Assembly (NCBI RefSeq): GCF_900176365.1
Contig: NZ_FWXY01000015.1
Location: 62,001-126,000, forward strand
Length of the DNA stretch: 64,000 bases
Source of the DNA: Desulfocicer vacuolatum DSM 3385
Lineage (GTDB): Bacteria > Desulfobacterota > Desulfobacteria > Desulfobacterales > Desulfobacteraceae
Reading direction: 5' to 3'
A program made the translations under genes and the position numbers. The notes beneath the pieces are model-generated. The model was not told where the DNA came from and made no database searches. It worked only from the letters and a program-made list of their open reading frames with translations. This document shows positions 1 to 64,000 of this stretch, in pieces; position 1 is the first letter of the stretch, and each line of letters begins with the position of its first letter.

Positions 1-183
1 AAGACCTCTCTCAGAGCCGCCAAAGAAGCCATTTCAGCAGGTAAAGATGTGGATCTTGTCACCGGTTGTAAGTTTGAAGCAGATGCCTTTGGAATCTGCA
101 TGGCAAGTATTGATGCAAAGGAAGGTACCGGCGCATTTCTTGAAAAAAGAAAGGCAGAGTTTAAAGGTACTCTGGAAAATTAA
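1..183 (+). CDS. Enoyl-CoA hydratase, C-terminal end (partial)
   Basis: The frame is open from the left edge and stops with TAA at 181-183, giving the last 60 residues. They match the crotonase C-terminus: a helix carrying RAAKEAI, then a segment with FGICM, and the typical ending EGTGAFLEKRKAEFKG. The active site lies outside the window, so hydratase versus isomerase cannot be decided. The protein would act on acyl-CoA in beta-oxidation or fermentation, in keeping with the acyl-CoA genes later in the window. Downstream is the R1 repeat cluster. Confidence 0.85.
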   Translation, partial: KTSLRAAKEAISAGKDVDLVTGCKFEADAFGICMASIDAKEGTGAFLEKRKAEFKGTLEN

Positions 184-278
184 CGAAAATGACTTCCAGG
201 ATTTAATCCTGATTTTGTGATTTCAGACGGGGCAGATTATTTCAAATAATTTGCCCCACTGATTTACCGGGTTGACTT

Positions 279-324
279 ATAACTGCCACGGGCAGCCCCG
301 GCTCTGCGGAGTGTTTCATATAAA
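279..324 (-). repeat. R1 dispersed repeat, internally deleted copy (inverted)
   Basis: This stretch has both ends of the R1 unit, ATAACTGCCACGGGCAG on the left and GTGTTTCATATAAA on the right, but lacks the middle part (the TTGTTGTGGGC segment) seen in the full copy at 511-598. It lies 95 bases after the hydratase stop. Confidence 0.55.
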
Positions 325-389
325 CCCACATGTCCTGTCGGATACAACAAATATAGGGTCGTAGACGCGGAGCCAAATGGTATTATACC

Positions 390-471
390 GCCGTCCCCCG
401 ACGGGCAATGGGCCCGGACCGGAACTGTAGACAGCTCAATTGTCCGGTTCCTATTGCCCGTCGGGGGGCGG
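390..471. repeat. Long imperfect inverted repeat (hairpin)
   Basis: The left arm starts CCGTCCCCCGACGGGCAAT and the right arm is its near-complement ending ATTGCCCGTCGGGGGGCGG. The inner part pairs through CCGGA/TCCGG with interruptions. It sits between the R1 copies at 279-324 and 511-598. No open frame in it looks coding. It may be a separate palindromic element inserted in R1 or a folded RNA. Confidence 0.5.
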
Positions 472-510
472 CTCTGCTGAGGTTGCCTTGGAGGATGCCT
501 TTTTCATATA

Positions 511-598
511 AACCGCCACGGGCGGACCGTATTCTGATTCGGTTCCGCCCACAACGAAATTTGAAATACTCCCCTGATTGGCGGAGTATTTCATATAA
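511..598 (-). repeat. R1 dispersed repeat, full copy (inverted)
   Basis: The reverse complement of this 88-bp unit matches the two direct units at 791-965 almost along its full length: TATATGAAATACTCC, a spacer, GTATTTCA, TTGTTGTGGGC, a CCGRATCAGAATACGG-like block, then GCCCGTGGCGGTT. The ATACTCC/GGAGTAT segments can form a small hairpin inside the unit. Confidence 0.75.
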
Positions 599-790
599 AA
601 AAAAAGAATAAAGGGCTTTGGATTTTTTCCCCACAGCCCTTTTTATTTTCCCCCCGCAGGGAAACCGGTGATTTTTAATCTGTATTTAGATTTTTCGTTG
701 TGTCAATGCTCACTGCCATGATAAAAAGAGCCCAGACAAGAAACACAGATCCTGTTTACACAGACCGGCAACGCCAATCAAAATAGAATC

Positions 791-982
791 TGCCCGTGGC
801 AGTTTTTATATGAAATACTCCGCAAACCGGGGATGTATTTCAAGCTTTGTTGTGGGCAGAGCCGGATCAGAATACGGCCCGCCCGTGGCGGTTATATGAA
901 ATACTCCACAAACCAAAGGTGTATTTCAAGATTTGTTGTGGACAGAACCGGATCAAAAGAAGCTCTGCCCGTGGCAGTTATA
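791..982 (+). repeat. R1 dispersed repeat, two tandem direct units plus a terminal end
   Basis: Unit 1 is 791-879 and unit 2 is 880-965. A third copy of the end motif, TGCCCGTGGCAGTTATA, closes the array at 966-982. Each unit carries TATATGAAATACTCC, GTATTTCAAG, TTTGTTGTGG and CCGGATCA in that order. The array ends a few bases before the Shine-Dalgarno sequence of the phenylacetate-CoA ligase gene, so it is probably transcribed as part of that leader. Confidence 0.8.
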
Positions 983-1002
983 GAAAAGGAGAAAAGTACA
1001 CC

Positions 1003-2307
1003 ATGCCCATTTTTAACATGGATTTTGAAACCATGCCCAGGGAGGCCCTGGAGGCAATTCAGTTACGACGCCTCCAAACCACTTTGGAACGTGTCTACGC
1101 CACCGTCCCCTTTTACAAGGAAAGCTTTAAAAAAGCCGGGGTAAAACCTTCGGACATTAAATCCCTTGCCGATCTTAAAAGAATCCCCTTTACCGTTAAA
1201 AAAGATCTGCGGGACAATTACCCCTATGGAATGTTTGCCGTTCCCATGGAAAACGTGGTTCGTATCCATGCATCCTCCGGTACCACAGGCCTTCCCACAG
1301 TGGTGGGCTATACCCAGAGGGATATAAAAACCTGGTCGGAACTCATGGCAAGAAGCCTTGCTGCAGGCGGTGCCACATCCAATGATATTGTACACAATGC
1401 CTATGGTTATGGACTGTTCACCGGTGGCCTTGGGGTTCATTACGGTGCCGAACGATTGGGAGCCTCTGTAATACCTGTATCCGGTGGCAATACCAAGCGT
1501 CAAATTGTCATCATGCGTGATTTTAAACCCACGGTGCTCACCGGTACCCCGTCTTATATTCTCCACCTTGCTGAAGTTGCCGAGGAGATGGGAATCTCTT
1601 TCAAAGATTTGAACTTTAAATGCGGTATTTTCGGGGCCGAACCGTGGTCCGAAGACATGCGAAGCGATCTTGAAGAAAAACTGAACCTTAAAGCCATGGA
1701 TATCTACGGCCTGAGTGAAATCATGGGACCGGGGGTTTCCATTGAATGCCGTGAAGCCCAGAAAGGGCTCCATATTTTTGAAGATCATTTCATTGCAGAA
1801 ATCATTGATCCGGAAACCCAAGAGCCTCTACCCTATGGTGAAACCGGTGAACTTGTTTTTACATCCATCACCAAAGAAGCCTTTCCCATCATTCGCTACC
1901 GCACAAGGGATATCACCTCTTTAAATCCTGAACCCTGCGTTTGTGGAAGGACCCATGTGCGCATGAACAAGGTCTCCGGTCGTACCGATGACATGCTCAT
2001 CATCCGGGGTGTAAATGTATTTCCTTCCCAGATTGAAAGCGTATTGATGAAGAACAAAAGTATCCAGCCCCACTATCAACTGGTGGTTGACAGGGTGGAT
2101 AATCTTGATACCCTCACCGTTAAAGTGGAATTGGGCCAGGATATGTTTTCCGATGAAATTAAAATTCTCCAGGAGATGGAGAAAAAGATATCCATGGATA
2201 TTAAAGAATATCTCGGCGTATCCGCAAAAATAAAACTGGTTGAGCCCAAGGCCATAGAAAGAAGTCAGGGAAAAGCCATTCGGGTCATTGATAACCGAAA
2301 ATCTTAA
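1003..2307 (+). CDS. Phenylacetate-CoA ligase family protein (AMP-forming)
   Basis: This 434-residue protein is an adenylate-forming ligase of the PaaK type. It activates an aryl acid such as phenylacetate to the CoA thioester with ATP in the cytoplasm. It has the family N-terminus ([20 protein letters not shown]), the P-loop [14 protein letters not shown] near residue 90, the [11 protein letters not shown] adenylate-binding segment and the C-terminal [20 protein letters not shown]. The frame is open further upstream, but ATG at 1003 is chosen because AAAAGGAG precedes it and the family homology starts there. The upstream codons lie in R1 repeat. It is followed by an ACT-domain gene, a pairing known from anaerobes where PaaK-type ligases work with indolepyruvate/phenylpyruvate oxidoreductases. 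Exact acid specificity is not visible. Confidence 0.9.
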
Positions 2308-2440
2308 TACATTTTTAAACCCCGTCAGCCATGGGGTTCTATGTTTCCATCAACCAGAGTGTCCGGCAGAACGTAAGCCGACACATTCACCATGGAAAAA
2401 AAGAACCCAAGGTACATGGGTTACAAAGGAGGTTTCAGAG

Positions 2441-2872
2441 ATGAGAGCCGAACAGATTTCCATTTTTCTTGAAAATAAGGCAGGTCGCCTTGCCGAAGTC
2501 ACCGCCATTTTAAGGGATGCCAATGTCAATATCAGAGCATTGTCCCTGGCCGATACCACTGATTTTGGTATCTTGAGACTCATTGTGAACAATAATGAAA
2601 TTGCCGAAAAAACATTAAAGGATGAGGGATTCACCGTTGGCAAGACCAATGTACTTGCCGTTGAGGTGGATGACTCTCCGGGAGGCCTTAACAACGTACT
2701 TGATCCCCTCACGGCCCAGGGAGTAAATGTGGAGTACATGTATGCCTTTGCCAATCCCCATGGTAAAAATGCCATTATGATATTCCGCTTTGATGATCTT
2801 GACAAAGCCATCAATATACTCAAGGAACAATCCATAAATGTCATCAAGGGTGAGGATGTGTACAACCTTTAA
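2441..2872 (+). CDS. ACT domain-containing protein (tandem ACT)
   Basis: This 143-residue protein consists of two ACT-like halves. The first begins [20 protein letters not shown], the usual ACT beta-alpha opening with the ligand-loop GRLAEV. The second begins around [20 protein letters not shown] domains bind amino acids and regulate enzymes, and stand-alone tandem ACT proteins commonly follow PaaK-type ligases in anaerobes. Here it starts 133 bases after the ligase stop, with AAAGGAGGT eight bases before ATG. A regulatory role sensing an aromatic amino acid for the ligase is inference. A strong hairpin downstream ends the unit. Confidence 0.85.
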
Positions 2873-3040
2873 CTTTATCCAACCCTTCCTAAAATTGAAT
2901 GCCCTTACCAGGGTATTTTGCATTGCTGGCATCCTGATGGTGCACAAGAGAAACATAAATGGGATCGTCACATAAAAGACCGTAATTTTATTGAAATAGC
3001 CCAACAAGTCAAACTTGGTGCCACATAAGCATTAAATAAA

Positions 3041-3076
3041 AATACCCTCCTTGGATAAAATCCAAAGAGGGTATTT
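3041..3076. terminator. Bidirectional intrinsic terminator
   Basis: A stem of 16 bases, AATACCCTCCTTGGAT against ATCCAAAGAGGGTATT with one mismatch, has a short A-rich loop and is followed by TTTGTTCC on the plus strand. It lies between the convergent ACT gene and rnfB and can serve both. Confidence 0.75.
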
Positions 3077-3187
3077 GTTCCTATCTTATTGAAAATAATT
3101 CCCCCCTTGTTACCCAACAAAAACATGGGAAAAAGGGATCATATTTTGCCATTTTCTTTATTTGGCAGATAAATCTGTCAAGGCAAA

Positions 3188-4003
3188 TTATTTACCAATA
3201 AAAGCAATGGTATTACGGGGACATTTTTCAATGGCTTTTTCTGCACCTTCCACTTTTTCGTAGGTGTAGGCAGATGCATCCAGAACAGCCAGATCTCCCT
3301 GCATGGTGATAATGTCAGATACCTTGGTACAAGCCTTACAACCCATACATCCTACGGTACATGCACCGGTGACATCTTTTCCCTTGTCCTTGTTTGAACA
3401 GAGAATGGCAGGGACTTTATCTTCATTAAAATCCGCCATGGAGATAATCATCCGGGGGCAGGCCTTTACACAGGCCCCGCATCCCACACATTTATCATAA
3501 TCCACAGTGGCAAGCCCGTCATTGACATGGATGGCATCGTAGTTACAGGCCACCACACAATCACCAAACCCCAGACATCCAAAGGTACAATCCTGGATAC
3601 CGGCCACCAGATGGGCAGCCGCACACCGCGGTTCTCCACGGTACTGGGATTTTCCAGCCTTGTCAGCGGTGTGACCGGCACAGTGAACCACAGGTCTTGA
3701 GGGCACAGAATCCCCCACCTCAACTCCCATGATGGTGGCCACTTCCGCAGCACAGCCTTCTCCGCCAACGGGACATTTATTCACTGGGGCATTATTGGCC
3801 ACTATGGCCACGGCATAATCACTGCAGCCAATGAAACCGCAGCCACCGCAGTTGGCACCGGGAAGCGCCTCGGTGACAGCCTCCACCCGGGGGTCCACTT
3901 CCACATGAAATTTTTTATTGGCCCAGCCAAGAATATACGACATGACAACTGCCATGACCAGCATGGTTCCGGCAGCAATTCCAATGGTGACGATTCCAAT
4001 CAT
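3188..4003 (-). CDS. rnfB: Rnf complex subunit B, iron-sulfur protein
   Basis: RnfB passes electrons from ferredoxin into the membrane Rnf complex, which couples ferredoxin:NAD oxidoreduction to Na+ or H+ pumping. The 271-residue protein has an N-terminal membrane anchor (residues 1-25), the four-cysteine motif CGGCGFIGC followed by a fourth Cys, then ferredoxin-type clusters ([12 protein letters not shown] near the middle and a later [11 protein letters not shown]). The start overlaps the rnfA stop by ATGA, and its Shine-Dalgarno AAGGAG is inside the end of rnfA. It is the last gene of an rnfCDGEAB operon. Confidence 0.95.
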
Positions 4004-4794
4004 GACAACCTCATCTCCTTCACAATAACCCTGGCATCCCAGGGATGAACATGATCATGATCAAGGGTCATGACAGCAGCCGTCCCTTCGGCAGGGGCTG
4101 GGGTAATGGCTTTTCTAACACCGGAATCAACACCGGTGAATCCCATGAATGCCAGGGCCAGAATACCACCGATGATCATGGTGATGGCAGCACCCTGGAA
4201 GGGTTTGGGAATATCACACAGTTCAATCTCTTCCCGGATACCGGACATGATCACAATGGCAATGGTAAATCCAATGCCGCCAAACAGTGCAAGCACAATG
4301 GAACGGCCCAGATCCCAGGCGTCCTGGGGATTTTCCACACCGGCCACATTGGCCATGATGGTCAGACAGGCAAACAAAATGGCGCAGTTGGTGGTGATGA
4401 GCGGTAAAAATACGCCAAAGGAATTGTAAAGCGAAGGATAAAACTTTCGCACATACATCTCCACAAACTGCACAGAGGAGGAGATGGCAAAAATATACAC
4501 AATGTAACTTAACACCGTGAGATCAATTTTTGATGCCGCTTCCGCAGGCAGGAAAAATCCTGCAAAAAAGGATGACACAGGTGCCCCGGGAATGAGCACC
4601 ATGGTGGTGATACTCCAGCTGAGGAACGCAGCAATGCAAATAACAAAAGTAACGGCACAGCCCATACCAAAGGCCATGTCAACCTTTTTGGAGACGCCGA
4701 TAAAGGGACAGATCCCCACAAAATAGTATAGCACAAAGTTGTTTATAACAGCGGCACTCAGTGCTATGAGCACAATATCGATAAGATAATTCAT
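4000..4794 (-). CDS. rnfA: Rnf complex subunit A, membrane protein with extended C-terminus
   Basis: RnfA is an integral membrane subunit that with RnfE forms the ion-channel core and holds a membrane iron-sulfur cluster. The family N-terminus is clear ([20 protein letters not shown]), with the cluster Cys in GICPF and the second in TTNCAILF. Six hydrophobic segments are visible. At 264 residues it is about 65-70 residues longer than typical RnfA (about 190). The extra tail after FMGFTGV is polar, includes [13 protein letters not shown], and encodes the rnfB ribosome-binding site. The tail may be a real extension or read-through caused by loss of an earlier stop. Confidence 0.93.
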
Positions 4795-4957
4795 AACAAC
4801 CTTTCCAGTTAAAAATCCATCTGTTGATCCGGCTTAAATGTATGAAACCAAATGTTCATCTGTATTTGTTGCCCCATTGACCGCTAACAAAAGAGATCCC
4901 CTGGACAACGTATTTGATATACAGAAACAAAGCGCCACACACCCGATTACCGGCGTT

Positions 4958-5563
4958 TTAGCTCCTGCGCATCTCCAGCCAGTTCACGCAGCCCAGAAGA
5001 AGTCCAAGGGTGATGAATGCACCGGGAGGAAGCACCATGATAACCCAGTCTGGCCATGCTGTAGGCAGTATGGCAATTCCGAACAGGCCACCGGTTCCCA
5101 GAAGTTCACGCACCATGGCGATGCTGGCCAGGGCCAGGCCAAAGCCGATGGATTGTCCCACGGCATCGGAGGCAGCCGTGAATACATTCTGCTTGGAGGC
5201 ACATACCTCACATCGACAAATGATAAGGCAGTTAACAATAATCAACGGGATATAGGGTCCAAGGGTTTTGCTCATCTGATAAAGATAGGCGGCAAGAACC
5301 CGGTCTGCAATGGTTACAAAGGTGGCTATGGTTAATGTAAAAACAACGATGCGAAGATGGGGCTTCAACAGCCCCCGAATAAGGCTTGTGACAATGTTGG
5401 CACACAGCAGCACAAAGGCCACGGAACAGGCCATGGTCATTGCCGGTTTCATGCCGTTGGTCACCGCCAGGGTGGGACACATCCCCAGCAACTGGCGATA
5501 GACGGGATTTTCAGGCAGTATGCCCTGGACAAATCTTTCCAGAGCGGTTGGTTGATCAGCCAT
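4958..5563 (-). CDS. rnfE: Rnf complex subunit E, membrane protein
   Basis: This 201-residue polytopic membrane protein is the RnfA paralogue that pairs with it. The family signature NPVYRQLLGMCPTLAVTN lies near residue 19, and the second cluster cysteine is in LIIVNCLIICRCEVCAS. It follows rnfG by 19 bases. The 163-base gap to rnfA holds no gene; the rnfA start is preceded only by a weak ribosome-binding site. Confidence 0.94.
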   Translation of the reverse strand: MADQPTALERFVQGILPENPVYRQLLGMCPTLAVTNGMKPAMTMACSVAFVLLCANIVTSLIRGLLKPHLRIVVFTLTIATFVTIADRVLAAYLYQMSKTLGPYIPLIIVNCLIICRCEVCASKQNVFTAASDAVGQSIGFGLALASIAMVRELLGTGGLFGIAILPTAWPDWVIMVLPPGAFITLGLLLGCVNWLEMRRS

Positions 5564-5582
5564 TGGTCATTTCCCTTTATCT

Positions 5583-6242
5583 TTATTCTTTTTTGGTTGA
5601 AGTAAGTGTCGGGCCAATATCGGAAACAGTTTGATTGATAATACCGCACACGGCCACAGAAGAGATGGTGGCACCGGAAATGGCATCAATATTGCTCGGT
5701 CCCTGGGATTTATCCTTCACCACCACCAAGGGACTTGTTGCAGGTTTATCAACAAATTGATTCCGCCAGGCTGTATCGGAAATTTTATTTCCAAGACCCG
5801 GGGTCTCTTTCTGATCCAGGATAAAAAGCCCGGTGATGTTTTCTGCCTGGGCATCAATACCCACAAGAAGCTCTATCTTGTCGGCATATCCCTGTCCACC
5901 GGCTTTGGCCACCCATCCGGCAAGGGCATTGTCCTGGAACCTTGCCTCATACACCGTGTAGAATTTCTTTTTATCCTTTTTGTCCACTTCAATGATTCTG
6001 GACTGGATATTCAAGGCCTCACCGGATTCTGAAAGTTTCTGGGCCGCTTCAAGGCCCAGAACCACTTCGGGAACCTTTTCCATGGTCTCTTTTATTTTGT
6101 TGGCCTCGATTTTAGGTCCCAGGGCGGCCTGGACCCCAGCCAGAGATATACCGAAAATAAAGGCAAGTGTCAGTACAAGCCATGCCTGGAGCAGATTATT
6201 ATTCTGGAACCGCTCCCTTTTTTCTGATGTTGTATCGTCCAT
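5583..6242 (-). CDS. rnfG: Rnf complex subunit G, covalent flavoprotein
   Basis: RnfG carries FMN covalently bound to a threonine on the periplasmic side and relays electrons within the Rnf complex. The 219-residue protein has one N-terminal membrane segment (about residues 17-37) and the FMN-binding domain ending in DAISGATISSVAV, where the Thr of SGAT is the expected flavin attachment site. The GxGxG-like piece KETPGLGNKISD is also typical. It lies 19 bases before rnfE. Confidence 0.94.
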   Translation of the reverse strand: MDDTTSEKRERFQNNNLLQAWLVLTLAFIFGISLAGVQAALGPKIEANKIKETMEKVPEVVLGLEAAQKLSESGEALNIQSRIIEVDKKDKKKFYTVYEARFQDNALAGWVAKAGGQGYADKIELLVGIDAQAENITGLFILDQKETPGLGNKISDTAWRNQFVDKPATSPLVVVKDKSQGPSNIDAISGATISSVAVCGIINQTVSDIGPTLTSTKKE

Positions 6243-6390
6243 AAGTCTTAATTACCTTGCATGCCCCAAGGGCAATTGAAAGAATTATAAATTCCTGTTC
6301 ACCGGCATTGCAGTTATTCCCCCATGTCCATGGCGGCAAGACCCTGCAATCGATGTTTTCGTGTAAAGGAATTTCAGCATTTCCAGAAGA

Positions 6391-7389
6391 TCATGCCACC
6401 CCTGTGGGTTTTGGAATGGTCCACCTGTTGATCAACGGCGTCATGGCATTCATGAGCAGTACAGCAAACATCACACCTTCGGGGTAGCCGCTGAACAGAC
6501 GAATCACCATGATCAAGGCACCGGCTCCAATGCCGAAAATCCATTTACCCTTTGGGGTAACAGGGCTTGACACCGGATCTGTGGCAATGAAAAAAGTGCC
6601 AAATAAAAGCGCACCGCCAAAGAGTTGATGCAGGACAAACCCACCGCCAAACCCGCCTGACATATCTGCCCATGCGGAAAGCACAATCACTGTGGAAAGA
6701 ATACCGGCAGGAATCTCCCAGGAAGCAGTCCTTCGATATAGCAGATATCCGCCGCCCAGAAGACAGGCAAAGGCGCTGGTCTCTCCCAGTGAACCGTTGG
6801 TGACCCCCACAAAAAGATCCAGAATGGAGGTGGCCACACCGCTTTGCTTAAAGGCGGTGAGCGGGGTTGCCATGGACATGGCATCAACGCCGCCGTCGGC
6901 ATTGATGTAAGCCGAGGCACCCATGGCACTGGCAAAGGCGATCATGACAAAGGCACGGCCCACCATGGCCGGATTAAAAATATTCATTCCCAGACCGCCA
7001 AAAATAACTTTACCGATACCAATGGCAATCACCGATGCAAGCACGCCCACATACCACGGGGCAGTTCCCGGCAGGGAAAGTGCAAGGATCACGCCGGTGA
7101 CCACGGCGGAGAAATCATTTAAGGTAACCGGTTTGCTTCTCATTTTCACAAAAACAAATTCAGAAGCCATGCAGGCCAGCACACAGATCACCAGCTGTGT
7201 CACGGCAAACATGCGAAACACATAAACAGACATGACCACAAGGGGTAGAAGACCAATGAGCACATCGGTCATCATCCGCCGGGTCGTAAATGTTTGATCC
7301 GACAGATGGGGTGAAGGGGCAACATGGATGGCAATGTCACTGCCCAAGCCCTGCCCTGATATTTCATTTTTTTCAGACACGTTAATCAC
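6391..7389 (-). CDS. rnfD: Rnf complex subunit D, membrane flavoprotein
   Basis: RnfD is a polytopic membrane subunit with a covalently attached FMN. The 332-residue protein has about nine hydrophobic segments, the FNPAMVGRAF motif and the flavinylation site read as SMATPLTAF, where the threonine is kept but the residue before Ala is Met rather than the usual Gly or Ser. Near the end are TDPVSSPVTPKGKWIFG and MNAMTPLIN, both typical. rnfC stops 33 bases upstream; a 148-base gap without a gene separates rnfD from rnfG. Confidence 0.94.
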   Translation of the reverse strand: MINVSEKNEISGQGLGSDIAIHVAPSPHLSDQTFTTRRMMTDVLIGLLPLVVMSVYVFRMFAVTQLVICVLACMASEFVFVKMRSKPVTLNDFSAVVTGVILALSLPGTAPWYVGVLASVIAIGIGKVIFGGLGMNIFNPAMVGRAFVMIAFASAMGASAYINADGGVDAMSMATPLTAFKQSGVATSILDLFVGVTNGSLGETSAFACLLGGGYLLYRRTASWEIPAGILSTVIVLSAWADMSGGFGGGFVLHQLFGGALLFGTFFIATDPVSSPVTPKGKWIFGIGAGALIMVIRLFSGYPEGVMFAVLLMNAMTPLINRWTIPKPTGVA

Positions 7390-7422
7390 TCCTTGAATTA
7401 TAGAACCGACAACAAATAAAAT

Positions 7423-8787
7423 TTACTTATTCATCGCCGCAACCTGCTGTTTTCCGGTACGAATCAGCTGGACAAGTTTAATGTTGGCCGGGCAGACATA
7501 GGTGCAGGAACCACACTCAAAACAGGCATTGATATTGTATTTAACCGCCAGGGCAGGATTTTTGTACCGGGAAGCCATGGCAAGCTTGGTGGGAACCAGA
7601 TTCATGGGGCAGGCATCCACGCATCGACCGCACCGCACACAGGATGTTTCATTTTCCCTGTCCACATCCTCATGGGTCAAAACGGTGATACCGCTGGTAC
7701 CCTTGGTCACCGGAGTGTCCATGTCGGAAAATGAAAAACCCATCATGGGGCCGCCGGATACCACCCGGGCCGCGTCTTTTGTCAATCCGCCACAATAATC
7801 AATGAGTTCCCCAACACTGACACCAATGGGAACAAATAAATTTTTGGGGTTGGCAATGCCTCCGCCTGAAACGGAGATGACCCTGTGGGTCAAAGGTTCT
7901 TCTTTAATAACCGCCATGCCAATGGCTGCAATGGTTCCCACATTACTCATGGCCACACCCACATCAGAGGGAAGACCACCCAGGGGCACATCCAGATCCA
8001 ACACAGATTTCACCAACTGTTTTTCACTTCCCTGGGGATACTTGGTCTGAACCACTGCCACCCGGATAACGGTCTGGGCCGTTATCCGACGAAGTCTTTC
8101 AATGGCAAGGGGCTTGTTGTCCTCCACACAGATGATGATCTCCTTGGCGGAAATGGCCCGGCCTGCCAGAAGGGCACCGGTGACAATGGCCCCGGGGGCT
8201 TCCATCATAAGACGATAATCCGGCGTCAGAAATGGCTCGCATTCACACCCGTTGATCATCAAGGTATCGATCATTTTATTTTCATCGGGCATTACCTTGA
8301 CATGGGTGGGAAAGGCAGCACCGCCCAGCCCCACAATACCGGCATCATGGATCACCTTGGAGATGGTGGCAGGATCATAGATGGAAATACAATCCGTGGG
8401 CCAGTCCTTGGCACTTAATTTTTCCCATAGCACCTCTCCCGGATTCTGGTCTTCATCCGCTGCTATCTGGATGGCTTGCATATGCCGCCCATTGGGCAAT
8501 GTAACCATGGCAGGTTTTTTAACCTTGCCTGCCACAGGAGAATGAAGGGCCGCTGATACAAAGGCTTTGCCTTTACCCACAAGTTCTCCCACGGCGACCT
8601 GTTGTTTTGATTTTACAACAGGTTCACAGGGAGCCCCGATATTTTGCAGCAATGGAAGCAGCACCTTGGCAGGTGTTGGGAACACTTCAATTGCTTTATC
8701 GGCGGAAAAGAACTTGTTATCAGGTGGATGAATACCATGGGGAAACGTCCCCTTGCCGGGGAAACCTTTAAACCTGAATAAACCCAT
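7423..8787 (-). CDS. rnfC: Rnf complex subunit C, NADH-binding iron-sulfur flavoprotein
   Basis: RnfC is the peripheral subunit that binds NADH and FMN and holds two [4Fe-4S] clusters. The 454-residue protein starts with the usual F-KG-FPHGIHPPDNK segment, contains the NuoF-like glycine-rich region VGLGGAAFPTHVK, and ends with two clusters, CVRCGRCVDACPMNLVP and CFECGSCTYVCPANI. It is the first gene of the operon, and the candidate promoter and a leader hairpin lie upstream. Confidence 0.95.
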   Translation of the reverse strand: MGLFRFKGFPGKGTFPHGIHPPDNKFFSADKAIEVFPTPAKVLLPLLQNIGAPCEPVVKSKQQVAVGELVGKGKAFVSAALHSPVAGKVKKPAMVTLPNGRHMQAIQIAADEDQNPGEVLWEKLSAKDWPTDCISIYDPATISKVIHDAGIVGLGGAAFPTHVKVMPDENKMIDTLMINGCECEPFLTPDYRLMMEAPGAIVTGALLAGRAISAKEIIICVEDNKPLAIERLRRITAQTVIRVAVVQTKYPQGSEKQLVKSVLDLDVPLGGLPSDVGVAMSNVGTIAAIGMAVIKEEPLTHRVISVSGGGIANPKNLFVPIGVSVGELIDYCGGLTKDAARVVSGGPMMGFSFSDMDTPVTKGTSGITVLTHEDVDRENETSCVRCGRCVDACPMNLVPTKLAMASRYKNPALAVKYNINACFECGSCTYVCPANIKLVQLIRTGKQQVAAMNK

Positions 8788-8901
8788 TTTGTTTTTTTAC
8801 TCCAAAACCTTGTTTAATTGTTTATCATGAAAAACATACAAAATCAGATAGCCTTCACTCACTGCTTGACAGTTATTCAAAATATTCCCTTATTTTCCGG
8901 G

Positions 8902-8938
8902 AATCTCCTCAAAAAAAATGCAAGCTGTTTTGAGGGAA
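8902..8938 (-). promoter_or_regulatory. Hairpin in the rnf leader
   Basis: On the minus strand TTCCCTCAAAA pairs with TTTTGAGGAGATTCC, with a three-base bulge, between the candidate promoter and rnfC. A run of T precedes the second arm. It could be a regulatory leader structure; no riboswitch class is recognised. Confidence 0.3.
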
Positions 8939-8955
8939 TGTGAAGGTTACCTGAA

Positions 8956-8984
8956 ATCATACCTCGTAACACATATGATTACAA
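8956..8984 (-). promoter_or_regulatory. Candidate sigma-70-type promoter for the rnf operon
   Basis: Read on the minus strand: TTGTAA, 17 bases, TATGAT, about 170 bases before the rnfC start. The spacing and both hexamers fit the housekeeping consensus, but the match is from reading only. Confidence 0.35.
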
Positions 8985-9034
8985 AAGCACGCATTTGCCC
9001 CAAAGGGAGTATATTGCGCCCAGGCAAAATAAAA

Positions 9035-9070
9035 GGCTCAAACCAAGAATAAACGAATTTGGTTTGAGCC
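9035..9070 (-). terminator. Intrinsic terminator after the universal stress gene
   Basis: The stem GGCTCAAACCAA / TTGGTTTGAGCC is followed on the minus strand by CCTTTTATTTT. It lies about 155 bases after the stop of the universal stress protein gene and before the rnf promoter region. Confidence 0.65.
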
Positions 9071-9226
9071 ATGAATGCTCTTGTTTTTTCTGATCTTAGG
9101 ATATCAGATATTAAACGAAAACCAGATAAATGATATTGGTACCATATCTTTTTTTATCAAGTCAAGTGATAATCTTGACTAAAAGCCATTCTAATTATGG
9201 ATTTAATTCAAGCTTAAACGAATATC

Positions 9227-10123
9227 TTACCTGACCACCCACACGGTGAGATGCTGGGCCAGCTTAAATATTTTTTCTCCCACCCTGCCCCCAAGCAGTT
9301 CCTTTAACGCACTTATCCCTCTTCTACCCACCACAACGGTGCCAAACTGACCCTGTGCCACCTTTTCAATGATGGCATCTGTAAGGCTTTTCTTACCTTC
9401 AAGAATTTCACATGCCACTCTGTCAACGGCAAACCCGGAAGCCATGAGCTCCTGTCTGGAATGATTTAATTTGGCTTCAATATCATCGATTTCTGTGAGG
9501 TCACCGGCATTTTTCTGGAGTTTCGAAACATGGCATAAGAGAACCTTACATGCAGCGGCATCCAGCATTTTTTTCATGTGGTCCACGGCTTTTATGATGG
9601 TATTGGAGCCATCAAAGGCAACCAGGAAATTTCGGCTGTCCGGCAGTCCCCCCACCACAATCAGCGGAATTGTATTGATTTTGTCCAGAAGTTTGTTGGG
9701 AACATTTCCGGCAAGAATATCTTTCAAACGGCTGTGTCCCCGTCGTCCCACCACAACGGCGCTATACCCCTGCATGGATTCATCCACAAGGTCACGCACC
9801 ACACCATGGACTGTATTTTTGACTTTTCTTTCAATGGAGGTGGCAGGAAACCCGGCTTCAATGAGTATATTTTGGGCTTTATCCAGGCAGGCATTAAACG
9901 CCTTGGCCTGTGTGGCCATGGATGCCCTGACATCAGAGGTTTTCAGGCTCAGATTAAGTTCCTTTTCCATGGTCCAGAACGATTTAGGAATGTTTTTCCC
10001 CACATAGAACAGTACAGCATCGGTTATTTCCGACGGAAACACCTTTCCCACATAGCGTACTGCATCAAGGGCCAGATCAGATCCATCATAGGCAATTAAT
10101 ACGCGCAGTCTTTTTTCGTCCAT
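9227..10123 (-). CDS. Universal stress protein, tandem UspA domains
   Basis: This 298-residue cytoplasmic protein consists of two UspA folds. The first starts RVLIAYDGSDLALDAVRYV and ends with VVVGRRGHSRLKDILAGNV, the ATP-binding G-2x-G-9x-G type motif. The second starts NFLVAFDGSNTIIKAVDHM and ends VVVGRRGISALKELLGGRV. Such proteins bind ATP and act in stress survival; no partner is indicated. The frame has earlier ATG codons, but ATG at 10123 is chosen because GGGGAGG lies six bases before it. It is a single-gene unit. Confidence 0.88.
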   Translation of the reverse strand: MDEKRLRVLIAYDGSDLALDAVRYVGKVFPSEITDAVLFYVGKNIPKSFWTMEKELNLSLKTSDVRASMATQAKAFNACLDKAQNILIEAGFPATSIERKVKNTVHGVVRDLVDESMQGYSAVVVGRRGHSRLKDILAGNVPNKLLDKINTIPLIVVGGLPDSRNFLVAFDGSNTIIKAVDHMKKMLDAAACKVLLCHVSKLQKNAGDLTEIDDIEAKLNHSRQELMASGFAVDRVACEILEGKKSLTDAIIEKVAQGQFGTVVVGRRGISALKELLGGRVGEKIFKLAQHLTVWVVR

Positions 10124-10281
10124 GCACATCCCTCCCCGCATTGTGTTAAGTTGACAAAATTTGTCTTTTGGACATTACCTCATAACAACACTTTATCTAT
10201 ACCTATTATATTGTTTTCAGGCAAGTTTAATTTACTTTGGAAGATGGGAATGTCCAAGAAAAAAAATTATTATAACAATAA

Positions 10282-10465
10282 CTCAACTTTCGGTGTTCGC
10301 ATTTCGTGGTGGGGTCAGGCTTTCGTTATTGACATTATCCAGGCTTTTTTCGTTGGCAAAGGCCTTGGTCGATAACATCAATAACAAAAGCCTGACCCCG
10401 TCGGCACACTGAGCCCATCGGTACATTTAAAAATGCTGGCTTTGAAATGAAGCCCGAAAGTTGAG
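10282..10465 (+). mobile_element. MITE-like element, left copy, before asnB
   Basis: The 184-bp element has terminal inverted repeats CTCAACTTTCGG and CCGAAAGTTGAG and an internal palindrome built from GGGGTCAGGCTTT and AAGCCTGACCCC. A second copy at 12559-12742 in opposite orientation differs at three positions. If one base is added at each end, CAATA directly flanks it on both sides, a possible 5-bp target duplication. It encodes no protein. Confidence 0.75.
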
Positions 10466-10616
10466 GCAATAATAATCAGCAAAGGGGCTGAAACAAAAAG
10501 CCCAAATGTCGCTGAGTGTAAAGGATATGGCTAAAAGGATTGACAAATGCAAACCTTAAACATAAAGTTCAATAAACATTTAAATAAATATTCAATAAAG
10601 GCAGTTGTTGTAAGTA

Positions 10617-12554
10617 ATGTGCGGAATCGCTGGAATTGTTAATTTCAAAAATTTTGAAGATAAAGAACCTACCCTGCATAGAATGGCAGGATATCTGCGT
10701 CACAGGGGCCCCGATGCTGCTGGTTTTTACTCACAGGGCCCTGTGGGACTTGCCCACACACGCTTGAGCATCATTGACCTTACCAGCGGCAATCAACCCA
10801 TCCACAATGAAGATCAATCCATATGGGTCATATTTAATGGAGAAATTTTCAATTATCCCGAATTGAAATGTAAATTGCAGTCCCGCGGGCACCAATTTTA
10901 TACCCAAACAGATACCGAAATTCTGGTGCACATGTATGAAGAATATAATACAAAAATGTTTTCATATCTAAACGGTCAATTTGCCCTTGCTTTATGGGAT
11001 ATAAAGACCCAGACCCTTCTGCTTGGGAGGGACAGAATGGGCATAAGACCATTGTTTTATTTCCATGCCCACAACCGGCTTGTTTTTGCTTCTGAAATCA
11101 AGGCAATTTTTGCAGACCAGACAATTCCACGCAAACTGGATACCCAAAATTTATCAGATCTATTCACCTGCTGGTCAACAATGGCCCATGGAACCTCTTT
11201 TCAAAATATTTTCCAACTTGAGCCCGGTCATTATGCCTTATTTTCAAAACAGGGGATGAGTCTTAACCAATATTGGGAACTTCCCTTTGGTAAAACCTCT
11301 TTTCGAAAAGAGTCCGTTGATGAACTTGCTTATGAGCTGAATCATTTAATCATGGATGCCGCCCGTATACGACTCAGGGCCGACGTCTCTGTGGGAGCAT
11401 ACTTGAGCGGGGGGCTGGACAGCACATACACAAGTGCCCTTGTAAAAAACAACTTTAACAACAAATTATGTTCCTTTTCAGTGGGGTTTACAAATAAAAA
11501 TTTTGACGAGTCCCCCTATCAAAACAGAGCAGTGGAACACCTTGGAACAAATCATAAAACGATCAACTGTTCCCACGATGATATCGGAAATGTTTTTCCA
11601 AAGGTCATCTGGCACACGGAAACACCAATTTTAAGAACAGCTCCGGCTCCCCTTTTGATCTTATCAAACCTTGTTAAAAAAAATAATTTTAAGGTTGTCC
11701 TGACCGGAGAAGGTGCAGATGAGATCTTTGCGGGATACAATATTTTCAAAGCAGACAAGGTCCGCCGCTTCTGGGCAAAATTTCCTGACTCCCGCCTGCG
11801 ACCAAGGCTTCTTGAAAAATTATATCCCTATGTTTTTAGCCAGAAAAATTCAAAATCCATAAAATTCCTGGAAGAATTTTTCAAAAAAGGCCTGGAAGAC
11901 ATCAATTCTCCCGTTTATTCCCACATACAAAGATGGGAGAGTAATTCCCATTTAAAAATCTTTTTTTCAGAAAATCTCAAGCAGCAATCACAGGGCATTG
12001 AAGACTTTGTGAAAAGATACTGTACCACGCTGCCTGATGATTACATGGATTGGGACCCTTTATCAAGAGCACAATATTGTGAAATTAAAATATTTTTATC
12101 CAATTATCTGCTTTCCTCCCAGGGTGATCGCATGAGCATGGCAAATTCCATTGAAGGCCGCTATCCATTTCTGGATCACAGGGTTGTTGAATTTGCTGCA
12201 AGCCTGCCTCCAATGTTTAGAATGAATGGCATTACAGAAAAATACATACTGAAACACTCAGCCCGGGGAATGGTTCTTGATGAGCTGATAGAAAGACCCA
12301 AACAACCTTATCGCGCTCCCATGACCCAGGCTTTTCTGGGAAATACCACCCATGAGTATGTCCATGATCTATTGTCTGAAACTGCAATTAAAAATGCTGG
12401 TTATTTTGACCATAAAAAAACAAACAGGTTGGTAAAAAAATGTCAAAAGCAAGGGGGAACGCTATTAAGTGAACGTGAAAACATGGCTTTGATTGGAATT
12501 TTATCTACCCAGCTTCTGGATTTTCAATTTATTAATAATTTCCCAGCAGCTTAA
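10617..12554 (+). CDS. asnB: Asparagine synthase (glutamine-hydrolysing) family protein
   Basis: This 645-residue protein has an N-terminal class II glutaminase domain starting with the catalytic Cys2 (MCGIAGI), with RLSIIDL and FNGEIFN, and a C-terminal synthase domain with the PP-loop SGGLDSTYTSAL near residue 265 and the LTGEGADEIFAGY motif. It makes ammonia from glutamine and adenylates a carboxylate, classically aspartate. Family members in polysaccharide or natural-product clusters amidate other substrates, so asparagine synthesis is not certain. It stands alone between two inverted MITE-like elements, and is AT-rich compared with the rnf genes. An amidotransferase-like gene and an acyl carrier protein follow beyond the second element. 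Confidence 0.88.
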   Translation: MCGIAGIVNFKNFEDKEPTLHRMAGYLRHRGPDAAGFYSQGPVGLAHTRLSIIDLTSGNQPIHNEDQSIWVIFNGEIFNYPELKCKLQSRGHQFYTQTDTEILVHMYEEYNTKMFSYLNGQFALALWDIKTQTLLLGRDRMGIRPLFYFHAHNRLVFASEIKAIFADQTIPRKLDTQNLSDLFTCWSTMAHGTSFQNIFQLEPGHYALFSKQGMSLNQYWELPFGKTSFRKESVDELAYELNHLIMDAARIRLRADVSVGAYLSGGLDSTYTSALVKNNFNNKLCSFSVGFTNKNFDESPYQNRAVEHLGTNHKTINCSHDDIGNVFPKVIWHTETPILRTAPAPLLILSNLVKKNNFKVVLTGEGADEIFAGYNIFKADKVRRFWAKFPDSRLRPRLLEKLYPYVFSQKNSKSIKFLEEFFKKGLEDINSPVYSHIQRWESNSHLKIFFSENLKQQSQGIEDFVKRYCTTLPDDYMDWDPLSRAQYCEIKIFLSNYLLSSQGDRMSMANSIEGRYPFLDHRVVEFAASLPPMFRMNGITEKYILKHSARGMVLDELIERPKQPYRAPMTQAFLGNTTHEYVHDLLSETAIKNAGYFDHKKTNRLVKKCQKQGGTLLSERENMALIGILSTQLLDFQFINNFPAA

Positions 12555-12558
12555 ATAA

Positions 12559-12742
12559 CTCAACTTTCGGGCTTCATTTCAAAGCTGGCATTTTTAAATG
12601 TACCGATGGGCTCAGTGTGCCGACGGGGTCAGGCTTTTGTTATTGATGTTATCGACCAAGGCCTTTGCCAACGAAAAAAGCCTGGATAATGTCAATAACG
12701 AAAGCCTGACCCTACCACGAAATGCGAACACCGAAAGTTGAG
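12559..12742 (-). mobile_element. MITE-like element, right copy, after asnB (inverted)
   Basis: This is the reverse complement of the copy at 10282-10465 with three differences in 184 bases. It begins four bases after the asnB stop. With one base added at each end, TAAATA flanks both sides, a possible 6-bp target duplication that differs from the one at the left copy. Separate insertions are therefore more likely than one composite transposition. Confidence 0.75.
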
Positions 12743-12923
12743 TTAAATAGGGGTTGATCATAAGCTGGGCCACTATACGTGAAATAAAATCTTATTGACT
12801 TCAAAGCGCTGCAATTACAGGTGTTAATTTTAACCTCTAAAATTTTATTACAAAATGGCCCATGTTATGACCAAGCCCGTTAAATAATTTAGAACGAGGC
12901 AATGACCTCAATATGGAGATAGT

Positions 12924-13958
12924 GTGATTACAGATCAACTAAATATTCCAAAACAAATCTGTAAACGTTGCATTCTGCCAGGAACATTTCCCGGCATTAA
13001 ATTTAATGAGAATGGTTTGTGCAACCATTGCCAGAAACAGATAGACTCTTCTCAAACATCCAACACGTCAACAAAAAAAAGAAATTTCAGATATCGCCTT
13101 GATGCTCTGGTTCATGATTTAAAGGGAACAGCTCCTGTTTATGATATTATTGTGGCTTACAGCGGAGGTAAAGACTCTTCTTATATACTGAAACTTTTAA
13201 AAGAACAATACAACCTGCGCATTCTTGCCATGACCCTGGATAATCATTTTGTATCACCTGCTGCCATTGAAAACATTAAGGTCATAACAGACAAACTTGC
13301 CATCGACACCCTTATAATCAGACCTCCCTGGGCTGCAATAAAGCCGATGTTTAATCTGACTGCACAAAAAGATATTTTTTCAAAAACCACCCTCATGCGG
13401 GCATCCAGCATCTGTACTGCCTGTATAGGCATCGTTAAAAGCATTGTTCTGAAAACAGCCCTTGAAATGTCCATTCCTCTTGTTGGATATGGCTGGTCCC
13501 CGGGACAAGCTCCTATTCAGTCTGCCATATTAAAAACAAACCCCCAATTAATTCAGACCAATCAAAAAGTATTGATAAATTCTTTTCCCCTTGAATTAAA
13601 AGAAAAACTGAATCAATATTTTATACCAGATAGTTACTTCAAAACATTCAAAGAAAAGTTTCCCCACAACATTCACCCCCTGGCCTTTTTTGATTATGAT
13701 GAAGACCATATAAAAAAAGAGCTTAAAAAAATGGGCTGGAAATCACCCGAAGATACAGACAGCAATTCATCCAACTGCCGAATCAATGCATATGCCAACC
13801 AGTGTCATATACTGCGCCATGGATTCCATCCCTATGTGTGGGAAATTGCCAACATGGTGCGCCAGAACATCATGACCCGGGAGCAAGGATTAATAAAAAT
13901 ATATTCTGATCAGAATAAAGAAATGGTAAGTTACGCAAAGGAAAAACTTCAACAATGA
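12924..13958 (+). CDS. PP-loop amidotransferase, WbpG/PseA-like (N-acetyl sugar amidotransferase family)
   Basis: This 344-residue cytoplasmic protein begins with a cysteine-rich ribbon (CKRCILPGTFPGIKF, then CNHCQ), followed by the ATP-pyrophosphatase loop AYSGGKDSSYILKLL near residue 75 and a CTACIGIVKS segment. This order is that of WbpG/PseA/LegA-type enzymes, which use ATP and ammonia to make an acetamidino group on surface sugars. The start is GTG at 12924, preceded by GGAG. It overlaps the acyl carrier protein gene by ATGA, so they are translationally coupled. No sugar-nucleotide or glycosyltransferase gene is nearby, so the substrate is unknown. The upstream AsnB might supply ammonia; that is inference. 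Confidence 0.75.
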   Translation: MITDQLNIPKQICKRCILPGTFPGIKFNENGLCNHCQKQIDSSQTSNTSTKKRNFRYRLDALVHDLKGTAPVYDIIVAYSGGKDSSYILKLLKEQYNLRILAMTLDNHFVSPAAIENIKVITDKLAIDTLIIRPPWAAIKPMFNLTAQKDIFSKTTLMRASSICTACIGIVKSIVLKTALEMSIPLVGYGWSPGQAPIQSAILKTNPQLIQTNQKVLINSFPLELKEKLNQYFIPDSYFKTFKEKFPHNIHPLAFFDYDEDHIKKELKKMGWKSPEDTDSNSSNCRINAYANQCHILRHGFHPYVWEIANMVRQNIMTREQGLIKIYSDQNKEMVSYAKEKLQQ

Positions 13959-14203
13959 ATGAAATCAAAAAAACAATCAGAAAATTTATTATTGAAAATT
14001 TTTTATTTGGAGAAGAGGACAATTTAAAGGGCGATACTTCTTTTCTTGAAGAAGGAATTATTGACAGCACTGGTGTTCTGGAGTTGATCGAATTTCTTGA
14101 AGAACAATTTGACATTACAGTTAAGGATGATGAGATCATCCCGGAAAACTTGGATTCATTAAATAATCTTGAAAAATTTTTAACAAGGGTGGAAGCCAAA
14201 TAA
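13955..14203 (+). CDS. Acyl carrier protein
   Basis: This acidic 82-residue protein has the carrier-protein fold pattern: an N-terminal helix, the loop GDTSFLEEGIIDSTGVLELI with the 4'-phosphopantetheine serine in DST (canonical DSL), and EEQFDITVKDDEI. It would carry an acyl or aminoacyl group as a thioester. It overlaps the amidotransferase stop by ATGA. Dedicated carrier proteins next to AsnB/WbpG-type enzymes suggest a specialised amide or acyl transfer, not general fatty-acid synthesis. Confidence 0.85.
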   Translation: MNEIKKTIRKFIIENFLFGEEDNLKGDTSFLEEGIIDSTGVLELIEFLEEQFDITVKDDEIIPENLDSLNNLEKFLTRVEAK

Positions 14204-14231
14204 TCAATAATAACGACTTATTATTGATTAT
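14200..14231 (+). terminator. AT-rich hairpin at the end of the acyl carrier gene
   Basis: A perfect 14-base stem (ATAATCAATAATAA / TTATTATTGATTAT) with a CGAC loop contains the stop codon of the acyl carrier gene. There is no long T run after it, so termination is likely but not proven. Confidence 0.5.
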
Positions 14232-14312
14232 TTGGGGAACCAGTCCCCTAATCACCCAATGAAACGAGGGCACATTCCCATTTTCTCGGTTAAAAAATTT
14301 TGTCTTTTGATT

Positions 14313-14397
14313 CTGATAGCGGACAAGCCGAATTATACGCTACCCACATGAAACAGTGAAGGGTCACATTTATAAATAACCGACCTTTCGCTATCAG
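14313..14397. repeat. Short inverted-repeat-bounded segment
   Basis: CTGATAGCG at the left and CGCTATCAG at the right bound 85 bp, with partial further pairing inward (CCGAATTAT / ATAACCG). It lies between the foreign-looking cassette and the AOR gene. The length and inverted ends suggest a MITE-like remnant; no target duplication is evident. Confidence 0.35.
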
Positions 14398-14458
14398 TTA
14401 GATCTGTTGAGCCGTCTTTCTCTTGAATCTATTTTAACGACAAATCTCTGGAAAGCTG

Positions 14459-16393
14459 CTATATCTTTTCTTCAGGCGGTTTACCAATTGCAGGATCCCA
14501 GTTGAAATGCCGCCAATACTCTTCAATCATCCCATCGATATCAACTGATCGGTTTTTGTTAGCACCTTCTGTCTGAGGCGGGTGCCCCACTGCCCGGGTA
14601 TGGGGCCTGACAGATTGTGGGTCAATGCCATGCTTGAGATTAAACGCCTGTTTCATGCTCTGGAGACGATCGCCGATTTCCAGATATTCTTCAGGGGTTT
14701 TGTCCCATCCGGTAGCTGCGTTAAGCCATTCAAAAAAAGGCACCCGGTCGACCCCAATCTGCGCACCAAAAACACACCCGCCAGCACAGTTTAATATATT
14801 CATGAATTTACTACAGGCAGCCGCTTCAACGGCTTTATTTTCAGTTATCTTATATTTACTTTTCTTGCGGTATATCAGCCTGGGTCTGGGCAGGGACTTG
14901 TCTTTTTTCCAAAGGCGGTACATCTCATAATACAACTGGCTTCCGATGGTGTGCCTTCCTGGATTCGCTTCCACCGCATAGTGTAAAGCAAACCCCGGAT
15001 CAAAACGGCTGTCGTGCATGGGCAGTTCCTGTCCACCGGCATGTACAGCATATTTCTCAGAGCTTTTTCCGATTTTCTCCGATGCTTTCTTGACGCCGTC
15101 TGCCAGGATGTCACCGATGCCTTCCCTGGCAATCATCTTGTCCAGCAAAGCCATAATAACGTCTGGATCTCCCCATTTCAGTTCCAGGCCGCCCGTGTCT
15201 TCTTTGGTTAATATGCCCATCTCATAGCATTCAATGGCAAACGCAATGGTTCCACCTGCAGAAATTGTATCCATTCCAGCCCGGTTGAGCCGATCATTCA
15301 TTTGAAATACACTTTCCATGTTATCGTTTAAACAAAGACCGGAAAGTGCCATGATGGACTCATATTCCGGCTTATGGGTTTCGCCATTGGGAAATTTGCC
15401 TTTGCAAATGCCGCCACATCCCAATGGGCATGAAAAACAGCGATATTTTGAGACTTCACTTTCAATGATTTTATCCGGGTTGATCGCGTGGGATTGATCT
15501 TTTTTGAAATCAAGGTTAGAGCCGCCCCAGTTCTTTATGGGTGAATCACCGATTTCCACGGAATATTGGTTTGAAGCAATGGTTCCCCATTTTCGGAGCA
15601 TACATTTCCAGAGCATACCGTCCATAGCCGTCTGAAACGGCAGCAAACGCAACAGTGCCCCCAGAATACGAAATCCGTTTCCAGAAAGAAGTCGGGGCTG
15701 AAACTGGACCCATTTATTACATTTTTTAGATAATTCATTAATCTTTTTCCGATTGTGGGGCGTAATTTTTTTCTTACCGTCTAAAACCACGGCCTTTAAT
15801 TTTTTTGATCCCATAACAGCGCCGAGCCCGGACCGGGCGGCCATTCGTCCCCGGTCATTGCTGACACCGGAAATGCAGGACATTTTTTCACCAGCTGCCC
15901 CGATGCAGGCCACTCTGGGCTTGCTTTTTTTTTTGAGTTCAGCAATCAGGATTTCTTCGGTTTCAATGGCATCTTTTCCCCACAGATGGCTGGCATCTTT
16001 AAGTTCCGGCCTACCGTTTTTTATATACAGATATACCGGTTTTTCACTTATTCCTTTAAAAAAAATAGCATCAAATCCGCAACGTTTGATGGCCGGGGAA
16101 AAATTCCCTCCGCAGTTGGCTTCTCCGTAACCTCCGGTTAAAGGGGATTTACCCATCACCATCCAGCGTCCGGTGAACAAGCTTCCGGTGCCTGTCAGAA
16201 GCCCGGAAACAAATCCCAACATATTATCCGGTCCCAGAGGGTCGGCATCAGCAGGGATGTGATTGTACAGGATAAATCCTCCGAGACCTGCACCGGAAAG
16301 ATATTTTTCATAAATTGAATCTGCTATTTCTTGTTCTTGAAATGTTGCGTCGGATAGGTTAACCATTAAAACTTTACCCATATAACCAGTCAC
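14459..16393 (-). CDS. Aldehyde:ferredoxin oxidoreductase (tungsten-type)
   Basis: This 644-residue protein is of the AOR family, which oxidises aldehydes to acids, or the reverse, with ferredoxin at a tungsten/pterin centre. The N-terminal signature MGKVLMVNLSD and the pterin-binding segments (GGYGEANCGGNFSP, NDRGRMAARSGLGAVMGSKK) are present. A cluster motif CFSCPLGCGGIC lies near residue 310 and a late Cys-rich segment reads NILNCAGGCVFG. It lies downstream of the acyl-CoA ligase gene on the same strand, so it may reduce or oxidise the acid/aldehyde pair handled by the ligase. The gap of about 270 bases between them contains an R1 end copy. Confidence 0.9.
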   Translation of the reverse strand: MTGYMGKVLMVNLSDATFQEQEIADSIYEKYLSGAGLGGFILYNHIPADADPLGPDNMLGFVSGLLTGTGSLFTGRWMVMGKSPLTGGYGEANCGGNFSPAIKRCGFDAIFFKGISEKPVYLYIKNGRPELKDASHLWGKDAIETEEILIAELKKKSKPRVACIGAAGEKMSCISGVSNDRGRMAARSGLGAVMGSKKLKAVVLDGKKKITPHNRKKINELSKKCNKWVQFQPRLLSGNGFRILGALLRLLPFQTAMDGMLWKCMLRKWGTIASNQYSVEIGDSPIKNWGGSNLDFKKDQSHAINPDKIIESEVSKYRCFSCPLGCGGICKGKFPNGETHKPEYESIMALSGLCLNDNMESVFQMNDRLNRAGMDTISAGGTIAFAIECYEMGILTKEDTGGLELKWGDPDVIMALLDKMIAREGIGDILADGVKKASEKIGKSSEKYAVHAGGQELPMHDSRFDPGFALHYAVEANPGRHTIGSQLYYEMYRLWKKDKSLPRPRLIYRKKSKYKITENKAVEAAACSKFMNILNCAGGCVFGAQIGVDRVPFFEWLNAATGWDKTPEEYLEIGDRLQSMKQAFNLKHGIDPQSVRPHTRAVGHPPQTEGANKNRSVDIDGMIEEYWRHFNWDPAIGKPPEEKI

Positions 16394-16563
16394 ACAATAC
16401 CTCCTTTCCCATATTAATTTTACTAATTACCACTTATTCTTCGTGACTGTTATGCCATGCCGTCGGCTAACTTTGGGAAAAAAAGAGCGGTAATATTTTT
16501 TCACCATGTTTATCTATCCTTGCTTTTTTATGAATGTCTTGAAAACCCAAGGAGTGACATCAT

Positions 16564-16618
16564 CATTTGTTATGGGCGAAGCGAGGTAAAACACCTAAAT
16601 CGCCCATGGCGGTTATTG
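16564..16618 (+). repeat. R1 dispersed repeat, partial copy
   Basis: ATTTGTTATGGGCGAAG and, after a short stretch, CGCCCATGGCGGTTATTG reproduce the second half and terminal motif of the R1 unit. It lies between the acyl-CoA ligase and AOR genes. Confidence 0.5.
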
Positions 16619-16661
16619 ATATTTAAATTTTGGTAAATACGGCAAGCCGTTTCCAAATATT

Positions 16662-18344
16662 TTAACTGTTGGCTTTATTAACCCGAAGGGATTTTTTATT
16701 TACTTTCCCAACCGATGTCGTGGGCAATTCATCCATGAATTCAATTATTTTAGGCACTTTATAAGATGCCATTTTTTCTCTGGCAAACAAGATGAGTTCC
16801 TCACGAATCTTTTTATCAGCTTCGTTCTTCCAAGCCTCACTTTTCTTAACCACAAGTTTTACTATTTCACTATCCGGACGGTCCAAATTTGGGACTCCGA
16901 CAAGGGCACAAACGCTGATCGCAGGATGATCGTAAAACTTGCCTTCTACTTCACTGGAATAAACTTTGTAGCCGCCAACATTAATCATGTCTTTTGCCCT
17001 ATCAACTATATAAACATATCCGTTTTCATCCATACGTCCAACGTCTCCAGTATACATCCAAAGCCTATCATCAAGTTCCCTGAGTGTATTTCGTGTTTCA
17101 TTTTCTTTGTTCAAATATTCCTGCATCACTGTGGGACCGCTTATGATCAGTTCTCCTTCCTGCCCTAAGGGAACCTCAGATTTACCCTCGTTTACATCAA
17201 CTACTTTTAAGAGTATGTTGGATATAGGCAAACCTACGGATCCAATTTTTTTCTTTCCTTGGGCAGGATTAACAGTGATCATGGGACAAGTTTCGGTCAT
17301 TCCCCAGACTTCGACAAGCTTTTTGGGACCGATAATCTGTTCAAGTTCCCTGATGCGGTCTTCGGGAAATGGTGCTGCACCGGAGATCCAATACCTGAGG
17401 TTGGAAAAATCCAAATTTTTAAAACCGTCATTTTCCATAAGCATGAAACTAAGGGAGGGAACATTGCCGATAACATGTGGATTCAAGGCATCTATGGCGT
17501 CGACAATAGCGTTTAAATCCCGGGGATTAGGAATGACCGCTTGAGTTACCCCAGAAATCATGGCACAGTTGGAAAAAAACAATCCAGCTATATGGAACAT
17601 AGGAAACGCACTGAGCCAGGGACCTGTTTCGGATTCCAATTTCATATAATGTTTGAATATTGAAATATCGGCGACCATGTTTTTATGGGTCAAGACTGCA
17701 CCCTTAGGCAATCCAGTGGTTCCGCCGGTATACTGGATAAAACAAGGAGCCTCCGGTGCCACATCCACAGGGGCGAAGGAAGCCGAATGTTGTTCCAGGA
17801 AACTCATAAACGAAAGCACATCCTTTCCGGACAGCGGTTTACCAGAAGGGTATTCGGTTATATTCGGTATAAAATCCATTGCACCAGCTACCAGGACCGT
17901 TTTTATACTCGTGGTTTTATCCGCCAAAGGCATGTACTTGGAATCAAACAAACCATCCAGCATAACAAGGACACTGGGCTTACAATCATTTAATTGATAG
18001 GCTATTTCATCCGGCATAAGCAGCGGCGACAGCCCTGATACCGTACAACCGGCCAAAAGAGATCCCACTATGGCAATATGATACTGTGGAATATTGGGCA
18101 GACAAACAGCCACACAATCCCCTTTACCAAATTTTTTTTCCTGGAGCCCTTTTGCAAATTTATATGATTTTTCCAAAAGTTCACCAAAAGTCATGGTTGT
18201 CCCCATGTAATAAAGGCAGTTTTTGCTTTCGTATGTTTTGCATGCTTTTACAAACCAGTCCCCTAATGTTATTTCTGGAATGTCGATTTCAGGCTTGACT
18301 CCCTCATCATACGATTTCAACCAAATTTCTTGGAAATATTTCAT
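16662..18344 (-). CDS. Acyl-CoA synthetase (AMP-forming), FadD-like
   Basis: This 560-residue adenylate-forming ligase would activate a fatty or other hydrophobic carboxylic acid to acyl-CoA. It has the P-loop YTGGTTGLPKGAVLTHKN near residue 215, the VWGMTETCPM motif, YTGDVGRMDENGYVYIVDR and the C-terminal lysine segment PTTSVGKVNKKSLR. An AGGAG ribosome-binding site precedes the ATG. It follows the MMPL transporter gene on the same strand, about 150 bases away. Genes for such ligases often accompany DUF1302/DUF1329/MMPL clusters. Chain length cannot be told. Confidence 0.88.
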   Translation of the reverse strand: MKYFQEIWLKSYDEGVKPEIDIPEITLGDWFVKACKTYESKNCLYYMGTTMTFGELLEKSYKFAKGLQEKKFGKGDCVAVCLPNIPQYHIAIVGSLLAGCTVSGLSPLLMPDEIAYQLNDCKPSVLVMLDGLFDSKYMPLADKTTSIKTVLVAGAMDFIPNITEYPSGKPLSGKDVLSFMSFLEQHSASFAPVDVAPEAPCFIQYTGGTTGLPKGAVLTHKNMVADISIFKHYMKLESETGPWLSAFPMFHIAGLFFSNCAMISGVTQAVIPNPRDLNAIVDAIDALNPHVIGNVPSLSFMLMENDGFKNLDFSNLRYWISGAAPFPEDRIRELEQIIGPKKLVEVWGMTETCPMITVNPAQGKKKIGSVGLPISNILLKVVDVNEGKSEVPLGQEGELIISGPTVMQEYLNKENETRNTLRELDDRLWMYTGDVGRMDENGYVYIVDRAKDMINVGGYKVYSSEVEGKFYDHPAISVCALVGVPNLDRPDSEIVKLVVKKSEAWKNEADKKIREELILFAREKMASYKVPKIIEFMDELPTTSVGKVNKKSLRVNKANS

Positions 18345-18492
18345 AGTGGTCTCCTTGTAAAAATTTCAGCAAATATTTACGTTTTTACTTTATTAGAAAA
18401 TTTTAGTTCTGTAATCGTTTTTTTACCAAGATAGCTGCCAGGCGGAGAAGTAAAACGTATCACCCATCTGGCAGGTACCATATTTCGAAAAC

Positions 18493-20907
18493 TTAATTTT
18501 TCATACTTTCTTTAACCAAAAGAAATTTTGCATCAATTTCATCTGTATCTGTATCCGTATCCGTTTTGACGTCTGTAGACTTGCACAGAAAAACCGCCAA
18601 TGCCGGCAGAACCAATAATGCGCCAACCATATTCCAGACGAACATAAACATCAGCAGGATGCCCATATCTGCCTGAAACTTAATGGGAGAGAACACCCAG
18701 GTTGCCACCCCTACACCGAGGGTCACCCCGGTAAAAAACACTGCCCGACCGGTGGTTTTCAGGGTTTCGGCATAGGCCCGGTGCACGTCAAAGCCCAAAT
18801 CCAGGTAATATTTCAGCTTGTTGTAAATATAAATGCCGTAATCTATACCGATCCCAACTCCCACCGCAATGACAGGCAATGTGGCAACCTTGATGCCGAT
18901 TCCCAGCTTGGTCATGAGTGCCTCGCACAGAACCGAGGTTATATAAAGCGGGAAAACGATACAAATCGCCGCCCGCAGATCGCGGAACGTCACAAAACAA
19001 ACAGTAATGACGACCAGGTAAACGACCCAGGTAATGAGCGTATTGGCCTTTTCCACTTCGATATTTGTGGCAGCATCAATGCCGGAGTTCCCTGCGGCAA
19101 GCAGGAAGCGCACCTCATCTGTGCTTACCTCACTGCTGAATTCTCTAACCACTTCTACAACCCGTTCCAGGGTTTCCGCTTTGTGGTCTGTGAGGTACAC
19201 ATTGATCGGGGCAAAATTGCACTTCTGGGTAACCCAATTTTCATAGAGCCCCTTGATCGACGCATACCGAAGAAACGTCTCATCACGTGGAATTGACCAC
19301 ATCTTCAGCGAGCCTTCGCTCATCCCGGCCAGATAGTTCTTGATAAAATTGGCCATGGACTCGGTTGACTGGACCCCGGGCGTGTTTTGCAATTTCCACT
19401 GCAAACGCTCCATGTTGATCAAGGTTTCATAGTCGGTACACTTGTCTTCGGGTGTTTCGACCATGACAACCAACAGGTCACTGCTGGTGGAATAGTTATT
19501 AATAATGTAGTCGTTATCCAGGTTGTACCTGGAATCCGCACGCAGTTCCGGTGCTCCCGCGTCGAGATCACCGATCTTAAGATCCGTGCGCACATAGGAT
19601 GCACCGACAAACAACAAAAGCGCACTGAGGATCACCCCAATGGCGTAAGGGCGTTTGGTCACTTTGGCGATCAATGTCCAGAAGAGATTTTCCTTATCGT
19701 CCCTGTTAACGATTTTATGGACGGCTTTGCTGCTGATCCCGGCATAGCTCATCAGCACCGGCAACAGACACAGGTCGCACAGGGCCACGATGGCCACACC
19801 GAGGGTCGCCCCAATGGCAATGTCCCGGATAACACCGATGGCAATGATGAACAGGAGTGAAAACCCTATGCCATCGGTAAACAGAGCAGACAACCCGGGC
19901 AGATAGACTTGACGATAAGCCCGTCGTACCGCCATGAGTTTGCCATGCCCGTTGACCAGTTGTTGCACAATGGCATTGAACATTTGAATGCCGTGGCTGA
20001 CACCGAGGGCAAACATCAGAAACGGCACCAGCATCGAGTAAGGGTTAAGTCCATAGCCGAGCAGTTGAAACAGCCCCATCTGCCAGACAACCGCCACAAT
20101 GGACGAGACTGCGCGTATGAGTGTACTGCGCCAGCACTTTGAATTGTACCAGAGCAGACCCAGCAGAATGAGAAAGGCCGCAAGGAAAAAAAGACCCACG
20201 CGGGTGGCGCCGTCGATCAAGTCACCAACAATCTTGGCAAATCCAACAACATGGATTTTGATAGTGTCGCTCTGGAATTTTTCCCGCACCTGGGTTTCGA
20301 GATTGTGGCTGAATTCTTGGTAATCCAGCGGCTCAGAGGTCTGGGGATCGAGTCCATACAACGGCGCGATAATGGCCGTAGACTTGAAATCGTTTGCGAT
20401 CAGAGAGCCGATCCGTCCGGAACGAAAAATATTGTTTCTCAATTCGTTAAGTGCCTCCGGAGAACCGTCAAACTTGTTGGGCATTACCGTACCGCCCTCA
20501 AAGCCCTCCTCTGTCACTTCGGTATAGCGGACAGCCGAAGCCCAGAGAGACTGAAGGTTTTGTCGATCCACCCCGTTTACAAAGAATACAGCGTCGTGAA
20601 TGTCACGCAAGGTCAACATGTAATCTTTGGTAAAGATGTCGTCCTCCGTCGTCTCGACAACGACCCTCACCGTATTGGCCAGGCCCTTGAGGTCATCGGA
20701 GTGATTGTATGCGTTTTTGATAAACTCATGGTAAACAGGGATCATCCGCTCAAAACTGGCCACAGGCCTCAGCTTCATCATGTGAAAACCAAAATAAACG
20801 GTCAGGGCGGTAAAAATAAGTACCACCAACAAGCGGTTGCCGAAAACCAGCCGCTCTATAAACGGAACTTTATCCTGTTCAATTGCTGGATCGTTCTGTT
20901 TTTTCAT
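18493..20907 (-). CDS. MMPL/RND-type transporter
   Basis: This 804-residue inner-membrane protein has the duplicated MMPL layout: one N-terminal membrane helix (residues 28-45), a large external loop, a bundle of five helices with the sterol-sensing-like segment, then a repeat of helix, loop and bundle. GVGIGIDYGIYIYNKLKYYL in the second half is typical of the family. Such proteins move lipids, hopanoids or other hydrophobic molecules using the proton gradient. It starts one base after the stop of the YCF48-like gene, so the two are one transcript. A hairpin with 7-base arms (18435-18474) lies after the stop. Confidence 0.9.
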   Translation of the reverse strand: MKKQNDPAIEQDKVPFIERLVFGNRLLVVLIFTALTVYFGFHMMKLRPVASFERMIPVYHEFIKNAYNHSDDLKGLANTVRVVVETTEDDIFTKDYMLTLRDIHDAVFFVNGVDRQNLQSLWASAVRYTEVTEEGFEGGTVMPNKFDGSPEALNELRNNIFRSGRIGSLIANDFKSTAIIAPLYGLDPQTSEPLDYQEFSHNLETQVREKFQSDTIKIHVVGFAKIVGDLIDGATRVGLFFLAAFLILLGLLWYNSKCWRSTLIRAVSSIVAVVWQMGLFQLLGYGLNPYSMLVPFLMFALGVSHGIQMFNAIVQQLVNGHGKLMAVRRAYRQVYLPGLSALFTDGIGFSLLFIIAIGVIRDIAIGATLGVAIVALCDLCLLPVLMSYAGISSKAVHKIVNRDDKENLFWTLIAKVTKRPYAIGVILSALLLFVGASYVRTDLKIGDLDAGAPELRADSRYNLDNDYIINNYSTSSDLLVVMVETPEDKCTDYETLINMERLQWKLQNTPGVQSTESMANFIKNYLAGMSEGSLKMWSIPRDETFLRYASIKGLYENWVTQKCNFAPINVYLTDHKAETLERVVEVVREFSSEVSTDEVRFLLAAGNSGIDAATNIEVEKANTLITWVVYLVVITVCFVTFRDLRAAICIVFPLYITSVLCEALMTKLGIGIKVATLPVIAVGVGIGIDYGIYIYNKLKYYLDLGFDVHRAYAETLKTTGRAVFFTGVTLGVGVATWVFSPIKFQADMGILLMFMFVWNMVGALLVLPALAVFLCKSTDVKTDTDTDTDEIDAKFLLVKESMKN

Positions 20908-20908
20908 A

Positions 20909-22108
20909 TCAATTTACCTTTGCAGAAAAATCAGGATCAATAATGCGAGTGACACCACCGACACCGACTGTAATGAGAGAGCCATCATGCCCCAGAACAA
21001 AAGATGAGACGGATTTGCCAGCAACCCAAGACAACGCCGACAAGCGGGTACGGGCGTTGTTGGATACCATGAGGGATTTCGCGTATTGGGAGACGAGGAT
21101 GCGTCCGTCACTGATGATCATTGCCGACGACATCGTCGTCTTTTGCTCCGTTTTTACAGTAGACCAGCTTTTGCCCCGGTCAAACGAAACAACAGCGTTC
21201 CCGCGCAGTCCGACCAGCATGATGCCGCTGGCGTCCCCGGTGAGTCCAAAGAATGTCCCATTGTAGGGCGTTTCAAGTCGTTCCCAGCTCTTGCCGCCGT
21301 CGAAGGATCGGCTGATAAATCCTTTCTCTCCGGCAAGAAACAGAGTATTGTCGATAAATGTAATTGCCATGAAATGGGAAGCATCGGGATTGTCGATTGA
21401 TGGCGCCTCACTTGTCCAGGTCTTGCCACCGTCCAGTGTCTGAATAATCATCCCAAATGGCCCGACGGCGTACCCCTCCAGTTCATTGCGAAAACAGATA
21501 TCAAAGAGTGCACGTGACGGCCCTTCCTCGGCAAAACCCATGGCATCCGAAAGCTGAAATTCCAGTTCTTCCAATTCAGCTTGCAGTCGGCCCCGTTCTT
21601 CTTTGGATGCACTGCCCAAGTGATCTTTCTTTTCCGACACAGCGGTTTTATACGCATCGACGAGGATCTGATTGACCTGGCGACCATCAAGCTGTTTTAC
21701 CCATGTTTTTCCTGCGTCGCTGCTGAACAAAACAATGCCGGCATGCCCCGCCGCCCATCCTGCCTGCCCTCCTCCGGGAAAAACAACGGAGGTCAACAAT
21801 ACCCGAACCGGCACATCCGCCTGCTGCCAGCTCTGTCCGTTATCATCCGAATAGATAATGTGGCCCATTTCACCCACCGCAATGATCCTGTCCCCGGAAA
21901 ACGTGATATCCAGCAATAAAGAGTTGGATGCAAGAGAAGAGTTGATCGCTGTAGATTCCATGGGATCTTCAAAGGCCCAGACATTTGTACAGAAGGCAAG
22001 CATTATTACCAGCAGCATACAGGCCTTGAGCTTACCGCCTGTTCGCGGCAACCAGACCCAATTTCCCATGTCGTCTGTTTTATCTGACCACATACACCAA
22101 TTCCCCAT
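20909..22108 (-). CDS. YCF48/BNR-like beta-propeller protein
   Basis: The protein (399 residues from the chosen start) has an export signal (LKACMLLVIMLAFCTNVWA, then FEDP) and repeated BNR/YCF48 blades such as SDDNGQSWQQAD, SSDAGKTWVKQ, TLDGGKTWTSE, SFDGGKSWERL and SFDRGKSWSTV. It is probably periplasmic. YCF48-like proteins are conserved partners of MMPL transporters, DUF1302 and DUF1329 proteins, and may help assemble the transport complex. The start is uncertain: the frame is open to 22150 and no good ribosome-binding site is visible. A start closer to the signal peptide is possible. Confidence 0.8.
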   Translation of the reverse strand: MGNWCMWSDKTDDMGNWVWLPRTGGKLKACMLLVIMLAFCTNVWAFEDPMESTAINSSLASNSLLLDITFSGDRIIAVGEMGHIIYSDDNGQSWQQADVPVRVLLTSVVFPGGGQAGWAAGHAGIVLFSSDAGKTWVKQLDGRQVNQILVDAYKTAVSEKKDHLGSASKEERGRLQAELEELEFQLSDAMGFAEEGPSRALFDICFRNELEGYAVGPFGMIIQTLDGGKTWTSEAPSIDNPDASHFMAITFIDNTLFLAGEKGFISRSFDGGKSWERLETPYNGTFFGLTGDASGIMLVGLRGNAVVSFDRGKSWSTVKTEQKTTMSSAMIISDGRILVSQYAKSLMVSNNARTRLSALSWVAGKSVSSFVLGHDGSLITVGVGGVTRIIDPDFSAKVN

Positions 22109-22186
22109 TTTTATATTTTTCGATTTAAAATGGACTGCAGGACACATCAACGTTGATATGTACCCGCAGTCAGGAACTTATACCAA

Positions 22187-23539
22187 TTATCTTCTGGCCC
22201 TTTTACGGAGCCCCTGCGGTGAGAAATACCCTTCCGGCAGCGAATCCAACACTTCCATCGGTTTTATGGATAGGTACCAAAGCGTGTATTCACCGGACAG
22301 ATAATCCATCATTATCATCGGTCGAGACTGCGTGGTCTTAGAGCCACCGTAATCAAAATAAGTATTACCAAAAGATGTCCGCCAGAGATTCCCTTTGGCA
22401 TCAAAGCGGTCTTGGATTGCTATGGTCCAGCTATCCTCATCGACGAAAAAGAGCCTTTTCGAATATATATGCCGTTCGTCCTCTTTGACGGTTCCTTCAA
22501 GCACCCAGGTCCTGTGGAGCTCCCAGCGCATTACCAGATCCGATTCAGGATAGCCCGGCGTGACGTCCTTTTCATCCAGCACGCCTCTCCCATAGGCAGA
22601 ATCCAGGCTGTAGCAGTTATAGGGAATGTATATCTCTTTTTTGCCCAATATTTTCCAATTGTAGCGCTCTGGAGAGCCGTTGTACATGTATCCATCATCA
22701 TAGGTAGTGATGGGCATATCCGGCGTATCAAAGCCAATGGTCGGTGCGCGGCGCACACGTCGCTGGCCGGGTATGTACTGCCATGCCTGGCGGGGGGTCT
22801 CACTGGCATTGAGAGCATCTTTGAGAACAATCCGTTCTCCTTTTCGACGCGAGGGGATCGTATAAAGGTTGGAGAAATAAACCAGGTAGTCATTACAATC
22901 GGTACCTTGTTTCTGGTAGTAGGGGAGGAATAGGATGGCTTCCGTGCCAAAGGTTTTCACCCCGGGAGAATTTTTGTACCCCGAGAAGCCAATGTTAGAA
23001 AACTTCATGCTGTCGCCCCAAAAGCGCATCAAAGTATTCTGGACCATTTCACCGCCTGACTGGGGGATGGGGAACGGGATACCGCCGCAGGCACCATTTA
23101 CGCCATTGCCATTATCAACCAGTTCGGCATTGAGGGCATTATTGTACGTGTTCTCCTCGACCCAGTCAGGAAGTTTCACAACACGATGCGTGGGATAAAT
23201 ATCCATCTTCCAGTTCGGGTGCTTCTTTTCGAACATCATAATTTGACTGGGAGACAGCTTGTCAGCGTGCTGCTTGTAATTTTCAGTGGTGATGGTGAAC
23301 AGCGGTTTTTCATCGGCAAAGGGATCGGGTAACCACTCACCTTTCTTGTGCGGCGGGGGGTTTTTGAGTCCGCCGGTCCACTCGGGAATGGTGCCGTCAG
23401 CGTTGCCGGCACGCTCTGCACCGACCGGTGTCAGGTCAACCTTCAACCTGGCCGCCTCTTCAGGACTTACTTTGGCGTGTGCAATCCCCAGAGATAATAC
23501 TAACATGATGCAAACGATAACTGATATCATACGGTTCAT
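22187..23539 (-). CDS. DUF1329 family protein
   Basis: This 450-residue exported protein starts with a signal peptide (MNRMISVIVCIMLVLSLGIAHA) followed by the family opening KVSPEEAARL and LTPVGAERAGNADGTIPEWTGG. ATG at 23539 is chosen because GGAGG lies eight bases upstream. DUF1329 proteins are related to outer-membrane lipoprotein-handling folds and occur with DUF1302, YCF48 and MMPL genes in degraders of hydrophobic compounds. The precise role is not established. It lies 49 bases after the DUF1302 stop. Confidence 0.88.
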   Translation of the reverse strand: MNRMISVIVCIMLVLSLGIAHAKVSPEEAARLKVDLTPVGAERAGNADGTIPEWTGGLKNPPPHKKGEWLPDPFADEKPLFTITTENYKQHADKLSPSQIMMFEKKHPNWKMDIYPTHRVVKLPDWVEENTYNNALNAELVDNGNGVNGACGGIPFPIPQSGGEMVQNTLMRFWGDSMKFSNIGFSGYKNSPGVKTFGTEAILFLPYYQKQGTDCNDYLVYFSNLYTIPSRRKGERIVLKDALNASETPRQAWQYIPGQRRVRRAPTIGFDTPDMPITTYDDGYMYNGSPERYNWKILGKKEIYIPYNCYSLDSAYGRGVLDEKDVTPGYPESDLVMRWELHRTWVLEGTVKEDERHIYSKRLFFVDEDSWTIAIQDRFDAKGNLWRTSFGNTYFDYGGSKTTQSRPMIMMDYLSGEYTLWYLSIKPMEVLDSLPEGYFSPQGLRKRARR

Positions 23540-23588
23540 TAATACGTCCTCCAAATTATTACGTGTTTAAACATCCTATCTCCATAAA

Positions 23589-25157
23589 TCAGAACGAGTA
23601 CTTAAAATTCATACTAATGTAGTCGCGGTCATTTTGGACATTGCTGTCATTGCCACCGAAAAAATTTACGTAGCCGACTTGAAACATGTATTTGGTGCGA
23701 TACTCAAAGTCAAAAGTAATACCCATCTTGTGCTTATCTTCGACAAATGAAGCACCAAGAGCCGAATCACCATCAATCCCCATGGCAAGACTGATCGGAA
23801 CGCTAATGTCCAGTGACGGCAGGACACTCTGCCATGTCGGCTTAAGCGTAAAAGAGAATCCCCAGGCAAATTTATCAGAAAACAGCTCGTCCTTATCCAT
23901 GCCGATAACCTGGTCAGCACCCACCTCGGCAGAGAGATTTAGCTTATCCGTAAATGGATTGGGCCCGAACAGGTGAATGCAGGAAAGCGAGTAGTGGATG
24001 ACTTCCGCCTCCTTGTAGGTTGGCAGCGCACCCACAACCTGCACCGGTACGTTTTCGCGATAAGCCACCTCACCGGAAACGTTGGTGTCACCGATAACCG
24101 TTCCAAAGCTTGCGGCCAGAAGATGGATATTTTCCGCATATTTCAGGTGGTAAGTCGATGGCCCATCGGGAATGCCATCACCAGTCAGGTCAACAAAGTC
24201 TCCCGCAACAACCATCGGCAGCTGGTCATGATAATTGATATAGTACAAGCCGAATTCGGTGCTGAAAAGGTTTTCCGCCAGGTAGCGCAGCGCCACACCC
24301 CACTGACCACTGTCGTTGGCATCTTCATCGACAACACGCTGTGCGGCAAAAGCGCCGGGGACAAGAATAAAACTTTCCCCACCTTCATCAAGTATATCGC
24401 TGGTTGAAAAATAACTACCCGCTGCATCGAGCCGATGCGGCTCCCACTCCCACTGGTAGTACCCCTCGATACTCAAAGTGTCCGTCAGATCAACCTGGGC
24501 GGTGACCTGTTCGACCGGCAAAAAGAGTTCTTTCAACTCGGCACCGGGCTGGTTGAAACCTGTGGCATCAATCGGCCCTTGGGAAGACATTACACCTCCG
24601 ACCAGAAAGAGCGTTTCGCCCCAGTTCACCGCCTGCTGCCCCAGGCGCACACTGGCACTGCGTCCGGCGATATCAAATGAGCTGTAAAGGAAATAATCAA
24701 GCATTTCCGCTTTTTTTCCATGCCATTTTTCCGTGTCATTAGTAAACTCGTCAAAGGGTACAGACACGCTGTTGTTGGTAAGCGGAGAATTATGGTCATT
24801 ATTCTGGTTATAGGCAAAATCATACCAGGCACGGGCACGGGCGAAGACACCCAGCGAATAAAACGACCCGACTTCTCCAAAGTTGAGATCACCCTCGGTA
24901 ATTACATCGAATCGATTTTTAACCAGGCTGTACTGATCAAAGTTCCGGTTGCCATCATCCCCATTGGGATTTGCAATCAACTGGCCATCTGGATCCAGCA
25001 AACGTGATGCCACTGTGTATCGCATGGTCGTGTCCCAATCCAAGGTAAGATTGTCGCCGAATTCGAATTGCAATGCATACGAGCCTGAGGCTGTCGAAAG
25101 ACAACACAGCAGCGCTCCTCCCAAACACAAGAATAACTTTTTAACTTCCTTCATCAT
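23589..25157 (-). CDS. DUF1302 family outer-membrane protein
   Basis: This 522-residue protein has a signal peptide (residues 1-29) followed by the family start LQFEFGDNLTLDWDTTMRY. It continues with alternating, aromatic-rich strands typical of a beta-barrel and ends in aromatic residue F (FKYSF), as outer-membrane proteins do. It is the first gene of the DUF1302-DUF1329-YCF48-MMPL unit, with a strong AAGGAGGT site. A channel or receptor role for a hydrophobic substrate is inferred from the association, not shown. Confidence 0.87.
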   Translation of the reverse strand: MMKEVKKLFLCLGGALLCCLSTASGSYALQFEFGDNLTLDWDTTMRYTVASRLLDPDGQLIANPNGDDGNRNFDQYSLVKNRFDVITEGDLNFGEVGSFYSLGVFARARAWYDFAYNQNNDHNSPLTNNSVSVPFDEFTNDTEKWHGKKAEMLDYFLYSSFDIAGRSASVRLGQQAVNWGETLFLVGGVMSSQGPIDATGFNQPGAELKELFLPVEQVTAQVDLTDTLSIEGYYQWEWEPHRLDAAGSYFSTSDILDEGGESFILVPGAFAAQRVVDEDANDSGQWGVALRYLAENLFSTEFGLYYINYHDQLPMVVAGDFVDLTGDGIPDGPSTYHLKYAENIHLLAASFGTVIGDTNVSGEVAYRENVPVQVVGALPTYKEAEVIHYSLSCIHLFGPNPFTDKLNLSAEVGADQVIGMDKDELFSDKFAWGFSFTLKPTWQSVLPSLDISVPISLAMGIDGDSALGASFVEDKHKMGITFDFEYRTKYMFQVGYVNFFGGNDSNVQNDRDYISMNFKYSF

Positions 25158-25585
25158 TTAGACCTCCTTAGTGTAAATGGTTGTTGTCACAGAGGATACT
25201 TTCATATGCCCCACATTGATAAGTGGAATGTTGATGTTTTCCCAATTTAATATGGCGGCAAAAAATCTCGCAATCCGCATAATGGGTGGATTCAGCCCCC
25301 CCTAAAAGGGGCCTTTGAGTTAGAAAAAAACATTGGGACTATCTCAAATCAAGCTATAGTTATCTAATTTTTTTGGGGAGGTTGCAGATATACTGACGTG
25401 CAACTGCTTTATTAAGACCGACAGTGCTCACACAGTATCCACATGCTCAAAAACTCAAACCTGTTGTTTTTTACTGCCACCTTATACACTGTATTTTTCA
25501 TACTCATTATTTTTATAGTTAGCAATGCAAAGAATATGCCGGACTCTATGAGCATACTCACACGCTGATAAAGATTTGCCTTGAC
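25158..25585. other. Divergent intergenic region upstream of the DUF1302 operon
   Basis: There is no supported gene. The region must contain the promoter of the minus-strand DUF1302 operon. A small G/C hairpin (CCCCTAAAAGGGG) lies near 25300. No convincing -24/-12 (GG-N10-GC) site was found by eye. Confidence 0.4.
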
Positions 25586-25651
25586 AATATCCGTCAAATT
25601 CAATATAAAGTCTCATCCTATTTGACAATTCTTTTATATTTGACGGATATT
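25586..25651. promoter_or_regulatory. Candidate operator: 14-bp dyad upstream of the sigma-54 activator
   Basis: AATATCCGTCAAAT at 25586-25599 and its exact complement ATTTGACGGATATT at 25638-25651 are separated by 38 bases. The dyad lies between the divergent DUF1302 operon and activator gene, about 200 bp before the activator start, a usual distance for an enhancer-type binding site. Confidence 0.45.
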
Positions 25652-25692
25652 AAGAGTTTTATTAATTCCTAACACAGCCCAGCTGAATAAAT

Positions 25693-25741
25693 ACCTTAAC
25701 GAAATAAATTCTTGATAAATAACGTGAAAATATTTCTTAAG
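25693..25741. promoter_or_regulatory. Dyad shared with 29251-29292
   Basis: The segment ACCTTAACGAAATAAATTC followed by a partly complementary arm ATTTCTTAAG forms an imperfect dyad. Its first 22 bases match 29250-29271 at 20 positions. It lies about 155 bases before the activator start. Confidence 0.4.
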
Positions 25742-25847
25742 TAGCAAAATTCTGCTCTTCTTCTGAAGACAACCCGATATCGCAAAAACGAATGAGGCGT
25801 ACCCATCAATGAGACGGAATGCATCCAATAATCCACAAGGAGACACC

Positions 25848-27392
25848 ATGCAGGATTCACTCAACAACCTTCAGTTAAACGTGTTTAGTACGACTTCCGT
25901 GGATGAGGGATTTAGTCAGATCGGTAAATTTCTTAAAAAACATTTCCCCTTTGATATGTTGAATATTCCAATATACGATAGTGAAAAAGGTGTATTACAC
26001 TACAAATGCATTTATTCAGAAGGACATGTTATGATGGTGGATGAGCCTGTCAAGCTATCTTCGAAAGCCAGACATGAAGTAGCACAGCTTCTGGAGAACA
26101 CAACTCCTTATTATAATGATTCGGGTAAAAGCCAAGTTTTGAAAGAGGTAGCCGACTATATCGGCATTCCAGGCGTGTTCTCTACCATTGGTTTTTTATT
26201 GGGACATAAACCCGGGCGTTATTTACTCCTTGGTATAGTCTGTCTGGGAAAAAACCGTTACACACAAGCACATGTCCGGGCAGCAGCGGACATCGCCCCT
26301 GTTTTTTCAGGCATAATTAAATATTTATTCAACCTGATTGATGCGGTCAATTACCGTGAATCCCTGAGAACTGAAAATCAAGAATTAAAAAAAAGATTGG
26401 GATATTTAAAAGACGCCAGAATTATTGGTTCCAGTTCCGGCCTTCGGCGTGTTTTAACCCAGGTCACGAAGATTGCCCCCCTTCAAAGCCCGGTTCTTTT
26501 AATCGGAGAAACCGGCGTCGGAAAAGAGGTGATTGCCAATGCCATTCATCAGAGATCATCACGTTCAAATACGCCTCTCATCAGTCTCAATTGCGGAGCG
26601 ATCCCTGAAAGCCTTCTGGATTCCGAGCTGTTTGGTTATGAAAAAGGTGCTTTTACCGGAGCCAATAAGTTAAAACGCGGATATTTTGAGCAGGCGAACG
26701 GCGGCACAATTTTTTTGGATGAAGTCGGAGAACTTTCTCTAATGGCTCAGGTTAAACTTCTGCGTATTATTCAAACCATGACACTCCAAAGGGTGGGTGG
26801 AGAAAGAAGCGTCTCCATAGACGTACGGATATTGGCAGCGACAAATCGAAATCTTGAATCCATGATCAATAGCGGGGAATTTAGGCAGGACCTATGGTTT
26901 CGCCTCAATGTTTTTCCTATAACCATTCCACCACTAAGGAAACGAAGGCAGGACATCCACTATCTGACCGAACACTTCATTCTAAACAAGTGCAACGAAA
27001 TGAACATATCACCTATTCCGGCTTTAACACCGGATAATTTATCGAAACTCCAAATCTATGACTGGCCGGGAAATGTCAGAGAGTTGCAGAACGTTATCGA
27101 AAGAGCTCTGATTATCAGCCCAAAGGGGCAAATCGTTATTCCCAATTTATCTGAAACCTCAGACAAAACCTGCCAGGACACCGTTGCAACGGATAATTTT
27201 TATACTGATCGGTTTTTGACAATGAATGAAATGATGATCCAGCATATTGTTGAAAGCCTTAAAAGGTCCAAAGGTAAAATAGAAGGTTCTGGAGGGGCTG
27301 CAGAACTTTTAGACATGAACCCTTCCACGCTGAGGGGACGGATGAGAAAGCTTGGAATCCAGATCAATATGAACGTGAAATCAAACAGATGA
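25848..27392 (+). CDS. Sigma-54-dependent transcriptional activator (GAF-like, AAA+, HTH)
   Basis: This 514-residue protein has an N-terminal GAF-like sensor region (about residues 1-180), a central AAA+ domain with Walker A GETGVGKEV, the sigma-54-contact motif GAFTGA and Walker B GGTIFLDEVGEL, and a C-terminal Fis-type helix-turn-helix (LDMNPSTLRGRMRKLGI). It would activate sigma-54 promoters in response to a small molecule bound by GAF. ATG at 25848 has AAGGAGA before it; an earlier in-frame ATG does not. It is divergent from the DUF1302 operon and convergent with the hydrolase genes, so it most likely controls one or both. Resemblance to AcoR-type activators is only in architecture. Confidence 0.9.
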   Translation: MQDSLNNLQLNVFSTTSVDEGFSQIGKFLKKHFPFDMLNIPIYDSEKGVLHYKCIYSEGHVMMVDEPVKLSSKARHEVAQLLENTTPYYNDSGKSQVLKEVADYIGIPGVFSTIGFLLGHKPGRYLLLGIVCLGKNRYTQAHVRAAADIAPVFSGIIKYLFNLIDAVNYRESLRTENQELKKRLGYLKDARIIGSSSGLRRVLTQVTKIAPLQSPVLLIGETGVGKEVIANAIHQRSSRSNTPLISLNCGAIPESLLDSELFGYEKGAFTGANKLKRGYFEQANGGTIFLDEVGELSLMAQVKLLRIIQTMTLQRVGGERSVSIDVRILAATNRNLESMINSGEFRQDLWFRLNVFPITIPPLRKRRQDIHYLTEHFILNKCNEMNISPIPALTPDNLSKLQIYDWPGNVRELQNVIERALIISPKGQIVIPNLSETSDKTCQDTVATDNFYTDRFLTMNEMMIQHIVESLKRSKGKIEGSGGAAELLDMNPSTLRGRMRKLGIQINMNVKSNR

Positions 27393-27450
27393 TCGGTTAA
27401 GGTTCACAGCTTTTTTCGACCATCTTTAGGCATGGGATGCGCGCGGCGAT

Positions 27451-28245
27451 TTATCGGGCAAATGCCAATAACATCTCAGCAACAATGGCGGGTTCAGTGA
27501 TGTATACCCAGTGCCCATGCTCGGGTAAATGGGTGACTCTAACTCCGAATTTTTCTGCAAAACCCTTGGGAATATAAGGGTCTTTGTCTCCCCAGATCAC
27601 CTGTGAGGGGATTTGTTTAAGGGCAGCCCCAAGAGTTTCCTCCCAATTGTCAAAAATAAGATCGGGCTTTGCATATGCTCGATAAAACCGGATAACGGTT
27701 CTACGCATGATGGAATGCATGCGACTGTATGTATCATCCACAAACCACTCAGGAATATTCCCCCCACCCCGGTTCATGGTCCAGCGAACCACCGGTTTGT
27801 TTAAGGCCATCATTGCCAGCGAACCGATAATGGGTGTTTGCCAGATCCGGGCCCACTCGTGCCAGCGATAATCCTTTTGAAAAAACGTATTGGTAATAAC
27901 AAGCCCCCGCACACGATGAGGGTTTTCCGTCACCCAGGGTAAAAAAGCCGGTCCGCCGATGTCATGAACGGCAACAACAATCTGTCCGTCAATTCCAAGG
28001 GCATTGAAAAATGCTTCCCACAACCGGCTCATCCCTGCAGGCCCCAAATCAAATTCATCGGGCAGTGGGTCAGAGTCTCCGAAACCGGGAAAATCCGGCG
28101 CAATAACGCGCACCTCATCCCCCAGCAACGCCATAACCCCATTCCAGCTGTGCCGTGTGTCCGGATTTCCATGCATTAAAAAAACGGGTTGCCCTTTTCC
28201 CTGGTCCGTATAGCTGATTTTTGTTCCAAAAATCTTTAAATCCAT
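27451..28245 (-). CDS. Alpha/beta hydrolase (Asp-nucleophile type)
   Basis: This 264-residue protein has the alpha/beta hydrolase pattern: the oxyanion segment HGNPDTRHSW, the nucleophile elbow VHDIGGPA with Asp rather than Ser, and the late histidine in EHGHWVYITEP. Asp at the elbow points to the epoxide hydrolase/haloalkane dehalogenase branch. ATG at 28245 is preceded by GAGGG; the longer frame would need TTG. It lies 17 bases after the stop of a second hydrolase, so the two form a pair. The substrate is unknown. Confidence 0.85.
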   Translation of the reverse strand: MDLKIFGTKISYTDQGKGQPVFLMHGNPDTRHSWNGVMALLGDEVRVIAPDFPGFGDSDPLPDEFDLGPAGMSRLWEAFFNALGIDGQIVVAVHDIGGPAFLPWVTENPHRVRGLVITNTFFQKDYRWHEWARIWQTPIIGSLAMMALNKPVVRWTMNRGGGNIPEWFVDDTYSRMHSIMRRTVIRFYRAYAKPDLIFDNWEETLGAALKQIPSQVIWGDKDPYIPKGFAEKFGVRVTHLPEHGHWVYITEPAIVAEMLLAFAR

Positions 28246-28262
28246 TTCTACCCTCAACTTTA

Positions 28263-29093
28263 TCAATCATTGCCCCATCGGGAAAACCAGCTCACACTCT
28301 CATTTGTCAGTACGGCAGGGTTCTCCAATGGAATCCAGTGGCCTGCCCCTTTGATCCGGAGATACTGCCAGTCAGCTTCCATGTATTTCTCAGAATTTTT
28401 CATTTGCTCTTCTGTAAGGTAATCATCCCCATCGCTCCAAATACCCAAAACCGGTACACGACATCGGGGCCAGGGTTTTAACAACACATCGAGCAAATTA
28501 GCCCGATACAGATTTATCGATGCCGTCAACCGCCCAGGCCTGGACATTTCCTTGATCACCTCTTCACCTTTTGGGTGACTGGGCATCCATCGCTTAAAAC
28601 CGCCATGAAGTAAATAATATTCTGCCATTCCGGAAGCCTGAAACCAAAGAACATAAAACCCTTTGATGAGCTTTTGGTATAAACCGGCTTTCCCGTAGCT
28701 CTGGGGATGCCCCACGGAAACGGCAAGCAGAGACTTGACCATATCCGGATAAAACAAGGCAAAACACCAGCCAGTGATGGCGCCCCAATCGTGACCCAAT
28801 ACATGAACAGGGCCTTTGATCTCCAACTCATTTAAAAGTCGCGGAATATCATTCACAAGATTTTCAATTTTATAGCAAGCACGTCCCGGGGGAGCATCTG
28901 TTCCGCCAAAGCCTCTCTGATCAAATGCAATGACTTTGTAACCTGCGGCGACCAGATCAGGAACCATTTTCGACCACATTTCCAGATTATCGGGAAAACC
29001 GTGCAACAGCAGCAGCGGGACCCCATGCCCCCGTACAAAAACACGAAAATTCAACTCACCGGCCTTAACAAACCTTATGCCATCTTTCATCAT
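28263..29093 (-). CDS. Alpha/beta hydrolase (epoxide hydrolase-like)
   Basis: This 276-residue protein has the oxyanion motif HGFPDN, the nucleophile elbow LGHDWGAITGW with Asp, and the catalytic histidine in GAGHWIPLENP. The HGFP plus GHDWG combination is that of soluble epoxide hydrolases and related fluoroacetate dehalogenases. It heads a two-gene unit with another Asp-type hydrolase. The upstream region contains a 103-bp MITE-like element and a perfect dyad. Which bond is hydrolysed cannot be told from sequence. Confidence 0.87.
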   Translation of the reverse strand: MMKDGIRFVKAGELNFRVFVRGHGVPLLLLHGFPDNLEMWSKMVPDLVAAGYKVIAFDQRGFGGTDAPPGRACYKIENLVNDIPRLLNELEIKGPVHVLGHDWGAITGWCFALFYPDMVKSLLAVSVGHPQSYGKAGLYQKLIKGFYVLWFQASGMAEYYLLHGGFKRWMPSHPKGEEVIKEMSRPGRLTASINLYRANLLDVLLKPWPRCRVPVLGIWSDGDDYLTEEQMKNSEKYMEADWQYLRIKGAGHWIPLENPAVLTNESVSWFSRWGND

Positions 29094-29142
29094 CGTTTTA
29101 TCACAGTCCTTTATTTTTTACCGAACTCAACCGAGCATCCCA

Positions 29143-29245
29143 AGGGAGTCGGCAATTTTAAATCTACCGTTTATTCGAGGTCTTATCCATGATAAATAAC
29201 AACCAGAGATTGTTAAATGGTAAATCAATAAGCTCTGAGTTTCCA
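29143..29245 (+). mobile_element. 103-bp MITE-like element, left copy
   Basis: It starts AGGGAGTCGGCAATTTT and ends with a degraded inverse of that end (CTCTGAGTTTCC). The first 35 and last 27 bases match the reverse complement of 31298-31400 closely, and both are 103 bp long; the middles differ. The pair brackets the alkylsulfatase-like gene between them. Confidence 0.55.
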
Positions 29246-29250
29246 AGACA

Positions 29251-29292
29251 CCTTAATGAAATAATTTCTTGCAAAAATTTATTTCATTAAGG
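29251..29292. promoter_or_regulatory. Perfect 14-bp dyad after the alkylsulfatase-like gene
   Basis: CCTTAATGAAATAA pairs exactly with TTATTTCATTAAGG across 14 bases. It begins 30 bases after the stop of the upstream minus-strand gene and lies about 158 bases before the start of the hydrolase pair. It may be a terminator without a T run, or an operator; its half-sequence recurs at 25693-25714. Confidence 0.45.
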
Positions 29293-29322
29293 CACTAAAA
29301 GTTGCAAACCTTGGTTGGCTGG

Positions 29323-31140
29323 TTATCCAAATGAATTCAGTACTGCAGATACCTTTTCCTTGTCTCCCTCTATTTTTATGGCCCCTTCGGAAATCGCCCT
29401 GTCAAAATCAGTGATGCCCATCTGAATTTCTGCCCATGTTTTTCGGGTCATGCTGAGGGTACCGTCAACCGCCTTTGGGATGTTGGATGAAACCTCTGCA
29501 ACACCGCGCCGGACATGTACTGCCCATTTGACGTCCATATCATGAAACGCTATCAAGACAATCCCCTGAACATCTGCACTTTTCACGGGATCAATTTTTG
29601 TTTCGAGCAGTTTAACGTAGGAGCCTGCAGCTTTTTTCATCACCCCATCCAGGCTTGGTTTGGCAAAAAGCGAGTGTTTCGGCGGTTTGGTAATATCGAG
29701 CTTACCTTCCAGGTGCAAGGCGTTGGTCAGCAGATAATTCCTTGTCTGTATCCCGGATACGGTGGCCTGGGCCATGGATCGAAGTGCCTGGGCTTTCAGT
29801 TTTTTCGCCGTCAGATATTCCGGATCCACCGCTAAAACATAGGACAGCAGTTTTGCCGTCAAGTTATATTTCTTTTGATCAAAAGCCTCTTGTGCCTTTG
29901 TGACGACCTTGTCCATGCCTCCGGCAAGTTCGATGAACACCTGACCTAATTCCTGGGTGGTAGGTGGATGAAGGTCTGCAGGATCTTCGGCGTACCACCC
30001 CACAAGTCCCCGATATTGGGCTCTGAAGGCGTATTCGTAATCAATATAAGCCGGTATCAATGATTTATGATTGACCAGGTGCTCGGGAAGGCGGATGGTA
30101 TTGACTATCTCTTCAGGGGTCATTCCTTTATTCAGTGCCCGGATGGACTGGTTGTAGACAAATGAAATGTAGTCACGATGAGCCAGCGTTAGATCCCGGG
30201 TTTCATTTTTATTCAAGGTGGGAAGCCCGTGACAGCCGATCAAGTATTGCGGATCCAATTCCCGAATTTTGTCAACACTGCTTATCATTTCCACCGGATC
30301 TCGGTAGAAGGTTCCACGCAAGGTGTAAAGCGGGAATGCCACCGGAGTAACGGCGGCGTTGTGCAAAACCATATCCAACTTTGGAACATGAATGACAAGG
30401 CTGTCCCGTGTATCTGAAGCTGCATGGTAAAAGGTGAAATCCATGCCGTCGATATTAATGGACTGGCCATCCTTTACAGGGGTATTCACCGGTACATGGC
30501 CGCTTAAATTCAGTTTCGGGTCATCAAACAGCGGTTCCTGGGGGACCAGGGCGGCGTCCTCACCCTCCTTGGGAAGGTAGAAGCCAAACTGGATGCCGAT
30601 TCTTCTGAATTGCATGGGGCCTAAAGCACCGACGGTGGATTGCAGGTTATCATCCAGGGCGGGATGCCCGATAACTTTAATTTCTCCAGCGGCCTCTTTA
30701 AGATACTCAGTGGTACCGCCCGTGTAATGATGATGTGAATAAATCACGGCAATAATGGGCTTACTGGAATACTTGCGTATCATCTTCAAGGCTTCTCGGC
30801 CCGATCCGATGTTATTTCCCGTATCCAGGGCCACCAATCCTGTTTCCGTTTCAATAAAGGTAAAATTGGATATGGAGTACCCGGTAATCGTCCAAACGCC
30901 CTTGGTTACCTCTATAACTTTTGCGCCATGGTAATCGCCGCTAAAAAGGAAGTCAGCATAATCTTTATGTACAATGGCCCCGTTTGGAGCCGTTGTCTTG
31001 TAATTGTCAAAGTCTCCCCGGTAAAAAAGGGGGACATCTTTTGCATGACATTGCTGAAATCCACCCCACAGAAATGCAAAAACAGTGAGTATGATAAGAT
31101 AGATCACTCTATTCGGCAATAGTTTCGTCTTTGGGCTCAT
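29323..31140 (-). CDS. Alkylsulfatase-like metallo-beta-lactamase-fold protein, degenerate metal motif
   Basis: This 605-residue protein has a signal peptide (residues 12-33, ending QCHA) and the SdsA1-type order: metallo-beta-lactamase fold, an alkylsulfatase dimerisation region, and a C-terminal SCP2-like domain. It keeps family pieces such as LYTLRGTFYRDP and a late histidine in GCHGLP. The HxHxDH metal motif reads HHHYTG at 136-141, so Asp and the last His are lost. It may not be a typical di-zinc sulfatase. ATG at 31140 is preceded by AAAAGGA; the frame extends further but that part lacks homology. It is bracketed by inverted 103-bp elements. Confidence 0.8.
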   Translation of the reverse strand: MSPKTKLLPNRVIYLIILTVFAFLWGGFQQCHAKDVPLFYRGDFDNYKTTAPNGAIVHKDYADFLFSGDYHGAKVIEVTKGVWTITGYSISNFTFIETETGLVALDTGNNIGSGREALKMIRKYSSKPIIAVIYSHHHYTGGTTEYLKEAAGEIKVIGHPALDDNLQSTVGALGPMQFRRIGIQFGFYLPKEGEDAALVPQEPLFDDPKLNLSGHVPVNTPVKDGQSINIDGMDFTFYHAASDTRDSLVIHVPKLDMVLHNAAVTPVAFPLYTLRGTFYRDPVEMISSVDKIRELDPQYLIGCHGLPTLNKNETRDLTLAHRDYISFVYNQSIRALNKGMTPEEIVNTIRLPEHLVNHKSLIPAYIDYEYAFRAQYRGLVGWYAEDPADLHPPTTQELGQVFIELAGGMDKVVTKAQEAFDQKKYNLTAKLLSYVLAVDPEYLTAKKLKAQALRSMAQATVSGIQTRNYLLTNALHLEGKLDITKPPKHSLFAKPSLDGVMKKAAGSYVKLLETKIDPVKSADVQGIVLIAFHDMDVKWAVHVRRGVAEVSSNIPKAVDGTLSMTRKTWAEIQMGITDFDRAISEGAIKIEGDKEKVSAVLNSFG

Positions 31141-31297
31141 GCTAACTATCCTTTTCAAATTTTGTGCAACGTCAAATCTTAATTTTAGGATAACTGCTCC
31201 TGAACAGGGCAGAGCCACACTGGTCTGGAAGGTGTATCATCCTAAATCTTAGCTTTGACTATGCAGTAGTTTGTTTTAAACCTTTCATTTTCATCTA

Positions 31298-31400
31298 AGG
31301 GAGTCAGATCTTAATTGATTTACCATATACAAAATTTAGACCACCATATTTTGTGAGTGACACATTGGATAAACGGTAAATTGAAAACTGCTGACTCCCT
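31298..31400 (-). mobile_element. 103-bp MITE-like element, right copy (inverted)
   Basis: Perfect 10-base ends AGGGAGTCAG and CTGACTCCCT bound the element. Further in, GATTTACC and GGTAAAT also pair. Its reverse complement aligns at both ends with 29143-29245. It lies between the SDR stop and the alkylsulfatase-like start. Confidence 0.6.
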
Positions 31401-31427
31401 AAAAACCAGCATCAAAATCATGGGGTT

Positions 31428-32201
31428 CTATTTCATTAACAGCCCACCATCAATCAATACCGACTGTCCAGTCATGTAGTCTGAATCACTTGAAGCAAAG
31501 TATGAAACAAGGTTAGCCACATCTTCCGGGATTTGGACCCGACCCAGCGGAATCATCTCCAAAATACTTTTCATGGACGCCCCTTTTTCGGCCCCTGTTG
31601 CCGCATCCATTTTTTCATCGATCTCTTCCCACATGGGGGTTTCCACTATCCCGGGGCAATAAGCATTTACTGTTATGCCATAACCGGCAAGCTCCTTTGC
31701 CAACACCTGTGTCAGGGCGCGTACACTGAATTTACTTGCGCTATAGGTTCCCATTAAAGGCACCCCGGCATGTCCTGCGGCACTGGCCGCGTTAATGATC
31801 TTGCCGCCTCCCCCCTGGGCGATCATCTGGCGGGCAGCAGATTGTGAACACCACAAGACCCCCTTGACATTAATGGCAAATAGTTTGTCAAAGTTACTTT
31901 CACTCACATCAAGCATGGACTCGACCTGCACAATTCCGGCATTGGCCACCATAACGTCAAGTCTGCCAAAGTGCTCAACTGTTTTATCAACCATGGCCTG
32001 AACGTGCTCGGCAACCGCAATGTCCGCTTGCACGGCAATGGCATCCGTCCCCTGTTCTCTTACATCCTTGGCAACGTTCTCGGCCAGTACGCCGTTGATA
32101 TCATTGATTGCCACATTGAAACCATCCCTGGACAACCGCAGGGCGATGGCCTTGCCGATTCCCTGGCCAGCACCGGTTACTAAAGCAATTTTTTTTGTCA
32201 T
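31428..32201 (-). CDS. SDR oxidoreductase, acetoin reductase/2,3-butanediol dehydrogenase-like
   Basis: This 257-residue Rossmann protein has the nucleotide motif TGAGQGIG, NAG at strand 4, and the catalytic Ser/Tyr/Lys (NAAS, then YSASK). Several stretches resemble BudC-type acetoin reductases, notably the start VTGAGQGIGKAIALRL, AYCPGIVETPMWEEID and the end SDSDYMTGQSVLIDGGL. It would interconvert a vicinal hydroxyketone and diol with NAD(H). It is 61 bases after the zinc alcohol dehydrogenase stop, and an acetoin-dehydrogenase-like complex lies in the same block, which supports a diol or acetoin route. Substrate remains inference. Confidence 0.82.
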   Translation of the reverse strand: MTKKIALVTGAGQGIGKAIALRLSRDGFNVAINDINGVLAENVAKDVREQGTDAIAVQADIAVAEHVQAMVDKTVEHFGRLDVMVANAGIVQVESMLDVSESNFDKLFAINVKGVLWCSQSAARQMIAQGGGGKIINAASAAGHAGVPLMGTYSASKFSVRALTQVLAKELAGYGITVNAYCPGIVETPMWEEIDEKMDAATGAEKGASMKSILEMIPLGRVQIPEDVANLVSYFASSDSDYMTGQSVLIDGGLLMK

Positions 32202-32262
32202 TGAAACTCCTTTTTATTCAAAATATCAATCCACTCTAAAACGCCCTGAATCAAGCCATTGT

Positions 32263-33273
32263 CTAAAAATTAACCACTGCTTTCAGGGATTCAGATACTT
32301 TTATCTGGGTCTCAAAGGCATCTTTAATATCGGCCAAGGGAAAGCGATGGGTGATCAGCGGTTTTCGATCGACTTTTTCCGAAGCCATGAGATCAATGGC
32401 GTCTTTGATATCATCCGGGGTATAGGCAAAAAGGCCGTGGATGTCTATGTTCTTGGTAACCAGTTGATTGACATCGACCTTGCAAGCCTTCTCGTAAAGC
32501 GCCACACACACCAATCGACCGGTCTGGGGTTTGGTGATTTCCAGGGCCTGGTTAAGGGTGATTTCCAGACCGGCACATTCAAAAACCATATCCACCTGGG
32601 CGCTGCTCTTAGCGTTATACAAAACACTTTCTTCCCCCTCGCCTTTCATCACTGCGACCACATCTTCATTGGCCACATTAATGGTGCGGTCGGCACCGAA
32701 GGTTTTGGCCATTTTCAGCCGTTTTTCGGACAGATCGCTGACAATTATCTCGCACTGGGGACAAAGAGCCTTTAACACCTGAATACAACCAAGTCCGATC
32801 ATACCTGCCCCGATAATCAATGCCTTTTCGCCGGGTTTCGGATCTGCCCGCCGAACAGCAGATAGTGAAACAGCCAAAGGTTCAGTGGTGGCGGCTTCTT
32901 CATAGCTGACATGATCCGGAAGCTTGAAAACCAGAGGGGCGCCTAAAAGTTCAGGTCCGCATCTACAGTACTCTGCGTATGCGCCAAAGGTTATGCCGGT
33001 TACACGATCACCGATTTGGATCCCTTCCAGATGGGCATCTGCTCCTATCTCTTCAACATTGCCGGCGAATTCGTGACCAAAGAGAACTCCATTATCAGCA
33101 GGGATGCTCATTTCTTTGAACATGCCGGTTTTATAGGTATGTAAATCGGTGCCGCAAATGCCTACTGTCTTGACCTGGATCAACACACCGTCTTGTCCGG
33201 CCGCGGCTTTGGGCATATCAATCACCCTCATATCCCGGTTTCCGTAAAATACAGCCCCTTTCATGAATGTCAT
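32263..33273 (-). CDS. Zinc-dependent alcohol dehydrogenase (MDR), 2,3-butanediol/threonine dehydrogenase-like
   Basis: This 336-residue medium-chain dehydrogenase has the catalytic zinc ligands in GICGTDLH and GHEFAG, the quinone-oxidoreductase-like middle EPLAVSLSAVRR and the cofactor fold IIGAGMIGLG followed by an acidic residue (VSDLSEKR), which suggests NAD. The structural zinc lobe is shortened: after GDRVTG the chain goes to AYAEYCRCG without the usual four spaced cysteines. ATG at 33273 has AGGAGG before it; the longer frame is not supported. It lies next to an acetoin-reductase-like SDR, suggesting vicinal diol or sugar-alcohol oxidation. Confidence 0.85.
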   Translation of the reverse strand: MTFMKGAVFYGNRDMRVIDMPKAAAGQDGVLIQVKTVGICGTDLHTYKTGMFKEMSIPADNGVLFGHEFAGNVEEIGADAHLEGIQIGDRVTGITFGAYAEYCRCGPELLGAPLVFKLPDHVSYEEAATTEPLAVSLSAVRRADPKPGEKALIIGAGMIGLGCIQVLKALCPQCEIIVSDLSEKRLKMAKTFGADRTINVANEDVVAVMKGEGEESVLYNAKSSAQVDMVFECAGLEITLNQALEITKPQTGRLVCVALYEKACKVDVNQLVTKNIDIHGLFAYTPDDIKDAIDLMASEKVDRKPLITHRFPLADIKDAFETQIKVSESLKAVVNF

Positions 33274-33492
33274 ATCGTCCTCCTGTGATCGTTTGTCAAT
33301 ATTCTTGATGGATTCGTTCATTTCTCATACCCCTGAAAACTTTTTTTCCACAATTGAAAGTCAAATACGCAAATATCAGACCATGCCGTCTTGCACACCA
33401 TAGAAGAGATGCCTGACAACAAAACGCGTTTTGTCGTCATATTCAACAGCCAACCTTTTAAATATGGCGGATAATTGATATTTAACAGCAAC

Positions 33493-34536
33493 TCATTTAG
33501 AATACCCCATTTGAGCACGAATTCGTTCAACATCTTCCGCCTCAGGGGGGAATGGGTAGTTTCGGATATCAGGGCCGGGCCGGGAGTTCCCAAATGGCCT
33601 GTTGCAGGCGACTTCACCGTCCCGTCCCTGGCACCCACTGGTACGGAACGCGTCACCGGCATGAATTATTTTTTCCAAGGTTGATTTATCAAGGCCGAAA
33701 TCAATCACCTGGTTCCGGCCGTTGAATGTAAACTGACTGGCTGTGACTTTCTTGCCATCAATAAGATAACGGGCAAGCTGGATTCTTCTGTACTGATCCA
33801 TGGGCGGCGGGTTGTGATCGGCCAAGGGGGAATCCGGCTCTGGATAAAAGGAAAACAAATGGGTACTGCACCCCATGTCACGGGACACCTGAATCACCTC
33901 ACACATTTCCTGTTCGGTTTCTCCCATTCCCACCATAAAGTGGGGCCCAGCATTATTCTCACCAAATACCTGAACAGCATCCGTCATACATTTCCAGTAC
34001 ACATCCCACCGGTGTGGCCCGCCAACGCCTCTGCCCCGATACCGATCAAAAAGCTCCTGGGTGGCCAAGTCAATGGCAATGCCCACTTTATCCACACCGG
34101 CCGCCTTGAGATCCTCAAGATCATTTTTTTTGATCAGGGTGGGGGCCAGAAGCACTGAAACAGGAACATTAAGTTTTGTCAGAAGCCGTTTGGAAATCTC
34201 AAGGGTGTGCTCCACAGCCCTGGCGTGGGTCACCATGGAGATGCAGAACCTTTTGACCCGATCCTTCCGTTCTTCTACTCTGTCAATGATATCTTCCAGG
34301 GGAAAAACGGGCCATTTCACGCGGATAAAGCTTTTGTCATCATAGTTTCCCGGCCGCTCTCCGGACAACCCGCAATATGCACAGCGTGCAGCACACCCAT
34401 CAGAATAGGTGAGAAGCAGATTTATGCAATATAGTCTGGCGTTCCGGTAAAACAGGCCGGGTTCATAACCCAGGGTCATGGCGGCGGCAAGACTGGTTTT
34501 AAGATATGCCGGGCTTTCTTTTATTTCAGTGCTCAA
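33493..34536 (-). CDS. Radical SAM protein, LipS2-like candidate
   Basis: This 347-residue protein has the radical SAM cluster motif CAARCAYC near residue 50, a glycine-rich SAM-binding region (VGIAIDLATQ), and a C-terminal cysteine pair region (TSGCQGRDGEVACNRPFG) that could hold an auxiliary cluster. It lies in a block that also has a second radical SAM gene, a LipT-like flavoprotein, a lipoate ligase and a lipoyl carrier, the gene set reported for the LipS1/LipS2 route of lipoate assembly. The assignment to LipS1/LipS2 rests on that context and overall likeness to biotin/lipoyl synthases. It lies 27 bases after an alkylsulfatase-like gene. Confidence 0.6.
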   Translation of the reverse strand: MSTEIKESPAYLKTSLAAAMTLGYEPGLFYRNARLYCINLLLTYSDGCAARCAYCGLSGERPGNYDDKSFIRVKWPVFPLEDIIDRVEERKDRVKRFCISMVTHARAVEHTLEISKRLLTKLNVPVSVLLAPTLIKKNDLEDLKAAGVDKVGIAIDLATQELFDRYRGRGVGGPHRWDVYWKCMTDAVQVFGENNAGPHFMVGMGETEQEMCEVIQVSRDMGCSTHLFSFYPEPDSPLADHNPPPMDQYRRIQLARYLIDGKKVTASQFTFNGRNQVIDFGLDKSTLEKIIHAGDAFRTSGCQGRDGEVACNRPFGNSRPGPDIRNYPFPPEAEDVERIRAQMGYSK

Positions 34537-34563
34537 TTTACTTTCCCCCTATGGATTCGATTC

Positions 34564-36384
34564 TTAAAAAAGATCAAACAAATTCAACAGGGTCGTTGCC
34601 TCACTGATCCCCCCCTTGATTTTTATCTCATTTTCCGCTACCAACTCCTGTAATTTCATTTCGTTCAGATAAAGCTTCGCCCAAGACTGCCTTCCCAGAC
34701 TCAGAGTGATATCAGCAGGGCGATAATATTCATTCACATCAGGAATATATTCACAAACCCCTTTACGGATATGCAGGGCAAAAACTTTTTCATTATTTTC
34801 TGTAAAATCAAAGGCGAGTACCTTGTCTGTATTCTGGGCTTTGATGGGATCCAGCCTTACCCGATAATAATCAACGAATTTATCAGGACTGGATGCTATC
34901 TGCTCTTTTGTCGGTGGTATGATAACAGGAGCGGGCCCCTCTTTCCGGATGGACCGGGCCTGGGTTAACAGATAGGACCGGGCAATGGAGGATGTGGAAG
35001 AATACGCCATCGTACTCATAATATTTGCTTTTAATGCAAGCGCATCGGCATCATCAGCAGATATCCGCAACAAATAATTAAGCAGTTCAAGGGACCAGGC
35101 ATACTCCTTTTTTTGTTGAGCATCCTTTGCAAGACGGACAACCTTGTCACGTCCGCCCAGTGCCGGAACCAGACGTTCGGCAATATTTTTGGGTGGCAAT
35201 TTAAAAAGTGTGGCAGCATCACCATCCCACCAGCCAAGAGCATAGTTCATAATATACGGTGAAATCCAAGACTGGATACCATAACTTTCAAACAGCCATG
35301 GATGGACTTGAAGATGAGGGGGAACAACAACAAAATCACGTAATTCTTCCGGCCCAAGTCCCTTCAAAATACCACGTAAAGTCTGGTCCAGGATCAGGTT
35401 TAAAAAGTCCATGTAATCCGTCACTAATTGACGTATTTTTTCTTTTCCTTTCAAAGCGACGGCGTGCTGGTTGACTAAAAATTCCGGCTCAAGATCACGC
35501 ATGACAGAAAGGCCTTTTACCCAAATTCTCGGATCTCTGAACTTTGACCCGCGAGGCGTGGCGATATTAGGCATAAATGGCCATACCAAATTATTAAGTA
35601 CCAATTTTTTAGAGGGTATCCATACGGTTGTACAATCATCGGTATCTGACCCCCCTTCGGTAAAAAACTGCAGGTCAATACCTGCAACATTGAGAATCTG
35701 CCCATTTTTCACCGGTGTATTGACAGGCACAAACCCCCTTTCATTAAGTTCAAGGTATAGTCCGTATTTGGCGTCTGGCCCTTCTTTTGGCAAAAACATA
35801 TTTACCTGTTGCATGGCCCTGGCCAATTGTAACGGCTCCAATTCCGGAAAATAACTACCCAAGCCACTGGTCTTCATATTTTCATTGAGATTGGGGTGAC
35901 CTATGATCATAACATCCGATTCACCTTGTATCAGGGCTGAGGTACCCTGTGTATAGTGGGAATGACTGTATATAACCGCCTTAATGGGCTTGTCGGTGAT
36001 TTTCCGAATTTCCTCTCTATAGTGCTTCCCGTCACCGAGGTTTTCACCGGTTTCCCAAACAATCACGCCTTCAGGAGCAATGATAAAGGCGGAATTAACG
36101 ACTTGGTCTGGCATAATATATACACCATCATACAGTTCAAAGATTTCGGTTGTCTGGTACTTGACGGCCTTGGCATTATCAATGGCTGTCTGGTTAACCA
36201 ACGCGCCATTGGATGCCTCACCTAAGGTGACGTCTGCTCCCATGGCGTTATTTAAAGCAGGATCATTAAACCGATGCTTCAAGCCGTCTGATTTTTGGGA
36301 CGCAAAACTATAAGGGGTTGAAATACAGCACAAGGCGAGAACCATTGCCGCAAACAATTTATACATTCTTTTTTTTCCAATCAT
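34564..36384 (-). CDS. Alkylsulfatase-like metallo-beta-lactamase-fold protein, second paralogue
   Basis: This 606-residue protein shares the layout of the one at 29323-31140: signal peptide (residues 7-28), metallo-beta-lactamase fold, dimerisation region and SCP2-like end. Its metal motif reads HSHYTQG at 141-147, so the Asp and third His of HxHxDH are missing here too, while VNQHAVALKG keeps a later His. The LYTLRGA-like segment reads IATPRGSKFRDP. It sits inside the lipoate-assembly gene order, between the two radical SAM genes. The paralogues are clearly diverged, so the motif change is conserved, not a chance mutation. Confidence 0.8.
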   Translation of the reverse strand: MIGKKRMYKLFAAMVLALCCISTPYSFASQKSDGLKHRFNDPALNNAMGADVTLGEASNGALVNQTAIDNAKAVKYQTTEIFELYDGVYIMPDQVVNSAFIIAPEGVIVWETGENLGDGKHYREEIRKITDKPIKAVIYSHSHYTQGTSALIQGESDVMIIGHPNLNENMKTSGLGSYFPELEPLQLARAMQQVNMFLPKEGPDAKYGLYLELNERGFVPVNTPVKNGQILNVAGIDLQFFTEGGSDTDDCTTVWIPSKKLVLNNLVWPFMPNIATPRGSKFRDPRIWVKGLSVMRDLEPEFLVNQHAVALKGKEKIRQLVTDYMDFLNLILDQTLRGILKGLGPEELRDFVVVPPHLQVHPWLFESYGIQSWISPYIMNYALGWWDGDAATLFKLPPKNIAERLVPALGGRDKVVRLAKDAQQKKEYAWSLELLNYLLRISADDADALALKANIMSTMAYSSTSSIARSYLLTQARSIRKEGPAPVIIPPTKEQIASSPDKFVDYYRVRLDPIKAQNTDKVLAFDFTENNEKVFALHIRKGVCEYIPDVNEYYRPADITLSLGRQSWAKLYLNEMKLQELVAENEIKIKGGISEATTLLNLFDLF

Positions 36385-36433
36385 TTATATTGCCTTTTTC
36401 CTTAACGCCAGAGTAATAAGTTCCCATAACATC

Positions 36434-36490
36434 TTGAAATCATCATACCAAACCAAATGGATTTTCAAGACTTAAGCCCGATGATTTCAA
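36434..36490. repeat. Inverted repeat between the radical SAM and alkylsulfatase-like genes
   Basis: TTGAAATCATC and GATGATTTCAA (11 bases, exact) flank a 35-base loop. There is no T run on either side, so a terminator or attenuator role is open. Confidence 0.4.
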
Positions 36491-36553
36491 CGATTTATCC
36501 AAGATTAAAAGCAAACCATGGTGAGTACTTATGACTGACGAGTCCTTAATGAA

Positions 36554-37522
36554 TTATGTGGATTCCATATCTTGTCTCGCAACTTCAGTGCCAGACGTCA
36601 GCGCCATTACTGAACAACATGTGGGGTGATAGGAGATGCTCAGGCCGTACTCCTTTGCCAGGCAAACAGCTTCCTCAGAAGGGATGGCCATGCGATTGAC
36701 CCCTGCATCAATGGCCAGGGTTTCCATCAACCGATTGCCCCGTTCCCGGGCACATCCCAGCGATATTGGGGTTTTTGGCATGGCAAAGCGTGTATCTGCT
36801 ATTATTTCTGCCACCTCCTCGGCTTTTGGCATTTTCCATGATTTTTTCCACTCTGCGCCCAGGGCCATGACCGAAACAATAACAACCAGGGGCGTATTGA
36901 ACCGGGACACGATATTAATCGCTTCCCTCTCCCCCTTGATCCGGCCGTAATCCAGTCCACAAACGATATGGGGGATGATATCGATTCCTGCATTTGCCAG
37001 GGCTTCCAATGTGTTGACAATTTTGGATACCCCAAAGGGCAGGCCGTAAATCCGCTCATATGTTCCATCATCACCAATCACGTCAACCAAAGCCTGATCA
37101 ACACCGGCAGCTTTTAAACCCAGGGCCGAATCAGTATCTATGATGCCGCTGTGAACTGAAACAAAAAGTCCGGTCTCTTTTTTAATTGTTTCAATAGCCG
37201 GTGCAAACCGATCCCAGGGAAGCCGACCTTTGGCATCACAGCCGCCGCTGATCAGAATCCCGTGATTTCCCTTTTCGGCAAGGACCATTGCCTTTTCCAA
37301 CAATTTTGAAGGGCTCGTTGCCCCAATCATTGACTCAAGCAGTTTTCCTTTGCAATGATCGCATTGAAGCGAGCACGCTTTGCCGGTAATGGACATGGCC
37401 GGGTATTTCCCTGCCACCCCCTCATAATGAAACATCCCCGGAATATGGAACGAAATACTGGGCCCCAGGAATTTCCAGGACAGTTTCCTTGCAGATCTTA
37501 ATTTTTCAGTCAGATGTGGCAT
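36554..37522 (-). CDS. Radical SAM protein, LipS1-like candidate
   Basis: This 322-residue protein has the CxxxCxxC cluster motif CSLQCDHC near residue 55, GILISGGCDAKGRLPWD after it, and a C-terminal cysteine-rich end (SYHPTCCSV). The overall pattern is of the biotin/lipoyl synthase branch. The start at 37522 follows AAGGATTATC and overlaps the end of the flavoprotein gene by 17 bases, so the two are coupled. The frame is open further upstream inside the flavoprotein gene, but that part is only a shadow. Together with the radical SAM gene at 33493-34536 it fits the two-protein LipS1/LipS2 lipoyl synthase. The assignment is by context. Confidence 0.65.
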   Translation of the reverse strand: MPHLTEKLRSARKLSWKFLGPSISFHIPGMFHYEGVAGKYPAMSITGKACSLQCDHCKGKLLESMIGATSPSKLLEKAMVLAEKGNHGILISGGCDAKGRLPWDRFAPAIETIKKETGLFVSVHSGIIDTDSALGLKAAGVDQALVDVIGDDGTYERIYGLPFGVSKIVNTLEALANAGIDIIPHIVCGLDYGRIKGEREAINIVSRFNTPLVVIVSVMALGAEWKKSWKMPKAEEVAEIIADTRFAMPKTPISLGCARERGNRLMETLAIDAGVNRMAIPSEEAVCLAKEYGLSISYHPTCCSVMALTSGTEVARQDMEST

Positions 37523-38579
37523 GATAATCCTTAAAAGCGACCCAGCACCGTTCCATGATATCTTCCAGGCGGTTCCAGTTTTCTTCCATATAGACCCGAC
37601 GTGAATTGGCAAGAACAAGGGTGCGCTCAAATTGCCCCCGCCACTCTTTTTCATACTCGTTAAGCAGCCCGTTATCATCAGCCTTTACTGCCCGGGCCGC
37701 CCATTTGCCGGCCATTTTGCCGCAAATCACAGCCTGGGGAATACCGGCACCGGTAATGGCATGGGTCTGTCCGGCTGCATCCCCAACAAGCATCATATTG
37801 TCACGGACCACCTTTCTCGGCGGTCCCGCCGGTATCCATCCTGCGCAGGGTCTTCGTAGCCCCTCTGCGATTTTTCCCTCTTTGTCAAGTTCATGAATCA
37901 GATAATTCAGCATTTTCCCCAATTTACTTCGATTGCCGCGTGTGGTTGCAAGTCCGACATTGGCATACTTACCTTTGGGGAAAAACCATCCATAGCCACC
38001 GTAAAATAACGGATCAAAATAAATTTCCGTGGCATTTATCGGAGCATTCAGTTTAACCTGCTTTTGAATTCCGGCCATGAGATGTGTGTTCTGGGCCCCC
38101 ATCCACCGGGCTGTTATTGAAAGGGGGCCGTCAGCTCCGATAATAACCGACGGATTAATAATTTCTTCCGGCCCGTTTTTATGTTTTATGATGACAGCGC
38201 CTTTCTCCATCCGGATCACCCGGGCAGCGGTCAAAAGGTTTGCCCCGGCCTTTATAGCTGTTTTTGCCAACGACTGGTCAAAAAGGTCTCGGTGAATCAT
38301 ATATCCCAAAGCATCTGTCTTTTTCACAAGACGCCTGCGATAAAACGTTTTCATGGACCGGACGGTCTGAACAATAATATCCGGATCCAGATTGACTTCT
38401 CCGAGCAGCTGGGCAGGGATATACTCAGCACACTGAACAGGTTGCCCTATAATGGTGCGTTGATCAACCACCAGCACATCGGCACCGTTCACGGCAGCAG
38501 TCATGGCCGCAGAAGATCCGGCCGGTCCAGCACCGATGATCAGGATATCGCATACTTGTTTGCTAATCGAAGTCCCCAT
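37506..38579 (-). CDS. NAD(P)/FAD-dependent oxidoreductase, geranylgeranyl-reductase family (LipT-like)
   Basis: This 357-residue flavoprotein has the FAD-binding start DILIIGAGPAGSSAA, a PVQCAEYIP segment with a conserved Cys, the second dinucleotide-related motif IGADGPLS and the FAD-binding end LVGDAAGQTHAITGAGI. Members of this family placed beside lipS1/lipS2 and lipoate ligase genes have been named LipT and proposed to supply electrons for lipoate assembly. Here it lies between a lipoate ligase and a radical SAM gene, with a 17-base overlap into the latter. Function in lipoate assembly is therefore well supported by context, not by sequence alone. Confidence 0.72.
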   Translation of the reverse strand: MGTSISKQVCDILIIGAGPAGSSAAMTAAVNGADVLVVDQRTIIGQPVQCAEYIPAQLLGEVNLDPDIIVQTVRSMKTFYRRRLVKKTDALGYMIHRDLFDQSLAKTAIKAGANLLTAARVIRMEKGAVIIKHKNGPEEIINPSVIIGADGPLSITARWMGAQNTHLMAGIQKQVKLNAPINATEIYFDPLFYGGYGWFFPKGKYANVGLATTRGNRSKLGKMLNYLIHELDKEGKIAEGLRRPCAGWIPAGPPRKVVRDNMMLVGDAAGQTHAITGAGIPQAVICGKMAGKWAARAVKADDNGLLNEYEKEWRGQFERTLVLANSRRVYMEENWNRLEDIMERCWVAFKDYHATSD

Positions 38580-38658
38580 TTATCCTCTTCAATTTTGAAT
38601 TATTGCCTTGGAAGGCAGACATTTTAAAACATAGTTTAAAAGTTCATCTAACACACAT

Positions 38659-39765
38659 CTAATTGCAGTGCTCAAGGGGTATCCCGGATTTGGTGATGGA
38701 GATCTGCTCAAAGGCCAGCTCAAGGGGCTTGATAAAGTCCACGGCAGTCATACCGGGTATCCGGATTTTGCCTTGGTCGAAGAATTGGCAGATCTCTTGT
38801 TTGATATGTTCCCTGTCCAGGCGCATCCCCCTGAGCTGGGATTCAAGATCAAAAAGTGCACTGGATGGAAAAGAGAGAAAATCCCCTGTGATATAAATAT
38901 CTTTCAACCGCTGTTTGAGCAGATTCACCACCAGCGTAAGTCGAATAAGGCCGGCGCTGCATTTATAAATTCCCTGAAAGGCTTCACGTTTGTGATACTG
39001 GGGTTTGACCTGGTCTATCCAGCTTCTGGACTGATAATAGGGCAATTTTTTCTGAAAAAGCAGCTTTTCGTCATCTGTCAGCCCGCCAGCTACCAACTTG
39101 ATTTTCAGGTGCCTTTCAAAGCCACGACAGATAGCGGTCTTTATTTCCTCCGGTGTCGGCGTGTACCCCAGTTCCCACTTCAGGCAGGTGACCCGCTCTT
39201 TTACAGAATCAATTTCCTTGTCCCTTAATTTTTCCACCGGAATTTTAAGGCTTTTGAGCATGGTATCAACATCAAAATCTGTCAACAAAGAACCGTGGAA
39301 CAAAAAAGCGCCCTCGGATTCCGTGCCTCCGGTACCGGATATTTTCCTGCCGTTGATCTCAATATCGTTTCTGGGCCTGAAGCAGGCCCTCACACCGAGC
39401 ATGTCCAAGGCCGTGACAACCGGTTCGCAAAGTATGCTGAACAGTTTGTCCGTAACAAAGGACTGGTTAAAAAACTGTTTATCACAGATCACTTCCCATC
39501 CGATCTGACTTTCATCAAAAAAGATGGCTCCCCCACCGGTAATCCTGCGGTTGATCTCTATGCCTTTTTCACGGCAGTATCCAGTTCTGATCTCCTCTGA
39601 AACGGATTGATGAAAACCAACCAAAACGGAACGGGGTGCAAATTGAAGAAAATGCACTGTATTCGGCGATCGGCCTTTCCCCTTAAGCTCAAGCAGGGCG
39701 TCATCAAGAGCCATATTTTCGGCCGCCGTCATCGGGGGCGTATCGAGCAATCTCCATGTTTTCAT
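38659..39765 (-). CDS. Lipoate-protein ligase (catalytic plus accessory domain)
   Basis: This 368-residue enzyme attaches lipoate or octanoate to a carrier lysine using ATP. The catalytic domain shows RRITGGGAIFFD near residue 75 and NDIEINGRKISGTG near residue 130, which form the lipoyl-AMP site, including the usual lysine in GRKISG. The last 110 residues (from LIRLTLVVNLLKQRLKDIY) form the accessory domain found in full LplA or as separate LplB. It ends 19 bases upstream of nothing else on its strand than the carrier gene before it: the GcvH-like gene stops just ahead (18-base gap). The obvious partner is that carrier. Confidence 0.88.
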   Translation of the reverse strand: MKTWRLLDTPPMTAAENMALDDALLELKGKGRSPNTVHFLQFAPRSVLVGFHQSVSEEIRTGYCREKGIEINRRITGGGAIFFDESQIGWEVICDKQFFNQSFVTDKLFSILCEPVVTALDMLGVRACFRPRNDIEINGRKISGTGGTESEGAFLFHGSLLTDFDVDTMLKSLKIPVEKLRDKEIDSVKERVTCLKWELGYTPTPEEIKTAICRGFERHLKIKLVAGGLTDDEKLLFQKKLPYYQSRSWIDQVKPQYHKREAFQGIYKCSAGLIRLTLVVNLLKQRLKDIYITGDFLSFPSSALFDLESQLRGMRLDREHIKQEICQFFDQGKIRIPGMTAVDFIKPLELAFEQISITKSGIPLEHCN

Positions 39766-39783
39766 GCTTCAGCCCTCTTATCC

Positions 39784-40206
39784 CTATTCTTTTACAAATT
39801 TTTCTATTTCTTCGAGCATCCATGACTCTATGGCATCAGGTCCGTGAATCAGATTTTCCAATTCCCCCATATCGTTTGGTTGGATTTTAAACATCCAGCC
39901 CTTACCGTAACAGTCTTCGTTGATCAAGCCGGGGTTGACTTCAAGCTCCTGGTTGGATACTGCAATTTTACCATTCACCGGGGCATACACCTTGCCAAGC
40001 CATTTTCCCGATTCAACCTGGGAAAATTTTTTGCCTGCTTTCAACTTTTTACCTTCAAAGGGAAGCTGGACAAAAACAACTTCTCCTGCCATCTTCTGGG
40101 CAAAATCATTCATCCCCATCACCAAAAGATCCCCTTCAACCTTTACCCAGTAATGATTGGGTTCATAATATAACTCTTCGGGCAGTGTGTAATCTTTAAT
40201 TTCCAT
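39784..40206 (-). CDS. GcvH-like lipoyl carrier protein (LbpA-like)
   Basis: This 140-residue protein is a GcvH-fold carrier. The lipoylation lysine is K68 in VESGKWLGKVYAPVNG, matching the ES-x-K pattern of GcvH. The N-terminal part (HYWVKVEGDLLVMGMNDFAQ) also fits. No gcvP or gcvT gene is in the window, so glycine cleavage is unlikely for this copy. It is instead between a CCG iron-sulfur protein and a lipoate ligase. The same neighbourhood, carrier plus Hdr-type protein plus LipS/LipT/ligase, defines LbpA proteins of the sulfur-oxidising sHdr system. The name LbpA-like is given on that ground. Confidence 0.82.
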   Translation of the reverse strand: MEIKDYTLPEELYYEPNHYWVKVEGDLLVMGMNDFAQKMAGEVVFVQLPFEGKKLKAGKKFSQVESGKWLGKVYAPVNGKIAVSNQELEVNPGLINEDCYGKGWMFKIQPNDMGELENLIHGPDAIESWMLEEIEKFVKE

Positions 40207-40305
40207 GTTCCTCTCCTTTGTATCGGTTTAATAAACATCCAGATCATCTTGCACTATTTACGATAAAATTCCTGATCAGGTATCCCCCTGATTTTGAATC
40301 TTGGG

Positions 40306-41487
40306 TTAATCGGCAAGATTCTGTGCTATGAGTTCGGTGATATCCATAACATCCAAAGATACTTTGTTTCTTTTCACATAGGTATTAATAGTCCTGACAC
40401 ACTGCTGGCAGGCAGACAGCAGAACCGATGCACCTGTTTGCTCAATCTCGTCAACTTTTTGTTTTGCAATACCGCTGGAAAGGGCGGCGTCGATCATCTC
40501 AAGATTTCCACCACCGCCGCAGCATTGACAGGCGCTTTTGTTACGGGGCAGCTCTTTTAATCGGATGCCGGGAATCGCTTTGATCACATTCCTTGGCGCG
40601 TCATAAACGCCAGCCCCCCTTCCAAGGTCACAGGGATCGTGGTAGGTGACGGTAATATCCAGGCTGTTAATGGAAATTTTCTCCTCTTTGATCAGTTGCT
40701 CCATGTATTCCGTTACATGGTATAACTTGAATTCATCCGGATAATATTCCAACCACATCTGATAACAGGACGGACAGGCAAAAATCACCGTGTCAGCCCC
40801 TTTTTTTCTGATTGATTCAATATTGTGACGGATATACTTTCCAATGTGCTCTTTAAGACCAGCGCCGATCAGGGGAAAGCCGCAGCACCACTCCTCTTCA
40901 CCCAGCAGGGTAAAAGAGATACCCGCCTTGTCAAGAATCTTAACCGTGGCCATGGGTATTTTCTGGGCCATGGGAAAATAAGAGGAAACGCAGCCGGTAA
41001 AATAAACGACATCGGCACTCTCCCTGATATAACAGTCATCCGGGGCATCCTGCATATCCTCAACCCAGTCGGCCCGCTCCTCATTATCTTCATCAAAGAC
41101 ATTGTGACTCTCCCCAAGGTTGTCCCGAATCATGTTCACTTTTTCAGGGCAGGCATCCCTTTGAACAAGATGTTCCCTGAGGGATATCCACAACTCTTTT
41201 AATTCAATTCCGGCAGGACAAACCTCCTGGCATTTGCCGCACAGCGTACACCGGTAGACTGTATCTGCAAATTCCGTCAAGGCTTCGCTGGTCAATGCAT
41301 TATTTTTATACAACCATTTAAGTGGACCATTTTCCGATCGAAAAATTTTTTTCAACTGATCAAGACGGTAAACGCCGGATAGGCAGATCTCATTGCTTGA
41401 CAATACTGCCGGGCAGATCTCGGCGCATTGCAAACAACCGGTACAGGCTTCCATCTGTAATTTTTCTTTGATATTAAAGTGTGCCAC
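40306..41487 (-). CDS. Iron-sulfur CCG-domain protein, HdrD/DsrK/TmcB-like
   Basis: This 393-residue cytoplasmic protein begins with two [4Fe-4S] motifs, CTGCLQCAEICP and CTLCGKCQEVCP, followed by two CCG domains: GCVSS...EEWCCGFP...CPSC and DPCDLG...CQCCGGGG...CQQC. In HdrB/HdrD and DsrK such domains hold the noncubane or special cluster that reduces or oxidises disulfides. It lies between the multihaem/b-type cytochrome gene (gap about 120 bases, containing an R1 copy) and the lipoyl carrier gene. A thiol-disulfide reaction with the carrier's lipoyl group, with electrons exchanged with the cytochrome, is the natural hypothesis. Confidence 0.85.
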   Translation of the reverse strand: MAHFNIKEKLQMEACTGCLQCAEICPAVLSSNEICLSGVYRLDQLKKIFRSENGPLKWLYKNNALTSEALTEFADTVYRCTLCGKCQEVCPAGIELKELWISLREHLVQRDACPEKVNMIRDNLGESHNVFDEDNEERADWVEDMQDAPDDCYIRESADVVYFTGCVSSYFPMAQKIPMATVKILDKAGISFTLLGEEEWCCGFPLIGAGLKEHIGKYIRHNIESIRKKGADTVIFACPSCYQMWLEYYPDEFKLYHVTEYMEQLIKEEKISINSLDITVTYHDPCDLGRGAGVYDAPRNVIKAIPGIRLKELPRNKSACQCCGGGGNLEMIDAALSSGIAKQKVDEIEQTGASVLLSACQQCVRTINTYVKRNKVSLDVMDITELIAQNLAD

Positions 41488-41519
41488 AGCAATTATTCTC
41501 TTTTTTATGATACGTTATT

Positions 41520-41615
41520 CATATGAACCATGTTTAAAACCAACGGGTGACTTTCATGCCCTGCCGGGGAAAGAATCCGGGTAAAAGCAACCCGGCCTGC
41601 CCATGGCGGTTATTG
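41520..41615 (+). repeat. R1 dispersed repeat, diverged copy overlapping the cytochrome stop codon
   Basis: CATATGAACCATG at the left and TGCCCATGGCGGTTATTG at the right match the two ends of R1; the middle is diverged. The TAA stop of the minus-strand cytochrome gene (41610-41612) lies within the right end motif. Confidence 0.5.
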
Positions 41616-43346
41616 GGGCGGCCGCCTGTTATGACCCTTTTTTGAATTTGCAGTGATGGCCAGGGCCAGCGGCACCAAAACAATGTGGCGCAGACGGCTG
41701 AAGGGAAGATATACCACCAAGCATCCTGTAAGAATTGCATGGGCATACCATATCCAGCCATAGATTACGGTAAAATCGACATCTGGGAGTATCCAGCCGA
41801 TGAAATACCCGACCAATGCATATTCGGCACCTGGAGGACTCCCGGTCATGGCAATACGTAATCCCTCCAAAACAAAACCGACAACGATCAGACCACCAAG
41901 GAGAATAAACGCTGGCCAATCAAGCTTTGGAAAACCATCAAAGTTGATATGTTTCATTTTTGAATGCTTTAGAAAAACAAAAAGAATCAACCCGAGGAGC
42001 ATCATGCACCCGGTCACATCAAATACCAATGCCGTTATACTGTCATTTTTGTTCAGCATAAAAGAGAGGCCACCCCATTGAGATTCCCATGAAGATGCTG
42101 CAAGGGCAAAAAGCCCCCAGAAAAACCGGAATAGAAAGGCATGGAAAATCAGGCTGTGAATCATCCATCTGGCTCTGGATCTCAAAAAGAGGCGGCGTTG
42201 AAAAAGCCCTTCAACAATCATCACTTTGATCATATCCTTGATTCCGGAACCTTTGGTGTGCCCATGGTCCTGTTGCCCTTGTTGCCCGGCAAGCCGGGAG
42301 CCGGTAAACAAATAAGTACCCAGAACCGCAATACCCAATGCAAAAAGAATGAGCGTTATCATTGAAACCGTATCCTCTACAGACAGCGTTGCTGAATGGC
42401 AAGGCATGCAAAAAACCCCTTTTGCAGGAAGAATATGTGCAGCGGCGCCCACTGAGTTTCCACGAAAATGGCATCGACTGCAGGATGTTTCATCGTCGGG
42501 CAAAGCCATATGATGCACCTGGGTTTCTGACGATTTAACTGTTTTTCCCAAGATTTGACCTGTTAAACCGTCCCTGACGGCCCATGCGCCTTCAAGGTGG
42601 CAGGCCTCGCAGGAAACCGTTACGTGGGGGTCACGGATTGTTTTTTTATTATGGGATAGATGGCATGTTTTACAATCTGCTGTGGGTTGCCCGGCATGGT
42701 TGAACCCGGCAGAAAAGGGATGACAAGTCAGGCAGGACATTTCAGAATGGGGCGTGGAGGAATAGGCCGGGACGTCAATAACCGGATGATGCCCTGTTTT
42801 ACCGTCCGTTCCATGACAATAAAAACAGAGATCCTGAACCATGGCCGCCCTTTTATCGGTTCCCTTGATCGGAATCAAATGACATTCTGCACAGACCGCC
42901 TCTTGTGCAGCAACCGGGGGAAGATCCGTCTGGACTTCATGACAAACGGCACATTTTTCAGAGACAGGCGCTGAAAAATCTATATTTTCACTGCCGGATG
43001 ACATTGTGGTATGGGGATCATGACACTGGATACAGCTGCTGTCCTCTTTGGACACTTTACCTGTCCCATTTCCGTGGTTCCCGCTTTCCAGTTCTTCCAG
43101 AGCACTGTCATGACAGTCAACACACTGTTCAACATTAAAAAAGGCATGGACTGTTTTATTAACACTTCCCGGGTCAGGATGGTCACCGGTGCCGGTTTTG
43201 TCTTGATGGCACTCCAGGCAGTCCATCTGCCCATGAACCGAAGTATGAAATCTTTCATGGTCAATTAACCAAGATGCCGAAACCTCCAAGGAGGGGATAA
43301 TGAAAAACGCACCTAACAGTGCAATGGATGTGATGAACCGTCTCAT
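41610..43346 (-). CDS. Multihaem cytochrome c fused to a NarI/DsrM-like cytochrome b domain
   Basis: This 578-residue protein has a signal sequence (residues 1-24), then eleven CxxCH haem-c motifs (for example CLECH, CVDCH, CIQCH, CAVCH, CAECH, CFYCH, CLTCH, CKTCH, CEACH, CSRCH, CMPCH) in the periplasmic half, followed from about residue 330 by a membrane part with five or six helices and histidines typical of the NarI/DsrM gamma-type cytochrome b (HSLIFHAFLFRFFW, WYAHAILTG). It could pass electrons between the quinone pool and periplasmic haems, and to the adjacent CCG protein. The fusion recalls Tmc, Hmc or DsrMJ complexes with the c and b parts joined. The C-terminus ends within an R1 repeat. 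Confidence 0.85.
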   Translation of the reverse strand: MRRFITSIALLGAFFIIPSLEVSASWLIDHERFHTSVHGQMDCLECHQDKTGTGDHPDPGSVNKTVHAFFNVEQCVDCHDSALEELESGNHGNGTGKVSKEDSSCIQCHDPHTTMSSGSENIDFSAPVSEKCAVCHEVQTDLPPVAAQEAVCAECHLIPIKGTDKRAAMVQDLCFYCHGTDGKTGHHPVIDVPAYSSTPHSEMSCLTCHPFSAGFNHAGQPTADCKTCHLSHNKKTIRDPHVTVSCEACHLEGAWAVRDGLTGQILGKTVKSSETQVHHMALPDDETSCSRCHFRGNSVGAAAHILPAKGVFCMPCHSATLSVEDTVSMITLILFALGIAVLGTYLFTGSRLAGQQGQQDHGHTKGSGIKDMIKVMIVEGLFQRRLFLRSRARWMIHSLIFHAFLFRFFWGLFALAASSWESQWGGLSFMLNKNDSITALVFDVTGCMMLLGLILFVFLKHSKMKHINFDGFPKLDWPAFILLGGLIVVGFVLEGLRIAMTGSPPGAEYALVGYFIGWILPDVDFTVIYGWIWYAHAILTGCLVVYLPFSRLRHIVLVPLALAITANSKKGHNRRPPQ

Positions 43347-43599
43347 AGTTAAAATTCTGCCTATTTCGCGTTTTTGATATAAGAACCTTTAAAACCGCAC
43401 TGGCGTTTTTATCTCTGGTACAGGCATAACCCAGGATATATGCCAGGCCTGTGTGGCTATGCCGAAGGACCTATCAGAGGTTAAAAATCCAGTTTATGCT
43501 CTTTTTATCAACCGGGGTGCTGTCTCGAACACCCTTCCGGGTATGTGGCCGTCATGAACCCCGGTTTAATAAAAGAGAGGCTTTTTCAGTAATTGTCGA

Positions 43600-44571
43600 C
43601 TATTCCAAAATAGCTTTAATCGCCTCAACAATCCTATTTTCGCTGGGTATATACTCTGCTTCAAGTCCGGCTGCAAAAGGAACAGGACAAAACGGTGCAG
43701 CAACGCGTTTAATGGGTGCGTCAAGGTAATCAAACGCCTTTTCTGCAACCATAGCCGCGATTTCAGCACCGGATCCAGCAAACGCAACCTCTTCGTGTAC
43801 GATTACCAGTCGCTGGGTCTTTTTTACCGATGTGAGGATCGCCTCTTCATCAAGGGGAAGAAGGCTCCTTGGATCAAGAACTTCAACACTGACGCCGTCT
43901 GAAGCCATTTTTTCGGCCACCATCAGCGCTTTACCGACCATCTGACCTGTTGCCACAACAGTGACATCCGAACCTTCCCGCTTGATGTCAGCTTTTCCAA
44001 TGGGTATGGTGTACGCTTCTGTCGGCACCTCCCCCTCTGATGCATAGAGAGCCTTGTTTTCCAGAAATACAACCGGATTGTCATCCTGGATGGCTGAGGC
44101 CAAAAGACCCTTTGCATCGTAAGGCGTGCTGGGGTACACCACCTTCAAACCGGGAATATGCATGAACCAGGCTTCCAGTGACTGGGAGTGCTGTGCAGCA
44201 GCACCGACCCCGCCACCGGTTGCAGCTCTCAATACCAGCGGAATTTTGACTTTACCACCGAACATATAACGCATTTTTGCTGCCTGGTTGAACAATTGAT
44301 CCATGCAGACCCCGATAAAATCCACGAACATCAGTTCAACAACAGGTCTGCAGCCCACGGCAGCAGCACCTACGGCAGCACCAAGATACCCACCTTCCGA
44401 AATCGGGGTATCCAGAACCCGGTTCTCTCCAAACCGATCCTTTAAGCCTCCGGTTACACCTAAAACCCCACCGGCACAGTTGTCTATACCTAAAACAAGC
44501 ACATCCGGATCCCGTTCCATTTCAAGCACGATGGTCTGATTAATAGCCTCGGCTAATTTCATAGTTGCCAT
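43600..44571 (-). CDS. 2-oxoacid/acetoin dehydrogenase E1 component, beta subunit
   Basis: This 323-residue protein is the transketolase-fold beta subunit of a thiamine-diphosphate E1 enzyme. It has the family start MKLAEAINQTIVLEMERDP, the DTPISEGGYLGAAVGAA segment with the ThDP-activating Glu, and the C-terminal HEEVAFAGSGAEIAA. ATG at 44571 is chosen because GAAAGGAAGG precedes it. It follows the alpha subunit gene by about 85 bases. With AcoA-like alpha it most resembles acetoin dehydrogenase; branched-chain or pyruvate dehydrogenase activity is possible. A 253-base gap without a gene separates it from the cytochrome gene. Confidence 0.88.
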   Translation of the reverse strand: MATMKLAEAINQTIVLEMERDPDVLVLGIDNCAGGVLGVTGGLKDRFGENRVLDTPISEGGYLGAAVGAAAVGCRPVVELMFVDFIGVCMDQLFNQAAKMRYMFGGKVKIPLVLRAATGGGVGAAAQHSQSLEAWFMHIPGLKVVYPSTPYDAKGLLASAIQDDNPVVFLENKALYASEGEVPTEAYTIPIGKADIKREGSDVTVVATGQMVGKALMVAEKMASDGVSVEVLDPRSLLPLDEEAILTSVKKTQRLVIVHEEVAFAGSGAEIAAMVAEKAFDYLDAPIKRVAAPFCPVPFAAGLEAEYIPSENRIVEAIKAILE

Positions 44572-44657
44572 TGATTTGTCCTTCCTTTCATTCATTCACG
44601 CACGCACACGGCGCTTGTGGAATTTGTAAGTTTGAGCAAAACTAAACGAACCGTCTG

Positions 44658-45623
44658 TTATGCATACACATCCTTCATAAGCTCGGAAATATCAGGGGCA
44701 GGACTCTCTTTTGCATACTCAACCGCTTTTTCAATTTCATCCTGAATCTCTTGTCTGATACTGTCCAGGGTATTCTGATCAGCGATGTCTTCATCCAACA
44801 GTCTCTTTTCGAATCTCAAAATAGGATCTTTATCCGCGCTCTGCCATGATGCCCTTTCCTCTTCGGACCTGTATGTTTCCGGGTCACCAACATAATGCCC
44901 CTTGATGCGATAGGTATTGCATTCGATCATGGTCGGCCCCTTTCCCTCCCTGGCACTTTTTACGGCCTCCTGGGTGGCCTCATAGACAGCCAGGACATCA
45001 TTTCCGTCCACAACCACACTGGGGATGCGATACCCTTCAGCACGTTCGGAAACCAACCTGCAGCATTGATGATCGGCCTGATGTGTAAACTCTGCAAAAC
45101 AATTGTTTTCTATGACAAAAATGACCGGCAGCTTCCAAATGGAAGCAAGGTTTAGCGCTTCATGCACGGTTCCCTGGTTGGAGGCACCGTCTCCGAAAAA
45201 ACTGACACTGACATTATCGTTGCCCTTATATTTAGATGCCAAACCAGCCCCGACAGCGATTGGCGGTCCGGCGCCGACAATACCGTTGGCGCCAAGTATT
45301 CCCAGTTCCAGATCCGCAATGTGCATGGATCCACCCTTACCCTTGCAATAGCCGGTTTTTTTTGCAAACAGCTCGGCCATCATCAAATCGGTTTTTCCCC
45401 CTTTGGCAATCAGGTGGCCGTGACCGCGGTGAGTACTGGTAATGTAATCTGAAATCTTAAGCGCGGAACACACACCCGTTGCAACAGCCTCCTCACCAAT
45501 GTACAGGTGAACAAAACCCGAGATGTTTCCGGTCAGAACAAGCTCCTCCAGTTTCTCCTCAAATTTTCTGATACGCAACATGGTTGCGAACATGCCAACC
45601 TTTTCTTCATTGGAAAGATTCAT
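44658..45623 (-). CDS. 2-oxoacid/acetoin dehydrogenase E1 component, alpha subunit
   Basis: This 321-residue protein carries the thiamine diphosphate motif GDGASNQGTVHEALNLA...IENN and the substrate-side segment THRGHGHLIAKG and GGSMHIADLELGILGANGIV. These match the AcoA type, which together with AcoB cleaves acetoin to acetaldehyde and acetyl-CoA with the E2/E3 subunits. The neighbouring E2, E3, lipA and lipB genes make a full complex. The nearby BudC-like SDR and zinc dehydrogenase also fit acetoin or butanediol metabolism. The exact substrate is not fixed by sequence. Confidence 0.88.
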   Translation of the reverse strand: MNLSNEEKVGMFATMLRIRKFEEKLEELVLTGNISGFVHLYIGEEAVATGVCSALKISDYITSTHRGHGHLIAKGGKTDLMMAELFAKKTGYCKGKGGSMHIADLELGILGANGIVGAGPPIAVGAGLASKYKGNDNVSVSFFGDGASNQGTVHEALNLASIWKLPVIFVIENNCFAEFTHQADHQCCRLVSERAEGYRIPSVVVDGNDVLAVYEATQEAVKSAREGKGPTMIECNTYRIKGHYVGDPETYRSEEERASWQSADKDPILRFEKRLLDEDIADQNTLDSIRQEIQDEIEKAVEYAKESPAPDISELMKDVYA

Positions 45624-45691
45624 TAACGTAACCTCTCTTTCTGTTTTAAGTGATTCAGAAGTTCTCTCCTGAACCCGTATTAAATTTTATT

Positions 45692-46534
45692 TCAGGCCAT
45701 GGTATGTGCCAGATATGAGCTTCTTACCAATGGTCCCGACATAACGCCTTTAAACCCCATCTCCAGGGCAATGGTTTCCCAGTCTTGAAATTCCTCGGGG
45801 GAAACATACCGGTCAATGGGAAAATGGTGATCCGACGGGGCCAGATACTGCCCCAGGGTCAGGTGGGTGCATCCGACCCGCTTAAGATCTTTCAACACCC
45901 TGTGCACCTCTTTTTTTGTTTCACCCAGCCCCAGCATCAACCCCGACTTTACCGGAACTCTGTACCAGGTAGCATAGGCAAGTACGGACAAAGAACGCCG
46001 GTAAATCGCTTGGGGTCTTACCGATTCATACAGACGGGGCACGGTTTCAATATTGTGATTGAACATATCCGGCCGGGCGTTCAGGACTGTTTTTAACGAT
46101 GCCAGGGATCCTTTAAAATCCGGAACCAGCACTTCTATTTTCGTGCCCGGACAATGGATGCGTACCTGCTCCAGGGTGTGTGCAAACTGGGCTGCGCCAC
46201 CATCGGGAAGATCGTCCCGCGTTACCGAAGTAACCACAACAAATTTGAGGCCAAGTGTTTTAACCGTTTCGGCTATCCGTTCCGGCTCAAGAGGATCTAT
46301 TTGCGAGGGTGCCCCCGTATCCACAGTGCAGAACCGGCAGTTCCTGGTGCATTGTGTTCCAAGTATCATGAAGGTGGCTGTACCGCGGCTGAAACACTCG
46401 CCTAAATTGGGACAATGAGCACTTTGGCATACGGTTGCCAGACATGCACTGTTGAGCATGGATTCCATTTTCTCGATGGATGCCTCATCATAGGCCTTCC
46501 GGACCAACCAATGGGGATGACGGGTTCCGTTCAT
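45692..46534 (-). CDS. lipA: Lipoyl synthase
   Basis: This 280-residue radical SAM enzyme inserts two sulfurs into octanoyl groups on carrier proteins. Both clusters are visible: the auxiliary one in CQSAHCPNLGEC, and the SAM cluster CTRNCRFC. The C-terminal RSSY motif is present as VRSSYLAH. It overlaps the lipB stop by ATGA. Sitting within the E1/E2/E3 genes, it most likely serves the E2 lipoyl domain of that complex. It is a canonical LipA, unlike the LipS-like pair further on. Confidence 0.95.
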   Translation of the reverse strand: MNGTRHPHWLVRKAYDEASIEKMESMLNSACLATVCQSAHCPNLGECFSRGTATFMILGTQCTRNCRFCTVDTGAPSQIDPLEPERIAETVKTLGLKFVVVTSVTRDDLPDGGAAQFAHTLEQVRIHCPGTKIEVLVPDFKGSLASLKTVLNARPDMFNHNIETVPRLYESVRPQAIYRRSLSVLAYATWYRVPVKSGLMLGLGETKKEVHRVLKDLKRVGCTHLTLGQYLAPSDHHFPIDRYVSPEEFQDWETIALEMGFKGVMSGPLVRSSYLAHTMA

Positions 46535-47217
46535 CGTGCCGCCTGCCTTTCTGAATTATGATCGCAAAAATACTCAAACCTACAGGAAAATTGCCTGATA
46601 AACTCCAGCTTTACCTGTTCAATATCCAGTGGGTGACCGAGGATATTGGCCATGGAGATCATTTTCTGATTCGGGTGACCACACGGGACAATGCAATTGA
46701 ACGAGGATGGATCATTATTTACATTCAATGCAATGCCGTGATACGTCACCCATTGGGAGACAGCGATACCGACACTCATTATTTTGGCATCACCGACATA
46801 CAGACCCGGTTTTCCAGTCTGTTTTTCCGAGTCAATGCCAAATACCCCAAGGGTTGCCTTAACCGAACCAAGCAATTTCTCAAGGTAGGCATGGAGATCT
46901 TGATTTTTCAACTTGACTATGGGGTAGGCAACCAATTGTCCCGGCCCATGGTAGGTTGCTTTACCGCCGCGATCCACATAAACAGTATCAATTCCTCTCA
47001 TCTTGAGTTCTGATTCAGGCAGACACAAATCCGCAGTGCTTCCGCTTCGTCCCAAGGTCACCGTGGGGAAATGTTCCGTCAGTATCAGGCAATCCCCTGA
47101 TTTTTCAGCGGCCCTGCCAGCGGCCAGTTCTTTCTGGTATTTGAACGCCTCTGCATAGGCAGTCATTCCCAGATCACGGATATCCAAGCTGCAACTACGG
47201 TTTCTGCTCATCTCCAT
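46531..47217 (-). CDS. lipB: Lipoyl(octanoyl) transferase
   Basis: This 228-residue enzyme moves octanoate from acyl carrier protein to the lipoyl domain lysine. It shows the family motifs RGGKATYHGPGQLVAYP, the catalytic lysine in VGDAKIMSVG and the catalytic cysteine in IVPCGHP. It starts 7 bases after the E2 stop, and its end overlaps lipA by ATGA. With lipA it forms the classical endogenous lipoylation route. Confidence 0.94.
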   Translation of the reverse strand: MEMSRNRSCSLDIRDLGMTAYAEAFKYQKELAAGRAAEKSGDCLILTEHFPTVTLGRSGSTADLCLPESELKMRGIDTVYVDRGGKATYHGPGQLVAYPIVKLKNQDLHAYLEKLLGSVKATLGVFGIDSEKQTGKPGLYVGDAKIMSVGIAVSQWVTYHGIALNVNNDPSSFNCIVPCGHPNQKMISMANILGHPLDIEQVKLEFIRQFSCRFEYFCDHNSERQAAR

Positions 47218-47223
47218 ACCCTC

Positions 47224-48543
47224 TTAGCTCATAATTAAATACGGATTCTGTAAATACCGGCCCACATGGGCAAGAAAAGCATGGGCAGGGGCACCGTCAA
47301 CAACGCAGTGATCGTAGGTCAAACTGAGAACCATCATCCAGCGCAATGCAATTTCCCCTTTGTGCTCTGCAGGCTTTCTTTTTACCCGGCCAACCCCCAG
47401 GATGCCGGTTTCCGGCGGACGCAGGATCGGCGTAAAACCGTCGACCTCTATCATGCTTGTATTTGAAATCGTAAATGTTCCCCCTGAGATATCGTCCATA
47501 TCAAGGGTGTTTTCCCTGGCTTTTTTTGCCAATCGCCTGGCTTCGGCTGCGATCTCGATCAGCCCCTTTTGGTTGGCTTTCTGAAGCACAGGTACGATTA
47601 GACCCTCTTTCACAGCCACGGCGATTCCCATGTTCGTGTCATGATGAAAAGTGATCTCTTCTTCATCACGGGTCGAGTTCATGATCGGGTGATGCTTCAA
47701 AGCCCGTGAAACAGCAAGAACGATGATGTCATTATACGAGATCTTGATTGTTGCATCTTTTTTATGTTCCTCTCGAACCTGCTCAAGGAACCGCACCATT
47801 TCTGTAACATCAACCTCAGTGAAACAGGTAAGCTGGGCTGCATTCTGAAGACTGGCAAGCATATTGTCGCCAATGGCTTTGCGCATACCTGAATACGCCA
47901 TTGCCGTCTCGGCCGGAGAAACGGCTTCAGGTGCCTGGGCCACTGGCGCATCGGACGCACCGGCAAGGGCCTTTTCAATATCTTCCCTGGTGATCTTACC
48001 GCCATCACCTGTACCGCTCAATTCCGAAATATCAATCCCCCCTTTGTCTGCCATTGACTTTGCAAGGGGGGTGATTTTGGGCAGTCTGGACAATGTTTTT
48101 TGATACTCTTGAATATCCTTTTCGGTAATCCGTCCACCCGGGCCGCTTCCCTTGACCAAAGTCAGATCAACGCCAAGATCCTTTGCAACCCGTTTGGCTG
48201 CCGGGCTTGCTTTAATTGGTCCTGCCGGTTTCGCTGGTGCGGACTCCCCCCCACAAACGGCTGTAGATCCGGCTCCGCCAGCTTCCACACGCTCAAGCTG
48301 TTCGCCTTCATCGGCAATAAGGGCAACGACAGATTTTACAGGGACGCTCTCTCCCACCGGCACAAGGATCTGGAACAGCGTTCCGCTTGTAATGGATTCA
48401 ACCGTATTGGTGATTTTTTCTGTTTCGACTTCAAAAAGTTCATCACCCTTTTCAACCTGATCCCCTTCATTTTTTATCCATTTAGTGATTTTGCCCTTTT
48501 TCATCGTCATACCCCATTTGGGCATTTTGACTTCTGTAGCCAT
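47224..48543 (-). CDS. Dihydrolipoamide acyltransferase (E2), one lipoyl and two peripheral-binding domains
   Basis: This 439-residue protein has a lipoyl domain at residues 1-80 with Lys43 in ETEKITNTVES, then two peripheral subunit-binding domains (about 112-148, SPAAKRVAKDLGV...GRITEKDI, and about 157-193, TPLAKSMADKGGI...GKITREDI), then the acyltransferase core with the active-site motif YDHCVVDGAPA near the end. It transfers the acyl group from E1 to CoA. Two binding domains in tandem after a single lipoyl domain are less common than one. It lies between the E3 and lipB genes. Confidence 0.92.
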   Translation of the reverse strand: MATEVKMPKWGMTMKKGKITKWIKNEGDQVEKGDELFEVETEKITNTVESITSGTLFQILVPVGESVPVKSVVALIADEGEQLERVEAGGAGSTAVCGGESAPAKPAGPIKASPAAKRVAKDLGVDLTLVKGSGPGGRITEKDIQEYQKTLSRLPKITPLAKSMADKGGIDISELSGTGDGGKITREDIEKALAGASDAPVAQAPEAVSPAETAMAYSGMRKAIGDNMLASLQNAAQLTCFTEVDVTEMVRFLEQVREEHKKDATIKISYNDIIVLAVSRALKHHPIMNSTRDEEEITFHHDTNMGIAVAVKEGLIVPVLQKANQKGLIEIAAEARRLAKKARENTLDMDDISGGTFTISNTSMIEVDGFTPILRPPETGILGVGRVKRKPAEHKGEIALRWMMVLSLTYDHCVVDGAPAHAFLAHVGRYLQNPYLIMS

Positions 48544-48614
48544 CTGGTATTATCCTTCCGATTCAATAGTTTAGTTCTTTGATACTGGCAGTTAGATTTT
48601 CGTAATCCTTGCAG

Positions 48615-49964
48615 TTATATATCCATCCCGCGGCTTGCCAGAACTACAGCCTCCGAAAATGTTGGATGGACCCTCATGCTTTTGGCAAATTCCTGAACTG
48701 TTGCTTCAAGTTGCATGGCCAATACCGCTTCCCCGATCAATTCCGTTGCCTGGGAGCCGATAATGTGAACCCCGAGAATTTCCCCATGGGTTGCATCTGC
48801 AACTATTTTAACGGCACCTTCCTGTTCATTTCTGCACATGGCAAGCCCGTTCATTGAATAAGGAAAGCTTGCAACCTCAACCTCATACCCTTCCTTTTCC
48901 GCCTCTTCTTCTGAAAGCCCGACTGCACCCAGTTCCGGAATCGTCCAGATTCCTCTGGGAACAAGGTTAAACGGAAACTTGTGGTGTTCTCCCATGGCGT
49001 TTTTTGCGGCAACCAAGCCCATGGCTGAGGCAGCATGACTCAACATCCAACCGCCAGTGACATCGCCGATGGCATAAACATTTTTGACTGAAGTTTCGAG
49101 GTGATCATTCACTTTGATTCCTCCTTCGTCATTCAAATCAATTCCTGCGTCACAGAGCCCCATAGCCTCCACGCGTGGTTTTCTGGAACAGACGAGAATG
49201 CGGGTTGCCTCAATTATTATATCCTTGGCACCGGAAAAGGAAAAAATGAAATCGTCATCTTTTTTTTCAACCGAGGCCAGGGTGGCCCTGGCAACTATAT
49301 TTACACCCTGTTCCTTTAATACCTGGCTAATTCTCTGGCTTGTTTCGTGATCTTCTTTCTCAAGTATCCTTGCTCCCTGAAATGCCAGGGTAACACGGGT
49401 ACCCAGTGCACTCAGCAACCCTGCTTCTTCGACCTCAATATATCCTGCACCGTAAATTAGAACTGAATCGGGAAGTTTCTCCATTTCAAGGACATCATCT
49501 GTGGTGATGGCCGCCTCTTTTACTCCTGCAACATCTGGAAAAGAGAGAGTACTGCCTGTTGCGAAAATAATTTTCCCGGCGGTATAGACAATACCGTCAA
49601 CGTCGACCTCCAAAGGTTTTTTAAAAATCGCCTTTCCTTTAATTATGTCAACGCCGCTGCCTTCCAACGTGGCTTCCATGCCCTTTCTGATGTCACTGGA
49701 TATGCCCTTCTTTCGGTCAATAACCGTTTTCAGGTCGATCTTTTTTTCAGATACGCTGATTCCAAAGGCCTCACCTTCATTGATGTCAGTCCATATTTTT
49801 GTAGCTTTGTGCCATACTTTGGACGGGATACACCCCTTGTTAACGCAGGTTCCACCGAATTCTTCAGCTTCCACAATCGCTGTTTTGCCTTCAAGCTGAG
49901 AACACAGGAGAGCAGCTTCATATCCACCCGATCCGCACCCGACAATAATCACGTCGTAATCCAT
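48615..49964 (-). CDS. lpdA: Dihydrolipoamide dehydrogenase (E3)
   Basis: This 449-residue flavoprotein reoxidises dihydrolipoamide with NAD. It has the FAD motif VIIVGCGSGGYEAALL, the redox-active disulfide GGTCVNKGCIPSK, a second dinucleotide fold whose motif (YGAGYIEVEEAG) is slightly altered from GxGxxGxE, and the C-terminal histidine/glutamate in HPTFSEAV. It is the first gene of the 2-oxoacid dehydrogenase unit. It could also serve the GcvH-like carrier. Confidence 0.92.
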   Translation of the reverse strand: MDYDVIIVGCGSGGYEAALLCSQLEGKTAIVEAEEFGGTCVNKGCIPSKVWHKATKIWTDINEGEAFGISVSEKKIDLKTVIDRKKGISSDIRKGMEATLEGSGVDIIKGKAIFKKPLEVDVDGIVYTAGKIIFATGSTLSFPDVAGVKEAAITTDDVLEMEKLPDSVLIYGAGYIEVEEAGLLSALGTRVTLAFQGARILEKEDHETSQRISQVLKEQGVNIVARATLASVEKKDDDFIFSFSGAKDIIIEATRILVCSRKPRVEAMGLCDAGIDLNDEGGIKVNDHLETSVKNVYAIGDVTGGWMLSHAASAMGLVAAKNAMGEHHKFPFNLVPRGIWTIPELGAVGLSEEEAEKEGYEVEVASFPYSMNGLAMCRNEQEGAVKIVADATHGEILGVHIIGSQATELIGEAVLAMQLEATVQEFAKSMRVHPTFSEAVVLASRGMDI

Positions 49965-50518
49965 ATTATTTGCTCCTTAAAATACGTTTAGTTACTCTTT
50001 ATCTTGATGATCTTAATTCTATAGATTATACTAATTGAGTTTTTAACTAATTTGTTTTATAAGCAAATATTGTGCCGATATTGATTTCTCTTTATTTAAG
50101 GCGGGTTACACAGCTATATACCTTGCCACTGTTTTATATGAAAATTATAACTTTATTATTTGACGGTTCTTTCAAATACGATGGAATCGTATCTACCTAA
50201 ATATTATATCCCCTATTTTCGGGGGTATCAGTACCTCTTAAAATCAACAAATTTGAATCATACAGGTGAATACAGAGATTTTCCCCTGTTGTTTGAAGCC
50301 ATGGTAGTTGAGATGTGCAGAAACATGTTGACGTAGCCTGCCTGCACAAATGATCAATGATAACAAGAAAAAGACCTTCGGAGAAATAGGGACAATGGAA
50401 TAATGTGAATGCGACTCAAGAACAAGTTGTGGCAAGGGCGCACCAGCCTCGCCAATTGTAAGTGTTATGTTGAAGCATAAAAAATTTCAATTTATAATCT
50501 AACGAGGAAAATCTTTTC
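49965..50518. other. Divergent intergenic region (E3 operon and crotonase gene)
   Basis: There is no supported gene in these 554 bases. It should hold the promoters of the minus-strand lipoate block and of the plus-strand crotonase. The region is AT-rich; I could not find a convincing -24/-12 site or named operator by eye. Confidence 0.4.
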
Positions 50519-51328
50519 ATGTCAAAATTAGTCACCATAAAAATTGAAAATCATGTGGCGGATATCAGGCTCAATCGTGCGAAAAAATATAACGCATTAA
50601 ATTATGAAATGATGATGGCAATGGCGGATGCCATTAAAATGCTTTCCCTGGAAAAAAAAATTCGAGCGGTTGTACTTTCGGGAGAAGGAAAGGGATTTTG
50701 TGCAGGACTTGACTTTGCAAGTTTCACAGAAATGACCACCGGTGAAGCCAGCCACCTGAAGGATCTTGAAAAAAGATATGAGAATACCAACACTAATTTA
50801 CCGCAATTTATCACTTACGGTTGGAAAAAACTTCCCATGCCGGTCATTGCAGCCATCCACGGCGTTGCCGTCGGTGGCGGATGTCAGATTGCCCTGGGTG
50901 CCGATATCCGATTTTGTACACCTGATGCTAAACTATCTCTCATGGAGATGAAATGGGGACTTATTCCAGACATGGCTGCCTCCCAGAACCTCAGGGATCT
51001 TATTCCCATTGATGTCGCCAAAGAGCTTTACTTCACCGGCAAAACCATTAACGGCGAAGAAGCTGCCAGATTAAACATTGTAACACGAATCTGTGAAAAC
51101 CCTCATGAGGAGGCCATGTCGCTGGCAAGGGAAATCAGTTCAAATTCGCCAACTGCAGTAAGGGCCGCCAAATCACTGCTCAACCAGGTGTGGCACGGTG
51201 CCAACGAAGGCCAAGGACTTTTAAAAGAATCGCAATTGGAAATGACATTGATGGGAAAAGAAAACCAAATAGAAGCCATTACTGCCAATTTTGAAAAACG
51301 AACACCGATTTTTAAAGATCCAGTGTAA
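50519..51328 (+). CDS. Enoyl-CoA hydratase/isomerase (crotonase family)
   Basis: This 269-residue crotonase has the oxyanion segments GKGFCAGLDFASF and HGVAVGGGCQIALGAD. At the catalytic positions it has LMEMKWGLIPDMAAS: the first glutamate is kept and an Asp occurs at IPD, resembling some dienoyl-CoA isomerase-like members. It could hydrate or isomerise enoyl-CoAs. The start is ATG at 50519 with CGAGGA upstream. It is the only plus-strand gene between the E3 and thiolase genes. Confidence 0.87.
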   Translation: MSKLVTIKIENHVADIRLNRAKKYNALNYEMMMAMADAIKMLSLEKKIRAVVLSGEGKGFCAGLDFASFTEMTTGEASHLKDLEKRYENTNTNLPQFITYGWKKLPMPVIAAIHGVAVGGGCQIALGADIRFCTPDAKLSLMEMKWGLIPDMAASQNLRDLIPIDVAKELYFTGKTINGEEAARLNIVTRICENPHEEAMSLAREISSNSPTAVRAAKSLLNQVWHGANEGQGLLKESQLEMTLMGKENQIEAITANFEKRTPIFKDPV

Positions 51329-51410
51329 TTATTCTACAGAGAGAGAACAATCACCCGGTGATGATAAACCTACACCTGGGCCGCCTGTATTACCTGGAAG
51401 GGGAAACAGG

Positions 51411-51543
51411 GGGCTTGGTTCTAACTTCGCCCACTGGTTATATATCAAATAGCTAATTATCAAATATCATCATAAATTTCAATTATTTAGATATTGCTAT
51501 ATAGTCGGTTTTACCCAAAGTGGGCCAACTTAGAACCAAGCCT
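51411..51543. mobile_element. MITE-like element with 24-bp inverted ends and 8-bp target duplication
   Basis: Inverted ends of 24 bases at 51412-51435 and 51519-51542 (starting GGCTTGGTTCTAA) differ at two positions. GAAACAGG directly flanks it at 51403-51410 and 51544-51551. The interior is AT-rich and non-coding. Nothing else is supported in 51552-51732. Confidence 0.7.
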
Positions 51544-51732
51544 GAAACAGGTATGTGAGAGCCTGCTGTCAGCAGTAAAGAACAGCAGGCCAGCAAAAAA
51601 AAATCAATTGACGGCAAAGCGAAACGCGGCACCGAGGTCGGCACCTTTCAACGCAACAGATAGAGACCGTCGCCAGCTTCCTGCACCTCGATCATCACCC
51701 GAAAAATAGATTTTTAGAAGCCCTGTTGTATT

Positions 51733-52983
51733 TTATATCATCTCAATAGCACAGGCCATGGAAACACCTCCACCGCCGCACAGGGTGGCAAGTCCCAGAG
51801 AGTCTCCCCGGCGCTGCATGCCATAAATCAAAGTGGTCATGATTCTGGCTCCGGTGGACCCCACAGGGTGTCCAAGCCCGATGCCAGAACCATTGATATT
51901 TGTTATTTCCCGGTTCAGGCCCAACTCTTTTTCACACCCCAGATATTGCCCAGCAAAGGCCTCATTGACTTCAATCAGATCAAAATCAGAAATTTTCAAA
52001 CCGCTGTTTTCCATGAGGTGCTCAACGGCAGGCACCGGGGACAATCCCATCACCGAAGGATGGCACGCTCCCCTGCCAATGGCCTTGATGCGGGCCATGG
52101 GAGTGATGCCCAGTTCATCGGCTTTCTCAGCAGACATGATCACCATGCCCGTTGACCCGTCATTGATGCCGCTGGAGTTGCCGGCAGTGACCTTGCCGAT
52201 ACCTGGTACAAATGCCGGGGGAAGCGCTTTAAGCATCTCCATGGTCATACCAGGCCTGAAATGTTCATCCTTGTCAAAAATGAGGGGATCTTTTCGTTTT
52301 CTCGGCACCTCCACAGATACGATTTCCGCGTTGAATGTCCCTTCCTGGGTGGCTTTTTCAGCCAGGTTATGGCTCCTTAAGGCCACTTCATCCATCTCTT
52401 CCCGGGAGATTCCCAGATGCTGGGCAATGAACTCTGTGGTGTGACCCATGATGTAGGGTTTTCCCACAAACATGCTCAAGGGCACCTTTGTCTCGTCCAC
52501 CGGTCCCTCTTCTGGATGGGGCAAGATTCTTGATCCGCAATGGAGCAGGTGGATCATGTTGTCCACAAAGGTCTGATCCTGGAGTCGGCACCCCCACCTT
52601 GCCCCGGGCACACTGTAGGGAACACTGGACATATTTTCAGTACCACCAGCCAGAATAATATCGGCCATTTCCGCCTGAATCATGGCCATACCGGAAATCA
52701 CCGCCTCCATTCCAGAAATACAGACCCGGTTAATGGTGGCAGCCGTAACCGTTTCCGGTATCCCGGCAAGTAGAGATGCAACCCGTGCCGTATTCAGGGT
52801 GTCTGCCGATTCCATGCAGCAGCCATAACGAACATCATCAATCATGGCAGCATCAATGCCTGCTCGTTTAATCGCCTCTTTCATGGTAATGGCGCCAAGG
52901 TGGGCACCTGACACATCACGAAGGGTACCCCCAAATGTTCCAATGGCCGTTCTGCATGCCGATACGATTACAACCTCTTTCAC
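51733..52983 (-). CDS. Acetyl-CoA C-acyltransferase (thiolase)
   Basis: This 416-residue thiolase has the nucleophilic cysteine in NRVCISGMEA, the NEAFAGQ motif, the catalytic histidine in GHPVGSTGAR and the second cysteine in LCGGGGVSMA. It would cleave or form 3-ketoacyl-CoA. It stands apart from the next thiolase by a 306-base gap that contains a MITE-like element. Chain-length preference is not readable. A good Shine-Dalgarno AAGGAGA precedes the ATG. Confidence 0.92.
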   Translation of the reverse strand: MKEVVIVSACRTAIGTFGGTLRDVSGAHLGAITMKEAIKRAGIDAAMIDDVRYGCCMESADTLNTARVASLLAGIPETVTAATINRVCISGMEAVISGMAMIQAEMADIILAGGTENMSSVPYSVPGARWGCRLQDQTFVDNMIHLLHCGSRILPHPEEGPVDETKVPLSMFVGKPYIMGHTTEFIAQHLGISREEMDEVALRSHNLAEKATQEGTFNAEIVSVEVPRKRKDPLIFDKDEHFRPGMTMEMLKALPPAFVPGIGKVTAGNSSGINDGSTGMVIMSAEKADELGITPMARIKAIGRGACHPSVMGLSPVPAVEHLMENSGLKISDFDLIEVNEAFAGQYLGCEKELGLNREITNINGSGIGLGHPVGSTGARIMTTLIYGMQRRGDSLGLATLCGGGGVSMACAIEMI

Positions 52984-53021
52984 GCGACACTCTCCTTAAT
53001 AATTTTCAATTCGAACTTGAC

Positions 53022-53131
53022 GATACTGGGCTCGTACCATTTCACCATACAATATGATGTGGTTCCAAATTCAAGAAAACCACTTCATATTGTGGATTTT
53101 TGGCAAGTCAGAATAGTCTGAGCCCAGTGCA
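53022..53131. mobile_element. MITE-like element with 8-bp target duplication
   Basis: AACTTGAC occurs directly at 53014-53021 and 53132-53139. The ends carry ACTGGGCTC and GAGCCCAGT. Inside, ATATGATGTGGTT pairs imperfectly with AACCACTTCATAT. The element fills the gap between two thiolase genes and codes for nothing. Confidence 0.65.
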
Positions 53132-53289
53132 AACTTGACTACTGATCATAAAAATTGGTAGTCCTGCACTTACATGAAGCTGGCATTTCCAGAAGCAGAA
53201 TTATTCGTCATCTTCTGCACAGATCCTCATGTGGCTGCAGCACTACCTAAAAATATATCCTGCTGATATTCATCTTTTAAAACTCTTTG

Positions 53290-54465
53290 CTAAACTCTCT
53301 CAAAGATTGTGGCAGGGGCCATGCCACCACCGGTACACAGGGAGACAAGGGCATATTTCCCTTTTCTTCTGTGCAGCTCATGGATGGCTGAAACGGAAAG
53401 TCGACAACCCGAGTTCCCCACAGGGTGGCCCAGGGCCAGTGCCCCTCCGTTAACATTGAGCTTTTCTCTGTCGGCATCGTACACTTTTTCCCAGGCCAGG
53501 GGAATGGGCGCAAAGGCCTCATTGATTTCGTAAATATCCATGTCATCCAGTGTCATACCGGATTTATCCAAAATCTTTTTTGTTGCCGGAAGTGGTCCGG
53601 TCAGCATCAGTCTGGGATCTGACCCCACAACGGTGTTGGCTACAATGCGGGCAAGGGGTGTCAGATTCAACTCTTTTACCTTGTCCTCACCCATCAAAAT
53701 AATGGAAGAACTGCCGTCGGTGATGGTACTGGAAAGACCCGCCGTAAGCCACTCGGTACCGGGCAGTGGTTTCAACCCATCCAGGGTTTCAAAGGTGGTC
53801 TGGGGACGTACAGGTTCATCCGTGTCCCGGATAATCTCGTTGCCCTCCTTGTCCAGCCCCTTCATAGGCACTATCTCATTTTTGAAATAGCCTTCACTGT
53901 TGGCGCGATGCGCCTTCTGGTGACTCTGTACGGCAAGTTCCTGACACGCCTCTTTGGTGATACCATAGGTGTCGGCAATCTTCTGGGCCGCAACAATCTG
54001 GTTGGGGGCACCAAACCGTTCCATGTACAATTTTCCCCATGGATTGCCCATGGGCTGTTTGGTGTAAAGGGTACCGTTGACATCGGACAACATGGTATAC
54101 TTGGACATCAATTCACACCCCGAGGCAATGACCACGTCCATGTTTCCCGATGCGATCATACCATGGGCCATCTGAATGGCGGAAAGGCTGCTGCCACACT
54201 GCCGGTTTATGGCAATACCGGGAATGGTTTCAGGCAAAATATCCGATGCAAGCACACCCATTCTGGCAAGGGTAAATCCCTGTTCTCCCACCTGATATAC
54301 ACAGCCGGTGATCACATCATCCACCAGGTTGGGATCCAAATCAATTTTTTTAATGGACGCATCCAGAACTGTGGCCAAAAGCCGTGGGGCTTCCCATTCC
54401 CTGAGATACCCTTTCTGTTTTCCCACCGGTGTCCTCACCGCACTTACGATATAAACTTCCTTCAT
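53290..54465 (-). CDS. Acetyl-CoA C-acyltransferase (thiolase)
   Basis: This 391-residue thiolase has cysteine nucleophile in NRQCGSSLSAI, NEAFAPIPLAW, the histidine in GHPVGNSGCRLS and the second cysteine in CTGGGMAP. It belongs to the beta-oxidation type. It is transcribed with, or just downstream of, the crotonase at 54665 (gap about 200 bases holding a repeat). It has AGGAGA before the ATG. Confidence 0.92.
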   Translation of the reverse strand: MKEVYIVSAVRTPVGKQKGYLREWEAPRLLATVLDASIKKIDLDPNLVDDVITGCVYQVGEQGFTLARMGVLASDILPETIPGIAINRQCGSSLSAIQMAHGMIASGNMDVVIASGCELMSKYTMLSDVNGTLYTKQPMGNPWGKLYMERFGAPNQIVAAQKIADTYGITKEACQELAVQSHQKAHRANSEGYFKNEIVPMKGLDKEGNEIIRDTDEPVRPQTTFETLDGLKPLPGTEWLTAGLSSTITDGSSSIILMGEDKVKELNLTPLARIVANTVVGSDPRLMLTGPLPATKKILDKSGMTLDDMDIYEINEAFAPIPLAWEKVYDADREKLNVNGGALALGHPVGNSGCRLSVSAIHELHRRKGKYALVSLCTGGGMAPATIFERV

Positions 54466-54528
54466 TTTCGTCTCCTGTTTTTCATTATTTCAACCTGATG
54501 GTATGGTAAAAAATCCAACCCTTATCCT

Positions 54529-54649
54529 TGATGGTCTCGTAAAAAGTCCAGATCTCCTTCCCTTGTTACGCCATGCGGTGCCCAATGCGAATTTAAACCC
54601 AATATGATGTGGTTAAAAAATCATAGCCCGACTTTTTACAGGTCCATCA
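54529..54649. mobile_element. MITE-like element with GTAAAAAGTC-type ends
   Basis: Left end TGATGGTCTCGTAAAAAGTC and right end GACTTTTTAC...CCATCA pair with a few mismatches. It contains AATATGATGTGGTT, identical over 14 bases to 53051-53064 in the neighbouring element. A target duplication is not clear. Confidence 0.5.
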
Positions 54650-54664
54650 CCTTTGGTACTTCAA

Positions 54665-55528
54665 CTATCTTCCACTGAACACGGGGCGTCTTCGCTCTAC
54701 ACGGGACAATACGGCTTCTTTGAAATCAGATGAGGTAATGGCCTTGTTCAATCCCACATTTTCATTGTCAAGGGCCGTTGCAAAACTATCAATTAAGGGT
54801 TTATGGATGGCTTGCTTGCACATTTTTACAGCCATTGCCGCTCCGTTGGGGGGAATTAATGCACTGGCTTTTTTTATTGCATGGGCCAGCAGCTCTTCAT
54901 GGGGAACCACTTCGTTGATCAGCCCCATGTCAGACAGTTGCTGGGCCGGAATCGGTTTTCCAAAAAACATCATCTCCTTGGCCTTCTGAAATCCCATCAA
55001 CCGCGGTAAAATATAGCTGGAGGCAAATTCCGGAATAATCCCCAGTGACACAAAGGGAATCTGTGCCCATGCATGTTCCGATGCATAGATAAGGTCTGCA
55101 CATGACAGGGGCATGGTAAAACCGGCCCCCACGGCATAGCCGTTGATGGCGGCGATGACAGGTTTGTCCAGTTCCCACATTTTCAAGGTCAGTTTTTTCT
55201 GTGCGATGTCCGTAAGATCCATTTGGGCCTTGATCTCTTCATCTAAAGAGGCATCGTCGGACAAGGGGCCTTCCGCAGGATTAAAATAGCCCCCGCTGCA
55301 AAACGGCTCTTTGGTGGCATCTTTCTTTGGATTTTCACCATTTCCGGTGATAATCATGGCCGTTGCCGTGTCATCATTGTCAAGGGCGTCTGCCGCCCAC
55401 CACAATTCAAGGAATGAATAGGCGGTGAGGGCATTCTTTCTTTCAGGCCGGTTCAAGGTTACCACCACTACCCCTGTGCCTTCATCCTTATCGTAACTAA
55501 TATCTTTAAAATCAGAGGGTTTCATCAC
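54665..55528 (-). CDS. Crotonase family, probable enoyl-CoA isomerase
   Basis: This 287-residue protein has FCSGGYF and INGYAVGAGFTMPLSCADL as oxyanion segments. At the catalytic stretch it reads IPFVSLGIIPEFASSYILPRL: the first hydratase glutamate is replaced by Phe, and the PE glutamate is present as in delta3,delta2-enoyl-CoA isomerases of the ECI2/PECI type. A loop insertion (GNGENPKKDATKEP) precedes the first oxyanion segment. An isomerase role in handling unsaturated acyl-CoAs is therefore likelier than hydration. It lies about 155 bases after the acyl-CoA dehydrogenase stop, with an R1 copy between. Confidence 0.82.
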   Translation of the reverse strand: MMKPSDFKDISYDKDEGTGVVVVTLNRPERKNALTAYSFLELWWAADALDNDDTATAMIITGNGENPKKDATKEPFCSGGYFNPAEGPLSDDASLDEEIKAQMDLTDIAQKKLTLKMWELDKPVIAAINGYAVGAGFTMPLSCADLIYASEHAWAQIPFVSLGIIPEFASSYILPRLMGFQKAKEMMFFGKPIPAQQLSDMGLINEVVPHEELLAHAIKKASALIPPNGAAMAVKMCKQAIHKPLIDSFATALDNENVGLNKAITSSDFKEAVLSRVERRRPVFSGR

Positions 55529-55568
55529 ATCGTTTTCCTTATTCTCGGGTTGATCATAATTGTTTTTT

Positions 55569-55660
55569 TATATGAAACTTTCATCGAAGCATTACCATCG
55601 GCAGTGTTTCATCTTTTGTTGTGGCCAGAACCCATACCTTGCTCCGGCCATGCCGGTTAT
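55569..55660 (+). repeat. R1 dispersed repeat, diverged copy
   Basis: TATATGAAAC, GTGTTTCATC, TTTTGTTGTGG and GGCCATGCCGGTTAT occur in the R1 order over 92 bases. It lies between the crotonase and acyl-CoA dehydrogenase genes. Confidence 0.6.
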
Positions 55661-55682
55661 AAAAAACGCCAGCATCAAAGCA

Positions 55683-56846
55683 TTAACAAAGCGATTTAGA
55701 AGAGGATAACAACTCCTTTGCGATGATCTGCTTCATGATCTCATTGGTACCGGCATAAATGGAAAGGACCCGGACATCATTAAAGGCATCCACCAGGGGA
55801 CAGTTCCCTTCAATGCCTCCCATCTCTTCCAGCAGATCCATACAGCGACTGGAAATGCGTTTGGCCGAATCCGTGGTTGAAAATTTGGCCATGGACGTTT
55901 CAAGTATCACGTTTTCGCCGGCCATGTGGCTGAGCACAAGACCATTCACAAAGGCCTTTTCCATCTTGAGTTCAGTGACCATCTCCGCCAGGGCAAACTG
56001 GGATGCCTGGGATCGTGCCAGGTGGCTCTTATCGGCCAGGGCCTGTCTGAAATAATTCACGGTCCACTCCAGGCAAAATTCAGAACAGGCAACAGCACTG
56101 ACAGCACAGACCAGCCGCTCCTGCTGGAGTTTATTCATCAAAAGTTTAAACCCTGCGCCCTTTGGCCCCAGTCGACCGGATACAGGTATTTTACAATTAT
56201 TAAAAAAAAGCTCGGTGGTATCCTGACTGTGCATGCCCATCTTTTCAAACTGAACCCCCTTTTTAAGCCCCGGGGTGTCTGCTTCCACCAGAAAAAGAGA
56301 GATGGCCTTGTGGGGATTTTTCTCCTGGGGATCCCGGGCGGCAAGTACAATGAGGTCACAGTTGACCCCATTGGATATAAAGGTTTTGCTGCCGTTGATG
56401 ATAATATGATCATCTTGTTCAACGGCGGTGGTGACCATGGAGGCAAGGTCGCTGCCGGCATCGGGTTCTGTCATGGCAACAGCGGTGATGATATCACCGA
56501 CCACACACCCGGGAAGATAGGCCATCTTCTGAGCCTCTGTTGCGTAAGCTGTGATATAGGGGACCACCACTTCACTGTGCAGATAGGCAAACAGTCCCAG
56601 ATAATTAGCCCGTGCAATCTCCTCGATGACGATCACCGAATATAGAAAATCCTGGCCCGCACCGCCATACGCCTTTTCAACGGTGGGGCATAGAAATCCG
56701 TTCTTCCCCAGTTTTTTCCAAATATCTTTGGGAATCAGCTGGGCATTGTCCCACTGGTTTTTATGGGGCAGAATGTCGGTCTCCAAAAATGATCTGAAAC
56801 GTTGTCGATATTCATGGTGTTCATCTGTATAATTTATTATTTCCAT
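55683..56846 (-). CDS. Acyl-CoA dehydrogenase (isovaleryl/long-chain-type active site)
   Basis: This 387-residue flavoenzyme has the FAD/substrate motif VAMTEPDAGSD and the late motif YAGTNEIMKQIIAKE. Where medium-chain enzymes have the catalytic glutamate (YEGT) it has Ala, while a glutamate occurs in LQQERLVCAV, the position used by isovaleryl- and long-chain enzymes. This suggests a branched or long acyl substrate. It lies 18 bases after the next dehydrogenase gene, so the two are one operon. Electrons would go to ETF, which is not in the window. Confidence 0.88.
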   Translation of the reverse strand: MEIINYTDEHHEYRQRFRSFLETDILPHKNQWDNAQLIPKDIWKKLGKNGFLCPTVEKAYGGAGQDFLYSVIVIEEIARANYLGLFAYLHSEVVVPYITAYATEAQKMAYLPGCVVGDIITAVAMTEPDAGSDLASMVTTAVEQDDHIIINGSKTFISNGVNCDLIVLAARDPQEKNPHKAISLFLVEADTPGLKKGVQFEKMGMHSQDTTELFFNNCKIPVSGRLGPKGAGFKLLMNKLQQERLVCAVSAVACSEFCLEWTVNYFRQALADKSHLARSQASQFALAEMVTELKMEKAFVNGLVLSHMAGENVILETSMAKFSTTDSAKRISSRCMDLLEEMGGIEGNCPLVDAFNDVRVLSIYAGTNEIMKQIIAKELLSSSKSLC

Positions 56847-56864
56847 GATTTTGTCCCTCGTCCC

Positions 56865-58022
56865 TTATTTTGTCCGGATTTTACCGATGGTTTCACTGGC
56901 GATGATTTCATTCTGATAACTTTCAGGTGTTTCAAAAAGTGCCGTGGCCTTGGCATCCCTGTAAAATCGTTCCACTTCGGACTCCCCCATATACCCGTAT
57001 CCACCAAACAGCTGAATGGCCTCATCACTGACAGCCATGGCCGTTTCACAGGCATTCTTCTTTGCCATGGCAGCTATGTGTTCAAGTTTTTTTCCCCCAT
57101 TGTCAAACTTTGATGCAGCCGTGTAGGTCATGAGCCGTGACATCTCAATCTGTGTGGCCATGTCCGCCAGCTTGTTCCGGGTCACCTGGAACTGGGCCAA
57201 TTTCTTTCCAAACTGTTCTCTCTGTTTTACATGCTCCAGTGCTCGATCAAAGGCCCCCTGGGCAATGCCAACGGCCTGGGCTGCACTTGCAATGTGACTT
57301 TCAATGAAAAACCGTCGCAGCTGGGCAATGCCCTTTCCCGGTTTTCCCAGCAGATGATTTTCGGGAACTGATACGTCGTTAAAAGCGACCTGGGCCGTTG
57401 AGATCATATTGTTGCCTATTTTTCGTCCTGAATCTGTTACGGAAATACCCTTGCTTTCAGCATCCACCAGAATCATGTGAAAGGCATCTGTGGAAGCCTT
57501 TTGGGATCTATCCCTGCACAGAACAATGTAAAAACCGGCATTGGTACCGTTCATCACATTGTTTTTGATACCATTGATAATCCACCTGCCCTCTTGCTGG
57601 ATTGCAATGGTATTTTGTGATAAAAAATTTAACCCGATACCTGGCTCTGAAAAACAACCCCCTGAAAAGATCTCGCCGTCCAGCAACCTGGGAAGGTAGT
57701 GTTCCTTTAATTTATCATTGCCAAAACGCAACAGACATTCCGATGCATATCCCCACAACGTCAATGCCTTGCCCATGGTAGCGTCTTTACGGCAAAAGGT
57801 TTCACTGACAAGACAATTTTCCACCTGCCCCATTCCGCCACCCAGATATGTTTCATCAAAATGCACGCCAAGAAATCCAAGCTCAGCTGCCTGGCGCAAT
57901 ATTTTTTCTGGAAATTTTCCCTCTTTTTCCATTTTAAAAGAGATATCTTTGTCCAGCTCACCCTTTACAAATTCCAGCGCTGCTTTTTGAATCCCCTTTT
58001 GAGATTTGGTCAGTTCAAACAT
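56865..58022 (-). CDS. Acyl-CoA dehydrogenase
   Basis: This 385-residue flavoenzyme has CFSEPGIGLNFLSQN in place of the usual TEPxAGSD motif, REQFGKKLAQFQ, and FGGYGYMGESEVERFYRDAK. The C-terminal catalytic segment reads LFETPESYQNEIIASE, in which a glutamate stands where MCAD-type enzymes have their base. It is the first gene of the minus-strand pair of dehydrogenases. Its active-site layout differs from that of its partner, which suggests different substrates. Confidence 0.88.
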   Translation of the reverse strand: MFELTKSQKGIQKAALEFVKGELDKDISFKMEKEGKFPEKILRQAAELGFLGVHFDETYLGGGMGQVENCLVSETFCRKDATMGKALTLWGYASECLLRFGNDKLKEHYLPRLLDGEIFSGGCFSEPGIGLNFLSQNTIAIQQEGRWIINGIKNNVMNGTNAGFYIVLCRDRSQKASTDAFHMILVDAESKGISVTDSGRKIGNNMISTAQVAFNDVSVPENHLLGKPGKGIAQLRRFFIESHIASAAQAVGIAQGAFDRALEHVKQREQFGKKLAQFQVTRNKLADMATQIEMSRLMTYTAASKFDNGGKKLEHIAAMAKKNACETAMAVSDEAIQLFGGYGYMGESEVERFYRDAKATALFETPESYQNEIIASETIGKIRTK

Positions 58023-58638
58023 TTCCCTTCTCCAATTTTTTCCGCACTGCCTGTACCCTTATAAATGCTCTGCAGTATCGACAGCGGATGAATATCATCA
58101 AAATAAAAATGTAGTACAGATTTTAGACAGCAATAATAATGCCAACAAAATAACGACAGATTTTTACCACAGTATAATATGGACTTTAAGAGGGATGAAG
58201 GGCTGGACATGTCCTGCCTGGTTCTTCTATGGGGCGGGGTTCCATGGGGTGCATTCAACAGAACAACGGCTCTTTTCATGGAAGCTGAAAATTGGTGAAA
58301 GCAATGGCAAATGGCCTATTTAACTGAGCGGCGTTTCGAAAAAAAATTGTCCATTTAAAATCCCCCCTTTTAACTATCTAATAAGATAGAAATCAATAAA
58401 TATACCATATATGATACCCTGCAAATACCTTATATGATAGAGTTCCTTGATAATGTTATCCCGTAAACTTACCCATTGAAGCACCAACAGCAGATCCGCC
58501 AGCGGGGACGGCCTGGTTCCATTTTCTATTTTCGTTGTGACAGGTGAATCTGAATCTGGCACAGACTTTGCAAAAGTACTCTCTAAAGATATTTCATTTT
58601 TCAGAAATAAAGTGGCGTGCCACGCTGAGATGGAGTGA
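58023..58638. other. Divergent intergenic region of the acyl-CoA genes
   Basis: There is no supported gene in 616 bases. It separates the minus-strand acyl-CoA dehydrogenase genes from the plus-strand SDR/thiolase/mutase genes and should contain promoters for both. It includes the direct repeats at 58402-58439 and a small TATCT/AGATA palindrome at about 58374. Confidence 0.5.
58402..58439. promoter_or_regulatory. Candidate operator: two near-palindromic direct repeats
   Basis: ATACCATATATGATA at 58402-58416 and ATACCTTATATGATA at 58425-58439 start 23 bases apart, about two helical turns, and each is nearly symmetric around CATATATG. They lie in the divergent region and could bind a dimeric regulator; no regulator gene is adjacent. 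Confidence 0.4.
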
Positions 58639-58914
58639 ATGATGGGGTGGATGGAAATTATCAAAGTGCAGGCCGCAGATCGAAGGGCTTCAGAAGCATG
58701 CCTGAACTACCTTCGAGCACTGGAACAGCAAATCAAAAAAAAGAAAACCACCGATATCAGTATTTATACCCATGCCGCATTTCAGGAACATCTCATGATA
58801 TCTCTGAAATGGGGTACTCCCATACCCAATCGACCGGGGAGTCGGCTTTCAAGTCTGCTGGTACAGGAGTTAAAACAATTTGGCCTTGTGGATCTTTCCA
58901 CCTGGAAATCATAA
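58639..58914 (+). CDS. Small protein of unknown function
   Basis: The frame encodes 91 residues with no motif I recognise. It is rich in charged residues, with a helix-like middle (ALEQQIKKKKTTD) and a C-terminal segment SLLVQELKQFGLVDLSTW. GGAG precedes the first ATG, and its stop is 30 bases before the SDR start, so it is probably the first gene of that unit. Coding is supported by the spacing and ribosome-binding site only. The true start may be the Met at 58642 or 58651. Confidence 0.55.
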   Translation: MMGWMEIIKVQAADRRASEACLNYLRALEQQIKKKKTTDISIYTHAAFQEHLMISLKWGTPIPNRPGSRLSSLLVQELKQFGLVDLSTWKS

Positions 58915-58944
58915 CTATTTATTCAAAGATAAAGGAGTGAAACA

Positions 58945-59712
58945 ATGAAGGCAAATGCATCTGTTGCTGTTGTAACCGGTGGAGCATCCGGACTGGGAGA
59001 GGCCACTGTTAGAAAAATGGTCGCACTGGGAGGCAAGGCGGCCATTCTTGATCTGGATGAGTCAAGGGGAGCTGCCCTGGTGGAAGAGCTGGGAGAACAG
59101 GTGATGTTCATCAAGACCGATGTTACCAGCGAAGTATCTGTAAAAGAGGCCATGGACCTCACCGTGGAACGATTCAAAGGTATTCATGTGGCAGTGAACT
59201 GTGCTGGCGTGGGAACCCCCATGAAAGTGTTGAGTAAAAAAGGCACCATGCCCATTGAGAAGTTCAACCAGGTTATACAGATCAACCTCATCGGCACCAT
59301 GAATGTGGTGCGCCTTGCCGCAGAAAAGATGGTGGGAAATCAACCCAACGAAGATGGTGAAAAGGGCGTTATCATCAATACGGCATCCGTGGCAGCCTTT
59401 GACGGACAGATCGGCCAAGCCGCCTATGCTGCCTCCAAAGCAGCTGTCTCGGGCATGACCCTTCCCATTGCCAGGGAATTTGCAGATTATGGAATCCGTA
59501 TCATGACCGTTGCTCCGGGGCTATTTGAAACCCCCATGCTCATGGGACTTCCGGAAAAAGCCAAAGCCTCTTTGATTCATATGATGCCCTTTCCCAAGCG
59601 TTTGGGTTATCCCGAAGAGTTTGCCCACCTGGCCCAGCATATCATTGAAAACAGCATGCTCAATGGTGAAACCATCCGCCTTGATGCGTCGGTACGACTC
59701 TCTTACAGATAA
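58945..59712 (+). CDS. SDR dehydrogenase, HSD10-like 3-hydroxyacyl-CoA dehydrogenase
   Basis: This 255-residue SDR has VVTGGASGLGEAT, NCAG and the catalytic set (NTASVAAFDGQIGQ, YAASK). The segments IINTASVAAFDGQIGQAAY and MTLPIAREFADYGIRIMTVAPG closely resemble the HSD17B10 type, which oxidises 3-hydroxyacyl-CoAs including 2-methyl-3-hydroxybutyryl-CoA. AAAGGAG precedes the ATG. It lies upstream of an SCP-x-like thiolase and IcmF, which supports oxidation of branched acyl-CoA. Its stop codon lies in an R1 repeat end. Confidence 0.88.
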   Translation: MKANASVAVVTGGASGLGEATVRKMVALGGKAAILDLDESRGAALVEELGEQVMFIKTDVTSEVSVKEAMDLTVERFKGIHVAVNCAGVGTPMKVLSKKGTMPIEKFNQVIQINLIGTMNVVRLAAEKMVGNQPNEDGEKGVIINTASVAAFDGQIGQAAYAASKAAVSGMTLPIAREFADYGIRIMTVAPGLFETPMLMGLPEKAKASLIHMMPFPKRLGYPEEFAHLAQHIIENSMLNGETIRLDASVRLSYR

Positions 59713-59760
59713 CTGCCATGGACAAATCTGATTATGCTTCAGGTTTCCCACAACAAAAAC
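59709..59760 (-). repeat. R1 dispersed repeat, partial inverted copy overlapping the SDR stop
   Basis: ATAACTGCCATGG at the left and CCCACAACAAAA at the right are the inverse of the R1 end and of its TTTTGTTGTGGG segment. The SDR stop TAA is at 59710-59712. Confidence 0.5.
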
Positions 59761-59921
59761 TAAAAATCTCTCTTGATTCCCGGAGGTTTTTTAAAAAGCA
59801 ATATTGGGGTTTGATGCTGACTGTTTTTTTAGGGGTTGCCATGGTCGTTTAAAATAAACAAATCAAATTCAGACCCCATCATTCTGATTTCAACACTGCC
59901 CATAATATAAAGGAATATATA

Positions 59922-61175
59922 ATGATTAAAACTGTATACATCATTGGTTCATACACCACCCCATTTCAAAAATGGCCGGATAAATCTGGAAAAGATCTTA
60001 CCCGGGACGCCCTTGTCGGCGCATTAAAGGATGCGGAACTCACCGATGCCGGTCCCATTGAAAGTGCCTATTTCTCCAATTGCGGCATGGGCATCATCTG
60101 GGATCAGGATCTGGTGAGGGGCCACTGCATGTTTGCCCCCATGGTGGACGAAGGTCTTTTTCCTGAAAGGGTTCCCATTGTTAATGTGGAAGGGGGCTGC
60201 GCATCAGGCTCCATGGCGGTTCATCTGGCATGGAAGGATATTTTAAGCGGCCTCCACGATGTTTCCATTGCCGTGGGAATGGACAAATTTTACCACGAGG
60301 ACATTACAAAGGTGATGACAGCCTTTGAGCACGGCATTGACAGGGAAGACAGAGATCGCCTCATTGGCGAATACCAGGCTGTGGCCGACGAATGCGGTCA
60401 GACCTTTCAGTTTGGTCCCAAACGATCCATCTTCATGGATACCTATGCCATGCAGGCATGCTGGCACATGTGGAAATGGGGAACCACCCAGCGGCAGATT
60501 GCCATTGGTGCCTCCAAAAACCATTACAATGGCTCGTTAAATCCCAATGCGCAATACCGATTTGAAGTCCCTGTGGAAAAGGTGCTGGAAGATTATGAGG
60601 TAAGCTATCCTGTCACTCGAAGCATGTGTGCCCCCATTGGAGACGGTGCTGCCGCAGCCATTCTCTGCTCTGAAAAATTTTTAAAAACCCAGCCGGCTCA
60701 TGTGCAGAAACGGGCTATCAAAGTAAGGGCATCTACCCTTTCCGGTGGCAAGCACCGCCCCATTTCCGAACCCAGTCTCACCCGCTGGGCAGCCGACAAA
60801 TCATACAAACTTGCCGGATTGACTCCCCAGGATATCAATGTGGCAGAGGTGCACGATGCCACTTCATTCTGCGAAATCTACCAGGCGGAGATGATGGGCT
60901 TCTGCCCCATTGGTGAAGGCGGTAAATTCATCGAATCCGGTGCCACCATGCTGGACGGAAAAATTCCCATCAACACCTCCGGCGGACTGGTTTCCAAGGG
61001 GCATCCCATCGGTGCCACCGGCATTTCCATGGTATACGAAATTGCCACCCAACTGCGGGGAGAGGCAGAAAAAAGACAGGTCAAGGATGCACAGTACGGC
61101 CTGATTGAAAACGGTGGCGGTGTTATTTCCGTGGAAGAGTTTGCCTGCGGCGTCACGCTCCTTGAACGCTCATGA
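59922..61175 (+). CDS. SCP-x-like thiolase family protein
   Basis: This 417-residue protein has a thiolase fold of the SCP-x branch. The nucleophilic cysteine is in EGGCASGSMA, the NEAF position reads HDATSF, the catalytic histidine is in GGLVSKGHPIGATG, and the usual second cysteine motif is replaced by IENGGG. SCP-x thiolases cleave branched 3-ketoacyl-CoAs, such as 2-methyl-branched ones, and some bacterial relatives act as aldolases with a DUF35 partner. No DUF35 gene is adjacent. It sits between an HSD10-like SDR and isobutyryl-CoA mutase. Confidence 0.87.
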   Translation: MIKTVYIIGSYTTPFQKWPDKSGKDLTRDALVGALKDAELTDAGPIESAYFSNCGMGIIWDQDLVRGHCMFAPMVDEGLFPERVPIVNVEGGCASGSMAVHLAWKDILSGLHDVSIAVGMDKFYHEDITKVMTAFEHGIDREDRDRLIGEYQAVADECGQTFQFGPKRSIFMDTYAMQACWHMWKWGTTQRQIAIGASKNHYNGSLNPNAQYRFEVPVEKVLEDYEVSYPVTRSMCAPIGDGAAAAILCSEKFLKTQPAHVQKRAIKVRASTLSGGKHRPISEPSLTRWAADKSYKLAGLTPQDINVAEVHDATSFCEIYQAEMMGFCPIGEGGKFIESGATMLDGKIPINTSGGLVSKGHPIGATGISMVYEIATQLRGEAEKRQVKDAQYGLIENGGGVISVEEFACGVTLLERS

Positions 61176-61318
61176 AAAAACGTTACCATTCGTTCCGGTA
61201 TCCTGTAGTTGCAAATGTTCTGAATTGAATCAGTCAATACTGGGAAGAGATATCACAATCGTTGCGGGTTGGTTTAATAGATATCCCCTCCGTTCATAGC
61301 TGCTCACATGATATGGAA

Positions 61319-61368
61319 TAACAGCTGAACCTGCTGCTCCTTTATCAGGACAGGGGGTTCAGCTGTTA
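61319..61368 (+). terminator. Strong hairpin between the thiolase and mutase genes
   Basis: TAACAGCTGAACC and GGTTCAGCTGTTA (13 bases, exact) enclose a 24-base loop that can pair further. No clear T run follows, so it is either a terminator or an attenuating leader for the mutase gene. The rest of 61176-61545 shows no gene. Confidence 0.45.
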
Positions 61369-61545
61369 CCCAATCCAATACGATCTGCCATAGTATTACC
61401 TGGGCACTTAAAAAGGTAAGCGTTAATTCTCTCATTTTTTCAAACCAATACTTATCAATCAAAGGCATTTGGATCATCCATTGCCGGATTAATAACAAAA
61501 AAATGACAAGTAGCGATTTTCAAAGACAGTAAGGAGAGTAAGTTC

Positions 61546-64000
61546 ATGCAAACAGATTCATCAGTGCCACGACATGCCATACGCGTTATCACAGCAACTT
61601 CACTATTTGACGGGCATGATGCATCCATCAGTATTTTCAGAAGAATGCTCCAGGATTCCGGATGTGAGGTGATTCACATCGGCCATAATCGACCGGCCCA
61701 GGAGGTGGTGGAGGCCGCCATTGAAGAGGATGCCCAGGGGATTGCCGTTTCAAGCTACCAGGGAGGGCATGTTGAATTTTTTAAATACATGGTGGACCTT
61801 TTAAGGGATAAAAATGCAGGTCACATCAAGGTGTTCGGCGGGGGAGGCGGTGTCATCATCCCCACAGAGATAAAAGCGCTCCATGACTACGGTGTCTGCC
61901 GTATTTACTCTCCGGAAGATGGCGGCACACTGGGACTCCAGGGCATCATCGACCATATGATTCAGGAGATGAATTTCTCCACGGTGGATAACAACGCACT
62001 GCATCTTGGCGATCTTTGTGTAGCAAAAAAATACCCCACGGCAAATCTCATCACAGCCGTCCAGAATGCCAAAATTAAGAATAACGGCTCCCATCTACCC
62101 CTCATGGAAAAAATAAAATTCCGTCAACCAGATTCCGTAGTGCCGGTCATCGGCCTCACCGGTACCGGCGGAGCCGGCAAATCATCCTTAACCGATGAAC
62201 TGGTATTACGAATGCTCAGAGATTTTGATGACATACACATTGCCGTCATCAGCTGCGACCCGTCACGGAGAAAGACCGGCGGTGCCCTTCTGGGAGATCG
62301 CATCCGCATGAACGCCATCTCCACGGGCAGGGTTTACATGCGCTCCCTTGCCACCCGGGAGGCCCAGTCAGAGTTGCCAGATTCCCTTCCAGAGGTGATT
62401 GAGGTGGTAAAAGCCGCCGGATATGACCTGATCATCGCGGAAACTGCCGGTATTGGCCAGGGAGATTCACGCATTGTGGATCTGGTGGACATCTCGGTTT
62501 ATGTGATGACATCGGAGTTTGGCGCACCGTCCCAGCTGGAAAAAATCGACATGCTGGACTATGCCGACATTGTGGTCATCAACAAATTTGAAAAAAGAGG
62601 CAGTGAAGATGCCCTTCGGGATGTGAGAAAACAGGTCCAGAGAAATCTCAAGGCCTTTGAAACCCCTGTGGACGAGATGCCGGTGTACGGCACCATTGCC
62701 TCCAAGTTCAATGATGACGGCGTCACCGCCTTTTACCATGGCCTTTTGGATAAAATTGAGGAAAAAAATGGGAAATCATACCCCTCTGCCATGGAGAGAA
62801 CCGGCATAAAACACGCATCTGCCAAGAGTATTATTCTGCCGCCGGAACGCACCCGGTATCTGGCCGAAATTGCCAATACCGTCAGAAATTACCATCAAAC
62901 CACCGGCGAACAGGCCGCTGCGGTGCGAAGGGTATGGCATCTTAAAGAAGCGCAAAAATCAATACAAGACCATGCTTCCCAAACCCTCGAATCCCTAAAG
63001 AGCGCCCTGGACAAAGAGACCACCCGGATTGACCAAGAGACCCGGGAATTGCTCAACCGATGGGAGGAAATTCAGGAGCACTATACCCGGGATGCGCTCT
63101 CCTATGAGGTGCGTGGAAAAGTACTCAAGCTTCCTTTGTACACCACCTCTTTGAGTCATTCCCGGATTCCCAAGGTGTCCATTCCCCGGTATGAAGACCC
63201 GGGGGAGGCCATCACCTGGATGCGAAAGGAGAATGTGCCCGGCGATTTTCCCTATACAGCCGGGGTATTTCCCCTGAAGCGTGCAGATGAAGACCCCACC
63301 CGCATGTTTGCCGGAGAAGGGGGGCCCGGAGATACCAATAAGCGATTCAGACTGCTCTCCTCGGCCTATCCGGCCAAACGACTTTCCACCGCCTTTGACT
63401 CCGTAACATTGTACGGATATGACCCCCAGACCCGCCCGGATATCTATGGCAAAATCGGCAACTCCGGCGTGAGCATCTGCACCGTGGAAGACATGAAGCT
63501 GTTGTACGGCGGATTTGATCTGTGCGCCCCCACCACCTCTGTGTCCATGACGGTGAACGGCCCTGCTCCCATCATCCTTGCCATGTTCATGAACACGGCC
63601 ATTGAGCAGCAGATGGAAAAACACAGGAGAGACAACGGGTGTGACCCCAACCCGCAAGAGACAGAAACCATAAGGCAAATGGCTCTTTCCACTGTCAGGG
63701 GAACGGTTCAGGCAGATATTCTCAAGGAAGATCAGGGTCAGAACACCTGCATTTTCTCCATCGAGTTTGCCCTTAAAATGATGGGGGACATCCAGCAGTA
63801 TTTCATCGACCATGCCGTTAAAAATTTCTATTCCGTTTCCATCTCCGGCTATCACATTGCAGAGGCCGGTGCCAATCCCATCTCCCAGCTGGCCTTTACC
63901 CTGGCCAATGGGTTTACCTATGTGGAATATTATCTTTCCAGGGGAATGGACATCGACGCCTTTGCGCCGTCCCTCTCCTTCTTTTTTTCCAATGGCATGG
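61546..64000 (+). CDS. icmF: Fused isobutyryl-CoA mutase (IcmF), partial at right edge
   Basis: The frame is open from ATG 61546 (AAGGAG upstream) to the window end, giving 818 residues of a protein usually about 1090. The order is an N-terminal B12-binding domain (LFDGHDASISIFRR and SYQGGHVEFFKYM), a MeaB/ArgK-type G-protein chaperone with Walker A GLTGTGGAGKSS near residue 205 and AETAGIGQGD, and then the mutase barrel (FPYTAGVFPLKR, DPTRMFAGEG, YGYDPQTRPDIYGK). This order is unique to IcmF, which interconverts isobutyryl- and n-butyryl-CoA. TAGVFP keeps the Phe where methylmalonyl-CoA mutase has Tyr. Pivalyl-type relatives share the layout and cannot be excluded. Confidence 0.92.
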   Translation, partial: MQTDSSVPRHAIRVITATSLFDGHDASISIFRRMLQDSGCEVIHIGHNRPAQEVVEAAIEEDAQGIAVSSYQGGHVEFFKYMVDLLRDKNAGHIKVFGGGGGVIIPTEIKALHDYGVCRIYSPEDGGTLGLQGIIDHMIQEMNFSTVDNNALHLGDLCVAKKYPTANLITAVQNAKIKNNGSHLPLMEKIKFRQPDSVVPVIGLTGTGGAGKSSLTDELVLRMLRDFDDIHIAVISCDPSRRKTGGALLGDRIRMNAISTGRVYMRSLATREAQSELPDSLPEVIEVVKAAGYDLIIAETAGIGQGDSRIVDLVDISVYVMTSEFGAPSQLEKIDMLDYADIVVINKFEKRGSEDALRDVRKQVQRNLKAFETPVDEMPVYGTIASKFNDDGVTAFYHGLLDKIEEKNGKSYPSAMERTGIKHASAKSIILPPERTRYLAEIANTVRNYHQTTGEQAAAVRRVWHLKEAQKSIQDHASQTLESLKSALDKETTRIDQETRELLNRWEEIQEHYTRDALSYEVRGKVLKLPLYTTSLSHSRIPKVSIPRYEDPGEAITWMRKENVPGDFPYTAGVFPLKRADEDPTRMFAGEGGPGDTNKRFRLLSSAYPAKRLSTAFDSVTLYGYDPQTRPDIYGKIGNSGVSICTVEDMKLLYGGFDLCAPTTSVSMTVNGPAPIILAMFMNTAIEQQMEKHRRDNGCDPNPQETETIRQMALSTVRGTVQADILKEDQGQNTCIFSIEFALKMMGDIQQYFIDHAVKNFYSVSISGYHIAEAGANPISQLAFTLANGFTYVEYYLSRGMDIDAFAPSLSFFFSNGM

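Follow-up and report, generated by a model that had tools for sequence, protein, structure and literature searches.

Lipoate serves as a swinging arm in complexes of carbon metabolism, and since 2018 it has also been known to partner sHdr in sulfur oxidation. What, then, does a GcvH-like lipoyl carrier do when its gene stands beside those for an iron-sulfur protein with CCG motifs and a multihaem membrane cytochrome? The question is raised by a locus of Desulfocicer vacuolatum DSM 3385, in a 64,000-nt stretch of DNA that we refer to as the window. A preliminary description had proposed that these three genes in a row encode a single redox unit, and its author knew of no account of this combination. 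All three genes are indeed present at the positions given, on the minus strand (Table 1), and a literature search of open-licence papers found no description of a unit of carrier, CCG protein and cytochrome.

The locus

The three-gene frame turned out to be too small, as the same minus-strand block is far longer. It also encodes LplA, LipT-like, LipS1-like and LipS2-like proteins, LipA, LipB and the E1 alpha, E1 beta, E2 and E3 components of a dehydrogenase complex, so that the trio is set within a lipoate island and adjoins an acetoin/pyruvate-dehydrogenase-like complex. The LplA gene lies 18 nt downstream of the carrier gene, and the LipS1-like protein probably starts downstream of the start of its open reading frame. 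The role of LipT is taken from published work (PMC10332631). An Rfam scan of the 30-52 kb part of the window and a PADLOC run gave no match, and a promoter/terminator scan returned 37 promoter-like sites where 25.0 (sd 5.1) were expected.

Table 1. Features of the minus-strand block, with positions in the window
Feature	Position	Strand	Evidence
LipS2-like lipoyl synthase half	33493..34536	-	NF053743 217 bits, cut-off 270
LipS1-like lipoyl synthase half	36554..37678	-	NF053742 206.5 bits, slightly below cut-off 230
LipT-like FAD oxidoreductase, geranylgeranyl-reductase family	37506..38579	-	TIGR02032 199 bits
Lipoate-protein ligase LplA, catalytic and C-terminal domain	38659..39765	-	PF21948 166 bits, PF10437 25 bits
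GcvH-like lipoyl carrier, 140 aa	39784..40206	-	PF01597 GCV_H 129 bits; predicted lipoyl-lysine K68 in ESGKW
CCG iron-sulfur protein, 393 aa	40306..41487	-	two [4Fe-4S] ferredoxin motifs and two complete CCG (noncubane cluster) modules
Membrane cytochrome, 578 aa	41610..43346	-	signal/anchor, 11 CxxCH, then five-helix NarI/EtfD-like domain
E1 beta, pyruvate/acetoin dehydrogenase-like complex; candidate electron source	43600..44595	-	PRK09212 383 bits
E1 alpha, pyruvate/acetoin dehydrogenase-like complex	44658..45623	-	TIGR03182 380 bits, cut-off 394
LipA lipoyl synthase	45692..46534	-	TIGR00510 361 bits, cut-off 310
LipB octanoyltransferase	46531..47217	-	TIGR00214 136 bits, cut-off 84
E2 dihydrolipoyl acyltransferase	47224..48543	-	TIGR01349 303 bits
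E3 dihydrolipoyl dehydrogenase; candidate NAD(H)-carrier link	48615..49964	-	TIGR01350 408.8 bits, at cut-off

Conservation of the unit and features of its proteins

It is well supported that the trio is a conserved unit across many sulfate-reducing bacteria and their relatives. A contig scan with the single CCG protein of the window found no relative, and an alignment used as query did. By subfamily counts, the carrier occurs in 36, the CCG protein in 41 and both in 35 of 389 genomes (Fisher p ~2e-42, kinship not corrected for), which makes the two near-obligate partners across Desulfobacterota. Of 72 distinct loci, 68 have the carrier gene in the same orientation as the CCG gene and no more than 5 kb away, and for two of the other four the carrier is encoded elsewhere in the same genome. 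A cytochrome gene is near in 54/64 loci; in at least five of the ten loci without one, the CCG gene is followed by a gene for a haem-free NarI-like protein. A lipoate ligase gene lies within 3 kb in 47/67 loci, and LipS1/LipS2 appear, by neighbour clustering, in just 13 of 84 distinct loci. As to dehydrogenase context, 30 of the 56 classified loci are of the GlcD/GlcF type and 26 of the E1/E2/E3 type, and none has both.

The carrier resembles the GcvH of glycine cleavage in its lipoyl-domain family and its lysine, which is invariant in an alignment of 25 rows. It differs in forming a clade apart from glycine-cleavage GcvH (support 99/98), in having ESGKW rather than ESVKA as the lipoyl-lysine motif, and in its surroundings: GcvH serves GcvP and GcvT and is usually encoded with them, whereas neither gene adjoins the carrier, as had been observed before. 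The genome does encode GcvP, with a GcvH of its own beside it, on a separate contig (C63). The idea of a unit has thus survived both refuting conditions named in the preliminary description, as the genes are commonly neighbours in related genomes and gcvP has its own gcvH.

The CCG protein had been called DsrK/HdrD-like, with two [4Fe-4S] and two CCG motifs. The motifs are confirmed, as two ferredoxin-type CxxCxxCxxxCP motifs and two complete CCG modules (CX34CCX35CXXC and CX35CCX36CXXC), but the protein is nearer to TfrB, GlcF and EtfD than to DsrK. We have not adopted a DsrK identity, since it scores 103 bits with the DsrK equivalog NF045796 against a cut-off of 400; a true DsrK is found elsewhere in the genome (C25), with 721 bits. 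The best NCBIfam match is TfrB (191 bits, under the equivalog cut-off of 385). Among solved structures, the predicted model (pLDDT 86.6) ranks closest to EtfD (9ojn, TMq 0.80), followed by LutA and HdrB. In EtfD the second cysteine of the CC pair is replaced by Thr and a His serves as ligand (PMC13083937). The degenerate first CCG site of the EtfD/EMO group (FadF and DgcB lack the site) is not seen here: the CCG protein retains Cys202 and Ser240 at the positions of Thr539 and His583 in EtfD, and therefore has an intact Hdr-type active site, with two full modules and all Hdr cysteines. In its subfamily, 69/73 members are identical at all twelve positions checked, which carry Hdr-type residues. 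The degenerate site, with its His, does occur in three other CCG paralogues of the genome, whose frames are 682-706 aa long. It should be noted that GlcF-like proteins with no tie to the carrier share intact CCG sites (13/13 GlcF2), and the sites are therefore not specific to disulfide chemistry.

The cytochrome has exactly eleven CxxCH motifs, as the preliminary description had it, and five predicted transmembrane helices. Its membrane domain, described there as NarI/DsrM-like, comes nearest among solved folds to that of EtfD (Z 11.2, 234 residues, 5.1 A) and to NarI (Z 6.8). H397, H536 and H554 are conserved. Membership of the NarI family was not adopted, since NarI-type proteins use four His for two b-haems and the position ten residues after H397 is here an invariant Arg407. 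This pattern, assigned by spacing, is consistent with a single b-haem, as in EtfD. The model of the whole cytochrome has a mean pLDDT of 61.3, with low confidence in the c-haem part, for which we claim no fold. Together, the two genes encode the five-helix membrane domain, two ferredoxin and two CCG domains that characterise EtfD/EMO. In two loci (L080 and L082) the membrane domain and CCG protein are fused in a single polypeptide beside a carrier gene, and because of these fusions a physical membrane/CCG complex is supported.

A proposed electron path

We propose, with a probability of roughly 0.6, that the trio is a dihydrolipoyl-carrier:quinone/cytochrome oxidoreductase, i.e. a lipoyl-carrier-linked membrane electron-transfer unit. 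It probably gives cells a new path along which electrons released in catabolism reach the cell envelope. The mechanism, as opposed to the unit itself, is moderately supported. The carrier would be lipoylated at Lys68, here by the adjoining LplA with LipS1/LipS2/LipT or by LipB/LipA, and its dithiol/disulfide would ferry electrons through the cytoplasm two at a time. At the two noncubane clusters of the CCG protein, which are of the heterodisulfide-reductase type, the lipoyl group would be oxidised (or reduced). Electrons could then travel by way of the two cubane [4Fe-4S] clusters to the membrane domain of the cytochrome, where a b-haem would hand them on to menaquinone, the periplasmic c-haems or both. 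A co-encoded dehydrogenase would load the carrier. In the window this would be the acetoin or pyruvate dehydrogenase formed by E1, E2 and E3 (enzymes of the E3 type can reduce lipoyl domains); elsewhere its place would be taken by a hydroxyacid dehydrogenase of the GlcD/GlcF type. Because an E3 is encoded in the locus, the carrier is not required merely for reoxidising the dehydrogenase complex. The potential of lipoyl (~ -290 mV) is below that of pyruvate/lactate (~ -190 mV, a textbook value), so transfer from lactate to the carrier would be uphill in the GlcD-type loci, unless electrons take another course or the carrier pool is held in the oxidised state. Furthermore, the two lipoyl sulfurs, unlike CoM and CoB in HdrB, may be unable to reach both clusters simultaneously.

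By analogy, the unit is best read as the lipoate-based equivalent of DsrC-DsrMK or Tmc. It shares with DsrC-DsrMK(JOP), Tmc and Hmc the pairing of a small cytoplasmic dithiol/disulfide protein with a two-CCG protein and a membrane cytochrome of NarI-like type, and the presence of c-haems facing the periplasm; here, however, the carrier has a predicted lipoyl group rather than protein cysteines, and the c-haems and b-type domain belong to one polypeptide. The comparison with DsrC/DsrMK had been drawn before and is apt as an analogy, although the closest solved protein in architecture is EtfD, and among family models TfrB, the B subunit of thiol:fumarate reductase, comes closest. TfrB turns two thiols into a disulfide. 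The CCG protein differs from it in having a membrane partner and no fumarate reductase partner.

If a lipoyl protein is wired to a membrane cytochrome in this way, lipoate would be a respiratory electron carrier, the oxidation of acetoin, pyruvate or lactate in sulfate reducers and syntrophs would become connected to quinone or to periplasmic cytochromes, and a function would be assigned to a GcvH-like group that annotation pipelines would name glycine cleavage protein H. More tentatively, protein-bound lipoate might be a dedicated respiratory carrier, with different dehydrogenases reducing one lipoyl protein and an Hdr-like membrane cytochrome reoxidising it; such a modular anaerobic chain could bypass NADH and reach periplasmic or extracellular acceptors.

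Alternative readings

The flow might instead be reversed, from periplasmic cytochromes or menaquinol through the CCG protein to the lipoyl carrier, with E3 then making NADH, or with the carrier itself as a source of reducing power for other processes. In sulfate reducers the c3 pool of the periplasm lies near -300 mV, which matches the potential of lipoyl, and the CCG protein has recognised relatives in TmcB (92 bits) and HmcF (63 bits), subunits of complexes that are thought to carry electrons inward. Reoxidation of LbpA by E3, forming NADH, has also been proposed (PMC6067878). Nevertheless we consider this unlikely, as the gene contexts are those of oxidative dehydrogenases that already yield NADH or reduced lipoyl, and the haem-free variants have no periplasmic entry.

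Also improbable is that the carrier is an intermediate of lipoate assembly that donates lipoyl to E2, as GcvH does in the LipM/LipL relay of B. subtilis, with the CCG protein and cytochrome forming a respiratory unit apart from it. Such a role would suit a carrier encoded amid LplA, LipT, LipS1, LipS2, LipA and LipB and beside E2, and the ligase frequently adjoins the carrier in other loci. However, the GlcD/GlcF-type loci have no nearby E1/E2 to lipoylate, LipS1/LipS2 are infrequent while the CCG partner is near constant, and the true GcvH of the genome could do that job.

We give still less credence to the CCG protein and cytochrome being an ETF:quinone oxidoreductase of the EtfD/EMO/FadF type (ETF:menaquinone oxidoreductases), with the carrier a mere neighbour. 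EtfD of M. smegmatis is the top solved match for the CCG protein and the membrane domain alike, and the overall architecture is the same and is found fused in relatives. The oxidoreductase of our main reading differs in its intact Hdr-type cysteines, its split into two genes, its added c-haems and a predicted lipoyl carrier that co-occurs in nearly all genomes; the degenerate His site of EtfD sits in the three other paralogues, and neighbour clustering yielded no evident EtfAB pair among those recurring families that could be named.

Finally, the GcvH-like carrier, CCG partner and LipS1/LipS2/LplA/LipT genes resemble sHdr clusters (PMC10332631, PMC6067878), but it is very improbable that the carrier is an sHdr-type LbpA with sulfur rather than electrons as cargo: the unit has a membrane cytochrome, not soluble sHdrABC, and a dehydrogenase context; the shdrC1B1AC2B2 set is not beside the carrier, whose neighbours are LplA, LipT, LipS1/S2, E1-E3 and LipA/B, with no recognisable sHdrA, DsrE or TusA among the identified island neighbours; and the carrier lacks both strictly conserved cysteines of bacterial LbpA, near the N- and C-terminus (PMC6067878). 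We have therefore not adopted LbpA membership. The sole cysteine of the carrier, C99, was also dropped as a unit-specific feature, since the GcvH controls have it too.

The gene island

Our analysis supports, with a probability of roughly 60% and leaving direction and partners aside, the core idea of the preliminary description, namely that a GcvH-like lipoyl carrier, an iron-sulfur protein with two CCG motifs (CCG protein) and a membrane cytochrome form one redox unit. The three genes are consecutive, 122 and 99 nt apart, and the haem-motif count, both CCG protein motif types and the lipoyl-lysine were recovered from the sequence. The three-gene frame proved too narrow, as the island reaches further on both sides: E1b, E1a, LipA, LipB, E2 and E3 upstream, and downstream LplA, starting 18 nt past the carrier's end, a LipT-like flavoprotein and LipS1-like and LipS2-like proteins, so named because they score slightly under NCBIfam cut-offs. 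LplA/LipS1/LipS2/LipT is a described lipoate assembly route (PMC10332631).

Features of the island, in window coordinates
Feature	Position	Strand	Remarks
Membrane cytochrome	41610-43346	minus	11 CxxCH
CCG protein	40306-41487	minus	two ferredoxin motifs, two full CCG modules
GcvH-like carrier	39784-40206	minus	lipoyl-lysine K68
LipB/LipA and LplA/LipS1/LipS2/LipT	33493-47217		two complete-looking lipoate assembly routes inside 14 kb
LipS1-like and LipT-like ORFs	36554-38579		173-nt overlap
Alkylsulfatase-like metallo-beta-lactamase protein	34564-36384		between LipS2-like and LipS1-like genes
Alkylsulfatase-like metallo-beta-lactamase protein	29323-31218		within or beside the island
Acetoin reductase/butanediol dehydrogenase-like SDR, zinc alcohol dehydrogenase	31428-33321		far end of island

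The LipS1-like ORF probably starts too far upstream, since it overlaps the LipT-like ORF and the LipS1 model match begins only at its residue 90. The two dehydrogenases at the far end fit the use of acetoin or 2,3-butanediol.

Conservation and genomic contexts

Among 389 genomes of the class, searched with the CCG protein and then with a carrier profile, 41 gave a strong CCG protein match and 36 a carrier match at E < 1e-66, plus two weak ones; carrier matches covered 27 genera, and both proteins occurred together in 35 genomes (Fisher p ~2e-42, a statistic that ignores kinship). Loci were examined at 40 places and on 80 named contigs, with duplicates then removed; represented on the named contigs are Dethiosulfatarculus, Desulfocarbo, Desulfovibrio, Desulfosarcina, Desulfobacula and Syntrophaceae, together with an Anaerolineales and an Actinomycetota MAG of lower identity. 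The linkage expected from the preliminary description is kept: in 68 of the 72 deduplicated loci with enough upstream sequence, the carrier lies on the same strand, at most 5 kb from the CCG gene, and in two of the four exceptions (genomes G358 and G368) it lies elsewhere. The three-gene unit is real and conserved. Its commonest order is cytochrome, carrier, CCG protein, lipoate ligase, from which the window departs by swapping carrier and CCG protein; most neighbouring ligases belong to a 349-aa type that shares just ~30% identity with the window LplA.

The cytochrome's membrane domain best matches EtfD (Z 11.2; NarI, Z 6.8), with conserved histidines H397, H536 and H554 and Arg407 at the fourth NarI ligand position. 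At two loci (L080 and L082) this domain and the CCG protein are fused in one polypeptide adjoining the carrier gene, so the two very likely form a complex. In Syntrophaceae-type loci the partner is a haem-free protein of ~280 aa, which makes carrier, CCG protein and NarI-like membrane protein the constant core, with c-haems added.

A GlcD/GlcF pair accompanies the unit in 30 of 84 distinct loci, often with a lactate racemase-like LarA and once with a lactate-permease-like gene, and E1/E2/E3 in 26, several with an AcoX-like protein that points to acetoin; none of the 84 has both contexts, and 28 have neither, partly because contigs end. Such alternation is the pattern expected of a shuttle collecting electrons from different dehydrogenases, and does not pinpoint the reductant. 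In some genomes (loci L061, L062, L138 and L139) a second operon, GlcD2/GlcE2/GlcF2, adjoins the unit; GlcF2 is a close CCG protein paralogue (~46%).

The carrier and the CCG active site

A glycine-cleavage role for the carrier, which the preliminary description had found without the usual partners, is rejected. Another GcvH of this genome adjoins two GcvP matches (contig C63), and a tree built from 111 sequences has a 99/98-supported branch parting all unit carriers from the GcvH set. That set comprises the sequences from related genomes that match PF01597 best, gcvP adjacency having been checked individually in this genome only. The residues at the lysine also differ: K-W (mostly ESGKW) in 79 of the 82 unit-locus sequences, VKA in 29/29 GcvH sequences. 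Nor is it a typical LbpA: bacterial LbpA is defined by two cysteines (PMC6067878), neither of which the carrier has. Separate from the unit are ~300-aa proteins whose GcvH-like domain is weaker (G000:C49:104473 and relatives G009:C112:6592 and 7540, G023:C22:107824 and 108759, and G002:C189), which form tandem pairs in several relatives.

The CCG protein model is of good quality (pLDDT 86.6). Among solved structures it is matched best by M. smegmatis EtfD (TMq 0.80), then by LutA and HdrB. In EtfD, an ETF:menaquinone oxidoreductase, the first CCG site has changed, with Thr539 for cysteine and His583 as ligand (PMC13083937). In an HMMER alignment the CCG protein has Cys202 and Ser240 at these positions, and both are kept across its subfamily (69/73 sequences identical at all twelve positions checked), so that the protein looks EtfD-like in build and heterodisulfide-reductase-like at its active site. 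Three CCG paralogues in this genome (682-706-aa open frames) have the degenerate form of that site, with His. The best family model is TfrB, which oxidises thiols; the same cysteines are kept in GlcF-like proteins without a carrier, so the motif permits, and does not prove, disulfide chemistry.

Related systems and a possible electron path

The unit would share a working principle with DsrC-DsrMK, whose lipoate counterpart it had been called, and with Tmc, using lipoate where these have protein cysteines; sHdr-LbpA has the same type of carrier, and EtfD the same architecture. The tests run place it in none of these, and DsrA and the genuine DsrK of the host are encoded on other contigs. The open-access literature searched yielded no description of this gene combination, and within that check the unit counts as undescribed.

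Core genes, linkage, intact CCG sites, the invariant lysine and the three membrane-domain histidines can be read from sequence. Judging from protein families, the neighbouring ligase would lipoylate the carrier, the membrane domain would hold a single b-haem, given Arg407 in place of the fourth ligand, and electrons would pass from noncubane to cubane clusters, haem and quinone, as in EtfD. The donor may be the dihydrolipoyl-carrier, and flow may be outward. Energetics are mixed overall: from lactate (-190 mV), electrons would enter the carrier uphill by textbook potentials, and the lipoyl potential, near -290 mV, is a good match for E3/NADH and periplasmic c3 cytochromes.
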